In this document: positions 1 through 47,279 of the stretch, one piece after another
Layout of the letters: the number at the start of each line of letters is the position of its first letter
How positions within the stretch are numbered: the first letter of the stretch is position 1
From: Verrucomicrobiota bacterium
GTDB taxonomy: Bacteria; Verrucomicrobiota; Verrucomicrobiia; Limisphaerales; UBA8199
DNA length: 47,279 bases
Direction: 5' to 3'
NCBI GenBank assembly: GCA_029974925.1
Contig: JARKQH010000143.1
Location: 1 to 47,279, forward strand
Program-made: the position numbers and the translations under genes
Notes under the pieces: model-generated
The model's database searches: none
What the model was told of the DNA's origin: nothing
What the model saw: the letters and a program-made list of their open reading frames with translations, nothing else

Positions 1-39
1 TTGTCCAACCCCACCTGATATGATCCCAACATATTCAAA

Positions 40-261
40 ATGAGTATGAAATCTCAAAGACCGCGAGTGATCCTCGAACCCGATCTCCAGGCGGAAGTTG
101 AGCTCTTTTCCTGGCAGGCCCGCCTCCACCTCGCCCGCAAGTTGGAGCGCTGGGCCCATCAGCTCCGCGTCAGCGCCAAAATCATCCAACGCGACCTCCC
201 CCCTCCCCCTTCGCCGCCTTCCTTAAAACCGCTCTGTGCCGCGAAACTTCGCCTGAATTAA
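40..261 (+). CDS. Small hypothetical protein, 73 aa
   Basis: The gene is unrecognised. The first 50 codons have the GC-rich third positions of a real gene here and encode a basic, amphipathic helical stretch rich in Trp, Arg and Leu. The C-terminus is Pro-rich, then basic. The last 80 bases overlap the convergent regulator ending at 182. It could be the last gene of a module lying left of the window or a small accessory gene of the Mu-like element. The start at 40 is the first ATG in frame, and no ribosome-binding site is seen. Confidence 0.4.
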   Translation: MSMKSQRPRVILEPDLQAEVELFSWQARLHLARKLERWAHQLRVSAKIIQRDLPPPPSPPSLKPLCAAKLRLN

Positions 262-517
262 CCGCCTGCTCCGCAGCCTGCCTGGCCCTTTTCCGGCCAT
301 ATTTGACCGTCCGGGCTTCCGCTTCCTTGATCTGTGCCGCGGCTGACCGGTCCACCGCTATCGTGTCAGTGCTAAGCCCGGCCTCCCGGTACAGACTGGC
401 CCTGACGACGGCCGAAATATTTCCGCAATCACGCCGTTTCGCCAGCTCCTTTACCGCCTCATGTAGAGCCCGCGGTAACGTGATCGTGATCGCCACCGTG
501 TCTTTATGCCGTGCCAT
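182..517 (-). CDS. Ribbon-helix-helix (CopG-like) regulator, putative repressor of the element
   Basis: The 111-residue protein starts with a short beta strand (VAITITLP, about residues 8-15) followed by two helices (about 16-43), the layout of CopG/Arc-type ribbon-helix-helix dimers. The rest is basic and helical, ending in a Gly-rich tail. It is transcribed away from the transposase operon and shares a 93-bp control region with a second ribbon-helix-helix gene. This resembles the c repressor/ner pair of phage Mu, although those proteins use other folds. Repressing the early operon is an inference from position. The palindromes at 529-545 and 591-609 are the likely binding sites. Confidence 0.7.
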   Translation of the reverse strand: MARHKDTVAITITLPRALHEAVKELAKRRDCGNISAVVRASLYREAGLSTDTIAVDRSAAAQIKEAEARTVKYGRKRARQAAEQAVNSGEVSRHRAVLRKAAKGEGGGRVG

Positions 518-528
518 GCCTAAAAACT

Positions 529-545
529 GTCATACCCACTATGAC
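529..545. promoter_or_regulatory. Palindromic operator candidate O1
   Basis: A perfect 6-bp inverted repeat, GTCATA-N5-TATGAC, lies 12 bp upstream of the minus-strand regulator start at 517. It shares the TCATA half-site with the palindrome at 591-609, which fits one ribbon-helix-helix protein binding both. Its position would block leftward transcription. Confidence 0.55.
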
Positions 546-590
546 TCATCAACAAAAAAATCCCTAAAAAAGTCTTGCGTCCGCCAGATG

Positions 591-609
591 TGTATGATTT
601 AATCATACA
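591..609. promoter_or_regulatory. Palindromic operator candidate O2
   Basis: A perfect 9-bp inverted repeat with a 1-base centre, TGTATGATT-T-AATCATACA, ends one base before the ATG at 611. It is AT-rich in GC-rich surroundings. It carries the same TCATA half-sites as 529-545. A protein bound here would cover the leader of the rightward operon, so the site could control the transposase genes. Confidence 0.65.
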
Positions 610-610
610 T

Positions 611-850
611 ATGAGCAGCAAAAAGCGCATGAGTGAAGATGTGCCTGTCAGCTTTCGCCTGCCGCTCCCGCTACGGCAGGTGCTGCAGCATCGAGCTAAG
701 CAGCTCGACCTTAACTTCTCGCAACTGTGCCGTCGCGCCATCCGGCGCGAACTCGTGGCCGCGGGCATCATGGTCGAGTCATCCGCGCTGCCAGCACGCC
801 ACCGCTCGCCTACTGCTCCGAATGAACACAATGAACCTCCAATCCCTTGA
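611..850 (+). CDS. Ribbon-helix-helix protein, possible Ner/Cro-like regulator
   Basis: This is a 79-residue protein if started at the ATG at 611, which abuts the palindrome at 591-609. An in-frame start at 575 would run through the operator and is less likely. VPVSFRLPLPLRQVLQ (about residues 11-26) gives the beta strand and first helix, and LNFSQLCRRAIRRELVAAG the turn and second helix. The tail is Pro-rich and looks unstructured. As first gene of the rightward early operon, divergent from a second ribbon-helix-helix gene, it is a candidate autoregulator. Its stop overlaps the start of the next gene by about 20-29 bases. Confidence 0.65.
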   Translation: MSSKKRMSEDVPVSFRLPLPLRQVLQHRAKQLDLNFSQLCRRAIRRELVAAGIMVESSALPARHRSPTAPNEHNEPPIP

Positions 851-1649
851 TCCCCAACCGATCACCCTCGAACAGACCGTCCTACGAGCGTGTCGCACCG
901 CCGCGCAGGCGGAGCGCGATTACGCCCAAAAAGCCGTCATAGCCGGCGTTTTCCTCCTCGAATACCGCGCCGCCCTGAGCTGCCCTTGCCACGATGGCAA
1001 CAGCAGACCTAATGCAGGCGTCGAGCACAATCTTACCCGCTTGTGCCACTGTGTCACAAGCGGAGCTAATTCAAGTGTTAAGCACAATCAAAACACACCC
1101 AAGGACGAACTTTTTTCGGCATGGCTCAACTCCCATGGCATCCCCCATCGCACCGCCTACCGCTGGATGCAGGCCGCCGAACGTGTGGCCAGACTCCAAC
1201 TGAACATCCAAGCCGCGGTCCCCTTCACCCCCGCCATCGAAGTGAACGGCGCCGCGATTCCACTGTCCCAGGCGCTCACATGCCCCGAAGCCGAGCTCCC
1301 CGACCAGGCCCGCTCCTTCCGCCAGGCGTTCTTCGGCTTCATGGCCGACAAAACCATTGCCGAGGCCTGCCGCGCCGCCGTCGAAGGCGAATCCCCGGCC
1401 CATCGCATCTCCCGCGCTGGAGCCGGAAAGCTCGCAGGCGGCTGCCACGGCGAGGACCGGAAAGCCTACCACGTCTTCATCGCCGAAAAACTCGGCGATA
1501 TATCCACCCACCTCAGGTCCTGGCACAAACTCTCCGCCTCCCAGCGCGAAGCGATCGAAGACGCCTTCTGCCGCTCACTGGATGCCTGGCCATCCCCATT
1601 GCTGGAGCACCTGGTCAAATACGCAAAAATCGCCCTCTCCAGACGCTAA
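822..1649 (+). CDS. Hypothetical protein with DUF3102-like and HTH-like features
   Basis: The protein has 275 residues from the ATG at 822 (a second ATG is at 831). The segment with an early helix (ERDYAQKAVIAGVFLLEYRAAL) and a later HTH-like stretch (FSAWLNSHGIPHRTAYRWMQAAERVA) resembles DUF3102-type phage proteins. Between them lies a Cys/His-rich insert encoded by a hairpin flanked by 9-bp direct repeats (1024-1089). The C-terminal half is helical and basic. It ends five bases before the transposase start, so the two genes are probably co-transcribed. A DNA-binding role is plausible but unproven. Confidence 0.55.
   Translation: MNTMNLQSLDPQPITLEQTVLRACRTAAQAERDYAQKAVIAGVFLLEYRAALSCPCHDGNSRPNAGVEHNLTRLCHCVTSGANSSVKHNQNTPKDELFSAWLNSHGIPHRTAYRWMQAAERVARLQLNIQAAVPFTPAIEVNGAAIPLSQALTCPEAELPDQARSFRQAFFGFMADKTIAEACRAAVEGESPAHRISRAGAGKLAGGCHGEDRKAYHVFIAEKLGDISTHLRSWHKLSASQREAIEDAFCRSLDAWPSPLLEHLVKYAKIALSRR
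1024..1089. repeat. Short hairpin unit between 9-bp direct repeats inside a CDS
   Basis: AGCACAATC occurs at 1024-1032 and again at 1081-1089. Between the copies is a perfect 9-bp hairpin (CCGCTTGTG at 1037-1045 and CACAAGCGG at 1055-1063, 9-base loop). One repeat plus the interval is 57 bp, a multiple of three, so the host frame stays open. This could be an old insertion of a tiny hairpin element with target duplication, or chance. Confidence 0.4.
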
Positions 1650-1654
1650 CCAAC

Positions 1655-3655
1655 ATGCACACTCACCGACTCTCTATTCCCCGGGGGCTTGCTCTTGCGG
1701 CTGGCGCCATGGTGTCCGGGGAGACCCCGGACCTGCCTCGCGCGTCGGTTGGTTCGCGCACCTTGGATCCGGCTCATGAAACAGCGCCAGCCGCCCGCCA
1801 TGCTCTCGATTCAGACCTCGCCGATGCCCAGGCCAAAGCCAATCTCTGCGAACGGTTCCTGGCCCTCATGCGCACCGGACAATACACCCTCGCCGGCGCC
1901 GCCAAGCTGCTCGAAAAATCCCCCGCCACCTTCAGTGGCCGGGACTGCCTCCTCGCGCGGTACCTCCGCGGCGGCCTCGCTGCTCTCATGCCGCCCCGCC
2001 GCCAGCCCGCCCCCAAACACCTCTCCTCAGCCATCGAGGCCATACCCTGGTTTATTCCCGCGGCCAGGTTCTTCTACCTGAATACCAACGCCACCGCGGA
2101 CCGCGGCTCCATCCCCGAAGCCATCCGCCGCACCATCTCCCTGCCCCATCTCCCAATCGGCTGGCACTCCGGTCTCCGCAAGCAATTCCTCCGCGCCATC
2201 CAGTGCGATGAGCCGCCATCTTGCCCCACGCACCTCCGGGATGCGATCCTCGCCCGGCAGCGTGCCGGCAAACCTCTCGTCCCGCCCAGAATCGCCCGCC
2301 AAATCGCACTGCCCCGCGCCGTAGTCAGACAGCGCCGCAATCCCACCGACACCCAACTCGATTACCTCAACGCCTCCGGCTCCCTCTTCTTTTTCAGCGA
2401 CCCGCTCACCCGTGAGCGCCGGCCGCCTATGCCCGGCGAGGTCATCGAGGCCGACGACGCCACCATCAACTTCCCCGTCTGCGTCCCCTGGTCCATCGGA
2501 GGCGATCCCTGCTCCGACAAATACGGCGTCAAAGTCGGCCGCTTCCAGTGGCTCGTCGCCGTGGACGCCGCCCGCCGCTTCGTCTCGGCATGGGCCTATG
2601 TCATGCGGCCCCGCTCCAGTTACCGCGCCGAAGATATCCTCTCCCTGCTCCGCATCCACGTCCTCCAACATGGCATCCCGCTGGTTTGGCGCCTCGAACG
2701 TGGGGCCTGGCATTCACACCTCGTCCGCCATGCCATCCAGCACATGGGCTCCCATTTGCATACGGTCTGGAGCCCCCATCAGAAGCCCTTCATCGAGGGC
2801 CTGTTCAACACCCTCTGGACCAAGCTATCCGTGCAATTCCCGCAAGCTGATGTGGGCCGTTACCAGGGCGAAGCCGCAGAGGCCAATCGCCTCCTCACCG
2901 CCTGCAAAGGCGGCGCCCGAGACCCCCGCAACCATTTCCCCATGCTCGCCGACGTCTGCCAGGCCTTCACCGCGGCCATCGCGGAGAAAAATCATACCCC
3001 GGTTGACTCGGCCATCGGCCGCTGGGTCCCCGCCGAAGCCTGGGCCGCTCGCCCGCCCCGGCCCCGCCTCGACCCATCCGCGGAATGGCTCTTCGCGCCC
3101 ATCGTCCGCGACTGGACCGTCCGCGGCATGCTCGTCGGCGGCCGGGTCCCGCTCTTCGAGGACCTCTCCGTCCCGTTCGATTTCTCCGCCGATTGGCTCC
3201 CCGACTACGACGGCGCCAAGGTGCGCTGCCATTTCGACCCCGCCGCCCCAGATTGCCAGGCCACCCTGGTCCTGCTCTCCTCCGTCCCCGGCCACCGCCC
3301 AGGCGAGGTCTTGGGCGCCGCGCGCCAGATCAATGAGGTCGCCGGCTACGCCAGGCTGGCCCTCGGCTGGGCGAACGACCCGCACCAGGCAGGCCGCCTA
3401 GCCCGCCAACAGGCCGCCGCAGCCCTCCGCCGCGAAGTCCGCGCCGTCACCGGCCCTGGCCAACCCGCCATGGCACGCTCCGAAGAACGCGACGGCATTG
3501 GCACGGCCACCACCCTGGAGGTCCGCCCGCCCAGCCCACCTCGGCCAGCGCCGGCCGATCCTCCCCAGGCCGACCCTTCCGCCGATCCCGATTTCCAGGC
3601 CCGGCTCCGAGCGCTCCGGGACTGGGAAACCGCACACGCGCTCGACTTCATCTGA
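1655..3655 (+). CDS. MuA-like DDE transposase
   Basis: The protein has 666 residues, very close to MuA (663). It would bind the element ends and carry out strand transfer. The N-terminal region (about 60-110) has an HTH-like stretch. The rve/RNase-H-like core shows EADDAT (D267/D268, matching MuA D269), then VWRLERG where the usual D-N-G would lie, giving E348 instead of Asp, then KPFIEGLFNTL with E381 for the catalytic Glu. The C-terminal domain (about 440-620) corresponds to the MuA beta-barrel, followed by a Pro-rich tail that in MuA would contact MuB. The start at 1655 lies just after the preceding stop. The open frame extends further upstream, but that part is out of frame with, and inside, the previous gene. 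Confidence 0.9.
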   Translation: MHTHRLSIPRGLALAAGAMVSGETPDLPRASVGSRTLDPAHETAPAARHALDSDLADAQAKANLCERFLALMRTGQYTLAGAAKLLEKSPATFSGRDCLLARYLRGGLAALMPPRRQPAPKHLSSAIEAIPWFIPAARFFYLNTNATADRGSIPEAIRRTISLPHLPIGWHSGLRKQFLRAIQCDEPPSCPTHLRDAILARQRAGKPLVPPRIARQIALPRAVVRQRRNPTDTQLDYLNASGSLFFFSDPLTRERRPPMPGEVIEADDATINFPVCVPWSIGGDPCSDKYGVKVGRFQWLVAVDAARRFVSAWAYVMRPRSSYRAEDILSLLRIHVLQHGIPLVWRLERGAWHSHLVRHAIQHMGSHLHTVWSPHQKPFIEGLFNTLWTKLSVQFPQADVGRYQGEAAEANRLLTACKGGARDPRNHFPMLADVCQAFTAAIAEKNHTPVDSAIGRWVPAEAWAARPPRPRLDPSAEWLFAPIVRDWTVRGMLVGGRVPLFEDLSVPFDFSADWLPDYDGAKVRCHFDPAAPDCQATLVLLSSVPGHRPGEVLGAARQINEVAGYARLALGWANDPHQAGRLARQQAAAALRREVRAVTGPGQPAMARSEERDGIGTATTLEVRPPSPPRPAPADPPQADPSADPDFQARLRALRDWETAHALDFI

Positions 3656-3672
3656 TCACAAAACAGGGGCGT

Positions 3673-4626
3673 ATGACTCATCTCAATGCAATAGCCAAAC
3701 AAATCCGCGAATGGCAGCTCGCCCGCGGGCTGTCCGACAACGAACTCTGCAAGCGCTTCTCGGGCCTCGGCTCCACCAAAACCTACACGCGCATCCTCGA
3801 CGGCGACGTCGCCGAGCTCGACCTGGAACGCTGGCAAATCGAATACGACCAGGTCTGGGCGCTCATCGAGATCGAATCCCAATCCACCCAGGACAACGAG
3901 CCCATCTACGACGACCTCTGGCACGTTACCGCCCCGATCCTCGCCGCCAAAGACGCCATGGCCGAGCGCGGCAATAACCGACTGGTCATCATCGAGGGCC
4001 CGTCCGGCTCCGGCAAAACCACCGCCGGACGCTGCCTCGCCGCACGCTACGGCCGCCGCGTCGTGCTGACCGAGGCGGACGAGACCTGGAAGGATTCCCT
4101 CTGCTCCATGCTCGGCGGCCTCCTCCGCTCATTAAGTGTCCGCGATATTCCGCTCTCGACCGAAGACCGCAAGCAAAAGGTCCTGGCCATCCTCTCCGGT
4201 GCCCCAATGTGCCTCGTCATTGACGAAGCCCACCACCTCGGCCCGCGCACGCTGAACCTGGTCAAAACCATCCTCAACCAGACCCAAAGCCAGGTGATCT
4301 TCCTCTGCATCCACACACTCTTCCGCAAGCTCGAATGCGCGGCCTACGAGGAAGCCAGGCAACTCACCCAAAACCGCCTCGCCGAACGAGTTAAACTCAA
4401 CGGCCCGGCCCTCGCCGACGTCGAAAAATTCCTCAGCCGGCGCCTCTCATTCGAGCCCGGCACCCTCAAACCCTGCGCCAAGTTGTGCGCCGGCAGTGCG
4501 GCCGAATACGGCTCCTGGTCCTTCGTAAACCTCGTCGCGCGCAAATGTCGCCAGCTCGCCGGCCCAGCCGCCGTGGACCAGGATACCTTTGTCAAGGCCC
4601 TCACCAAAGTCCAGCAATCACGCTGA
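3673..4626 (+). CDS. MuB-like AAA+ ATPase (transposition target selection)
   Basis: The protein has 317 residues against 312 in MuB. An N-terminal HTH-like domain (about 1-60, with GLSDNELCKRFSGLGS) is followed by a P-loop, GPSGSGKT (109-116), and a Walker B, MCLVIDEAHHL (179-189). The C-terminal part is basic. MuB-type ATPases coat target DNA, recruit the transposase and give target immunity. The gene starts 17 bases after the transposase stop, the conserved A-B order. No ribosome-binding site is evident before the ATG. Confidence 0.9.
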   Translation: MTHLNAIAKQIREWQLARGLSDNELCKRFSGLGSTKTYTRILDGDVAELDLERWQIEYDQVWALIEIESQSTQDNEPIYDDLWHVTAPILAAKDAMAERGNNRLVIIEGPSGSGKTTAGRCLAARYGRRVVLTEADETWKDSLCSMLGGLLRSLSVRDIPLSTEDRKQKVLAILSGAPMCLVIDEAHHLGPRTLNLVKTILNQTQSQVIFLCIHTLFRKLECAAYEEARQLTQNRLAERVKLNGPALADVEKFLSRRLSFEPGTLKPCAKLCAGSAAEYGSWSFVNLVARKCRQLAGPAAVDQDTFVKALTKVQQSR

Positions 4627-4639
4627 TTTGATCTGATCT

Positions 4640-4828
4640 ATGAAATCCCCGACGAAAACTCTCCCAGATCGCATCCACCCCGTCGCGCGACCGGTGAATT
4701 ACTCATGGTCCACCCCGGACGGCGCGATTCACCACGGCCATACCCTCGTGCTGGCTCGGGACAAAAGGCGGCTCAAACAGGCCATCCACCATTGGTGGCA
4801 CACCCAGACCAACGTCCATCCCGCCTGA
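4640..4828 (+). CDS. Small hypothetical protein, 62 aa
   Basis: The gene is unrecognised. It is a short basic protein with aromatic residues (NYSWSTPDGAIHHGHTLVLARDKRRLKQAIHHWW). A short beta region followed by a Lys/Arg-rich helix is plausible. It starts 13 bases after the MuB-like gene in the same transcription unit. The reading frame has GC-rich third positions, and nothing longer competes with it here. Confidence 0.5.
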   Translation: MKSPTKTLPDRIHPVARPVNYSWSTPDGAIHHGHTLVLARDKRRLKQAIHHWWHTQTNVHPA

Positions 4829-4841
4829 GCACCAGCCCGAT

Positions 4842-5132
4842 ATGGTCACTCGCTCCCCTATGTTCATGTTCAAGTATCTCACAGTATCAGACCAAAAGGG
4901 CGGCCCGCCCTGGCCAATCGTATTCCCGTCCTTCATCACTCACGCCGAGATGGTGCCGCGCGGCCGCACTGCACTGAGCGCGGGCTTCCTCATGGTCTAT
5001 GATGAGCAATTGGCAGTCCCGGACATCGGCTCCGAGAGCCTGGGCCTGTCTCCGCGAGCAGGTGACCTCGACCTGCTTCGTAAGTGTCTTGGTCACTCAA
5101 CCCCATCAGTACCATGCACACCACAGACCTGA
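4842..5132 (+). CDS. Hypothetical protein, 96 aa
   Basis: The gene is unrecognised. The middle (residues 10-65) reads as a compact beta-rich domain (FKYLTVSDQKGGPPWPIVFP, then SAGFLMVYDEQLAVP). ATG codons at 4842, 4860 and 4866 are all possible starts. The 3' end overlaps the next gene by 19 bases, as is common in this cluster. A cytoplasmic accessory role in the element is likely from position only. Confidence 0.5.
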   Translation: MVTRSPMFMFKYLTVSDQKGGPPWPIVFPSFITHAEMVPRGRTALSAGFLMVYDEQLAVPDIGSESLGLSPRAGDLDLLRKCLGHSTPSVPCTPQT

Positions 5133-5416
5133 CTGAGCGCATGGCCACCATCTCGGTGGCCGCTCGCAGCGGCACCTACATCGCCCGCGCGGCCGGCTGG
5201 GGCGTCACCGCATCCTGTACCATGAGTCCGCTATGGGCCGCGCGCGCCGTCGCCCTCAAACTCAAATACGGTCGCCAGCTCGACAAGACCCTCCGTTGTG
5301 CACTGTGGCAATCCCACGGGATCACCATCGAGGAGGTGCCTGGCTCCGCCGGCACGCTCTGGCACGCCACCTGGCATGACCCTTACGCTCCGCAGCCTAC
5401 GCCCCCAAAACCATGA
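5114..5416 (+). CDS. Hypothetical protein, 100 aa
   Basis: The gene is unrecognised. It starts at the ATG at 5114, inside the end of the previous gene, and stops in an ATGA overlap with the next start (5413), which suggests translational coupling. The N-terminal half is Ala/Arg-rich and helical (about residues 30-60), and the tail is Pro-rich. It has no membrane segment and no recognisable motif. Confidence 0.5.
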   Translation: MHTTDLTERMATISVAARSGTYIARAAGWGVTASCTMSPLWAARAVALKLKYGRQLDKTLRCALWQSHGITIEEVPGSAGTLWHATWHDPYAPQPTPPKP

Positions 5417-5886
5417 GCCGGCCGCTTTCCCACCGCCAAAAAGCCTACCTCGCCCAGCTCGCTCACCGCGCGTTCAACCGCTCCGCCGCCATCGCGCGGG
5501 GCCGCGGCGATACCCCCGCGGACGACTGGCGCGCCCGCGATGCCTGGCGCCATGACCAGGTCGCCAAAGTGTGCGGCAAGCGAGGCCTGCGCTGCTGCTC
5601 CCAGGATGAGTACAAACTCGTCGAGGCCCATTTCTTGGCGTTGCTCGACGAGCCCGGCCGCGCCTTCAATTGCTTCGTCGCTGCGGCCACCGAGCGCCGC
5701 CGCGTCGCCGAATGGAAATTGATCCACGAATGCCAGATCGCCGGCTACCCCCTCGCCTATGCCGATGCCATCTGCCGCGCCCAAAACCGTGGCGCCGGCC
5801 TGCAGGATGTGGACGAAAACACTCTCTGGCGGCTCATTTACACGATCCGGAATCGCGCCGCCGCCAAACGCAAACAAGCCGCCTGA
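5413..5886 (+). CDS. Hypothetical helical protein, 157 aa
   Basis: The gene is unrecognised. It is a strongly helical, basic protein with three Cys near the middle (KVCGKRGLRCC). It ends in LQDVDENTLWRLIYTIRNRAAAKRK, a motif style seen in small early proteins of transposable phages. A distant relation to the Mu gp16/GemA group is possible but not shown by a conserved motif. Its start overlaps the preceding stop as ATGA. Confidence 0.55.
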   Translation: MSRPLSHRQKAYLAQLAHRAFNRSAAIARGRGDTPADDWRARDAWRHDQVAKVCGKRGLRCCSQDEYKLVEAHFLALLDEPGRAFNCFVAAATERRRVAEWKLIHECQIAGYPLAYADAICRAQNRGAGLQDVDENTLWRLIYTIRNRAAAKRKQAA

Positions 5887-5889
5887 ACC

Positions 5890-6120
5890 ATGGTCACCTA
5901 TAATATCCGAGCCCGCTGGGCGAAGTATAAATGGGTTGCGCAATGCGACGAAATTCTGAGGTACACTGTCGCCCCGCACAACGGCCCCCTGGTCGCCATC
6001 CGCGACCTCGCCGGCCAGCTCGCCGGCGGCCAGCCCTACCAGCTCCATCGCATCACCCCATGCTGGTACCGCGCCATCATCCACGCCCCATCTGCTCCGT
6101 CCACTTCCACAAAACCATGA
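5890..6120 (+). CDS. Hypothetical protein, 76 aa
   Basis: The gene is unrecognised. It is short and rich in Trp/Tyr (RARWAKYKWVAQCDEILRY, then QPYQLHRITPCWYRAIIH), and looks beta-rich. The stop overlaps the Gam-like start as ATGA, so it sits in the same coupled cluster, immediately upstream of a DNA-end-binding protein. Confidence 0.5.
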   Translation: MVTYNIRARWAKYKWVAQCDEILRYTVAPHNGPLVAIRDLAGQLAGGQPYQLHRITPCWYRAIIHAPSAPSTSTKP

Positions 6121-6650
6121 AAAAAAATCGCACTAAACTCATCAATCGCCTGATCTCCACCAAAGAGGAGGTCGAGGCCGCAGCCACCCGTTACGCGGAC
6201 GCCGCACTCAGCCTCCGCACCGTCACCGCCTGGCGCGACCAGCTCATCCTCGAGGCCAACGAAAAATACGGCGCCGATATCGCCCGCTACACTGCCGCGA
6301 TGGAGGCCGAGGCCGCGGCACTTGGCGCTTGGGCCATGGCTCATCCAGAGGAGTTCCAGAAACGTAGATCGCTCGACCTCGCATGCGCTGTCCTGGGTTT
6401 TCGCACCTCTCCACCCAAGGTCGCCCTGGCCGGTCGAGCCTGGACCTGGGAGAAGGTGCTATCCTGCCTCCGCCTCACCATGCCTCAATTCATTCGCACC
6501 AAGGCAGAAGTGGACAAAGAGGCTATCCTGAGCGCCGGCTTGGACGCGACCACGCTTTCCGCTTGCGGCCTCCGCATCGCGCAATCGGAACAGTTCTTCA
6601 TCGAGGCCAAACTGTCCGAGCCATCCGCTTCGTCCACCCAGTCCACTTAA
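6117..6650 (+). CDS. gam: Mu Gam-like DNA-end-binding host-nuclease inhibitor
   Basis: The protein has 177 residues, close to Mu Gam (174). The N-terminal half is a long helix/coiled-coil (about 8-75), and the C-terminal half carries the family signature: GFRTSPPKV, then RAWTWEKVL, FIRTKAEVDKEAIL and FFIEAKL. Gam-family proteins are Ku-like dimers that bind double-stranded DNA ends and shield them from exonucleases. Here it would protect the element's DNA during transposition. The start at 6117 overlaps the previous stop. Recognition rests on these motifs and on its place downstream of the A and B genes. Confidence 0.9.
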   Translation: MKKNRTKLINRLISTKEEVEAAATRYADAALSLRTVTAWRDQLILEANEKYGADIARYTAAMEAEAAALGAWAMAHPEEFQKRRSLDLACAVLGFRTSPPKVALAGRAWTWEKVLSCLRLTMPQFIRTKAEVDKEAILSAGLDATTLSACGLRIAQSEQFFIEAKLSEPSASSTQST

Positions 6651-6656
6651 GTCCCT

Positions 6657-6854
6657 ATGCAAAACATGCTCAACGTACAAAACCTCAACCGTCAGCTCGC
6701 CCAGCGACGCTTGGTCCGCAAGACCAAAGACGCCCTGGGCATCGTCGCCGGCATGGCCCTCATCGCCATCGCCTGGATCGCGTTCTGCCTCATCATCGGC
6801 ATCGGCATCGGCCTCGTCCTCGTCGGCTGCCGCACCACCATCCACGTATTATGA
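6657..6854 (+). CDS. Small single-pass membrane protein, 65 aa
   Basis: A basic N-terminus (about 1-26) is followed by one strongly hydrophobic segment (ALGIVAGMALIAIAWIAFCLIIGIGIGLVLVGC, about 26-58) with Gly at regular spacing, then a short tail. It overlaps the next gene as ATGA (6851). No holin identity can be assigned. In an early operon it may be a membrane anchor or exclusion-type protein, but this is a guess. Confidence 0.5.
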   Translation: MQNMLNVQNLNRQLAQRRLVRKTKDALGIVAGMALIAIAWIAFCLIIGIGIGLVLVGCRTTIHVL

Positions 6855-7108
6855 GCGCAATGGTTGATGCGTTCTGGCGCAAAATACCGGACAGCCTGAA
6901 GCGGCGCATCTATCACCCGCGCGCCGGCGACGTCACTATGAGGCAGAACGCCAAATGCCACGTCCTCCACGTGAGTCGCCACCTAGTCGTCGTGTGGATC
7001 ACCAGGGTCGGCATTTTGACCATCGCCAGATCTGACTATATCAGCAAACTCAAGACGACATTGGCGCATGGCGCATACTTCTTCCCACGTGCAGGAGGTG
7101 CACGATGA
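6851..7108 (+). CDS. Hypothetical protein, 85 aa
   Basis: The gene is unrecognised. It is a basic, beta-rich short protein (CHVLHVSRHLVVVWITRVGILTIARS). Both its start and its stop overlap neighbours as ATGA-type junctions, so it is probably translated by coupling. Its last codons contain the hairpin and Shine-Dalgarno sequence of the next gene (7088-7104). Confidence 0.45.
   Translation: MSAMVDAFWRKIPDSLKRRIYHPRAGDVTMRQNAKCHVLHVSRHLVVVWITRVGILTIARSDYISKLKTTLAHGAYFFPRAGGAR
7088..7104 (+). promoter_or_regulatory. Hairpin with the ribosome-binding site in its loop
   Basis: CGTGCA-GGAGG-TGCACG is a perfect 6-bp stem whose 5-base loop is the core Shine-Dalgarno sequence, and the ATG at 7105 follows at once. 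It is the only good Shine-Dalgarno in the element's operon, where other starts lack one or use stop-start overlaps. It marks 7105 as the start and could allow control of translation by folding or by a bound protein. Confidence 0.5.
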
Positions 7109-7359
7109 TCATTACACTCGACGTGAAGCCTCACGCCGCCGACGCCATAGCCCGCGCCGTCCAGCTCGTGCAGTGGTCTGATCACCCGGACGATCGCATC
7201 GCACGCCAGTATCTCCAGGCCATCGTCGGCCAGGCCGTCATCCTCCGCGGCCATCGCTCACCCGAGGCGCTCGCCGCCATCCGCGACTATTGGGCCCCAA
7301 AATCTCAACGCAATTCCGCACATGCACCTAAATCTCATGCTGCGCATCCGCACAATTGA
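7105..7359 (+). CDS. Hypothetical protein, 84 aa
   Basis: The gene is unrecognised. Residues 1-62 form a beta-alpha-type stretch (MIITLDVKPHAADAIARAVQLVQW, then a helical region), with a His/Pro-rich tail that overlaps the next gene. It has the only strong Shine-Dalgarno in this cluster, inside a hairpin loop, so it may be made at a different level from its neighbours. Confidence 0.5.
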   Translation: MIITLDVKPHAADAIARAVQLVQWSDHPDDRIARQYLQAIVGQAVILRGHRSPEALAAIRDYWAPKSQRNSAHAPKSHAAHPHN

Positions 7360-7765
7360 ATCCAAGCTCGACGCCATGCTAGACCGCGTCGAGCGCGTCA
7401 ATTTCCGTCTCAACGATCTCCTCTCGCGATTACCGCCGCGCAATCTGTCCAACCTGTCTCATGAAACAGTGATCACCCCGGTCGAGCGGATCATCCGCGC
7501 CATATCCGAGCATTACCTCGTCCCGAGGCAGGACCTCTTGTCTCGCTCCCGCTCAGCCTCAATCGTTTGGCCGCGGCAGGTGGCAATTTATCTCCTGCGC
7601 ATGAATTATGGTCTGTCGTACCCGGAATGCGCCAGGGCATTCGGCCGCACTGCCGGCGCAGCCAGGAGAGCCGTCCAGCATGTCTTGGATCGCGCGGACA
7701 CCGAGCCCAAAATCGCGGCCGAGCTCCATGCCCTCACACATCAGGACCCGAGAAATAATGCCTAA
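7322..7765 (+). CDS. Stand-alone DnaA domain IV-like DNA-binding protein
   Basis: The 147-residue protein starts with a coiled-coil-like helix (about 1-45). Then comes a segment much like the C-terminal DNA-binding domain of DnaA: IRAISEHYLVPRQDLLSRSR, SIVWPRQVAIYLLRMNYGLSYPECARAFGR, and a last helix (about 107-120). The DnaA signature D-H-[ST]-T-V is replaced by T-A-G-A-A. There is no AAA+ domain. It may bind DnaA-box-like DNA and help or block replication of element or host, which is inference. The start could also be the ATG at 7337, since the first 38 bases overlap the previous gene. Confidence 0.7.
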   Translation: MHLNLMLRIRTIESKLDAMLDRVERVNFRLNDLLSRLPPRNLSNLSHETVITPVERIIRAISEHYLVPRQDLLSRSRSASIVWPRQVAIYLLRMNYGLSYPECARAFGRTAGAARRAVQHVLDRADTEPKIAAELHALTHQDPRNNA

Positions 7766-8075
7766 AATCAACCCCGCGGCGGTGCGCGATGCCAATTGGG
7801 TCACTATCCGCGCCAATTTGTCAGCCCATCTCAAAGCCGTATATGCTGCCTGGGTCATCCACGGCCCGGCTACCACTCGCGCGCTTGCCATCCGTGCCGG
7901 AATTGATATCTTGAATGTCAGACCGCGCACGACCGACCTCGCCCAGCTCGGCTTGGTCGAGTGCGTGGGTGTTGACCATGGCGAAGGTGTGTATCGCGCG
8001 CGATCCCAGGCAGAATGGGAAGCCTGGGCGGCCTCTATCCGCTCCCTGCCCTCGGGCCAACTGGCCTTGATCTGA
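7758..8075 (+). CDS. Winged-helix DNA-binding protein (MarR-like fold)
   Basis: The 105-residue protein has a helix-turn-helix of the type HGPATTRALAIRAGIDILNVRPRTTDLAQLGLVECVG (about 38-74), followed by a wing-like hairpin and a basic helix. This matches small winged-helix regulators found in phages. It overlaps the previous stop by 8 bases. It may be a late regulator or a transcription switch of the element, but no operator can be assigned to it. Confidence 0.6.
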   Translation: MPKINPAAVRDANWVTIRANLSAHLKAVYAAWVIHGPATTRALAIRAGIDILNVRPRTTDLAQLGLVECVGVDHGEGVYRARSQAEWEAWAASIRSLPSGQLALI

Positions 8076-8082
8076 CTTGATT

Positions 8083-8373
8083 ATGCCCACCGCTGCAATC
8101 CAGTTCACTGTCCCAACCGTCATCATCCCCGCAATCCGCGTCCCACAGCCTGACGGATCCCTGGTGATCCGGCCGGGCAAACCGGTGGTGGCCGACCACA
8201 ATGTGTCAGTCGCCGAAGCCGCCCGCATCCTCGGCATGTCTCCGCGCACCATCGAGTACCAATGCTCCACCGGCCAATTCAAGTCTGCAATCAAGCCTGG
8301 CGGCAGACCCCGCTCCAAGTGGATGATCTCCCGCGCCGAGGTCCTGGCACGCCTCTCTGCACCCGCGGACTGA
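8083..8373 (+). CDS. Excisionase/MerR-like HTH protein
   Basis: The 96-residue protein has a HTH_17-type motif (VSVAEAARILGMSPRTIEYQCSTGQFKSAIKPGGRPRSKWMISRAEVLARL, here described in parts: helix pair about 43-60, wing about 65-80). Such domains occur in excisionases and small DNA-bending regulators. The ATG at 8083 is preferred over the in-frame TTG at 8077. It is the last gene of the element, with its stop 20 bases from the terminus. Binding the terminal repeats would fit its place, but that is inference. Confidence 0.65.
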   Translation: MPTAAIQFTVPTVIIPAIRVPQPDGSLVIRPGKPVVADHNVSVAEAARILGMSPRTIEYQCSTGQFKSAIKPGGRPRSKWMISRAEVLARLSAPAD

Positions 8374-8393
8374 CCCATTCACAGACCCATTCA
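8372..8393. repeat. Terminal direct repeats at the right end of the Mu-like element
   Basis: GACCCATTCA occurs at 8372-8381 and 8384-8393 (12-bp period). Read inward from the end, the terminus is TGAATGGGTC twice, starting with the 5'-TG typical of Mu-type ends, so this is a likely transposase-binding site. The host permease frame begins directly at 8394. The five host bases next to it (ACGCT, 8394-8398) are the expected target duplication; the other copy is off the window. Confidence 0.75.
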
Positions 8394-10770
8394 ACGCTCC
8401 CACACCAAAAATCATCCCCAGACCTTGACCAAACCCTTGCCAATCAAGGCTGATCGCCCCGTTTAGACCAGATTCAACCCTCCCGTAGCGGTCCCCCTGG
8501 TAACGCACATCAAACCGCTCGCGAATCTCCCGCGCCACCTGCCGGGCGCCGGGATTGCCGGAAGTCTTGAGGAAGAACATGGCCTGAAAGACTCCGCGCG
8601 GGGCGAGGCGGGTCAACCGTTCGAACTCGGCGGCGGGGATGACAACTCCGGCTCCGACGGCATGGGCAACGCGGGCGCGGAAGGTTTGAAAGCCGGGCAA
8701 GGCGCTGGCAATGCCCACCACGCGGAAGCGGGCCTGGCTGCGTTCGGCTCCAAGCTGAAACATCAACTGAACCTCGTCACCGGTTTGAACTTCCAGGTAA
8801 CTGGCGACCGCCTGGCTGAGCACGATGGGGGGTGAGTGGCCCGCGGTGGAAGCGTTCGCGCCGACCTCCGCGAGCGCCGCGCCGCCGCCTTCACTCCACA
8901 CGATGCGGTTCGTGTACAAACACTCGCTCAGACGCGAATCCACTCCGCAGGGAATGACCCACAAATGCTTCATGCCGACCAGGTCGCTGATCACCACATC
9001 ATAAGCGGTGCCGCGCTCGGAGCGGGGCCTGAGGAATCGGACCTCGGAGACGGCCGCCACGCCGGGGAGGTTCTCGAGATCGGCTCTGGCGTCCTCGGCT
9101 TCGAGGCGGGGGACCGAGATTCTCACATCCGCGCCATAGGAATGTTCCACCAGTCCGAGCGCGGTGCCGCTGGCCAAGGCGACCAGGCTGGCTACGAAAA
9201 TCACCAGCGCCACTGAAAGCGTGAAGAGCAGCGCCGTGGTGGTATGGCGGCGGCGATGCCGCTGCAGGTTGCGCGCGGCCAAAACGGCGACCGGATGAAA
9301 GGCCCATCCCAGCAGCGCCACCAGCATGCGTTCAACCCAGGGCAGAAAGCCAACGGTCACCAAAGTCAGCCCAAACATCAGGAGGACCAGCAAAGACAGC
9401 ACCACCGTGCCGATCAAGGAGGGATTGCCCGACAACACCGCCGGAGGCAGGACGAAAAAGACGACGCCCGAAAGCAGCGACAGAGCGCCGCCGGTCAGTA
9501 CGAAAAAGGGGAAGACCGAAGCGGGACCTGGGCGGTCGGGCCGGACCTGGCCCCCGCGCAGGGGGTCCAGTCCGTCCACGATGGTGCGGCGGGTTGCCTG
9601 AAGGGCGGGGACCAAGGCGCTGCCCAAGGCGACGGCCAAGCCCCCGGCCAGGAGGAGCCAGACGGATTGGGCAGTGAGTTCCAGCTCGACAACGGCCTCG
9701 CCATGGGCGGCTGCGGTGATCAACATCACCAGCAGCCGGGCCATTCCCAAGCCGAAAAGCAGTCCCAGCGCCATGCCCATGCCGCAGAGCAGGCAGGATT
9801 CCCCCAGAACGATCTTGAGAATATCGGAACGCCGCCCGCCAATCGTCCTGAGGATCGCGTACTCCCGCACGCGCTCTTCGACGGCGACGGAAATCAGGGA
9901 ATAGATCAACAGGCCCGCCACCGTCAGCGTGAGGATGGCAAAGACGCCGAAGAACGCGCGCGCAGGCGAGGTGAAATTCTGGAAGGCGGCGATGGCTTCG
10001 GCCTTGGGGAGCCGCACTTCATAATCCATCCCCAGACTGGCGGCGATGGCCTCACCGGCGTTCTTGAGGCGCAGCACGCTGGCATGGAGGTCCCTTGCGT
10101 CATAACAGGCGCGGGGGTCGCGCAAAGCGCCTGCCAACAGATGCACCTGGGTGGGTTCGCCCAGCACCTCGCGGGCGCCGGCCAGGTCCACCAGGACAAA
10201 ATCCCGGATCTGTTGCGGGAGAAGAAACTGCTTTTCGACCACGCCCCCCACCCGGAAATCAGACTCGTTGTAGAGAGCGGGCGAGGACAATGTCAGCCGG
10301 CCACCCGTCGAGAGGCCCAGCTTCTGCGCCAGGCTGCCGGACAAGGCGCATTCCCGGGCGCCCAAGGGTGGATCGGGCCAGACGCCCCACATTCCCAACG
10401 CGCGTTCCTTCGCGCCGTCCACGCCCACCAGCACGGCATAAAGCTGTTTCGTCCCGCCGGCGACGCGCACGATTCCCAGCAGTCGCGGCGACACCCCGCT
10501 CAGCACGGGGTCGCTGCCGAGTTTGCCCATCGCCTCGGCGGGATCGAAAGGGGTCGGCGCCAGGGGAGAGCCGCCCGGGACGCGCACCAGCAAATCCGCC
10601 TTGCCCGCCTGCAAACTCACCAGGTCAACATAGGAAAGCGAAATCGAGTCGAGCCCGGCCTGAATGGCGGTGAGCAAGGTGAGCGTGAAGAAGATGCCCA
10701 GGACCCCGACGACGGTCCGTGTGCGGCGCCGCGCGAGGTTGCGCAGCGTGTAGGCAAAGACCGGGCTCAT
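8394..10770 (-). pseudogene. FtsX/MacB-type ABC transporter permease, 3' end lost to element insertion
   Basis: About 792 host codons remain. The order is: N-terminal membrane helix (about 15-40), periplasmic MacB-like domain, three helices with the FtsX signature (EERVREYAILRTIGGRRSDILKIVLGE, about 300-330), a second membrane block, a second periplasmic domain, and the start of a helix (GLGMIFGVGAL). There the Mu-like element begins, so the last helices are missing. The frame reads on into the element for about 62 meaningless codons, to 8206. The start overlaps the stop of the ATPase gene as ATGA. Intact relatives, paired with a LolD/MacB-like ATPase, move lipoproteins or other substrates across the inner membrane or work mechanically on the envelope. 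This copy is probably inactive. Confidence 0.88.
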
Positions 10771-11468
10771 GGTGTGGCCGCCGGCTGGCCGTCATTCTCG
10801 ACGCGGCCGTCCCGCAAGCGGACAATCCGGTTGCAGGCCTGGGCCACCAGCGGGTCGTGGGTGGCCACGATGATGGTGACTTTGTCCTGCCGGTTGAGGT
10901 CGCGCAGCAGGTTCAGGATTTCCTGGCCGGTGGCGCTGTCGAGGTCGCCGGTGGGTTCGTCCAGCAACACCAGCGCGGGTTCATTGACCAGGGCACGGGC
11001 GATGGAAACGCGCTGCTGCTCGCCGCCGGACAGCTCAGCCGGTTTGTGATCAGCCCGGTCCTTCAACCCCACGCGGTCCAGCAGCCACAGGGCCCGTTCA
11101 CGGCAGGCGCGCGCCGCGCACCCTTTGAATTGCATGGGAAGTTCAATGTTCTCACGCGCCGTCAAGGTGGGGAGGAGGTTGTAGAACTGGAACACGACGC
11201 CGATCCGGTCGCGGCGCAGATCCGCCAATTGGTTCTCCGAGAGCGAATGGAGGTCCACGCCATCCACCCACAAGGTTCCGCGTGAGGGCGTATCAATCGC
11301 GCCAATTAGATTGAGCAGGGTGGTTTTGCCACAGCCCGACGGCCCCATCAACGCCACGAATTCGCCTCTCCCAACCGTCAAGTCCACCCCCCGCAACGCC
11401 CCCACCGCCGTCCCGCCCAATACATAACTCTTGTGCAGGTTTTCGGTTTTCACCGCGAAGGAATTCAT
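10767..11468 (-). CDS. ABC transporter ATPase, LolD/MacB family
   Basis: The 233-residue protein carries all ABC motifs: Walker A GPSGCGKT (42-49), Q-loop Gln94, signature LSGGEQQR (146-153), Walker B ALVLLDE (165-171) and the D-loop DLD. This subfamily powers FtsX-like permeases, and the next gene downstream is such a permease, with a 4-base overlap. Because the permease is broken by the Mu-like element, the ATPase may now lack its partner unless another permease copy exists. Start at the ATG at 11468; no clear ribosome-binding site. Confidence 0.93.
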   Translation of the reverse strand: MNSFAVKTENLHKSYVLGGTAVGALRGVDLTVGRGEFVALMGPSGCGKTTLLNLIGAIDTPSRGTLWVDGVDLHSLSENQLADLRRDRIGVVFQFYNLLPTLTARENIELPMQFKGCAARACRERALWLLDRVGLKDRADHKPAELSGGEQQRVSIARALVNEPALVLLDEPTGDLDSATGQEILNLLRDLNRQDKVTIIVATHDPLVAQACNRIVRLRDGRVENDGQPAATP

Positions 11469-11827
11469 GGGACGTTATGCTCCGGGCAAGCCAGCCTAAA
11501 GTCAAGGATGCTGCCGGAGCTTCCCAGGGGCGGGGTGTAGGGGCTCGCCCTTTCGCCACAATGACGCGGTTGGCGTATGGCTTATAGCGTGAACTTCTGC
11601 TGGGGGCATGTGTGCAGCTCTCGGTTCAGGAGGTTGGAGAGGCCGGCTTTTGTGCCCACCAAGCCCGAGGACATGCTACCAAGCGGTGGTTTGGTGTACC
11701 AAAAGCCAATTCGTCACGGCAGTTGGGACAGCGTCGGAGCTTCAACCGTCCTGGCGGGACTTACGGGTTCCGCCTTCTACCCTCGGCGTTGAAACGCCGG
11801 GCTGTTTTCTTGGACGGTTTCTTAGCG
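11469..11827. other. Intergenic region with a short palindrome; no convincing gene
   Basis: Short frames occur here on the plus strand, but none shows domain-like sequence or gene-like codon use. A perfect 7-bp inverted repeat, CGGCGTT-GA-AACGCCG, lies at 11784-11799, followed on the plus strand by a T-rich stretch. The segment around 11730-11815 has the look of dispersed intergenic repeats seen in Verrucomicrobiota, recalled from general experience and not checked by search. Confidence 0.4.
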
Positions 11828-12092
11828 TCAATCTCCAGCCAAGGCCAGGACTTTGGGCTGTGCGGCGCGAAACAGTTGCTGGATTTCAGGGACGTCGGGC
11901 ACGCGGGCGCGTTTGAAGGCGGCGTCGAGTTGGGCGGCGGTCAGGGGCTCGCACTGCAACAGAAAGCGAATGTCGGCCAGATCGTTCTCATCGCCGCGCG
12001 CCATCTTGGTGAGGATCAGGTCCAGCGTGGCCGGACGGAAGACTTTCAGGCGGGCCAGTCCCAGTGGCAGAGGAACGCGGCGCGCCTGCCAG
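11828..12092 (-). pseudogene. DUF6036 nucleotidyltransferase-like gene, 3' fragment
   Basis: On the minus strand this encodes WQARRVPLPLGLARLKVF, then a helix with LILTKMARGDENDLADIRFLL and a tail ending at the TGA at 11828. It continues the protein whose start lies at 13797. If the insertion sequence and one copy of the target duplication are removed, the frames join exactly at ...LTPDWQA|RRVPL... to give about 184 residues. It is a remnant with no start of its own. Confidence 0.85.
12083..12092. repeat. Target-site duplication, left copy
   Basis: CGCCTGCCAG directly left of the insertion sequence is repeated at 13501-13510 on its right side. In the interrupted gene it is present once, encoding part of DWQA. 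Confidence 0.85.
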
Positions 12093-13500
12093 GCTAGTGT
12101 TCTTTGATTGTCAGTTGGTGGGCAAAAAGATTAAGGCTCAACCAAACCGCAACGTATGATTGAGCCTCGTCGGGGGACGGCGTTGACCGTCTCCGTTTGT
12201 GCCACCGCCACACTAACCGGTGACTTTGATTCGGTCAATGACTTGGAACGCGCCCTCGTGGCAGCGACCCACGCTGCCGGTCGCGAGCTTTACGTCCAGG
12301 CTTTCGCCGCCTGGCAGGACGCCTGGCTGGCCGCTCACCGCCAGCGCTTCACCGTCCAACGCTGGCGCACCCTCCACTGGCTCACCCCCTTCGGCGAGGT
12401 CCGCCTGCCCGTGCGCGTGGTCCGCGAGAAGGCCTCCGGCCGTTACCTCACTCTCTCCAAAGTCCTGTGGCGGCGCAAAGCCACCCGCCTGCTCTCCCCG
12501 GCCTTGGAACAGGAAGCCTGTGCCGCCGCTACCGAGCAAAACTATCGCCCGGCCGCCCGTGCCCTCTCCCGCTGGATCGGCACCCGCCTCGGCCCCTGGC
12601 TGGTTTGGGCCTGTGTGCAGTTCCACGGCGCCCGCCTGCTGTTGGAACAGGAAAAATCACCCCCACCCCCCGCCCCCCCCGTGAACGTCCCGGCCCTCAT
12701 CAGCGAGGTGGACTCCACCTGGCTCAAAGCCCAGCAGCGCCGCCGCCGCAGCCCCGTCCGCCATTTCCCCGTTCATCTGGGCCTCCATTACACCGGCCGC
12801 CAGCGCCGTTACCAGGCCCGCGGTTCGACCAGTCTGCGCCTCCAAAACAAACAGCTCCTGGTCTCCACTGCGCCCCTGGCCCTGTTCGGCTCCCGGTTCC
12901 AACGCCTGGCCCACCAGCACTTCGCCCCCCAGTGCCACCTCCTGCTCAGCGACGGCGACGAAGGCCTCCAACACCTCCGCCAAACCCACTTCCCCCAGAG
13001 CCCCTGGTTGTTGGATCGCTGGCACATCACCCAAGCCGTCCGCGCCTTCACCGGACCGGATCAGGCCGAGTTCGCTCGCCTGATGCGCCCGATCTGGGCC
13101 GCCGACAGCGACGCCGCGCTCCAGGCCCTGAGCCAAAGCCCCTTGCGCCCCCAGCGGCCCAAGGAATTTCAGACCCTGTTCGGTTACCTCTCGGGCCACC
13201 GCGACGGCTTGGACGCCTGGCGGCGCATCCCCGCCCGCCTCCGCACCGGCCGGGGGCGCACGCCGCCAGCGGTCAAGAGTGGCTCCGGGGCAGTGGAGAA
13301 GAACATCGAGGTCGAAATCAACCGCCGCTTCAAGCGCCAAGGCCGCAGTTGGCATCCGGTGCGCGCCGAGCGGCTGCTGCAGCTCAAACGCCTGCTGGCC
13401 CAGCCCCTGGCCTGGAATCGCTGGTGGCAAACCATACCCCAATTCACCACCAACCCCCATCCGCCTTAATCTCCCCAAACTGACAATTGACGAACACTAC
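12093..13500 (+). mobile_element. ISLre2-like insertion sequence, about 1.41 kb
   Basis: The element carries one transposase gene and has imperfect terminal inverted repeats. The left end reads AGTGTTCTTTGATTGTCAG from 12096, and the right end on the other strand AGTGTTCGTCAATTGTCAG from 13498. CGCCTGCCAG flanks both sides (12083-12092 and 13501-13510), a 9-10 bp target duplication; one base of ambiguity remains at each edge. The transposase reads opposite to the interrupted gene. Near-matching ends, an intact transposase and an exactly repairable target suggest a fairly recent insertion. Confidence 0.88.
12156..13469 (+). CDS. ISLre2-family (UPF0236-like) transposase
   Basis: The protein has 437 residues, typical for the family. 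The N-terminal half holds the helical DNA-binding region and a beta segment (FGEVRLPVRVV). The catalytic core shows ISEVDSTWLK (first Asp, about 189), LLLSDGDEGL (second Asp, about 270) and GSGAVEKNIEVEINRRFKRQGRSW with the family's Glu (about 392). It would cut and join the inverted repeats at the ends of the element. All three acidic positions are present and no frameshift is seen, so it may be active. The start at the ATG at 12156 lies 63 bases inside the left end. Confidence 0.88.
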   Translation: MIEPRRGTALTVSVCATATLTGDFDSVNDLERALVAATHAAGRELYVQAFAAWQDAWLAAHRQRFTVQRWRTLHWLTPFGEVRLPVRVVREKASGRYLTLSKVLWRRKATRLLSPALEQEACAAATEQNYRPAARALSRWIGTRLGPWLVWACVQFHGARLLLEQEKSPPPPAPPVNVPALISEVDSTWLKAQQRRRRSPVRHFPVHLGLHYTGRQRRYQARGSTSLRLQNKQLLVSTAPLALFGSRFQRLAHQHFAPQCHLLLSDGDEGLQHLRQTHFPQSPWLLDRWHITQAVRAFTGPDQAEFARLMRPIWAADSDAALQALSQSPLRPQRPKEFQTLFGYLSGHRDGLDAWRRIPARLRTGRGRTPPAVKSGSGAVEKNIEVEINRRFKRQGRSWHPVRAERLLQLKRLLAQPLAWNRWWQTIPQFTTNPHPP

Positions 13501-13797
13501 CGCCTGCCAGTCCGGCGTGAGAATGACCTCGACTTCACGGAACAGGTGGGTTAGATAGAGGCCCTTCGGTTCGAGTTCCTCATTGGTGCGTTGTTGGGCC
13601 TGCCAGAAATCCCTGTTCTCGTCCGCAGCCTCCAGCCACGAGAGAGGTAGAATAGCATCCACATCGCGGGTGGTGGCGAACACGGCGGGGGAGCCGGCGT
13701 AACCGAGCGCGAGCGCGGCCCGTCCGAACAGCGTCAACTCCATGGGCACGGTCAGGTGGCGGTCGAGGGTTTGCAGGATGTGTAGCGGGTTATTCAT
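13501..13797 (-). pseudogene. DUF6036 nucleotidyltransferase-like gene, 5' fragment
   Basis: This fragment encodes the N-terminal 99 residues of a protein of the DUF6036 nucleotidyltransferase-like group. LTLFGRAALALG and the acidic pair in TTRDVDAILP (about residues 45-47) correspond to the nucleotidyltransferase G-[SR] and D-x-D motifs. The insertion sequence interrupts it at DWQA, and about 18 IS-derived codons follow before a stop. The 3' fragment is at 11828-12092. Its start overlaps the end of the upstream gene by 8 bases, so the two formed an operon, in the style of small toxin-antitoxin or defence pairs. That role is inference. Confidence 0.85.
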
Positions 13798-14359
13798 GGC
13801 GGCAGAGCCAGTCGGCGCGGGGAGGGCCGCCGTGCGCGCTCACACCGGTGTGGCTGACGAGCCGGGTCCAGTGCGGGAGAACGTCCGTGCGCGGGACGGG
13901 GCGCGGCGGCAGGTGCTGGCGCAGGAAAGCCCAGGGATGCAGCTCCGGCGCAAAGCGGCCGGCCAGGCCGGCGATGTGAAGCAGCACCGGTTCGCAGCGT
14001 TCCTGGACAGCGAGGTGGCAAAGGCGGGGAGCATTGACGCGCGGGGAACTCAGCAGTTGCGCCGCGGCGCGGAGCCGGTCGAGATCATAGGGATGCTCAC
14101 CGAGGCAGAGGGCGATGCCGACTTCTTCGTCGGTCACGGCGGATGAATCCGGCGGGAGCGCGGGATCGAATTCCCGGCGGTAGTGGGTGGCACCGCGTTC
14201 CACGGCGACTTTGAACAACCAGTCGGCCACGCGCTGCTGGGCGCCACTGAGAAGCGCGAGCCGACGCAAGAGACCGGAGACATGAGCGACCTCGCCCATC
14301 TTGCGGGCGAGAGTTGGCGCGAAGGGTTGTTCCTTCAGTTCCATAGATCGGTTTCGCAT
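13790..14359 (-). CDS. Hypothetical partner of the DUF6036 gene, 189 aa
   Basis: The family is unrecognised. The protein is mainly helical: residues 10-60 (ARKMGEVAHVSGLLRRLALLSGAQQRVADWLFKVAVERG), then an acidic stretch and repeated Leu/Arg-rich helices. A start at the ATG at 14344 is also possible. The gene overlaps the interrupted nucleotidyltransferase-like gene downstream by 8 bases, so it is probably its operon partner. Whether the product is still made or useful without an intact partner is unknown. Confidence 0.55.
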   Translation of the reverse strand: MRNRSMELKEQPFAPTLARKMGEVAHVSGLLRRLALLSGAQQRVADWLFKVAVERGATHYRREFDPALPPDSSAVTDEEVGIALCLGEHPYDLDRLRAAAQLLSSPRVNAPRLCHLAVQERCEPVLLHIAGLAGRFAPELHPWAFLRQHLPPRPVPRTDVLPHWTRLVSHTGVSAHGGPPRADWLCRHE

Positions 14360-14372
14360 CCGCCAGCGGTTC

Positions 14373-14684
14373 TCATTTGAGCCAATTGATTCTGATTTCC
14401 TTTTCCCACGCCTTGAACTCGGAGTCGCCGGGGACGAGTTCGGCTTTCTTTTCCCCCGCCAAGGCTGCGGCGAAGCCGTTCACGCAGCCCATCTTGTGCC
14501 TGGCCTTGTAAATCGCGGCCCGCTTCGCGAGATAAAGGTCGTCGCCCACGCCCGCGATGTCAACGGGCAGCGCGGCCAACTTGCGAGCCATCTGCTCGGC
14601 GGCTTCCTGCGAGACCTGCCGCATAGTGTGCTGATAAATCTCGCCCCAGTTCACGACGCTCACGTCGCCACTCCGCCGGGCAAG
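14373..14684 (-). pseudogene. PIN-domain (VapC-like) toxin remnant
   Basis: The last two thirds of a PIN-domain ribonuclease are readable: VVNWGEIYQ with the conserved Glu, AAALAGEKKAELVPGDSEF with the last Asp, and the ending EKEIRINWLK typical of VapC. The first part, with the N-terminal catalytic Asp, is missing, and the third acidic position (usually Y-A-D-x-F-A-A) reads V-N-G-F-A-A. Upstream sequence in the same frame is not PIN-like. With two catalytic acids lost, it should be inactive. Confidence 0.75.
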
Positions 14685-14753
14685 AGGGTGATTGCAGTTG
14701 GTCAGGGGCAGGCCGGCGGGGGGCCGAGGCATACGGCATCCCCGGCATCCGGT

Positions 14754-16217
14754 TCATGGCTTCCCCGAGGGTTTGGCATCCGGGGCGGGCGGGGACCAGG
14801 CGGCGGGTTTGGGGTTAGCCACCTCCAGTGGAAGGGTGTCGCCAAAGGCGCGCTGCTGTTCCTCGAGGAGTCGGCGCAGCCGGGCCAGGTTGTCCGCGAA
14901 CTCGGGCAGCGCGGACAGGTCCCGCAGCTCGTCGGGGTCCTTGTCGAGATTGAACAATTGGGTCTTGTTGATTTGCGGGTAGCGGATGAGTTTCCACTGC
15001 CGGTCGCGCACGGCGCGTTGGAAGCTGCGATAGGCGGTGAAAACAGAGTCGCGGACGGGGGCGGGACGTTCCGCGAAGAGCGGGGCGAGGCTGCGCCCTT
15101 CCATCTCGGGCAACATTGGCACGCCGACCAGCTCGGCCAGGGTGGGAAACACATCGAGCAAATAGCAGAAGGCGTCCGTGCGGCGTCCCTTGGGAATGCC
15201 CGGTCCGGCGAGGAGCAGCGGGACACGGACGGAGTGTTCGTACACGTTCTGCTTGCCCATCAGGCCGTGGCTGCCGATCGCCAGACCGTTGTCACCCGCA
15301 AAAGCCACCAGGGTGTTGGTTTCGAGGCCTCGCTCGCGCAGCGCCGCTAGCACCCGCCCGATCTGCTCATCCACATGGCTGATGCAGGCGTAGTAATCCT
15401 CGAGCTCGCGGCGGACCGCTTCGGGAGTGCGCGGCCAGGGGAGCAGTTTTTCGTCGCGGACCGTCATTTCGCCGTTGTCGAAGGGGTGCATGGGCGCCAG
15501 GTTCGCCGGCAGCGGCGGCGAGTGGGCGCGATAATAATCGTGCCAGGCCGGTGTGGCGGTGCGGGGATCGTGCGGCGACTTGAATGCGACGTAGCAGAGG
15601 AAGGGCTGGCCGTTGGTCTGCTCGCGCAGGAATTCGATGGCCGTATTGGCGAAAAGCTCGGTGTGATGCAACGGACTGGTGTGTTTGGGGCCCGGCCCCT
15701 GCCCTGCTTTGAAGTCCTGCACCGGCATGTTGTAGGCGGGCGACATGCCGCCGAAATAGGCGTTGCGGCCCTCCTGAAACGCCCGGACGGCCGACGCCGC
15801 GCCGTTGTGCCATTTGCCCGTCATGAAAGTGCGATAGCCGGCGCGGGCGAATTGCTCGGGCCAGGTGGTTTGGCCGGCGAGGTTATCCTTGACGCGAAAC
15901 AAGCCGCGGCTGGTCATGAGCATGGCGCGCGAGGGAACGCAGACCGCGCCCTGAAGGCCGCCCATGATGTAGGCGTGGGTAAAGGCCACTCCCTGGGAAG
16001 CCAGCCGATCGAGGTTGGGGGTGCGAATGTGCGGATTGCCCAGCGCCTGGATGGTGTCGGGCCGCTGATCGTCGGTGAAGAAGAAAAGCACGTTGGGTCG
16101 GGGCGATGCGTCTGCCGCCGGAACGGCGGCCGGCCCAACAGCGGGCGCAATCAGCCCCAGGACGATTAGTAACGTTGCCCTCACAAATGAGGATGGAGAA
16201 GGGATGTCGTTTTTCAT
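14754..16217 (-). CDS. Secreted type I sulfatase (formylglycine-dependent)
   Basis: The 487-residue protein has a signal peptide (residues 1 to about 37, with the hydrophobic core RATLLIVLGLIAPAVG). The sulfatase core starts at RPNVLFFFTDDQRPD, where D49 and D50 bind the metal. C93-V-P-S-R97 is the motif whose Cys becomes formylglycine. GKWHNG and the later FAGDNGLAIGSHGLMGK supply further active-site residues. It should remove sulfate from sulfated sugars in the periplasm or outside, but the substrate cannot be read from the sequence. The start at 16217 overlaps the stop of the sialidase-like gene as ATGA, so the two are translated together. The frame is open upstream, but that stretch lies inside the previous gene. 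Confidence 0.92.
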   Translation of the reverse strand: MKNDIPSPSSFVRATLLIVLGLIAPAVGPAAVPAADASPRPNVLFFFTDDQRPDTIQALGNPHIRTPNLDRLASQGVAFTHAYIMGGLQGAVCVPSRAMLMTSRGLFRVKDNLAGQTTWPEQFARAGYRTFMTGKWHNGAASAVRAFQEGRNAYFGGMSPAYNMPVQDFKAGQGPGPKHTSPLHHTELFANTAIEFLREQTNGQPFLCYVAFKSPHDPRTATPAWHDYYRAHSPPLPANLAPMHPFDNGEMTVRDEKLLPWPRTPEAVRRELEDYYACISHVDEQIGRVLAALRERGLETNTLVAFAGDNGLAIGSHGLMGKQNVYEHSVRVPLLLAGPGIPKGRRTDAFCYLLDVFPTLAELVGVPMLPEMEGRSLAPLFAERPAPVRDSVFTAYRSFQRAVRDRQWKLIRYPQINKTQLFNLDKDPDELRDLSALPEFADNLARLRRLLEEQQRAFGDTLPLEVANPKPAAWSPPAPDAKPSGKP

Positions 16218-18721
16218 TTGGTTGTTCGTGGCATTGTCTCGTCCGGTCCGAAGCGGAGTCTCTCGCGGAACCTTGCCCCGCTCCCGCCCGGGAACGGCCC
16301 GCCGCGAGGCGCGCGAGGGTACAGGATCGCCTCGAGATTTGGAGCCCAATTCCGCGCCTGCACCCGGTCGGCCAGCTCGCACACTGCCGCCCGCATATAA
16401 ACGCCTTGTGGCACGTCTGCCGGCTCCAAGCCGCTGAGGATGTTCTGTCGGTTGAATTCCTTGCCCGCCGGATTGTCCGCGAAACTCCCCTCCCCTGCCC
16501 CGGCGCGCCCGCTTGGGGCGATTGCTTCCACATAAGCACGGTCCGGGTTGAGCCGCACGAAGCGCGCGCCCGCTTTGCGGAAGCCCTCAACCTGCTCCAA
16601 AATGTGCGTGTGCGCCGGGTCGGCCTGGACGTGGTCCCTTTCGTTCGCGTAAACGATGACCGCCAGATGCGGCAGATTGCTGACAGCGGCCGGGATGCTG
16701 GGGGCCGCATCCCGCCAACTCCAAAACTCGCGGGCGTCGTCAAGCGACGGGATGTGAGCCGGGCGCCGGGACGGCAGCAGCCGGCGCTTTTCCGCCTCGG
16801 CCAGGATGCGCGGCGAATACCAGGCGCAAACTCCCCCGCCGGCGTCGCCGACAAAACAGTTGACGGGGAAATCGTCTTGCAACGAGAAGCGGCCGTCGCC
16901 GTTCAGGTCGAAGAAGAACGCGCCGCGCAGTTGGCCGGCCGGCGCCGGCATGGGTTTACGCATCAGGCCGGGGGAAAGGTCGGGCGACCAGGCAAGCGGC
17001 CGGAGGTCGAGCACGCCGCTTTCAGGATCGTAGGCCGGGTTCAGCCCGCTGTCGCGGCCGCCCAGTTCCACGTTGGCCGCCCCTTCGCCGTAGGGGGACT
17101 CCATCGAGGCATACCAGGCCAGGCCGGGCAGTTCGTGCCCATGCTTTGCCATCACCAGGCCGCAGGCATTTCCCCCGTGGCTTGATCCGACGATGCCGCA
17201 GTTGTTGGTCAGCACCTTCAGAGGCCCGGCCAGGTCGGTAATGCGCCGTTCATCCGCGTCAGCCGCCCGTCCCGTCGCGAACCGGATCACGTCCGCCAAG
17301 GCGCGGATGCAGGCCGGCCCGCGGAAATCGTAAGTGCCGCCACTGCGCTCGTCGCCATCGCCGCCCCCGGGAAAGGCGAAGTGGATTTGCACAAAACCGT
17401 CCCCAACGAATTCCGGGACGCCGCGCGCGCTGCCCGCCAGGACGCCGCCGGCAACCTGGACGACCACCGGCGCGCCATGCTCGTATCGGGGACGGGATGG
17501 AAACAGGACCTCGGCAGCGACACCCTGCCGACCGGCAGCCGCCGAGGGAATTCGCACAAGGACACGTCGAAAGTCCTGAGCCGAAGGAGGCCCACCCTCC
17601 CGGAAGGGGCCCTTCTCCGCCGGCGGGCGCAAGGGATTGCCGTCCCACCCGGCAGCCTCTTCCGTCCGCGGCGAGCCGGGAGCGGGCAAACGATACCTAT
17701 CGCCGGCGGGGCGTTGGGACAAGCCACGGCGCGGCGGACTGGTCGCCATGACCAGCCACGTTCCGTCCTGGAGCCGCACCGCGGCGGGATCGGCTCCTGG
17801 CACGTCGGGAACTCCGACGGGCTGGCTCCAGGAGAAGCCGTCGGGGCTGGTTGCCTGCCACAGGCCGCCTCCCCGGCCTGGCGGGCCGTCACCGGTTCCG
17901 AAAAAAGTGATCTCCTTGCCGTCTGATACCGCGTTGCCCAGCCAACGGCGGCCGTCCCCCACCCGCACATCCGCCGCCCGTTTGAAACTCAAGCCGTCCT
18001 GGCTGGTCGCGTGGTAGCCGGTACCCGGACGCGGGCGTTCCGCCCCTCGCGGCGGGGCGGGCTCGCCGGGGCCAATGCCCGCACCGTTATCCGGCGCATA
18101 GAGATGGTAAGTGCCCTGATGCAACACCACGGTGCAATCAATGACCGGGCGCCCCTCGATGGCGAACCGGACTCCCGGTTCCATCACATAGTCCACGCCG
18201 TTGGTCGAAATGGCCGAATAAATGCAGGGGTGGTGCAGGTCCGGACGGCGGCCTTGCACCGAGGTAAAATACAGTCGCACGCGCCCGTCCGGCAGCGGCA
18301 CCAGGGTCGGATCGAAAGGAAAGCGCATGCCTGGTGGAAGGCCTTCAAGGCTAATCACGCGCGGGGTGGTCCAGGTCCGGCCTTCATCAGTGGAAAACCG
18401 AACCGCCACTTTGTCGAAATCCGCTTCGCTATCAGCCGGGAAATGTTGGTGGGCGGCGAGCAAGCGGCCATCCTTCAGCCGAGCCACCGTCGCCACACCC
18501 GCCCGTTCGAACGTGGCCAGTTTTTGCGTCTGCCCGCCCGGGGACACCCGCCAGACGTCCACATCGCAATTCCAGGGACCCGGCTGTTGCCGTCGAGCCT
18601 GCGGCGGCGGCTCAGGAAACGCCGGTGCGCCGGCGAAGTCTGGCCGGTTGAGTCCCTGCGGCTGCCCCATGGCGGCTGACGCCGCCAAAAGGACCAGGCA
18701 AGTCGAGTGGGCCGGTGTCAC
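16214..18721 (-). CDS. Secreted fusion of sialidase-like beta-propeller and alpha/beta hydrolase
   Basis: The 835-residue protein has a signal peptide (about 1-19). Residues about 45-335 resemble BNR/Asp-box propellers (STDEGRTW 110-117, TSQDGLSF 239-246, TSPDGFSW 291-298). After a Pro-rich linker, residues about 385-835 look like an alpha/beta hydrolase with a nucleophile elbow, GSSHGG (512-517, Ser514), followed by an EF-hand-like loop (DLNGDGRFSLQDD) that may bind calcium. The propeller may bind or cleave sialic acid-like or other glycans, and the hydrolase may be an esterase. Neither activity is proven. The stop overlaps the sulfatase start, which suggests joint action on a sulfated and perhaps acylated glycan. 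Confidence 0.75.
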   Translation of the reverse strand: MTPAHSTCLVLLAASAAMGQPQGLNRPDFAGAPAFPEPPPQARRQQPGPWNCDVDVWRVSPGGQTQKLATFERAGVATVARLKDGRLLAAHQHFPADSEADFDKVAVRFSTDEGRTWTTPRVISLEGLPPGMRFPFDPTLVPLPDGRVRLYFTSVQGRRPDLHHPCIYSAISTNGVDYVMEPGVRFAIEGRPVIDCTVVLHQGTYHLYAPDNGAGIGPGEPAPPRGAERPRPGTGYHATSQDGLSFKRAADVRVGDGRRWLGNAVSDGKEITFFGTGDGPPGRGGGLWQATSPDGFSWSQPVGVPDVPGADPAAVRLQDGTWLVMATSPPRRGLSQRPAGDRYRLPAPGSPRTEEAAGWDGNPLRPPAEKGPFREGGPPSAQDFRRVLVRIPSAAAGRQGVAAEVLFPSRPRYEHGAPVVVQVAGGVLAGSARGVPEFVGDGFVQIHFAFPGGGDGDERSGGTYDFRGPACIRALADVIRFATGRAADADERRITDLAGPLKVLTNNCGIVGSSHGGNACGLVMAKHGHELPGLAWYASMESPYGEGAANVELGGRDSGLNPAYDPESGVLDLRPLAWSPDLSPGLMRKPMPAPAGQLRGAFFFDLNGDGRFSLQDDFPVNCFVGDAGGGVCAWYSPRILAEAEKRRLLPSRRPAHIPSLDDAREFWSWRDAAPSIPAAVSNLPHLAVIVYANERDHVQADPAHTHILEQVEGFRKAGARFVRLNPDRAYVEAIAPSGRAGAGEGSFADNPAGKEFNRQNILSGLEPADVPQGVYMRAAVCELADRVQARNWAPNLEAILYPRAPRGGPFPGGSGARFRERLRFGPDETMPRTTK

Positions 18722-18754
18722 GGGCCAAACGCTATCAGAAGAATCTGTCGAGGG

Positions 18755-19018
18755 TCAATCCAAGCGAAGGGAGGACGTCATACGCCGCCGCACACACGCC
18801 CGCCTTGGTCTTCCGCCTCCGTTTTTGGCGTTTTTAGAGAGCGGGGAATTCCGCTTCAGAATTAGGAATAGGCCGGTGACGAGCAACCCCACTGTAAAAC
18901 CGATAGGAACGAACTTGAACCACAACGGTCCCCAACGAAACGAGGCCCAAGCAAATATCCCCAAGAAAAATGCCACTACTGCGCAGCACAGGCCCAGTAT
19001 GGTTTTCAGGGTGCTCAT
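18755..19018 (-). CDS. Small membrane protein, 87 aa
   Basis: Two hydrophobic segments (about residues 5-28 and 34-56) are followed by a basic cytoplasmic-looking tail (KRNSPLSKNAKNGGGRPRR). The family is unrecognised. The start shares one base with the stop of the upstream gene at 19018 (TAATG), so both come from one transcript and probably work together in the membrane. Confidence 0.6.
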   Translation of the reverse strand: MSTLKTILGLCCAVVAFFLGIFAWASFRWGPLWFKFVPIGFTVGLLVTGLFLILKRNSPLSKNAKNGGGRPRRACVRRRMTSSLRLD

Positions 19019-19758
19019 TATTTAGGCAGGCTCGCCGGCTTTTCCTGTTGAGTCATTTTCTTCTGCTCTTCCGCGGCTCTGATGAGTTTGTGCATGGTGT
19101 CCGTCTTCCAGATGCTGCCCTTTGCCACGTCGAACCACTCATGGGTGGCTTCATACTTGTTGCACAATTTCAGAGTGTGGGACCATTGCTCGCCTTCCTT
19201 GAACTTCAACACGGTGTAGTCAGGGGAAACCGAAACGGACTGCATCTTGGTCGGCGGGTCACCGGAGCGCACAACGTCAAAGGGACGACCAACATCGTTC
19301 ACCACCAGCCAGTATCCGTTGTCATCTTCCCAATGTCCGACCCACGTTTCCGACTTGAATGCTGAAGTGTCCCACGCGGAACGCGGCTCGATAGGCTGCT
19401 CGCCACTCATGAGGCGATTGGCCTGCTCAACCAACTCGTTGTAATGCGCTCGGTTTTCATAAGTCGGTTGATACTGCTGGTCGAGGCCGCGCCAGACCTT
19501 CAGCACGCGGTCAAGGTGGCCATCCTCGATTTGATGGATTGATGTTTTGATTAGGTCGCCAGTTGCGCCACCATACCAAGCGTTGTAATTGAAACGGGTG
19601 AGAAGGCTGCATAGCCCCCAGACGCAGAGCCCCACCAGAAAAAGCGACAATAGCCCAAGGGTGATTCGGAGAGGCCGGTTTCCCCGGAATTCAGCAACCA
19701 GCCATGCGATGGGCACGGCCAGTATGGCGGCGACGAGTAGAAAACCAAGTGGCGACAT
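19018..19758 (-). CDS. Membrane-anchored hypothetical protein, 246 aa
   Basis: Two membrane helices (about residues 3-24 and 30-53) are followed by a soluble domain of about 190 residues. This domain has a helical first part (LIKTSIHQIEDGHLDRVLKVWRGLDQQY) and a beta-rich, Trp-rich second part (SETWVGHWEDDNGYWLVVNDVG). The family is unrecognised. The tail is Lys/Glu-rich. Base composition is lower in GC than in neighbouring genes, which may point to separate ancestry. It forms a pair with the 87-residue membrane protein downstream. Confidence 0.65.
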   Translation of the reverse strand: MSPLGFLLVAAILAVPIAWLVAEFRGNRPLRITLGLLSLFLVGLCVWGLCSLLTRFNYNAWYGGATGDLIKTSIHQIEDGHLDRVLKVWRGLDQQYQPTYENRAHYNELVEQANRLMSGEQPIEPRSAWDTSAFKSETWVGHWEDDNGYWLVVNDVGRPFDVVRSGDPPTKMQSVSVSPDYTVLKFKEGEQWSHTLKLCNKYEATHEWFDVAKGSIWKTDTMHKLIRAAEEQKKMTQQEKPASLPK

Positions 19759-20249
19759 AACGTTCTAGCAAGTTCAGACCGACAACAGCCGGACGAATCA
19801 CGCATTAGGATGGTGAACCTCAGATGCTGGAGATTCAATTCGTTTTACAGGAGTTTCCCGCACGTGCCGCTATCGTGTTTCGGCTCAACACCGCTGGCCC
19901 CGTATCCAAAAGGCCAGTCAATCCCAACACGAATCGAAGGACGTTGCAGCCGTGTTCCCATCCGTTTCAACCTTCATCGTTTGAAGGATGCCGATTTGCG
20001 CCAGAACCGTGCCCGGCACGTTTCCGACCGTCCGTCCTTGTGATTCCCTCCGCCCGAACGGAAACGCAACGCCAACCCCCTTGAAACCCCATTTTCCCCA
20101 TTGCCTCGCCCTTGTTCTGGTTTCTGTTCTGGTTCCAACGGTGAAATGACCCAATTCCCGACGATATCACCCAAGCCGATTGAAAGGTGGATTCCTTAAC
20201 GAAGCACCGTTTTCCTTGAGTATCCTGATGGAGACCGCAACTCGAAGGC
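19759..20249. other. Gene-free stretch upstream of tRNA-Arg
   Basis: About 490 bases hold only short frames without domain-like sequence. The stretch is less GC-rich than its surroundings. It contains the promoter side of the gene ending at 19758 and the 3' flank of the tRNA. No palindrome, integrase or attachment repeat was seen. Confidence 0.45.
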
Positions 20250-20326
20250 TGGTACGCGAGGCGGGGGTCGAACCCACAACCTTCGGCTCCGGAGGCCGAC
20301 GCTCTATCCAATTGAGCTACTCGCGC
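20250..20326 (-). tRNA. tRNA-Arg (anticodon CCG)
   Basis: On the minus strand the sequence folds as a full cloverleaf. The acceptor is GCGCGAG with CTCGCGT (one G-U pair at the end), then a D arm (AGCTCAATTGGATAGAGC), an anticodon stem TCGGC/GCCGA around loop CTCCGGA with anticodon CCG, and a T arm with GGTTCGAC. The CCA tail is encoded (20250-20252). It reads CGG arginine codons, in line with a GC-rich genome. Confidence 0.96.
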
Positions 20327-20676
20327 ACTGGGCAGGGACCAAGGTAGGACAACAGGCTCCGCAGGGCAACCAGTTTGTGCAGGCAGTTTGCGCCCGGTTT
20401 GTGGATGGCGCGCGAGGAGATGAGAGGGCGGCCGGCGGGGTTACGCGCCGGGCACCCGACGTCTGGCGCATAGGGGCCGCACGTGGTGAGGGCGAATGTC
20501 CTGAGCAAGCTGGGTGGCCGGGGTTGGAAATCCCGGGTTGAAATTCCCCTTGCGGTCCTGGACCCGGGGCGTAAGTTCGCGGCAGCGGCTGACGCCGTCA
20601 GGAGCCGGGACCGGCGGCGCGCGTGGGGCGTGGGTCGCAACAGACCAGGCCCGCTCCGGACTGAACATGCAATGCC
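20327..20676. other. Gene-free stretch
   Basis: About 350 GC-rich bases lie between the tRNA and the next gene. Frames on both strands are short, Pro/Arg-rich and without domains, so they look like chance openings. A promoter for the gene at 20677 is expected here but no clear -35/-10 pair was found. Confidence 0.45.
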
Positions 20677-21975
20677 ATGAAGACTTCACGACTTCCCCAT
20701 TCTGCAATCGCCACAGCCATTTTGCTGGCCGCCGCGGTCCTGGCAAAGGGCGCGGAGGGTTGGGGCGGCACCTACACCACCAATGCTGAACTGACGCTCA
20801 ACCTTGTGGGCGCCGGGCAGGCCTATACCGGAACCGTCAGTTTGGGCAACCGGACGTTTCCGCTCAGCGCCCGTGAAAAGGCAGGCGTTTTGGAAGGGAG
20901 GTTCAGCAGTGGCGAGCTTCAATTCGAGTTCAAAGCTGCGGTGGAAGGGGACGGGCTGACATTCACGACCGACGGCACGGCCTATTCGCTGAGCCGCCAA
21001 ACGGCCAACCCCAATCCGCTGGCGAAACCGGCAAAGGTCAACCCCCTCGCCAAGCCCGACGTCCCTGCCACGGCGGCGACCGGTTCCCGCACGAACGAAC
21101 CCAGCGGCGCTCCCGCCCGCGGGGCCGCCTGGAAGCCCTACCGACACCCCACGGGTTTAAGCATGGCCTACCCGCCCGACTGGCAGTTGAAGGAACATCC
21201 GGGGATGCTGCAGTTGATTCCGCCGGACGCGGCTTCCAATGCGGACGGGCCGACGGAAGCCTACCTTGTGTTTGCGGAGGCTGCCGAAGACATCCGCTCC
21301 GCTGAGGACCCGCGCGTCCTGCAGTTGCTGGAGGAGCAACTTCAGCAACTGATGCCTTTCCTCAGGCGGAAGGGCGAGCCGGAGAAGATTCGCGCCGGGG
21401 CCGCCCCCGGGGTGCTCGGCATCTGGGAAGGCACCAACCCCAAAGGGATGGCGGTTTGCGCTCAGGCATACGCCACAATTCTGAGGGGTTATGGGGTGGC
21501 GCTGGTGGGATTGGGCGACAAGAAACAGGTCGCGGCGCGCGAGAAATCGTTGCGCGGTATTTTCGCCAGCTTTGCCGCCGGTGAAGGGCAAAAGGACCCG
21601 CAACTGGCCGGCATTTGGAAGTACTGGCATTACTCGAGCAGCGCACTCGGCGGTTTCAGCACGGAAACCACGCGTTTCCTGACGCTGCGGGCCGACGGCA
21701 CCTGTCTCTGGTCAAGCCGCAGCGAGAGCGGCGGGTCGGCTCGCGGCACTGATTCCCTGGGGAACGAGACCTGGAGCGCGGGCGTCGCGGGCACCAGCGG
21801 CGACAGCGACCGGGGAACCTGGTCCGCAGGCGGCGGCAAACTCTACATCATGTGGCAGAACGGCAGTCTGAGCGAATGGAGCTACAGCCTGGAAGGCCAG
21901 GCTGGACAACGCCGCCTGCTGTTGAAAGGAGCGGACCAGTCGAAAGCCGATGAGTGGATGGAAGCGCCGCAGTGA
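20677..21975 (+). CDS. Secreted three-part hypothetical protein, 432 aa
   Basis: The signal peptide covers about residues 1-25. Residues about 28-105 are a beta-rich domain (YTGTVSLGNRTFPLSAR). Then comes a linker in which NPLAKP occurs twice, and a second domain (about 146-300, beginning HPTGLSMAYPPDWQL) of the PsbP/DUF1795 style. The last domain (about 308-432, beginning LAGIWKYWHYSS and rich in Gly/Ser) resembles small lipocalin-like domains that test for loss or gain of a ligand. No catalytic motif is visible, so a binding or structural envelope role is likely. Start at the ATG at 20677. Confidence 0.7.
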   Translation: MKTSRLPHSAIATAILLAAAVLAKGAEGWGGTYTTNAELTLNLVGAGQAYTGTVSLGNRTFPLSAREKAGVLEGRFSSGELQFEFKAAVEGDGLTFTTDGTAYSLSRQTANPNPLAKPAKVNPLAKPDVPATAATGSRTNEPSGAPARGAAWKPYRHPTGLSMAYPPDWQLKEHPGMLQLIPPDAASNADGPTEAYLVFAEAAEDIRSAEDPRVLQLLEEQLQQLMPFLRRKGEPEKIRAGAAPGVLGIWEGTNPKGMAVCAQAYATILRGYGVALVGLGDKKQVAAREKSLRGIFASFAAGEGQKDPQLAGIWKYWHYSSSALGGFSTETTRFLTLRADGTCLWSSRSESGGSARGTDSLGNETWSAGVAGTSGDSDRGTWSAGGGKLYIMWQNGSLSEWSYSLEGQAGQRRLLLKGADQSKADEWMEAPQ

Positions 21976-22057
21976 TTGCCGGGGAGACGCGGAGCTCAGG
22001 CCTTGAGGCCGGCAGGCTCCCCGCGTCAACGTCGCGCCCGTCAGGCACCGCCCCGCA

Positions 22058-22933
22058 TTACAAGGGTTTCCAGCCTTGGAACCGGTAGCGACTGTGAACC
22101 CAGAAAAAATCCCGGTTGTTGCGAACGTCGCCTGCGTTCCAATAAAAGCTCTGAATCCCGTTTGCGGAATCGCGCGCGGCTTTGATCGTTGAACCTTCCA
22201 GCCACTTGTGGCTTTCGGCATGGCCGTCGGCGAACGACACCGAACTGGTTTCCCCATGAAAAACTGCGAAGGGATCAACCCAACCCGGCGGGCTCGTGTT
22301 CAACGCCCACGTGCCGTTGTTGTAGCTTCGCGGGTCGGCTTCCTCGATAAAAACCATGGTCATGGTTGGGACTGAAACCTGGGTTTCCTTGAGGAAAGGC
22401 TTTTGATCGGGCTGAGCGTAGCTGGACCACATGCCGCCGGAAATCGTGTCGGATTTTGAATAGCTGTCGTAGGCCCAACCGGAGCCGGGCTTGCGGTTCT
22501 TGGTCCGCATATCGCCGGCGCAATGATACACTTCGATATTTTTGCAGTAGGGATACAGCGGCGACGCCATCATGCCCCGCTCATAGGCGGCTTTGGCCTG
22601 CGCCGGGGTCATCCCGGCGGTGATGTCCGGCGTGGGGCCCACCCAATAGCCCCCCGCGTAAAGGTCAACCATCCCGGTGGCGTTCCGAAAGCGCGTCGGC
22701 AGAAATTCTCCACCGTGGTCAGCCGCGTACATGAGGTAGGCGGTGATGATTTGCCTGCTGTTTGACAGGCAGGCAATGGCATAGCCTTTGGCTTTTGCCC
22801 TCGACAGGGCTGGCAACAGCATGGCCGCCAGGATGGCGATGATGGCGACGACAACCAGAAGCTCGATCAAAGTGAAGGCACACCTTCCCCCGAACCAATG
22901 CGAACGGCTTTGGCGGTTTTTCCTCATAGGCAC
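22058..22933 (-). CDS. Type II secretion-like pseudopilin with H-X9-DG motif
   Basis: The 291-residue protein has a short basic leader, then a prepilin cleavage site and hydrophobic helix (A19|[19 protein letters not shown], with Glu at mature position 5). The residue before the cut is Ala, not the usual Gly. The C-terminal domain ends with [12 protein letters not shown], the H-X9-DG tail abundant in Planctomycetes and Verrucomicrobia pseudopilins. Such proteins are processed by PilD and sit in the cell envelope. Many copies exist per genome, so the partner is unknown. Its place after the fucosidase suggests a link to secretion or surface display of these enzymes, which is inference. Confidence 0.85.
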
Positions 22934-22999
22934 TGATGCTGGATTTAATGCACATTAACCTCGTCACCGCCTGGCCACAACTCAAGATTCCGGCGCTGA

Positions 23000-24733
23000 T
23001 CACCGCTCCGGCCCAAAAAGGCTGAACTCGGTGAGGGTCGGGCCGTCAGTGGCTTCGGTGATGTTCAACCGCACCCGCTGCGCGGTGACCGGAGCAAATC
23101 GCGCCCGAAGTCTGGCCCCCGGCTTTTCTCCCTCGTAACAGGGGGTCCATTTGCCTTCGGCGAAGTATTCGATGGCGAACCTGCGGATGCGGCCCAGTTC
23201 CGGGTAGGCCTGCTTGATGACGGCGGAGTTGAAGGTGACCGGTTTGCCGAGGTCCACCTCGAGCCACGCCGCCTTCACGCCGGAATCGGTGGCCCAGCGG
23301 GTGGTGTCGGATCCATCCACGGCTTTGCCCGGTCCGTAGTTGGGTTCGTTTTTGTAGATGTTGGAGGCCGCGGCCTTGGCCCCCAGGGTCAACGGGACGC
23401 CTCCCGGAACCGCCACGGCGGGAAGGCTGCAAGCGGGGCCATCCAGTTCGAGCTTGACGATGGTGTCCAAGGGGTGGCGGTCGGCCTCGGCGACAAGAAC
23501 CTCAATGCCGTCGGCCGTTTGCCGGACTTTGGCCTCGCCTCGCGGCAGCACGCTGGCGCGCAAAATTCCGGCGGGGATGCGCGGGAGCCGAACCTTGCCG
23601 CCATCCCATTCCCGGATGTGGAGGTAGATGAAGTTTTCCTTGCGCGTCGAGACGCCGTAGTCGCCGGGTTTGAACGGTCCCCCGCGCGTGCCGTAGATGC
23701 TTTCGCCAAATTCGGAGAGCCAGGCGCCGATTTCCTTGAGGCGCCCGGCCTGATCCGGCGGAATCCTCCCATCCGGCATCGGCCCCACATTCAGAAGCAG
23801 GTTGCCATCGCCTCCCGCACAGCCCATGAGCATGGCCAGGCACTCCTCCAGAGATTTGACGCCGTCGCTGGGTCCGCCCCAAGCCCACTGATTGCGGGAT
23901 GACAGGGTCATGCACGATTCCCACGGTCGCTGGTCATCGTAAGCGCCCACTTCCTGTTCAGGAGTGTAATAATCCGCGTCGGGCGCGAGCATCTGGCGGT
24001 TGCTGCCGCCGGGGCCGAGGTCGAGCCGGTTGTTGATGACAATCGCCGGTTGGAGCGACCTCACCAGCCGGTAGGTCGCCGCCTGATCATACACCGGCTC
24101 GCGGCCGTCCCAGTCAAACCAAAGCAGGTCAATCCGGCCGTAGCCGCTGAGGAGTTCGCGGACCTCGGACTGCATCCGGGCCAGAAACGCCGGGTTGCGC
24201 TCGGTCCGGAAGTCCGGGTCACGCCAGTCCATGGGGGAAAAATACCATCCGATTCGCATTCCCTCGCGGCGGGCGGCGGAGGCCAGTTCCGCGCACACAT
24301 CGCGCTTAAAGGGTGTGGCGGCGATGTTGTAATCGCTGGCCCGTGAATGCCAGAGCAGAAAGCCGTCGCAGTGTTTGGCGGTCAGGACCAGGTATTTGGC
24401 CCCGCCGCGGCGGGCGATGTCCACCCACTCGGCCGCATTGAAGTTGGTCGGGTTGAATTCCTTGTAGAGGTTGTCATAGACTTCGGCCGGCATCGGCCCG
24501 CGGTTGGGGCACTTGGGGTTGGTGTTGGCCCGCGACCAACTGATTTCGGCGCCCTTCAGACTGACCGGTCCCCAGTGGATGAACATGCCAAAACGGGCCT
24601 CCGCCCACCAGCGAAGGTGTTCGGCATAGGGGCGTGGGAGGGAAGGCGCGGGGGACACTTCGGCGGCGTGTGTCAGCCCCAGGCTTGATGCGAGCACCGC
24701 CGCGGCAGCAATACCGTGAAGGGGGTTTTTCAT
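23000..24733 (-). CDS. Secreted GH29 alpha-L-fucosidase with F5/8-type C-terminal domain
   Basis: The 577-residue protein has a signal peptide (about 1-23). The GH29 TIM barrel covers about 36-360: FGMFIHWG (His53), KHCDGF (120-125) and IDLLWFDWDG with the nucleophile Asp207. DGNLLLNVGPMPDG is another GH29 hallmark. Residues about 365-440 form a beta domain. The end (about 440-577, ASNIYKNEPNYGPGKAVDG and WLEVDLGKP) is a discoidin/CBM32-like sugar-binding domain. It should release L-fucose from glycan ends. It is the last enzyme of a minus-strand set with SIS, MFS and ROK genes, 105 bases after the SIS gene. Confidence 0.93.
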   Translation of the reverse strand: MKNPLHGIAAAAVLASSLGLTHAAEVSPAPSLPRPYAEHLRWWAEARFGMFIHWGPVSLKGAEISWSRANTNPKCPNRGPMPAEVYDNLYKEFNPTNFNAAEWVDIARRGGAKYLVLTAKHCDGFLLWHSRASDYNIAATPFKRDVCAELASAARREGMRIGWYFSPMDWRDPDFRTERNPAFLARMQSEVRELLSGYGRIDLLWFDWDGREPVYDQAATYRLVRSLQPAIVINNRLDLGPGGSNRQMLAPDADYYTPEQEVGAYDDQRPWESCMTLSSRNQWAWGGPSDGVKSLEECLAMLMGCAGGDGNLLLNVGPMPDGRIPPDQAGRLKEIGAWLSEFGESIYGTRGGPFKPGDYGVSTRKENFIYLHIREWDGGKVRLPRIPAGILRASVLPRGEAKVRQTADGIEVLVAEADRHPLDTIVKLELDGPACSLPAVAVPGGVPLTLGAKAAASNIYKNEPNYGPGKAVDGSDTTRWATDSGVKAAWLEVDLGKPVTFNSAVIKQAYPELGRIRRFAIEYFAEGKWTPCYEGEKPGARLRARFAPVTAQRVRLNITEATDGPTLTEFSLFGPER

Positions 24734-24838
24734 AGGACTTGAGTCTGGCTCGCTCGCTGGAAAAAAGCGAGCCCTTCGGACGGAGGGGCTGGACGCCCTG
24801 CCCTGCGCGGTGGGGACGGGCAGACTGGGGGGAGACGG

Positions 24839-25606
24839 TCAGACGCCGGCGATGCGACGCTTGTATTCGGCCAGGGCGCTTTCGAGGCGTTCTTTCGCGG
24901 TGGTATCGCCGGGGACGTTGTGGGAGGGATGGATGTAGAGTTTGACGCCGCGGCCGGCCAGGATTTCGGCGACGGTGCAGACGGTCATCCAGACGCAGGT
25001 GACAAAGGCCATGGTGGACACGGGTCCGATCCGGTCCTGGTGGTTTTGGAGGGGGACGGTCGAGTCGCCGATGGGAGCGCACGTGTCCACGACCAGATCG
25101 GCGATATCGAAGATGGTCTTGCCGCTGGAATGACGGGTTTGTTTTCCCTTGGCGGCGGCGGCCGAACCGTAGGCGATGACCTTCATGCCGCGCTTTTTGC
25201 CCTCGAGCGCGACGTCAATGTTGACATTGTTGATGCCCGAGTGGGAGAAGATCCAGAGGCAATCGCGGGGATCGAAGGTGTAGCCTTTCATGATCTCGAC
25301 CCCGTAGCCCTCGACCCGCTCGAGGAACACGAATTGATGCACGCCCATCTCGCCGACAATCCGGGTGAAGAAGGTCAGGGGAAGCTCGACCATGGGATGG
25401 AAGCCGACAAAGCCGCCGATGCGGGGATACATTTCCTCGACGGGGAGGGTGGCGTGGCCGCAGCCGAAGGTATGCACCCACCGGCCGGCCTGAATCGAAT
25501 CGGCCATGACCTCGGCGGCGCGGCGGATGTTGTCCATTTGGGTTTGCTCGATGCGGTCCATGACCGTCCGGGCGTGGTGAAGCCATTGCGTGGCGAGATT
25601 ATTCAT
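24839..25606 (-). CDS. SIS-domain sugar-phosphate isomerase-like protein
   Basis: The 255-residue protein has a SIS fold: HTFGCGHATLPVEEMYPRIGG near the start (about 44-65) for phosphate binding, and WIFSHSGINNVNIDVALEGKKRGMKVIAYG (about 118-147) as the second SIS element. It resembles the UPF0309 group of sugar isomerase-like proteins. The likely substrate is an amino-sugar or other sugar phosphate made by the ROK kinase of the same operon. Its start overlaps the stop of the MFS gene by 8 bases. Confidence 0.8.
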   Translation of the reverse strand: MNNLATQWLHHARTVMDRIEQTQMDNIRRAAEVMADSIQAGRWVHTFGCGHATLPVEEMYPRIGGFVGFHPMVELPLTFFTRIVGEMGVHQFVFLERVEGYGVEIMKGYTFDPRDCLWIFSHSGINNVNIDVALEGKKRGMKVIAYGSAAAAKGKQTRHSSGKTIFDIADLVVDTCAPIGDSTVPLQNHQDRIGPVSTMAFVTCVWMTVCTVAEILAGRGVKLYIHPSHNVPGDTTAKERLESALAEYKRRIAGV

Positions 25607-26786
25607 GCGCAGGTTTGGATGACGATCGTTTCACTTGCCGCGTGACAAGAAACAACAGGAGGGCGGAAAAAGCCAGACAAACCAGCATGACCACGGTGTA
25701 TTGCTTCACGCCATGGACCTGGGCGACCGCGCCGAACGTTTTGTTAATGGTCATGTTTCCGATCAGCGCCAGGGTGAAGAGCATGCCAAAGGCCGTTCCG
25801 GACTGTTCGGGAAACAAGTCGCCCACGTAGCTTAGGACGATGGGAAAAGCCGCCGCCAGTCCCGCCCCGATCAGGAGCGCGGCGGTCAGGGCGGTGCCGT
25901 AGGCGGTGGACCCCGCCAGCAGAAGCGCGCCGGCCGCCGTGAGGCCGATCGAACTGAACAGCACTGCATCGGAGCGAACCCGCTTGAGCAGCCAGCTTAG
26001 CGCCAGCCGCGCCACCACCATCGCCGCCGTCACCGCCACCAATCCCAGCAGCGTCTTCCACTCCGCGGCGTGTTCTCCGCTCAAGGTCACCTTGCGGAAA
26101 TAGCGGGTCATCCAGTCGTTGGACATGCCTTCCATCCCGCTTTGTATCGCCAGCGCCAGGCCGGCGAACAGGAAGATGGGATGCTTCAGGAGGGCGAACC
26201 GGGCGCGGGGGGGCGCCGCGCCCCGTTGTTGTTTGGGCGGCGGGAAACCAATGGCCAGAAAATACGCCACTGGCAGGACGGCCACGGCGCCGATGCCGGC
26301 GACGATCGTCTTCAGCGCGAAATGATGCGAGAGCATCGCCAGCGTGCCGGGCATGCCGAGGGCGCCGATGCCGAAGAAAACGCCCAGCAGACTCAGCCGG
26401 GCGCCGCGCTCGCCTTCGCTGACATCCGCGGCGAGGGCGTTGGTCGCCCCGTTGAGCACGCCGCCCCCGAAGCCAATCAGAAAGACAAAGAATTGAATCC
26501 AGCCCCTCGTGGCGGCAAAAGCCATTCCCTCCAGCCCCGCCATGACCAGCAGCGCGCAGGCGGCCAGCAGCCATTTGTAGCCAAAGCGGTCCACGACCGG
26601 CCCGAAGACCAGCGAGCCGGCCAGAATTCCGAATGGCAGCAGCGCTGTGAGCGTGCCGATTTCGTTGTCGCTCAGGCTGAAACGGTCGGCCAGCATGTTG
26701 TTCACCGAGCCGAGCGAAAGGAAAACGATGCCGAACAGCAGCATGCCCAGGCAGGCGGCGGCAAAGACCCGGTTGCGATGATACAT
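25599..26786 (-). CDS. MFS transporter, sugar type
   Basis: The 395-residue protein has about 12 hydrophobic helices. The MFS signature between helices 2 and 3 reads FGPVVDRFGYKW (about 55-66). The loop and helix pattern fits sugar permeases of the FucP/GlcP type more than drug exporters, though this rests on operon context. It starts at the ATG at 26786, 10 bases after the ROK gene stop; the longer open frame upstream is out of register with any gene. It probably brings in the sugar freed by the fucosidase or sialidase-like enzymes. Confidence 0.85.
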   Translation of the reverse strand: MYHRNRVFAAACLGMLLFGIVFLSLGSVNNMLADRFSLSDNEIGTLTALLPFGILAGSLVFGPVVDRFGYKWLLAACALLVMAGLEGMAFAATRGWIQFFVFLIGFGGGVLNGATNALAADVSEGERGARLSLLGVFFGIGALGMPGTLAMLSHHFALKTIVAGIGAVAVLPVAYFLAIGFPPPKQQRGAAPPRARFALLKHPIFLFAGLALAIQSGMEGMSNDWMTRYFRKVTLSGEHAAEWKTLLGLVAVTAAMVVARLALSWLLKRVRSDAVLFSSIGLTAAGALLLAGSTAYGTALTAALLIGAGLAAAFPIVLSYVGDLFPEQSGTAFGMLFTLALIGNMTINKTFGAVAQVHGVKQYTVVMLVCLAFSALLLFLVTRQVKRSSSKPAHE

Positions 26787-26796
26787 GCGGGGGGTC

Positions 26797-27759
26797 TTAT
26801 ACAAATGGGTTTGACGATTGCCAAGCCAATCTTGCCGCGCCCAGCAGCCCCGCGTCGCCGCCGAGCGCCGAGCCGACCCATTCCACCTGCCGCATCGCCA
26901 CCGGTTGCGCCCATCGCGCGGCCTCGGTCTGAATCCGTTGCAGCAGCCGGAGCCCCGGTCCGAACACCCCGCCGCCAAACACAATGCGCTCGGGATTGAA
27001 CAAGCTCACCAGGTTGGCCACGCCCATGCCCCAGAATTCGACCGCCTGCTCGATCGCCCGCCGCGCGGCTGGATCGCCCTTTTCCCAGGCCGCGAACACC
27101 TCCTGAGCCGATTCAAAACCCGGCGCCTGCGTCCCGCCGCGCGGTGTTCGCCCCTGTTTCTTTCGGAGTTGCGATGCGACGCGGGCCAGTCCGGGCCCCG
27201 AAGCATGCGCTTCAAAACAGCCGTGAATGCGGTACTGGGGCTGGAATGGCCGGTCCAGCGCCATCCAGCCAATCGAGCCGGCAATGCCTGCCGCGCCGCG
27301 CAACACCCGCCCGTCGCACAGGATGCCCGCCCCGATGCCCGTCCCAACCGCAAGGTAGATGGCGTTGCGGCATCCCCGCGCGGCCCCACGCCATTGCTCG
27401 CCCAGGATGTAGCAGATGCGGTCACTTTCCATCTCAACCACCACCGGCCGGCGCCGCAGCGCGGACCGGACCTCGGACCGCAGCGGATAGCGGGTCCAGC
27501 CGGGGATGTTGGGCGCCCACACTCGCCCCGTTCTCTGATTGCTGATGCCCGGGACCGCGATGCCAACGCCGAAAAGCTCCTCCCCTTCCGTTCGAACGAC
27601 ATCCTCCAGTGCGCGCAACAGCCGCCGGATCAGCCCGCCCACCGCCCCGCCGGTCCGGCCTGCCAGCGCGGCTTCCTGCCGGTGCAGCACCTGCCCGCGC
27701 CGGTTGACCACCGCACCGGCCAGTTTCGTGCCGCCCAGGTCCAAAGCGATGACACGCAT
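26797..27759 (-). CDS. ROK-family sugar kinase
   Basis: The 320-residue protein has the ATP-binding motif ALDLGGTKLAGAVV (5-18), the hinge AVGTGIGAGILCDGRVLRGAAGIAGSIGWM and the ROK end GGDAGLLGAARLA. The usual N-D-A-N is E-S-D-R here, keeping the Asp. The zinc motif C-x-C-G-x-x-G-C is largely lost (RIHGCFEAHASG keeps only the last Cys), so metal binding is doubtful. It likely phosphorylates a hexose or N-acetylhexosamine. It lies three bases after the HemW-like gene and 10 before the MFS gene. Confidence 0.87.
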   Translation of the reverse strand: MRVIALDLGGTKLAGAVVNRRGQVLHRQEAALAGRTGGAVGGLIRRLLRALEDVVRTEGEELFGVGIAVPGISNQRTGRVWAPNIPGWTRYPLRSEVRSALRRRPVVVEMESDRICYILGEQWRGAARGCRNAIYLAVGTGIGAGILCDGRVLRGAAGIAGSIGWMALDRPFQPQYRIHGCFEAHASGPGLARVASQLRKKQGRTPRGGTQAPGFESAQEVFAAWEKGDPAARRAIEQAVEFWGMGVANLVSLFNPERIVFGGGVFGPGLRLLQRIQTEAARWAQPVAMRQVEWVGSALGGDAGLLGAARLAWQSSNPFV

Positions 27760-27762
27760 AAG

Positions 27763-28926
27763 TCAGCGGAGAAAAAGCTGCGCGGCTGAATCCGCAAAGC
27801 GCAAGCCCAAAGCCGTGAGCCGGAAGCCCTGCTCGTCCACCCTGCCCCACCCCCGTCGCGCGGCTTCCTCCATGTCCGCCGCCCATTCGTTGCGCAAATC
27901 ATAACCCGTGACCTTCTGGAAATCCCCAAACGGCCAGCCGGCGACCATCCGCAGCCCAAAGGCGGCGGTCTCCCCCGCGCGGGCCAGAGGCGAAAGCGTC
28001 TCGCTGAACTCGATGGCCCGCCTGCCGTGTTCGATTTGCTCGCAATACAGAAGGGTATTGGACCCGTTTCGCGTTCGAACGCCCCGCACGTAGCCGGTGG
28101 CGCTCGGGCCCGCCCCGTGAAAATCCCCGCCGCGCCAGTAGTTCACGTTGTGGCGGCAGGCCCGTTCCGGCACCCGCGTAACGAGTCCCGGCGCGCCCGT
28201 CTCGACGTCGGGTCCCCGCGCAAAATTCGCAATTTCGTACTGGCGGAGGCCCGCGGCTTCCGCCGCCTCGCACAATTCCTCATACATTGCGCAGGCCAAG
28301 TCCTCGTCCTCGGCCACCTTCCCGGCTTCCAATTGCGCATAGAACCGGGTGTCCTCCTCGTAAATGACTTCGTAGGTCGAGAGATGTTCGCTGCCCAGCG
28401 CGAGCGCCTCCCGCAGCGTCTCCCGCCAAATCCCGAGCGTCTGGCCCGGAATTGCGAACATGAGGTCCACGTTCACATTCTCGAATCCGGCGCGGCGCAG
28501 GATGTCGAACGACTTGAACACCATCGCGCGCGAATGAACGCGTCCCAAACGCTCGAGCAGCGAGTCGTTCAGCGACTGAACGCCCATGGAAACGCGGTTG
28601 ACCCCAAACGAGCGCAACAGCTTCGCCTTGTCCAGCGACACCGTCGCGGGATTGCACTCGACGGTCCATTCCGCCGCCCCCAGCAGATTCAGGCGCTCCA
28701 TCGCGCCCAGAATCTGCTCCCATTGGCGCAAGGTGAGCAGCGAGGGGGTGCCGCCGCCAAAAAACACCGTACGGAGGCGCAGCTCGGGAGCCAGCCACTC
28801 GAGTTCCTTGACCAGGGCCGCCACATAGCGGTTGATGGTTTCGCCACTGGAAGGCTCCGAGTAGAAAGCGCAGTAATCGCACTTCTGCGCGCAGAAGGGC
28901 ACGTGCACGTAAAGACTCTCAACCAT
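27763..28926 (-). CDS. hemW: HemW-like radical SAM protein
   Basis: The 387-residue protein starts at the ATG at 28926, giving VESLYVHVPFC at the N-terminus. The radical-SAM cluster motif is C12-x3-C16-x2-C19. FFGGGTPSLL, NVDLMFAIPGQT and the C-terminal HemN-like domain place it with HemW/HemN-type proteins. HemW is a heme chaperone; true coproporphyrinogen dehydrogenase (HemN) has an N-terminal extension not seen here. It is the first gene of the minus-strand unit that includes the ROK kinase, MFS and SIS genes, though its function is not sugar-related. Confidence 0.87.
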   Translation of the reverse strand: MVESLYVHVPFCAQKCDYCAFYSEPSSGETINRYVAALVKELEWLAPELRLRTVFFGGGTPSLLTLRQWEQILGAMERLNLLGAAEWTVECNPATVSLDKAKLLRSFGVNRVSMGVQSLNDSLLERLGRVHSRAMVFKSFDILRRAGFENVNVDLMFAIPGQTLGIWRETLREALALGSEHLSTYEVIYEEDTRFYAQLEAGKVAEDEDLACAMYEELCEAAEAAGLRQYEIANFARGPDVETGAPGLVTRVPERACRHNVNYWRGGDFHGAGPSATGYVRGVRTRNGSNTLLYCEQIEHGRRAIEFSETLSPLARAGETAAFGLRMVAGWPFGDFQKVTGYDLRNEWAADMEEAARRGWGRVDEQGFRLTALGLRFADSAAQLFLR

Positions 28927-29209
28927 GAATCCAGCCCAGCATAACGCCTTGGAGCGTCCGGGGAAACCCCGGAAAAAAGACATCAGGGAAAAAGGGTGGC
29001 GGGCCTGAATTGGGGACGCGCAACGGAGTGCGCGCCTGACCCTGGCAGGCGGTTGGCAAGCGAGTGATTACAACCCCGGGGCGCAGAAATCCAAGGCGCC
29101 GCGCATTGCGCGCCCTATTCCGTCCGGCGGCGGCGCGAGGGGGCATGAGCCCCGGCCGCGGCCGGCGTTTAGGCTTGCCAGAGTGGGGTGGACACGCCAT
29201 GGAGTGGGA

Positions 29210-30358
29210 ATGAGGAATTTGTTGGCACTCCATGGCTCGCTGGCCTGCCTGGCCGCGTGGTGCGGCGGGTCGCAACCGTTCGAGCATCGGGTTATTTACC
29301 AGGACACAAAGTTTTACAGCGCGTTTCCTTCAATCGTGCGCCGGGCCGACGGCGAGCTCCTGGTGGCCTTTCGCCGCGCGCCGGAGCGACGGCATTTGGG
29401 CGAAGCAGGCTCGACGCACACCGACCCCAACAGCCAACTGGTCCTGGTCCGGTCCCGGGACGAGGGCACAAGCTGGAGCGAACCGGAACTGATTTATGCC
29501 CATCCTTTCGGCGGGTCGCAGGACCCCTGCCTGTTGCAATTGCGCGACGGGTCGCTGCTGTGCAGCAGCTACGGCTGGGCGCTGCTCAATGCGCGGTTTG
29601 CCGCCCAACTCACGAACACCCTGCGGCACGGCAGTTTTGCTTTTCTGGGCGGTTATGTTCTGCGCTCCGAAGACAACGGCCGTTCCTGGCAGGGGCCATT
29701 TGAGCCTCCCCATGTGGCGGCTGATGCAACGCGGGACATTTTTGGGCGCCCCACTCCGGCCTACAACCGGGGCGCCGCCTGTCAGGGACGAGATGGCAGA
29801 ATTTATTGGGTGGTGGCCGCCAACCGCGGCTTGGAACCGCGCCGCACCGAGACGCATTTGCTCCTCTCGAGTGACGGGGGCCGCACCTGGGCGTACGGCT
29901 GCCCGGTGGCATCCGACCCGAAAGTCACCTTCAATGAAACCTCGTTGTATGAAACGCCCAAAGGCGATTGGGTGGCCTTCATGCGGACGGCCGGATTCGA
30001 CGATCATACCGCGGTGGCACGGTCCACGGACGGAGGGAAGAGTTTTCAGCGCTGGCAGGACGCCGGTTTCCAGGGGCATCCTCACTATGCGCTGCGCCTG
30101 CCCGACCAGCGCGTGCTGCTGGTTTACGGTTATCGCCATCAACCGTTTGGCATCCGCGCGCGCGTGCTGGATGCCGAATGCCGGGACCTGGTCGGGAGCC
30201 GCGAGCTGGTCTTGCGGGACGACGGCGGGAATTCCGACCTGGGGTACCCGTGGGCCACCCTCCTGCAGGGAAACCGGGTGCTGGTGGTTTATTATTTCAA
30301 CCGCGAGAACGGCACCCGCCACATCGCGGGCACGATTCTCTCCGTCTCCGAACTTTGA
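29210..30358 (+). CDS. Secreted sialidase-like beta-propeller protein
   Basis: The protein has 382 residues from the ATG at 29210 (an in-frame start at 29183 is less likely). A hydrophobic N-terminus (about 3-18) looks like a signal peptide. Four Asp boxes mark the propeller: SRDEGTSW (82-89), SEDNGRSW (153-160), SSDGGRTW (220-227) and STDGGKSF (272-279). This layout fits exo-sialidase-like BNR proteins. Arg-rich motifs near the start (FPSIVRRADGELLVAFRR) recall the sialidase active-site region, but the full Arg triad was not traced. The exact glycan is unknown. Confidence 0.8.
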   Translation: MRNLLALHGSLACLAAWCGGSQPFEHRVIYQDTKFYSAFPSIVRRADGELLVAFRRAPERRHLGEAGSTHTDPNSQLVLVRSRDEGTSWSEPELIYAHPFGGSQDPCLLQLRDGSLLCSSYGWALLNARFAAQLTNTLRHGSFAFLGGYVLRSEDNGRSWQGPFEPPHVAADATRDIFGRPTPAYNRGAACQGRDGRIYWVVAANRGLEPRRTETHLLLSSDGGRTWAYGCPVASDPKVTFNETSLYETPKGDWVAFMRTAGFDDHTAVARSTDGGKSFQRWQDAGFQGHPHYALRLPDQRVLLVYGYRHQPFGIRARVLDAECRDLVGSRELVLRDDGGNSDLGYPWATLLQGNRVLVVYYFNRENGTRHIAGTILSVSEL

Positions 30359-30373
30359 GGCCCTGGCGGGCCG

Positions 30374-30931
30374 TCAGGGTGCGAGGCTGCCCGGGTAGAA
30401 AGACTGGCTCAGCAGGCAGTTGAGGTCGTGGAAGGCCAGCGTGAGCTCGCCATAGGTCCGCGCCGTGGCCGGGTCCGGCGGTTGCTCCTGAAGGCACCGG
30501 GCCACGCGGCGGAATCGCCTGGCCAGCGCCACCGTCTCGTCGTGGTCCCCCAAGCGGCGCAAAAGCCGCCGCACTTGCGCCATCTGCCGCCGCGCGCGGT
30601 GAACCGTGCGCCGGGCGGCGGCCAGAGTGGTTTCCCCGGCTTGAAGCGACTGGAGGAGCAGACAATCGAATTTGCGGCAGTGGCCGGGGCGCTCGGCATA
30701 AATCCGGCACCGGCAGCCGTCGAAAAAGACGCAGGGTTGACGATAACGCTGCGGCGGACGCGTCGCACGGCGGGGCGTGGCGGCAACCTCGGCGGCCAGC
30801 CGGGCGAGGAGCAGGGCCGGGTCGCCCGGCTGCAATCGCACATCGCCGAAAATCGCGCCGTTGCAGCATAACCCGCAGGCGAGACAGAGGTCCTGTCCCC
30901 GTCCGGCATTGCGAGCGGCTGAGCGTTTCAC
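30374..30931 (-). CDS. YkgJ-type cysteine-cluster protein
   Basis: The 185-residue protein starts at the GTG at 30931; no ATG fits the frame. Near the start is the cluster LCLACGLCC (C-x2-C-x2-C-C), followed by further Cys in CVFFDGCRCRIYAERPGHCRKFDC. This is the pattern of YkgJ-like proteins, which bind iron or zinc. The rest is helical and Arg-rich. It converges with the sialidase-like gene, 15 bases apart. The function of the family is not known. Confidence 0.8.
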   Translation of the reverse strand: MKRSAARNAGRGQDLCLACGLCCNGAIFGDVRLQPGDPALLLARLAAEVAATPRRATRPPQRYRQPCVFFDGCRCRIYAERPGHCRKFDCLLLQSLQAGETTLAAARRTVHRARRQMAQVRRLLRRLGDHDETVALARRFRRVARCLQEQPPDPATARTYGELTLAFHDLNCLLSQSFYPGSLAP

Positions 30932-31103
30932 GCCGGGCAGCCTACTGCCCCACGCATAAAGTTTCACGCGGATTCGGCCGCAGCCTGTGCCATGGGGAAT
31001 CCCGCCCGTTCCGCATTGTTCCCGGGGCTGGCCCGTATTTTTTCCGGGCGACGTTCTCGGAATTTTTTTTGCGCTCGCGACAAATCCTGCTTCAATCCCG
31101 GCG

Positions 31104-32396
31104 ATGAAAATTCTGCTGATCGGTTCCGGAGGGCGCGAGCACGCGCTGGCATGGAAGCTGGCGCAGTCCGCGCACGTGAAAAAGATGTGGTGCGCGCCGG
31201 GCAATGGCGGGATTGGACGGGAACGGCTGGCCGCCGGCGGCGAGTGCATCGAGTGTGTCAACCTGGGAGCGGAGGACCTCCCCGGCCTGCTGGCATTCGC
31301 GCGCGAGAAACGGCCGGACCTGACGGTGGTTGGACCGGACAACCCGCTGGCGTTGGGGATTGTGGATTTGTTTCAGGAACACGGCCTGCGAATTTGGGGA
31401 CCGAATCGCCGCGCCGCACGGTTCGAGTCCTCGAAGGCCTTCGCCCAGGAGTTTATGCGCAAATACGGGATTCCGACGGCCCGGGCGGCCACCTTTACGG
31501 AGGTTGCACCCGCGCGCGAGTTCGCCGACAGCCTGGGCGGACGCTGCGCGGTCAAGGCCGACGGGCTGGCATTGGGCAAAGGAGTCCTGCTTTGCCGCGA
31601 GGTGGCGGAAGCGCACCGGGCGATCGAGGACATTCTGGTAAAAAAGAGTTTTGGCTCCGCGGGCTCCGCAGTGGTCATCCAGGAGTACCTCGAGGGGACG
31701 GAAGTCTCGCTGCACGCCTTGTGCGATGGGCGGGCGGCGAAGCTTTTCCCCACGTCTCAGGACCACAAACGCGCCGGGGAGGGTGACACCGGCCCCAACA
31801 CGGGAGGCATGGGCACCTACTCCCCCGCCCCCTTTCTGGCGGGAGACGCCCTGACGGAAGCCGGCCAACTCATCCTGCGCCCGTGGCTGAAAGGGTGCGC
31901 CGCCGAGGGGATAGACTTTCGAGGTATTCTGTATCCCGGCCTGATGCTGACGGCGACGGGGCCGAAGGTATTGGAATTCAATGCGCGATTTGGGGACCCC
32001 GAGACCCAGGTGTATGTGACGCGGCTCGAGAACGACCTGGTGGAGTTGTTGATGGCCAGCGTGGAAGGGTCGCTGGCCCGGGTGGATTTGAAATGGAGCC
32101 CGAACTGCGCGGTATGCGTGGTGCTGGCCTCGGCCGGCTACCCGGGCCCTTACGCCAAAGGCAAACCCATTCACGGGCTGGCGGAAGCGGAAAAGCTCCC
32201 CGGGGTAAAGGTGTTTCATGCGGGGACCGCCTGGCAGGGGGCCGGGTTCGTGACCCACGGCGGGCGGGTGTTGGGGGTGACCGCTCTGGGCGCCGATTTG
32301 CGCAGCGCGCGGGACCAGGCCTACGCGGCGGTGGAGCGCATCCAGTTCGAGGGCATGCAATTCCGGCGGGACATCGCGGCCAAAGCCCTCGGGTGA
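31104..32396 (+). CDS. purD: Phosphoribosylamine-glycine ligase (GAR synthetase)
   Basis: The 430-residue protein matches PurD in length (about 430). It begins KILLIGSGGREHALAWKL, has the ATP-grasp region with AVKADGLALGKGVLLC, EEYLEGTEVSLHALCDG-like motif and the PurD signature RFGDPETQV. It joins glycine to phosphoribosylamine in purine synthesis. The start at 31104 gives the conserved N-terminus; the frame is open further up but without PurD sequence. The next gene follows after 41 bases. Confidence 0.96.
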   Translation: MKILLIGSGGREHALAWKLAQSAHVKKMWCAPGNGGIGRERLAAGGECIECVNLGAEDLPGLLAFAREKRPDLTVVGPDNPLALGIVDLFQEHGLRIWGPNRRAARFESSKAFAQEFMRKYGIPTARAATFTEVAPAREFADSLGGRCAVKADGLALGKGVLLCREVAEAHRAIEDILVKKSFGSAGSAVVIQEYLEGTEVSLHALCDGRAAKLFPTSQDHKRAGEGDTGPNTGGMGTYSPAPFLAGDALTEAGQLILRPWLKGCAAEGIDFRGILYPGLMLTATGPKVLEFNARFGDPETQVYVTRLENDLVELLMASVEGSLARVDLKWSPNCAVCVVLASAGYPGPYAKGKPIHGLAEAEKLPGVKVFHAGTAWQGAGFVTHGGRVLGVTALGADLRSARDQAYAAVERIQFEGMQFRRDIAAKALG

Positions 32397-32437
32397 CGGC
32401 TTTACTTCCGCCACAACATCCCCCACTCTGGCTGCGC

Positions 32438-33490
32438 ATGAATCGTGTAGGGATTGTGTTTTGTCTGAGCGCGGCTGCAACCTTCCTGGCGGGAGCCCAA
32501 TTCCCGGCAAAGGCGGAAGCGGGCGCCACACCGGACTTTCAACAGGTTTACGAGCTGATTCGGAAAAACCTCAAAGGGGTGAGTGAGTCGGATTTCAACC
32601 GGATGGCCGTGGATGGCCTGATATCCGGCCTCAGCCCGCGCGTGCGCCTGGTGAAACAGGGCCAGGAGACAGCCCCCCCGGGCGAAGCACTGGCCGGATC
32701 GAAGGTATTCAGCGGCTCGGTGGGCTATTTGCGCATCACGCAAGTGGACAAGCGCCTCGCCGAAGCCTTGAAAGAGGCATTGAGCCACCTGGCCTCGACC
32801 AATCAACTGGATGGCCTGGTGCTCGACCTGCGGTTTGCCACCGGCGACGACTTCGCGGCCGCGGCCGACGCCGCGCAACTGTTTGTGCGCAAGGCGCAGC
32901 CTTTGCTGGACTGGGGCGAGGGGGTAGTCCACGCGAAGGCCAACGAGCGCGCCTTTGGCAAACCCGTCACGGTGCTGGTCAATGGCCGGACGGCCGGGGC
33001 TCCCGAGGCCTTGGCGGCGGTTCTGCGGGACGCGGGCGTCGCCTTGATTTTCGGCAACCGCACCGCCGGCCGCGCGATGGTTACCCGCGACTTTCCGTTG
33101 TCAAACGGCGACGTGCTCCGCATCTCGGTCGCGCCGCTCAAGCTCGGGTCCGGCGCCGAGCTGGGAGCCGAGGGGGTGCAGCCGGACATTTTGGTGGCGG
33201 TGCGGCCTGCGGACGAACAGCTTTATTACGAAGACGCCCACCGTCTGATTGTGCGGACGAACCTGCCATCGGGGATGGGAACCCTTGCCCTTGCCCCCAC
33301 CAACCGGCCCACCCGCAAGATTCGCTTTGGCGAAGCCGAATTGGTGCGCGAACGACAGGAAGGACTGACCCTGGAAAGCGAGCCTGCCGCCCCGGACCGG
33401 GAACCGGCCGAGCCGACGGTCAACGACCCCGTGCTGGCGCGCGCCATTGACGTCATCAAAGGGCTGGCGGTGGTCCGTCAGCGCCCCTGA
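32438..33490 (+). CDS. S41 peptidase-like protein lacking catalytic residues
   Basis: The 350-residue protein has a signal peptide (about 1-22). The core has the S41/C-terminal processing peptidase pattern: VGYLRITQV (95-103), [15 protein letters not shown] (124-138), [20 protein letters not shown] and [10 protein letters not shown]. Where active enzymes have N-x-x-S-A-S-A-S-E, this one has T-A-G-A-P-E (185-190), so the nucleophile Ser is Gly. The partner Lys of the R-T-x-G-K motif is Arg212. There is no PDZ domain. It is therefore likely a binding or scaffold protein of the periplasm. It lies between purD and the PTP-RpiB-GlyA frame. Confidence 0.75.
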
Positions 33491-33546
33491 TTTTCGACGT
33501 TGACGATTCCCCCATCCAATCGCAAGTTCTTGAGCATCGCGCACCC

Positions 33547-35709
33547 ATGAAGACCGTTCTTTTTGTCTGCACCGGAAACATCTGCCGCAGCCCGATGGCT
33601 GAAGGCCTTTTTCGGCGGGCGGTGGCCGGCCAGAATGACTTCCAGGCCATGTCGGCCGGGTTGGGCGCGGCCAACGGTCAGCCTCCCAGCGCGTTCGCGG
33701 TTGAGGCGGTCAAGGAACTGGGCATAGACATTTCGAACATCCGCAGCCGCATGCTGACGCCCGACCTGGTTCAGGCGGCGGATTACATCATCGGCATGAC
33801 CCACAGCCACGTGGACAGCATCCTGCTGCTGTACCCGCAGGCGGCCGAGAAGACGTTTCTGCTGCGCGAATTCGACGAAACCCTCGAGCTGTTTGAGAAG
33901 GACATCAGCGACCCCATCGGGGGCTCGTACCAGGTCTATCTGAATTGCCGGGATCAGATCGAGCAAGGCATCGTCTCCCTGCTTCGCTTTCTGCGCCAGG
34001 GCGCCCAGGCCCCGGCCGGCGCCGCGCATGCGACGAAGGTCGCCCTCGGGGCCGATCATGGCGGTTTCGAGCTCAAAGAGGCCCTCAAACAGCACCTGCA
34101 GAACCGCGGCATCGCCGTGACGGACTTTGGCACGGCCTCGAAGTCATCGGTGGATTACACCGATTATGCCCAGGAGGTGGGCCGGAGCGTTGCGGAGGGC
34201 CAAAGCGCTTTCGGCGTCCTGGTGTGCACCACCGGCATCGGCATGAGCATCGCCGCCAACAAGATTCCCGGCGTGCGCGCCGCCCTGGTTCACGATGAAA
34301 CAACCGCGTCGCTCGCCCGGCGGCACAATGACGCCAATGTGCTTTGTCTCGCCGGCTCCCAGATCAAGCCCGACGAGGCGGCCCGCATCCTCGACACTTT
34401 CCTCACCGCCCAGTTTGAGGGCGGGCGGCACCAACGACGAATTGCTAAAATGGAAAATCGCACTTTGCCCCCCGAATTGAAACTTCAAGCCGTTGACCCG
34501 GAAATCGCCGAGGCCATTGAGCACGAGCGCCTGCGGCAGCAGGACAATATCGAGCTGATCGCGAGCGAGAACTTCACCAGCCCGGCCGTCATGGCCGCCC
34601 AGGGTTCGGTCTTGACCAACAAGTACGCCGAAGGTTACCCGCGAAAACGGTGGTACGGCGGCTGCGAAAACGTGGACACCGCCGAGCAACTGGCCATTGA
34701 CCGCGCCAAGAAGCTCTTTGGCGCCGAGCATGCCAACGTCCAGCCCCATTCAGGCAGCGCGGCGAACATGGCTGTCTATTTCGCCTTTCTGAAGCCCGGC
34801 GACAAGATGCTCACCATGGACCTCAGCCATGGCGGGCATTTGACGCACGGGAACAAGGCGAATTTTTCGGGCAAGTTTTTCGATATTGTGCATTACGGGG
34901 TTAGCCAGAGTGATGAACAGATTGATTACGAACAACTTGCCAAGCTGGCGCGAACACATCGCCCGAAGATGATCACTGTGGGCGCCAGCGCCTATCCCCG
35001 GATCATAGACTTTGCCCGCATGGGAGAAATTGCGCGCGAGGTGGGCGCCTATCTGCTGGCGGATATTGCGCACATTGCCGGGTTGGTGGCGACGGGCCTG
35101 CACCCCAGCCCGGTCGGCCATGCGGACTTTGTGACCACCACCACGCACAAAACCCTGCGCGGGCCGCGCGGCGGCCTGATTCTGTGCGGCGAAAAGTATG
35201 CCAAAGAGATTGATTCCCAAGTGTTCCCGGGAATTCAGGGCGGGCCTTTGATGCATGTGATCGCGGCGAAAGCCGTCTGCTTGAAGGAAGCCAGCCAGCC
35301 CGCCTTCAGGCATTACCAGGAACAAATTGTCCGAAATGCCCGCGCGCTGGCCGAAGGCATGAAACGCAACGGCTTCCGCCTGGTCAGCGGCGGAACCGAC
35401 AACCACCTCATGCTGGTGGACGTCGGGGCCCGCGGACTCACCGGGAAGGAATGCCAGATTGCCCTGGATGAAGCCGGCATCACCGTGAACAAGAATACCA
35501 TCCCGTTTGAGACCCGGTCCCCCTTTCAAGCCAGTGGCATCCGCCTCGGCACCCCGGCTGTCACCACTCGGGGCATGAAAGAGCCGGAAATGGCGGCGAT
35601 TGCCGACATGATCAGCGAAGTGCTCCTGGATATTAAAAACGTTGACACGCTGGCCAAAGTGCGGCAACGTGTGCGTGACTTAACTGCAAGATTTCCCTTG
35701 CCGTATTGA
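33547..35709 (+). CDS. Uninterrupted LMW-PTP / RpiB / GlyA reading frame, 720 aa
   Basis: Three complete enzyme domains lie in one frame with no stop. Residues 1 to about 150 are a low-molecular-weight protein tyrosine phosphatase (C8-TGNIC-R14, acid Asp122-Pro). After a short Ala/Pro/Gly linker (about 151-163), residues 164-301 are ribose-5-phosphate isomerase B (ADHGG 169-173, [14 protein letters not shown] with Cys227). Residues 302-720 are serine hydroxymethyltransferase (THKT with PLP Lys535). Met302 (ATG at 34450) sits where a separate glyA would start, so GlyA could also be made alone by internal initiation. A PTP-RpiB fusion is plausible for this group; joining GlyA is the surprising part. 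Confidence 0.9.
34450..35709 (+). CDS. glyA: Serine hydroxymethyltransferase (possible independent start)
   Basis: The ATG at 34450 would give a 419-residue GlyA of normal length: ELIASENF, the PLP-site motif [14 protein letters not shown] with Lys (residue 234 of this product) and a C-terminal domain typical of the family. It interconverts serine and glycine with tetrahydrofolate and supplies one-carbon units. This entry overlaps the 720-residue fusion frame; which form is made cannot be settled from sequence. No Shine-Dalgarno sequence precedes the ATG, but most starts here lack one. Confidence 0.75.
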
Positions 35710-35881
35710 GCGAAGCCTGACAATCTGGCGCCGCTCCAGGTGTTTTAACCATTCCTGTTTGAACTGATCAACGTTCACGGACGTCCAATCAGGGAGCCGG
35801 ACGGGAACCACCCCGGTGACCTCTCACCTGAAGTCACGCTGTTTTTGATCAAACTTAACATTATCGAGTAAAGAGCGATTT

Positions 35882-37456
<1,575 letters not shown>

Positions 37457-37533
37457 GGCCGCGGGGGACGCCCCCTGGTTGGGACCAGCTTGCGCTGCCC
37501 GCCACCAGACCCAGGCGGGCGGAGTGTCCACTG

Positions 37534-38955
37534 CTATGGGGTTGTGCCAGCCAGTTTCAGCCCGAGGCGCAGGAGTTTCTCCACCGCCCCCCGGCTGGCC
37601 GACTCGGCGTAAATGCGGAGCACGGGTTCCGTGCCGGAGCCGCGAAGCATCAACCACGAGGAATCTTCGGCGACGAATTTGACGCCATCGAAGGTCCGGA
37701 CGGCCGCGACGGGCGAACGCAGCAGGCGGTCGGGCGGATGGCGCTGAAGGTGCGCGATGAGTTGCGCCCGCTGCTCGAGCGGGTAATGGATGTCCTTGCG
37801 TCCGTAGCAGTGGGGTCCGAACTCGCGTTCGAGCCGGGCGATCAGCCTGCCGATGGCCACGCGCTCCGTGGCCAGCATCTCCAGCAGCATGAGGCCCCCG
37901 GCAATCCCGTCCCGTTCGGGAATGTGTCCGGGGAAGGCGATTCCGCCGCTCTCCTCTCCGCCCAACAACACACCGCCCTTGATCATTTCGGCGCCGATGT
38001 ACTTGAAACCAACGCCCGTTTCGGTGAGCTCCAGGCCATAGGCGGCGCACATCTTGTCCACCATGGAAGTGGTGCTGAGCGCCTTGACCACCCGGCCGCG
38101 GCCCTGACGCCGGACCACCAGGTGCCGCAGCAGCAGGCAGATCACCTGGTGAGTCGAGACGTAGCGGCCCCGGCCATCCATGGCGCCGATCCGGTCCGCG
38201 TCACCGTCGGTCACCAGGCAAAGGTCGTGGGGATGACGCCGCAAAAAGGCCTGCGTCGGGCCGTAATTCGCTTCGATCGGTTCCGGGTTGATCCCGCCAA
38301 AGAGCGGATCATGGGCGCCGTTGAGCGTGGTGACGCGACAAGTCGTGCCGGCCAGCAGTCGGTCGAAGCAATATGCCCCCGTCCCGAACAACGCCTCATG
38401 AGCGAATCGCAAGCGGGACCGGGAAATCAAGGCGAAGTCCACCAGCCGCTTGACCGCCGCAAAATGCGCCGGGCGCAAGTCCCGGATTCTGACCACGCCG
38501 GCGGCCCGGGCCTCAGCAAAAGGCAGGGACTGGACCGGGTGACGGTCTAGAAAGCTCTCAACGGCCTGACACAGCTCCGGCCCGGCCGAGCCGCCGAAAT
38601 GGGACTTGAGCTTGAAGCCATTGAAGCGGGCGGGATTATGGCTGGCGGTAATCATCACGCCGCCGGCGGCTTGATGCGCCCTCACCGCGAACGAGACCGA
38701 AGGGGTCGGCGACGGGTCGGGGCAAAGAAGGACGCGGAACTGATTGCCGGCCATGACCTCGGCCACGCACTCGGCGAATTCGCGGGAAAGAAAGCGCCGA
38801 TCATAGCCGACCACGACCAACGGCTGCGTCCCCGGCGGAGGTTGAGCGCGCCAGTAATCCGCCGCGGCCTGGGCCACGCGCGCAACATTGCGCATGGTAA
38901 AATCCTCCGCAATGACCGCCCGCCAGCCGTCCGTGCCGAAACGAATCGTTCCCAT
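37534..38955 (-). CDS. Phosphoglucomutase/phosphomannomutase family protein
   Basis: The 473-residue protein has all four landmark loops: the phosphoserine site TASHNPARFNGFK (Ser105), the metal loop DGDADR (250-255), the sugar-binding loop GGEESGG and the C-terminal phosphate-binding loop RGSGTEPVLRIY. It shifts phosphate between C1 and C6 of a hexose. Whether glucose, mannose or glucosamine is used cannot be told. Its start lies 6 bases after the epimerase gene's stop, so both share a transcript. Confidence 0.93.
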   Translation of the reverse strand: MGTIRFGTDGWRAVIAEDFTMRNVARVAQAAADYWRAQPPPGTQPLVVVGYDRRFLSREFAECVAEVMAGNQFRVLLCPDPSPTPSVSFAVRAHQAAGGVMITASHNPARFNGFKLKSHFGGSAGPELCQAVESFLDRHPVQSLPFAEARAAGVVRIRDLRPAHFAAVKRLVDFALISRSRLRFAHEALFGTGAYCFDRLLAGTTCRVTTLNGAHDPLFGGINPEPIEANYGPTQAFLRRHPHDLCLVTDGDADRIGAMDGRGRYVSTHQVICLLLRHLVVRRQGRGRVVKALSTTSMVDKMCAAYGLELTETGVGFKYIGAEMIKGGVLLGGEESGGIAFPGHIPERDGIAGGLMLLEMLATERVAIGRLIARLEREFGPHCYGRKDIHYPLEQRAQLIAHLQRHPPDRLLRSPVAAVRTFDGVKFVAEDSSWLMLRGSGTEPVLRIYAESASRGAVEKLLRLGLKLAGTTP

Positions 38956-38961
38956 TGGGCG

Positions 38962-39657
38962 CTACCGGGCCGGCACGCACTCAGCCGCCGTCGCTCGCGC
39001 GGCGGCTCGCTGGGCGAGGGCGCGCATCTTCCGGACCGCCGCCGCCAGATTCCGTTTTCCGAACAACGTCGTGCCGGAAACAAAAGCATCCGCGCCGGCA
39101 TGGGCGCAATCCGCAACGGTCGTAAAGTCCACCCCGCCGTCCACCCCAATGTGGAAATTCAGGCCGCGTTCGCGGCGCCAGGCGGCCGCTTGCTCCACCT
39201 TGGGCAGGGTTTCGTAAATGAAGGCCTGGCCGCCGAAGCCGGGGTTCACGGTCATCACCAACAACTCATCAATCGAATCCAGGTAGGGTTGCACGGCGGA
39301 AATCTGTGTGGGGGGATTGATGGCCAGGCCCACCTTCCTGCCCAACGACCGAATCTTCCACAGCAGGGAGGTCACTTGTGCGCCCAACTCGACGTGAATG
39401 TTGATTTGGTCCGCCCCCGCCCGCGCGAACGGTTCGAGCAAAATTTCCGGCTTGCTGCACATGAGGTGCACGTCGAAAAACACGCGCGTCAGCGGCCGCA
39501 GAGCCTTCACCACCCCCGGCCCGAAGGAGAGGTTGGGCACGAAATGGCCGTCCATGATGTCCAAGTGCAGCCAATCCGCACCGGACCGGTTCACCCGCGC
39601 GGTTTCCGCGGCCAGCCGGCCAAAATCCGCCGCCAATAACGAGGGCGCAATTATCAT
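38962..39657 (-). CDS. rpe: Ribulose-phosphate 3-epimerase
   Basis: The 231-residue protein starts at the ATG at 39657 (MIIAPSLLAADFGRL). Signatures are LHLDIMDGHFVPN and VNPGFGGQAFI, and VDGGVD carries the second catalytic Asp. It interconverts ribulose-5-phosphate and xylulose-5-phosphate in the pentose phosphate pathway. It pairs with the hexomutase downstream, and the RpiB domain of the fusion frame nearby serves the same pathway. The longer open frame starting at 39702 lacks family sequence. Confidence 0.95.
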   Translation of the reverse strand: MIIAPSLLAADFGRLAAETARVNRSGADWLHLDIMDGHFVPNLSFGPGVVKALRPLTRVFFDVHLMCSKPEILLEPFARAGADQINIHVELGAQVTSLLWKIRSLGRKVGLAINPPTQISAVQPYLDSIDELLVMTVNPGFGGQAFIYETLPKVEQAAAWRRERGLNFHIGVDGGVDFTTVADCAHAGADAFVSGTTLFGKRNLAAAVRKMRALAQRAAARATAAECVPAR

Positions 39658-39761
39658 GCGCGGAAACCTAGCACGAGACCCATTCCGCCGTCCACCCCAC
39701 AAAGTGCGCGCGGGCGCGCGCGCCGCCGCGCAGACTGGCTGTCGGGTCCGGCGGGCAGGGG

Positions 39762-40112
39762 CTACGATGCCTCGCCCGGCTTGAGCAGCGTTAGCAGCAT
39801 GGAAAACTGGCGCGTCGCCTTCAGGGCATGAGGCGCATGGGCCGGCAGGTAAAGAAAATCGCCGGCTTTAAGATTGTGCACCTTCCCCGAGACGGTGAAT
39901 TCGCATTCCCCGGATAACACCTGGATCATCGCCTGCTGGGTCGAGGTGTGCTCGGTCAGCTCCTGCCCTGCTGCGAACCCGAACAGCACCACCCGGACGT
40001 TGGGTCCGCGCAGCAGGGTTCGGCTGACGATGCCGTTGGCCGCGTATTGCGTCTCGGCGGGCAGCGAAACGACCTGGGCCTGTGTGATGTCAATTAACGG
40101 TTGCTCACTCAT
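39762..40112 (-). CDS. Small cupin-domain protein
   Basis: The 116-residue protein is one cupin barrel: LFGFAAGQELTEHTSTQQAMIQVLSGECEFTV is motif 1 with the metal His/Glu pattern partly kept (EHT...Q), and LKAGDFLYLPAHAPHALKA is motif 2 with His. Such proteins bind small molecules or metals; no substrate can be named. It sits alone between rpe and a divergent secreted protein gene. Confidence 0.8.
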   Translation of the reverse strand: MSEQPLIDITQAQVVSLPAETQYAANGIVSRTLLRGPNVRVVLFGFAAGQELTEHTSTQQAMIQVLSGECEFTVSGKVHNLKAGDFLYLPAHAPHALKATRQFSMLLTLLKPGEAS

Positions 40113-40199
40113 GTCGTTACTTTAAGCCTGACACATCCTGGCGGTTTTGATATGAATCAAGACAATGACTGTTTCCCGAAGCGAGCGGAGATTCTTTTT

Positions 40200-41930
40200 A
40201 TGGCTGCGCGGAGCAAAATGATTTTGGCGGCGGGGCTGGTTTGCCTTGTGGCGGGCTTGATAATCGAGTGCGGGCTGGTCCGGGTTCAGGGGATGCCGGC
40301 GCTGCACGTGGTGTTCCCGCTGGGGGCGATTCTCTTGGGGGTGTACCTGGTGGCCCGCACTTTTGGGCTGGCGTGCCTGCTCTGGCTGCCCCTCGCGTCG
40401 TTGGGGGCCGCCGTTCCGGCCCGGGAAATCCCGCCGGCGTTCGGCCCTTATATCAACCTTTCGCCCCGCGACTTCGCCGAGGCCACCAGCTTTAAGGAAA
40501 CCGACCGCATCGTGGGCACCTACTACTTTTACTGGTACAACATCCATACGGGCGAACACATCACCAATCCCCAGAATGGGAGCGACGGGCTGACGGACCA
40601 TCCGCCCACCCTGGAGGATTTTTCCTATCTGTCGGTGCGCTGGCACAAGCGGCAGTTCAGCGACATGGAGGACGCGGGCATAGATGTGGCCCTGCCGGTT
40701 TTCTGGGGGGCGCCGTCCGAGCGCGACCCGAAGGCGTCCCTGCATTGGAGCTACGCCGGCCTGGGGCCGATGGTTCAGGCGCGCGAGGAACTGGTGCGCG
40801 AGGGCAAAAAGCCGCCGCGGCTCGGCTTGTTCTATGACACCAGCACCCTGCAATACAACGCCTGGCATGTGCATGTGGACCTCAAGACCGATTTTGGCAA
40901 ACGCTGGTTTTATGCGACGGTGCGCGATTTCTTTTCAGCGATTCCGCCCAAACACTGGGCTCTGATGGATGGCAAGGCGGTGGTGCTGCTGTATTCCGCC
41001 GCCTTCGCAAAAGACCACGATCAGGGCTTTGTCGAGTTCACCCGCAACCAGTTCCGGCAGGAGTTCGGCGGGCACGAGCTCTATTTCGTGCCGCAGGACT
41101 CGTGGCGCGTGAAAGGCGACAACGTGTGCGCGTGGGGCGGGGCCCTGGGGCTGAAGAATCCAGGCGTGGCGGCCCTCGGCCCCGGCTATGACGACACCGC
41201 TGTTTATGGGCGCAAACCGCTCGTTCGAAAACGCGAGGGTGGGAAGTTTTACGAAGACAACTGGATGCGCTTTCTGCGCCGGCCGTCAAATTTCGTGATG
41301 GTGGAGACGTGGAACGAATTTCACGAGGGCACCACGGTTTGCGAAAGCCGGGAATATGGCCGGCAATACATCGAGCTGACGCGCAAGTATTCGGACCTGT
41401 TCAAGCAGGGCTGGGTGCCGGCCTGGCCCAAAGGCCGCTTTTCCGATGCGCGCCGCGTCACCGCGACTCCGCTCGGTGACGCCACGACCGGAGGTTTGAC
41501 GCTCGTGCCCCACGAGGATGGCCAGGTGCGGCAAGCCGAAGCAGGCGGAAGTGTCTGCTGGCAAATCCAGCCGTCTCCCGGCCACGGGACTTACGTTTAC
41601 TTCCGCGTGGACGATTCCTTCAAGAATGCGGCAGGGATGGACCTGGACCTGGTGGTGGAGTACTTCGACGCCGCTGCGGGGAGGTTGAATGTCGAATACG
41701 ATGGGCCGGACAAGTCCGCCCCCTTCAACGGCGCCTACAGCCGATCCCAGGCCGTTCCGTTGTCAGGCGACAAGCAGTGGAAAACCGCCACCTTCAAACT
41801 GGCCGGCGCCCGCCTGATGAATGGTCAGAACAGCGGGGCCGATTTGCGGCTGGTGGTCGAGGCGGGGGATTTGGGCGTCCGCAAGGTCACTCTATGCAGA
41901 ACCGATTCCATTTCGGAGTCTGGACGGTGA
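40200..41930 (+). CDS. Secreted or membrane-anchored DUF5010-like putative glycoside hydrolase
   Basis: The protein has 576 residues from the ATG at 40200, which has GGAG about 13 bases upstream; an in-frame ATG at 40152 is possible. Residues 7-75 hold two to three hydrophobic stretches, the last like a signal peptide ending ...LASLGAAVPA. The catalytic-like part (about 80-410) has VGTYYFYWYNIHTGEH, VALPVFWGAPSERDP and VETWNEFHEGTTV, typical of DUF5010/GH99-like TIM barrels. The C-terminal part (about 430-575) looks like a carbohydrate-binding beta sandwich. The 3' end overlaps the aminopeptidase gene by 37 bases. Confidence 0.7.
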   Translation: MAARSKMILAAGLVCLVAGLIIECGLVRVQGMPALHVVFPLGAILLGVYLVARTFGLACLLWLPLASLGAAVPAREIPPAFGPYINLSPRDFAEATSFKETDRIVGTYYFYWYNIHTGEHITNPQNGSDGLTDHPPTLEDFSYLSVRWHKRQFSDMEDAGIDVALPVFWGAPSERDPKASLHWSYAGLGPMVQAREELVREGKKPPRLGLFYDTSTLQYNAWHVHVDLKTDFGKRWFYATVRDFFSAIPPKHWALMDGKAVVLLYSAAFAKDHDQGFVEFTRNQFRQEFGGHELYFVPQDSWRVKGDNVCAWGGALGLKNPGVAALGPGYDDTAVYGRKPLVRKREGGKFYEDNWMRFLRRPSNFVMVETWNEFHEGTTVCESREYGRQYIELTRKYSDLFKQGWVPAWPKGRFSDARRVTATPLGDATTGGLTLVPHEDGQVRQAEAGGSVCWQIQPSPGHGTYVYFRVDDSFKNAAGMDLDLVVEYFDAAAGRLNVEYDGPDKSAPFNGAYSRSQAVPLSGDKQWKTATFKLAGARLMNGQNSGADLRLVVEAGDLGVRKVTLCRTDSISESGR

Positions 41931-43045
41931 GCGGGCTGGTGGGGCTGGCGATGCTTGCAGAGGCTCAACCCGCCGATGTGCGTCCGCGCGCCCGGGAAGC
42001 CGGCATCCTTGTTGGCTCGCTGACTCCGGGACCTTTCAATGCGATCACCGATGTTGAGGGCGTTCGGGTGGGCCACAGCACCGTGAGCGAAGGGAGGGCG
42101 ATTCACACCGGAGTCACCGCGATTCTGCCCCACGCCGGGAACCTGTACCTCGAGCGAGTCCCCGCCGCCATCCACGTGGTGAATGGATTCGGCAAACTCA
42201 CCGGCATCAGCCAAGTGCGGGAGCTGGGTGAATTGGAAACCCCCATTCTGCTGACCGGCACTTTGAGCGTCTGGAAGGCGGCTGATGCGATGGTCGAATG
42301 GCTGCTGGCCCAGCCCGGAATGGAGGAGGTGCGGTCCATCAACCCGGTTGTCGGAGAAACCAACGACGGGGTGCTCAACGATATTCGCGCGCGTCCCATC
42401 AGGTTTGAACATGTCACCCATGCCCTGAGAACGGCAGCCGGCGGCCGGGTGGAGGAGGGCGCGGTGGGCGCGGGGGCGGGAACGGTGGCGTTTGGATGGA
42501 AAGGCGGCATCGGCACCAGTTCGCGCACTTTGCCGTCCAGCGCGGGCGGCTACACCGTTGGCGTCCTGATTCAGAGCAACTTCGGCGGCGACTTGAGGAT
42601 TGCGGGGGTGCCTGTCGGCCGACAATTGTCGCGCCTTCGGAAAGCAAAGCGGAACCCGGGGGATGGCAGCATCATGAGTGTTGTGGCGACGGACGCGCCG
42701 TTGAGCGCGCGCAACCTGGAACGGCTTGCGGCGCGGGCGGTCGCGGGTCTGGCCCGAACGGGGTCGAACTTGTCGAATGGCTCGGGCGATTATGTCATCG
42801 CTTTTTCGACGGCCCTCGAATGCCGCCGCCGCGCGGGCGAGTCCGTCCATCATGTGGCCGAACTGTCCAACCACTCAATGACCCCCCTGTTCCAGGCGGT
42901 GGCTGAAGCCACTGAAGAAGCCATTTACAATTCCCTCTTTCGCGCCACGACCGTATGTGGGTTCCGCGACACCATCGAGGCCCTGCCCCTGGAGGACACA
43001 CTGGCCGCTTTAAGAAAGGCCGGCGCGATCCAGGGAGGGCCCTGA
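41894..43045 (+). CDS. S58 (DmpA/P1) family aminopeptidase, exported
   Basis: The 383-residue protein has a signal peptide (about 1-24). Family motifs are PGPFNAITDVEGVRVGH (45-61), PVVGETNDGVLNDI (151-164) and GVLIQSNFGG (223-232), where Ser228 is the expected nucleophile created by self-cleavage between Gln/Gly-like residues and Ser. These enzymes are L-aminopeptidases/D-amidases that trim small peptides. It starts inside the end of the preceding hydrolase gene, so the two are coupled. The role beside sugar-degrading enzymes may be peptide scavenging from glycoprotein or peptidoglycan, which is inference. Confidence 0.88.
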   Translation: MQNRFHFGVWTVSGLVGLAMLAEAQPADVRPRAREAGILVGSLTPGPFNAITDVEGVRVGHSTVSEGRAIHTGVTAILPHAGNLYLERVPAAIHVVNGFGKLTGISQVRELGELETPILLTGTLSVWKAADAMVEWLLAQPGMEEVRSINPVVGETNDGVLNDIRARPIRFEHVTHALRTAAGGRVEEGAVGAGAGTVAFGWKGGIGTSSRTLPSSAGGYTVGVLIQSNFGGDLRIAGVPVGRQLSRLRKAKRNPGDGSIMSVVATDAPLSARNLERLAARAVAGLARTGSNLSNGSGDYVIAFSTALECRRRAGESVHHVAELSNHSMTPLFQAVAEATEEAIYNSLFRATTVCGFRDTIEALPLEDTLAALRKAGAIQGGP

Positions 43046-43126
43046 CTGTCCCGAAGGCAAAGGACAGGCAGTCGTGATTGGGATTGCGCACGGCGCGGAA
43101 AGCCTGTTTGCTGGTTTTCGGATTTG

Positions 43127-43963
43127 ATGATTTGCGCTGGAATTGACGCGGGCTCGCGCTCGACCAAGCTGGTCCTGCTGGATGCGGAGCAGGGAGTGAT
43201 TCTCAGCCGAGGCCTGTGTGATCAGGGCGTCGAGCAGGAATCGCTCGCCTCCGCCCTGCTGGAGCGATGCTGCGCGGAAGCGGGGGTGGCGCGGAATCGG
43301 GTCGGTTCGATCGTGGCGACGGGCTACGGGCGGAATCTCCTTCGTTTTGCCGGTTGCACCATTACTGAGATCACCTGTCACGCCCGGGGCGTGTGCCATC
43401 TCCTGCCTGAAACGCGAACCATCCTCGAAATCGGGGGCCAGGACAGCAAATGCGTGTTCGTTGAAGCGGGGGGCCGGGTGCGGGATTTTGCGATGAACGA
43501 CCGTTGCGCGGCGGGGAGCGGGCGGTTTTTGGAGCTGGTCGCGTCGCGGTTGGAAGTGAGCCTGCGGGAGCTGGGGGACTTGGGGGAGGAGAGCCAGAAG
43601 CCGGCGCTGATCAGCAGCATGTGCGTGGTGTTTGCCGAAACGGAGATCATCGGGCTGCTGGCGCAGGGGGTTTCGCGCGCCGACATCGCCGCGGGCGTCC
43701 AGAATGCCATCGCGCAGCGCGTGGTGGCCCTGGCGGGGCGCTGCGCCCTGCCTCCCATCGCTTTCACGGGTGGAGTCGCCCTGCTGCCGGGCATGACGCG
43801 CGCGCTGGAACACGCGTTGGGGTGCGCCGTGACGGTTGCGCCGCTGCCGCAATACACGGGGGCGCTTGGCGCGGCGCTGCTGGCAGGCGAACGCGGAGGA
43901 GAACGGCCGCCGGCATCTGAGGACTCCCGCCAGCGGGACGCCACCTTCAACACAGAGCGGTGA
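43127..43963 (+). CDS. BadF/HgdC-type activator of 2-hydroxyacyl-CoA dehydratase (orphan)
   Basis: The 278-residue protein is an actin-fold ATPase: GIDAGSRSTKLVLLD (5-19) for phosphate binding, TGYGRN, EIGGQDSKCV, and the two cluster ligands Cys127 (NDRCAAGSG) and Cys166 (SMCVVFAETE), at the same positions as in characterised HgdC. Dimers hold one [4Fe-4S] cluster and use ATP to send an electron to the dehydratase. No dehydratase subunit gene is in the window, so its partner is elsewhere, or it activates another enzyme. Start at the ATG at 43127; TTG at 43124 is also in frame. Confidence 0.88.
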   Translation: MICAGIDAGSRSTKLVLLDAEQGVILSRGLCDQGVEQESLASALLERCCAEAGVARNRVGSIVATGYGRNLLRFAGCTITEITCHARGVCHLLPETRTILEIGGQDSKCVFVEAGGRVRDFAMNDRCAAGSGRFLELVASRLEVSLRELGDLGEESQKPALISSMCVVFAETEIIGLLAQGVSRADIAAGVQNAIAQRVVALAGRCALPPIAFTGGVALLPGMTRALEHALGCAVTVAPLPQYTGALGAALLAGERGGERPPASEDSRQRDATFNTER

Positions 43964-44246
43964 CGAAGAACAACAACACCATCAGGGCGCTGAGCCCCAA
44001 ACCAATGAGGGCCGGACGCTTGTTCTGGTCCACGAACACCCCGATGAGGCTGAGGAGGAATCCCAACGGGGTCGCCGAAATAATCGCCAGCCCGCCAAGG
44101 GCTGAAACCGGCGAGCCTCAGCCAGGCCGGAGCAGCGTGATCATGCCCAGCGAAGCCAGGGCGGCCAGGGCAAGGGTCATGCCCACACGTCCGACGCCCG
44201 CCCGACGGTTTAGGGCCGAGCCTTTCTGCGCATGAGTGGTTTCCAT
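43947..44246 (-). pseudogene. Small three-helix membrane protein, split by an in-frame stop
   Basis: A 100-codon frame from the ATG at 44246 to the TGA at 43947 codes for METTHAQKGSALNRR, a hydrophobic helix (MTLALAALASLGMITLL), then a TGA at 44118-44120. It goes on in the same frame as AIISATPLGFLLSLIGVF, DQNKRPALIGLGLSALMVLLFF. The second part reads as normal membrane protein, so the stop looks like a nonsense mutation (TGG to TGA would repair it), a sequencing error or a rare recoding event. The start overlaps the divergent gene at 44232 by 15 bases; the end overlaps the activator gene by 17. Confidence 0.65.
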
Positions 44247-45884
44247 AATCGGTTTGGACGAGCGTTTGTGCTGTTCTGCCTGTTCGCGGCCAATATAGGC
44301 CTTCCGGCCGCGCCCGGCAACCTTTCCTTGCGGACCCGCCCGATGCAGCTCTGGCTCTACTGCTCCCAGAACCTCTGGGTGGACCCGAACATCACCGAGT
44401 TGGAAGCGTTGTTTTCGCGGGCTTCGAAAGCGGGCTACACCCACGTGCTGCTGGCGGACTCCAAGTTCGCGAAATTGGGGGATATGGACGCGCGCTATTT
44501 TCGAAATGTTGAGCGTGTCAAGACGGCCGCCTCCGGGTTGGGCCTGGAGATTGTGCCGGCGCTTTTTCCGCTAGGCTACTCGAACGATCTGCTATGGCAC
44601 GACCCGAACCTGATTGAAGCGCTGCCGGTGACCAACGCCCTGTTTGTGGTGCGGGGCGGCGCAGCGCGGTTGGAGCCGAACCCGCCGATTTCGGTTCAGG
44701 GTGGTGATTTTGCCGACCTGGCGCGTTGGTCATGGAAGGACGCCGTCGTGGCCGCCAGCAATGGGGCGGCTTTGATTCGCGATCCCCGGGGACAAAATGC
44801 GCGGATCGTGCAAAAGCTCGGGCTGACCCCCTTCCGCCAGTATCACCTTTCCATTCGCATCAAGACCGAGGAGTTTCGCGGCACGCCGGAGGTCAAGGTC
44901 ATCGGTGGCAACCGGGTGCTGAACTACAATTCGCTGGGAGTCAAACCCACGCAGGACTGGACCACGCATCACGTCGTTTTCAACTCCCTCGACCACCGGG
45001 AGGCCAACCTTTACCTGGGCTGCTGGGACGGCCAAGCCGGCGCCCTTTGGTTTGATGACGCCCGGTTGGAGGAAGTGGGTTTGGTCAACGTGGTTCGGCG
45101 GGTGGGGGCGCCCTTGACGGTGCGGCGCGAGGATGGCCCGGCGTTGGAGGAAGGGCGGGATTTCGAGCGGGTCGTTGATCCGCGCATGGGCGTCAAGCCG
45201 TGGAAAGGGTCTTACGACGTCTGGCACGAGCCGCCGGTGATTCGCACCGCCTTGCCCGACGGCACGCGGCTGCGCGTTTCCTACTACCACGCGGCCACCA
45301 TTCACGAGGATCAGGCGATGGTCTGCCCGTCGGAGGCTCGCACGGTCGAGTTATTGCGGGACCAGGCGCGGCGCATGCATGCCGCCTGGGGCGCCCGGGG
45401 CTATCTGATGTCACACGACGAAATCCGAGTGCTGAACTGGTGCGCCGCGTGCCAGCAGCGCCGGCTCGAGGCGGGGGCCCTGCTGGCGGACAACGTTCGC
45501 ACCTGCATTAGAATTCTGCGCGAAGTCAATCCCGGAGGACGCATTTATGTCTGGAGCGACATGTTCGATCCTCACCACAACGCCCGCCGGGACTATTACC
45601 TCGTCCGCGGCGACCTGGCCGGGTCCTGGGAGGGTCTGGACAAGGACGTGATCGTGGTGCCCTGGTATTTTGAAAAGCGCGTCGAGAGTCTGCGCTGGTT
45701 CGCCGGGCGCGGCCATTCCCAGATCATTGCCGGATATTACGACCACGCGCCGGAACAAGTTCGGCAGTGGCTGGAGGCCGCCCGGGGTTTTGACGGCGTG
45801 CTCGGCGTGATGTACACGACCTGGCAGCGCCGGTACGACGATTTGGAGCGGTTTGCAGAGTTGATCAAACCGGACCGGCCGTAA
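44232..45884 (+). CDS. Secreted TIM-barrel-like protein, putative glycoside hydrolase
   Basis: The 550-residue protein has a signal peptide (about 1-27). Residues 35-135 start a barrel-like fold (LWLYCSQNLWVDPN, GYTHVLLADSKFAKL). An inserted beta-sandwich (about 155-290, with FRQYHLSIRIKTEEFRGTPEVKV and LYLGCWDGQAGALWFDDARL) looks like a carbohydrate-binding module. Barrel sequence returns at about 370 (MHAAWGARGYLMSHDEIRVLNWC, then YVWSDMFDPHHN and VPWYFE). The D-E pair in SHDEIRV is a possible catalytic site, in the style of GH20-like enzymes. The exact family was not recognised. It shares the hydrolase-rich setting of the region. Confidence 0.6.
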   Translation: MSGFHNRFGRAFVLFCLFAANIGLPAAPGNLSLRTRPMQLWLYCSQNLWVDPNITELEALFSRASKAGYTHVLLADSKFAKLGDMDARYFRNVERVKTAASGLGLEIVPALFPLGYSNDLLWHDPNLIEALPVTNALFVVRGGAARLEPNPPISVQGGDFADLARWSWKDAVVAASNGAALIRDPRGQNARIVQKLGLTPFRQYHLSIRIKTEEFRGTPEVKVIGGNRVLNYNSLGVKPTQDWTTHHVVFNSLDHREANLYLGCWDGQAGALWFDDARLEEVGLVNVVRRVGAPLTVRREDGPALEEGRDFERVVDPRMGVKPWKGSYDVWHEPPVIRTALPDGTRLRVSYYHAATIHEDQAMVCPSEARTVELLRDQARRMHAAWGARGYLMSHDEIRVLNWCAACQQRRLEAGALLADNVRTCIRILREVNPGGRIYVWSDMFDPHHNARRDYYLVRGDLAGSWEGLDKDVIVVPWYFEKRVESLRWFAGRGHSQIIAGYYDHAPEQVRQWLEAARGFDGVLGVMYTTWQRRYDDLERFAELIKPDRP

Positions 45885-45979
45885 GGGGCAAGGCTGCCTT
45901 CGGTTGCCGGACTGCGAGGCGCAACCGCTTGGTTGTTCTCGCGATGGGAAAGTGGCCGCCGAAGGCGCCGACGCGGGGG

Positions 45980-47279
45980 TCAGATTGGGGCCCCCGAGAA
46001 CCCGGCTGGGCGCCTGCGGTTGCGAATGGCACGCGCCGTCCGTGCAGCCAGGAGCAGGCCCACGGCCACCAAGCAGGCCCAGGCAAAAAGGTCTCCGTGC
46101 TGCCGGTAAAAAGTCGGAGGCCTCTGATGCATGTCCTCCGGCATGGGCAATTCGACCTCCATCCAACCCGGCCCGTAAATGCTTCCGGAGGCCGTGCGGA
46201 AGACCTGCCGGAGGCGTCCCCTCTCGTCCACCCAGCAGCTCAAGCCGTTGTTGGCGCTGCGGATCAACGGCCGGCGGTTTTCGACGGCACGGAACACGGC
46301 GGCGGCGGCGTGCTGCCATTGAGCAGCGCTTTCGCCGAACCAGCCGTTGTTGGTGAGGTTGACCAGGAAATCGGTTTCGGGCTCGACGTACTCGCGAACC
46401 AGGCTGGGAAAAATATCCTCAAAACAAATCAACACGGCGGTTTGAACCCGGAGGTTGGGCATGCGGAACGGCACGGGCCGGTCTCCGGGAGTAAACCCGC
46501 CTTGGACCGGAGTAAACCAGGCCAGGAACGGCAGCCAACGGGTCAAGGGAACGTATTCGCCAAAGATGACCAGGTTCCGCTTGCGGTAACGGTTCTCCAG
46601 CGCGCCTTCCGGGCTGATCAAGAAACTGCTGTTGTAGAAGTCGGCCTCGGCGCCCGGACGCGGATCAGGGCGGCGCTCGGCATCGTCGGCGCCGATGATC
46701 ATCCAGACCTTGTGGCGGCGCGCCAAATCCATCACCGCGTCGTAAGTCTGCTGGTGGTAGCGCAGGAGGCTGGGAACGGCCGCCTCCGGCCAGATGAGGA
46801 CATCCACGTCGTTGGTGAGCGCCTGCTCCGAGAGGCGCAACAGCTCCTGGAAACGGGCGCGGTCCTGGGTGGAATCCCAAATCAACGTTTGGGGGATGCT
46901 GGGCTGCACCAAGGCGAGGCGGACCCTGCGGGGAGCCGCCGGCTGCTCCTCCCGAAGCTGCCGCAGGCCGTGATTGAACAGCACCGCCAGCGCCAGAAAT
47001 GGGACGATCAGTTCTCCCACCCAGACCGAGCGTGTGGTGGGCCGCCGAACGACCTGGAGGGCGGCGGACAACAGCGCCAAAGAGACCCAAACGACGATGA
47101 ACGAGACGCCGTAAACACCGGTGAGGGAGGCGACCTGGATCAGCGGCAGCAACTGGTATTGCGAAACGCCCAAGAGATTCCACGGCATCCCCGTGAACAG
47201 GTGCGACACGCCGATCTCCAAGGCGACCCAGGCCGCCGCCCCATAGAGGCACCAGGCTTGCCGTCCCAGCCAGCTCCGC
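45980..47279 (-). CDS. lnt: Apolipoprotein N-acyltransferase, 3' part (start beyond window)
   Basis: The frame is open to the window edge, and the sequence upstream of 47221 (RQAWCLYGAAAWVALE) continues the membrane part, so the gene starts outside. Visible are membrane helices (about 40-90 from the edge) and the nitrilase-like domain: VDVLIWPEAAVPS with the Glu, RKRNLVIFGEYVPL with the Lys, and AVLICFEDIFPSLVREY with the Cys of the E-K-C triad. A last helix (DLFAWACLVAVGLLLAARTA) ends the protein. The enzyme adds the third acyl chain to lipoproteins in the inner membrane. Confidence 0.93.
   Translation of the reverse strand, partial: RSWLGRQAWCLYGAAAWVALEIGVSHLFTGMPWNLLGVSQYQLLPLIQVASLTGVYGVSFIVVWVSLALLSAALQVVRRPTTRSVWVGELIVPFLALAVLFNHGLRQLREEQPAAPRRVRLALVQPSIPQTLIWDSTQDRARFQELLRLSEQALTNDVDVLIWPEAAVPSLLRYHQQTYDAVMDLARRHKVWMIIGADDAERRPDPRPGAEADFYNSSFLISPEGALENRYRKRNLVIFGEYVPLTRWLPFLAWFTPVQGGFTPGDRPVPFRMPNLRVQTAVLICFEDIFPSLVREYVEPETDFLVNLTNNGWFGESAAQWQHAAAAVFRAVENRRPLIRSANNGLSCWVDERGRLRQVFRTASGSIYGPGWMEVELPMPEDMHQRPPTFYRQHGDLFAWACLVAVGLLLAARTARAIRNRRRPAGFSGAPI

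Follow-up and report, generated by a model that had tools for sequence, protein, structure and literature searches.

A five-bladed propeller fused to an esterase-like hydrolase, with an overlapping sulfatase gene, in a lake-type Verrucomicrobiota genome

Polysaccharides bearing sulfate and acyl groups are regarded as carbon that turns over slowly, and Verrucomicrobiota are rich in enzymes for them (PMC5615132; PMC8857213). The window analyzed here, a 47,279-nucleotide stretch of DNA from a lake-type member of this phylum, carries a gene that the initial annotation described as a sialidase-like propeller joined to an alpha/beta hydrolase and translationally coupled to a sulfatase. This raises the question of whether both halves belong to one protein and, if so, what that protein and its neighbor may do. 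The features are collected in Table 1.

Table 1. Features of the fusion gene and the adjoining sulfatase gene, with positions in the window
Feature	Residues	Position	Strand	Evidence
Propeller-hydrolase fusion gene, 835 aa, GTG start, TGA stop		16214..18721	minus	In-frame relatives of both halves
Signal-peptide-like hydrophobic stretch	1-19	18665..18721	minus	Sequence reading; weak, no basic n-region
Five-bladed beta-propeller	48-329	17735..18580	minus	AF2 pLDDT 79, pTM 0.81; fold matches; 17-row family
Single canonical Asp box STDEGRTW	110-117	18371..18394	minus	Loose form in 17/17 rows
Pro/Gly-rich linker	330-383	17573..17734	minus	Frame unbroken
Alpha/beta hydrolase with lid insertion	384-835	16217..17572	minus	AF2 pLDDT 88, pTM 0.90; fold matches; 23-row alignment
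Nucleophile elbow GSSHG (Ser514)	512-516	17174..17188	minus	Ser in 21/23 rows (A4); strand-helix turn of model
Calcium-loop-like DLNGDGRFSLQDD, within lid	605-617	16871..16909	minus	First Asp in 22/23 rows, Glu in the remaining one
RDHVQADPAHTHI, candidate catalytic acid Asp696 and conserved His697, His704, His706	695-707	16601..16639	minus	Row conservation
ATGA, fusion-gene stop over sulfatase start		16214..16217	minus	Sequence
S1-type sulfatase, 487 aa		14754..16217	minus	PF00884 (170.9 bits) and PF16347 (69.5 bits), each exceeding its cut-off
Sulfatase formylglycine-type motif CVPSRAMLMTSR	93-104	15906..15941	minus	Sequence

The fusion frame runs through 835 codons with no internal stops, and base composition by codon position (GC3 high, GC2 low) holds over nearly all of it. 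The linker block at residues 331-380 is rich in Pro, Gly, and Arg and carries no frame information (GC by codon position 0.74/0.72/0.76), and neither a signal peptide nor a propeller tail was found in either of its alternative frames. Residues 35-342 of the propeller half have strong in-frame matches elsewhere at 54-62% identity and two more distant relatives (G078 and G072) at 43-44%; residues 365-819 of the hydrolase half have strong in-frame matches at 57-71% and one relative, G266, at 56%. Taken by domain, close relatives are 54-63% identical to the propeller and 53-70% to the hydrolase. Because both halves match real proteins in the same frame, this is not a chance open frame. The initial annotation had named a frameshift near residues 335-385 as the finding that would split the protein in two; none was found, and we rejected a two-gene reading on the continuous frame and the linker. 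It is similarly quite improbable that misassembly, or a frameshift that escaped detection, joined two genes in this metagenome contig. The source genome is a 487-contig draft and, across all searches made, propeller and hydrolase share a protein in this genome only, the halves being found separately in others. However, no start of a second gene lies in any frame of the linker, both parts and the intact overlap with the sulfatase gene sit on the same contig, and another locus, L098, has both families in adjacent overlapping genes. No match was returned by the single-sequence searches of genome contigs and of the PDB, by profile A2 against viral contigs, or by the search of plasmids and phages. 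Secretion of the protein is likely but not secure, since the N-terminal hydrophobic stretch lacks a basic n-region.

Structure prediction kept the propeller fold in the N-terminal half. The 19 strands of the model were read as five blades, a count taken from the strand list; the last of these blades is completed by the first two strands at the N terminus. The model was built on 4 rows, and two distant rows (28% identity) of alignment A5 are partly misaligned. Its best VIA-align matches are glycosidases of the GH43/GH32/GH130 type (Z about 20-22), including the GH43 chain 8hcj_C (Z 21.7, rmsd 3.2, 236 residues). The GH43 family PF04616, however, did not match the fusion protein at E<=0.1, nor did any of the 17 propeller members match it at E<=1. 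Also among the closest folds is the GalNAc deacetylase of Flavonifractor plautii (6n1a/6n1b; Z 20.1, 255-256 residues, rmsd 3.7-3.9, 17% identity), which the propeller sequence profile did not match and for which the consulted portion of PMC11762096 gives no active-site residues.

A sialidase identity was rejected on blade count and motifs, though sialidases head the Foldseek list for the propeller (TM 0.50-0.56). GH33 sialidases have six-bladed propellers that open with a FRIP motif. Here the model has five, and the only candidates for FRIP anywhere in the fusion protein are YRLP at 343, in the linker, and VRIP at 389, in the hydrolase. One canonical Asp box (0.0045 expected in shuffles) is accompanied by three shorter motifs of the SxDG/SxNG-x-x-aromatic type, against 0.06 expected. 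A true GH33 sialidase fused to a sialate O-acetylesterase would explain the Foldseek ranking, the profile match to PDB sialidases at 9e-9, which lies mainly over the Asp-box blade, and a weak BNR_2 match, but the blade count, the motifs, and the VIA-align preference for GH43-type folds make it very improbable. The label "sialidase-like" is not supported as a statement of function.

Whether the propeller would act on a sugar or simply bind it is a separate matter. Weak BNR matches (E 1e-9 to 1e-3) were excluded from the propeller family, in whose 17 rows Asp137 (blade 2) and Asp195 (blade 3) are invariant and the first blade strand has no acid. The GH43 first-blade acid seems to be absent, with RAGV in its place, as judged by repeat position only. 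The propeller family also occurs within large NHL-containing proteins with several propellers (frame lengths 1118-2199 aa), whose make-up suggests adhesion or structure. Together with the missing acid, these would fit a propeller that binds sugar without catalysis of its own and so directs the esterase to its target, leaving only the hydrolase and sulfatase to act. We consider this rather doubtful, as single-domain propellers of about 420 aa also occur and Arg73, Asp137, Asp195, and Asp311 are strongly conserved at equivalent blade positions, read as central-channel strands.

The hydrolase half was modeled confidently, and its fold is esterase-like (Z about 18), with matches to 7qjn (Z 18.9), the ferulic acid esterase 7z2v (Z 18.7), and the tannase 4j0g (Z 18.6). 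Conservation was read from a 23-row alignment, from which L108, L110, and L111 of the 25 loci were excluded as partial or irregular matches; weak matches (E 5e-5 to 5e-4) were kept out of the family. A GxSxG motif alone is unsurprising (0.65 expected), but here it falls on a modeled strand-helix turn, and the candidate acid after strand 7, Asp696, is present in 23/23 rows. His704 and His706 are equally invariant and His697 is found in 22/23. No catalytic His was found after strand 8, the last core strand, where Asn725 is invariant in the 23 rows (placement from model DSSP), and none of these rows shows a conserved His beyond residue 706. Two of the 23 relatives lack the nucleophile Ser, so not all members of the family are catalytic. 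The calcium-like loop proposed earlier is also present, as DLNGDG at residues 605-610 (0.04 expected). Pfam recognized no family in the window hydrolase, stray matches being confined to single relatives (best E 0.011), NCBIfam had no family for the fusion or for L089, and a PDB profile search with the hydrolase gave two chance-level matches only. A hydrolase family that these collections do not model, yet is repeatedly joined to carbohydrate domains, is a candidate new carbohydrate-esterase family.

The adjoining gene encodes a sulfatase that far exceeds the PF00884 cut-off of 25 bits and matches PDB sulfatases (best E 8.4e-45). It shares the whole domain and the formylglycine motif with S1 sulfatases (6hr5, 5g2v, 7p24); CVPSR at residues 93-97 fits CxPSR, and we take residues 93-104 to be the formylglycine-type motif. 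Its likely start is the ATG at 16217, overlapped by the fusion-gene TGA at 16214-16216, and the GTG at 16382 of the listed ORF merely gives the longest frame. The stop-start overlap is as initially described and supports translational coupling as anatomy only; the link to the sulfatase is not conserved. Among 240 genomes of the same order, 108 have a sulfatase match at E<=1e-100, the best being 67% identical and of the same family (G009). Apart from the window's own contig, none of the relatives listed at this threshold lies on a contig bearing a propeller or hydrolase relative, and no such relative (E<=1e-4) was found in the neighborhoods of the four top matches. The sulfatase was accordingly rejected as a conserved partner of the fusion.

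Relatives of the two halves recur beside other carbohydrate domains. At L098, a propeller gene is followed by a hydrolase gene with the same ATGA overlap as in the window, and the hydrolase protein also carries a domain resembling polysaccharide deacetylases (deacetylase-like below). The hydrolase is fused to two deacetylase-like domains at L088 and to GH39 at L091 and L096, lies just upstream of a deacetylase-like gene at L090, and is followed by two sulfatase genes at L095. Propellers of the same family precede a BD-FAE esterase gene at L035 and L036 (one genus) and are fused to a deacetylase-like domain at L087. The window hydrolase clusters with L088, L089, and L098 (support 99/99). This recurrent pairing and the L098 overlap support a joint function in decorated-polysaccharide processing, and the glycan-processing role put forward in the initial annotation is the most economical reading.

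The closest known design is BeGH43/FAE of Bacteroides eggerthii (6MLY), which has the same architecture without detectable sequence kinship (neither single-sequence nor profile searches of the PDB matched it). According to PMC7815789, it likewise joins an N-terminal five-bladed propeller to a C-terminal tannase-like alpha/beta-hydrolase esterase in one polypeptide, but it has a beta-sandwich between its two domains, a GH43 Asp-Asp-Glu triad, and an esterase Ser-His-Asp triad. The window hydrolase differs in its lid with the calcium-like loop and in having no His at the usual place, and the adjoining gene is a sulfatase. The GH62-CE6 arabinofuranosidase/acetyl-xylan esterase of Ruminiclostridium also combines glycosidase and ester-removing modules in one secreted protein, although its enzyme families are different and it is cellulosomal, with a dockerin and CBM6 (PMC6556953). 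No earlier report of the present fusion was found in the literature searched, and it is an uncharacterized variant of the multi-part enzymes that bacteria use on decorated polysaccharides.

On balance, we favor a two-domain, probably exported glycan-processing enzyme, made of a propeller and an ester-removing hydrolase, beside a sulfatase; PMC7815789 and PMC6556953 offer precedents for such a design. The propeller would hold or cut a sugar unit, and the hydrolase would take an ester-linked acyl group (perhaps acetyl, feruloyl-like, or similar) off the same polymer. The sulfatase, which would be made from the same message via the stop-start overlap, may remove sulfate from a substrate shared with the fusion. 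The fusion would itself unite deacylation with recognition or cleavage of the sugar in a single molecule, as BeGH43/FAE does. Several observations count against this proposal: no known glycosidase catalytic set has been demonstrated in the propeller, the hydrolase lacks the late His and some relatives the Ser, the sulfatase link is unconserved, the fusion is known from one genome, and Foldseek puts sialidases first. As the fusion indicates which two activities belong together, it narrows the search for a substrate.

More tentatively, the propeller (glycosidase or N-deacetylase) and the esterase with a non-canonical catalytic His may be two unclassified families in a mix-and-match set that also includes two deacetylase-like domains, GH39, and sulfatase. 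In several phyla, bacteria from fresh water and groundwater could be rearranging these parts, now as fusions and now as overlapping genes, to strip a single shared polysaccharide that is N-acetylated, O-acylated, and partly sulfated; the window would then hold a merged propeller-esterase variant. Deacetylase-like domains also serve in the export and trimming of bacterial exopolysaccharides, and the relatives with two such domains would agree with remodeling of the bacterium's own surface or exopolysaccharide instead of feeding on foreign glycans. This is unlikely, as the genes near some relatives (GH39, sulfatases, and a GH38-like gene named by eye) point to catabolism, as do the alpha-fucosidase, MFS transporter, and ROK kinase located about 4-9 kb from the fusion in the window.

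The fusion of a propeller to an alpha/beta hydrolase is real: a single frame of 835 codons, opening with GTG, runs without a stop through both halves, each of which has relatives elsewhere, and base composition by codon position indicates a single continuous coding frame along the gene. In the linker block (residues 331-380) this composition is uninformative about frame because Pro, Gly and Arg push up GC at position 2. Neither of the other two frames of the linker contains anything that reads as a signal peptide, a start region or the tail of the propeller. The initial annotation had allowed for a linker frameshift joining two proteins, but the open frame is unbroken there and neither composition nor the alternative frames gave any sign of one. 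The window is the whole of its contig; the genome consists of 487 contigs, with completeness rated at 97.6% and contamination at 4.4%.

Structure prediction of both halves gave the two folds expected, and the propeller was not lost. In its AF2 model (four rows; pLDDT 79, pTM 0.81) strand order predicts five blades, the last completed by two N-terminal strands. The propeller had been called sialidase-like, and sialidases are indeed top-ranked by Foldseek (E 1e-10, TM 0.50-0.56) and found by its sequence profile against the PDB at 9e-9, mainly across the first Asp-box blade. We read this signal as the shared BNR repeat and, giving more weight to blade count and motifs than to such matches, do not read the propeller as a sialidase. 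Under VIA-align, Z values of 19-22, with many rows tied, went to GH43, GH32/68-type fructan enzymes, GH130, GH159, GH117 and the GalNAc deacetylase of F. plautii. Arg73, Asp137, Asp195 and Asp311 are invariant in 17 propeller rows and occupy equivalent positions of blades 1, 2, 3 and 5, but the GH43 first-blade acid is absent from the propeller; taken together, these residues suggest that propeller catalysis is possible.

The AF2 model of the hydrolase (23 rows; pLDDT 88, pTM 0.90) has a core that matches 7qjn (Z 18.9 over 236 residues), the ferulic acid esterase 7z2v (Z 18.7) and the tannase 4j0g (Z 18.6 over 263 residues). Since many unrelated superfamily members score about equally, these matches give the fold and not the substrate, and no Pfam or NCBIfam family was found for the hydrolase. 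Position 514, the putative nucleophile, is Ser in 21 of the 23 rows, and Asp696, His704 and His706 are invariant. Position 697 is His in all rows except L102, which has Gln and also lacks the nucleophile. Because the invariant residue beyond the last core strand is Asn725, with no His there, the base is probably His697, His704 or His706. The DxNxDG-like lid loop is widely kept (first Asp in 22/23 rows) and degraded in L098. The Melainabacteria/Obscuribacterales relatives L102 and L103 carry Glu and Asp, respectively, in place of the nucleophile, and may be pseudoenzymes or perform other chemistry.

The same fusion was not found elsewhere: beyond the window's own protein, no match spanned both halves among genomes of the order (245), phylum (387), class (384) or family (13). 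The halves do occur apart. The whole protein matched 29 of the order's genomes (14 strongly to the propeller at E<=3e-47, two, G227 and G055, to the hydrolase, the window genome, and 12 weak BNR-type) and 44 in the phylum sample (three hydrolase, one propeller, the window genome, 39 weak). Six class-sample genomes matched the hydrolase half (two strong, three weak, the window genome), and the family held the window genome only. Patterns from the hydrolase alignment, scanned over 84,980 species genomes, gave 25 hydrolase loci, seven on contigs already matched in the order, class and phylum searches; their hosts were Verrucomicrobiota, Lentisphaerae, Planctomycetota, Acidobacteria, Sumerlaeia, Armatimonadota, Melainabacteria/Obscuribacterales and others. 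With the window counted, the hydrolase is part of a fusion with a carbohydrate-type domain at 5/26 loci. At the remaining loci it stands alone, runs into a contig end or has no resolved architecture.

Features of the window and architectures at loci with relatives of either half (L-numbers)
Feature	Locus	Position (strand)	Remark
Fusion gene, propeller and hydrolase in one protein	window only	16214-18721 (-)	
Fucosidase/SIS isomerase/MFS/ROK kinase cluster	window	23000-27759 (-)	
UPF0236-type protein	window	12156-13469 (+)	PF06782
Three-part protein	window	33547-35709 (+)	720 aa
DUF5010 protein	window	40101-41930 (+)	weak GH99 match
Stand-alone propeller	L035, L036, L041, L044		about 420 aa
Propeller gene overlapping sensor gene	L041	4624-11302	
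Propeller fused to first deacetylase-like domain	L087		
Propeller with more propellers or NHL repeats	several relatives		frames of 1118-2199 aa
Two deacetylase-like domains, then hydrolase	L088		one protein
One deacetylase-like domain, then hydrolase	L098		directly downstream of two-propeller gene, ATGA overlap
Hydrolase, then GH39	L091		one protein; Pfam, 78.2 bits
Hydrolase, then GH39	L096		one protein; 60% identity
Hydrolase, then deacetylase-like stretch	L090		starts about 28 bp past stop
Hydrolase, then two sulfatase genes	L095		
Secreted-looking protein	L091	3790-5418	EF-hand
Hydrolase lacking nucleophile Ser	L102	7971-9266	
Hydrolase lacking nucleophile Ser	L103	7842-9182	

The second deacetylase-like domain of L088 scores 26.2 bits to PF01522 in the whole protein (cut-off 23.1) and 21.3, under the cut-off, when scanned alone. 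The name of the first is tentative, since that domain alone has no Pfam match and its L090 relative only a sub-threshold one (E 0.091). L088, the closest hydrolase relative, lies on a contig named Betaproteobacteria (positions 1-4100) and is nested in a verrucomicrobial clade, possibly through mis-binning or transfer. In the 23-row hydrolase tree the window groups with L098, L088 and L089 (support 99/99), and no starred set of the propeller tree includes it, so no common history is shown for the two halves. Judging by kinship and by the names of its relatives, the window probably belongs to class Verrucomicrobiia of Verrucomicrobiota, and the sources given for those relatives suggest a lake-type genome.

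Among propeller loci, a BD-FAE esterase gene adjoins the propeller in L035 and L036 (one genus), and a BD-FAE fragment lies about 2 kb upstream in L042; either placement may be chance. In L041 the product of the overlapping gene is a large two-component sensor of the hybrid type, in which PAS, GAF, HATPase and receiver domains are combined; this is possibly a polysaccharide-sensing link. In L091, L040 and L043 the propellers have as their neighbour or fusion partner a secreted-looking protein with a conserved VGGHVCPIDHGYFYP region, in which EF-hand was the only Pfam family found.

Translational coupling to the sulfatase (487 aa; PF00884 and PF16347 over cut-off, CVPSR motif), as first proposed, is supported as gene layout. 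The fusion-gene TGA (16214-16216) overlaps the sulfatase ATG at 16217 as ATGA. Sulfatase relatives at E<=1e-100 occur in 108/240 genomes of the order, the window's own counted, and the contigs listed for them are not the ones that carry relatives of the propeller or the hydrolase. Of 47 locus records searched, a total in which seven contigs are counted twice, two (L095, L036) contain a sulfatase hit at E<=1e-6. The overlap is therefore real in the window and not seen elsewhere. Downstream of the sulfatase, short truncated-looking ORFs lie next to a UPF0236-type protein, which we take to be a likely transposase-like element.

Two known designs offer a comparison: BeGH43/FAE, a Bacteroides enzyme of solved structure whose five-bladed GH43 domain is N-terminal and whose feruloyl esterase, tannase-like in fold, is C-terminal (PMC7815789), and the GH62-CE6 enzymes, another such pair (PMC6556953). 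The fusion protein plausibly works like them. The present evidence does not place it in GH43, GH33, tannase or a CE family. A bifunctional polysaccharide enzyme built from uncatalogued parts is a plausible reading, consistent with these designs, and the main interest lies in the hydrolase family and its varying partners.

A sugar catabolism cluster lies roughly 4-9 kb upstream of the fusion, on its strand but not adjoining it; the products are an alpha-L-fucosidase carrying F5/8C, a SIS sugar isomerase, an MFS transporter and a ROK kinase. The window also holds a protein with DUF5010, and another in which RpiB, serine hydroxymethyltransferase and a phosphatase of the low-molecular-weight type are joined. 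Among 12 relatives from the same family, nine match this second protein over its whole length without a stop.
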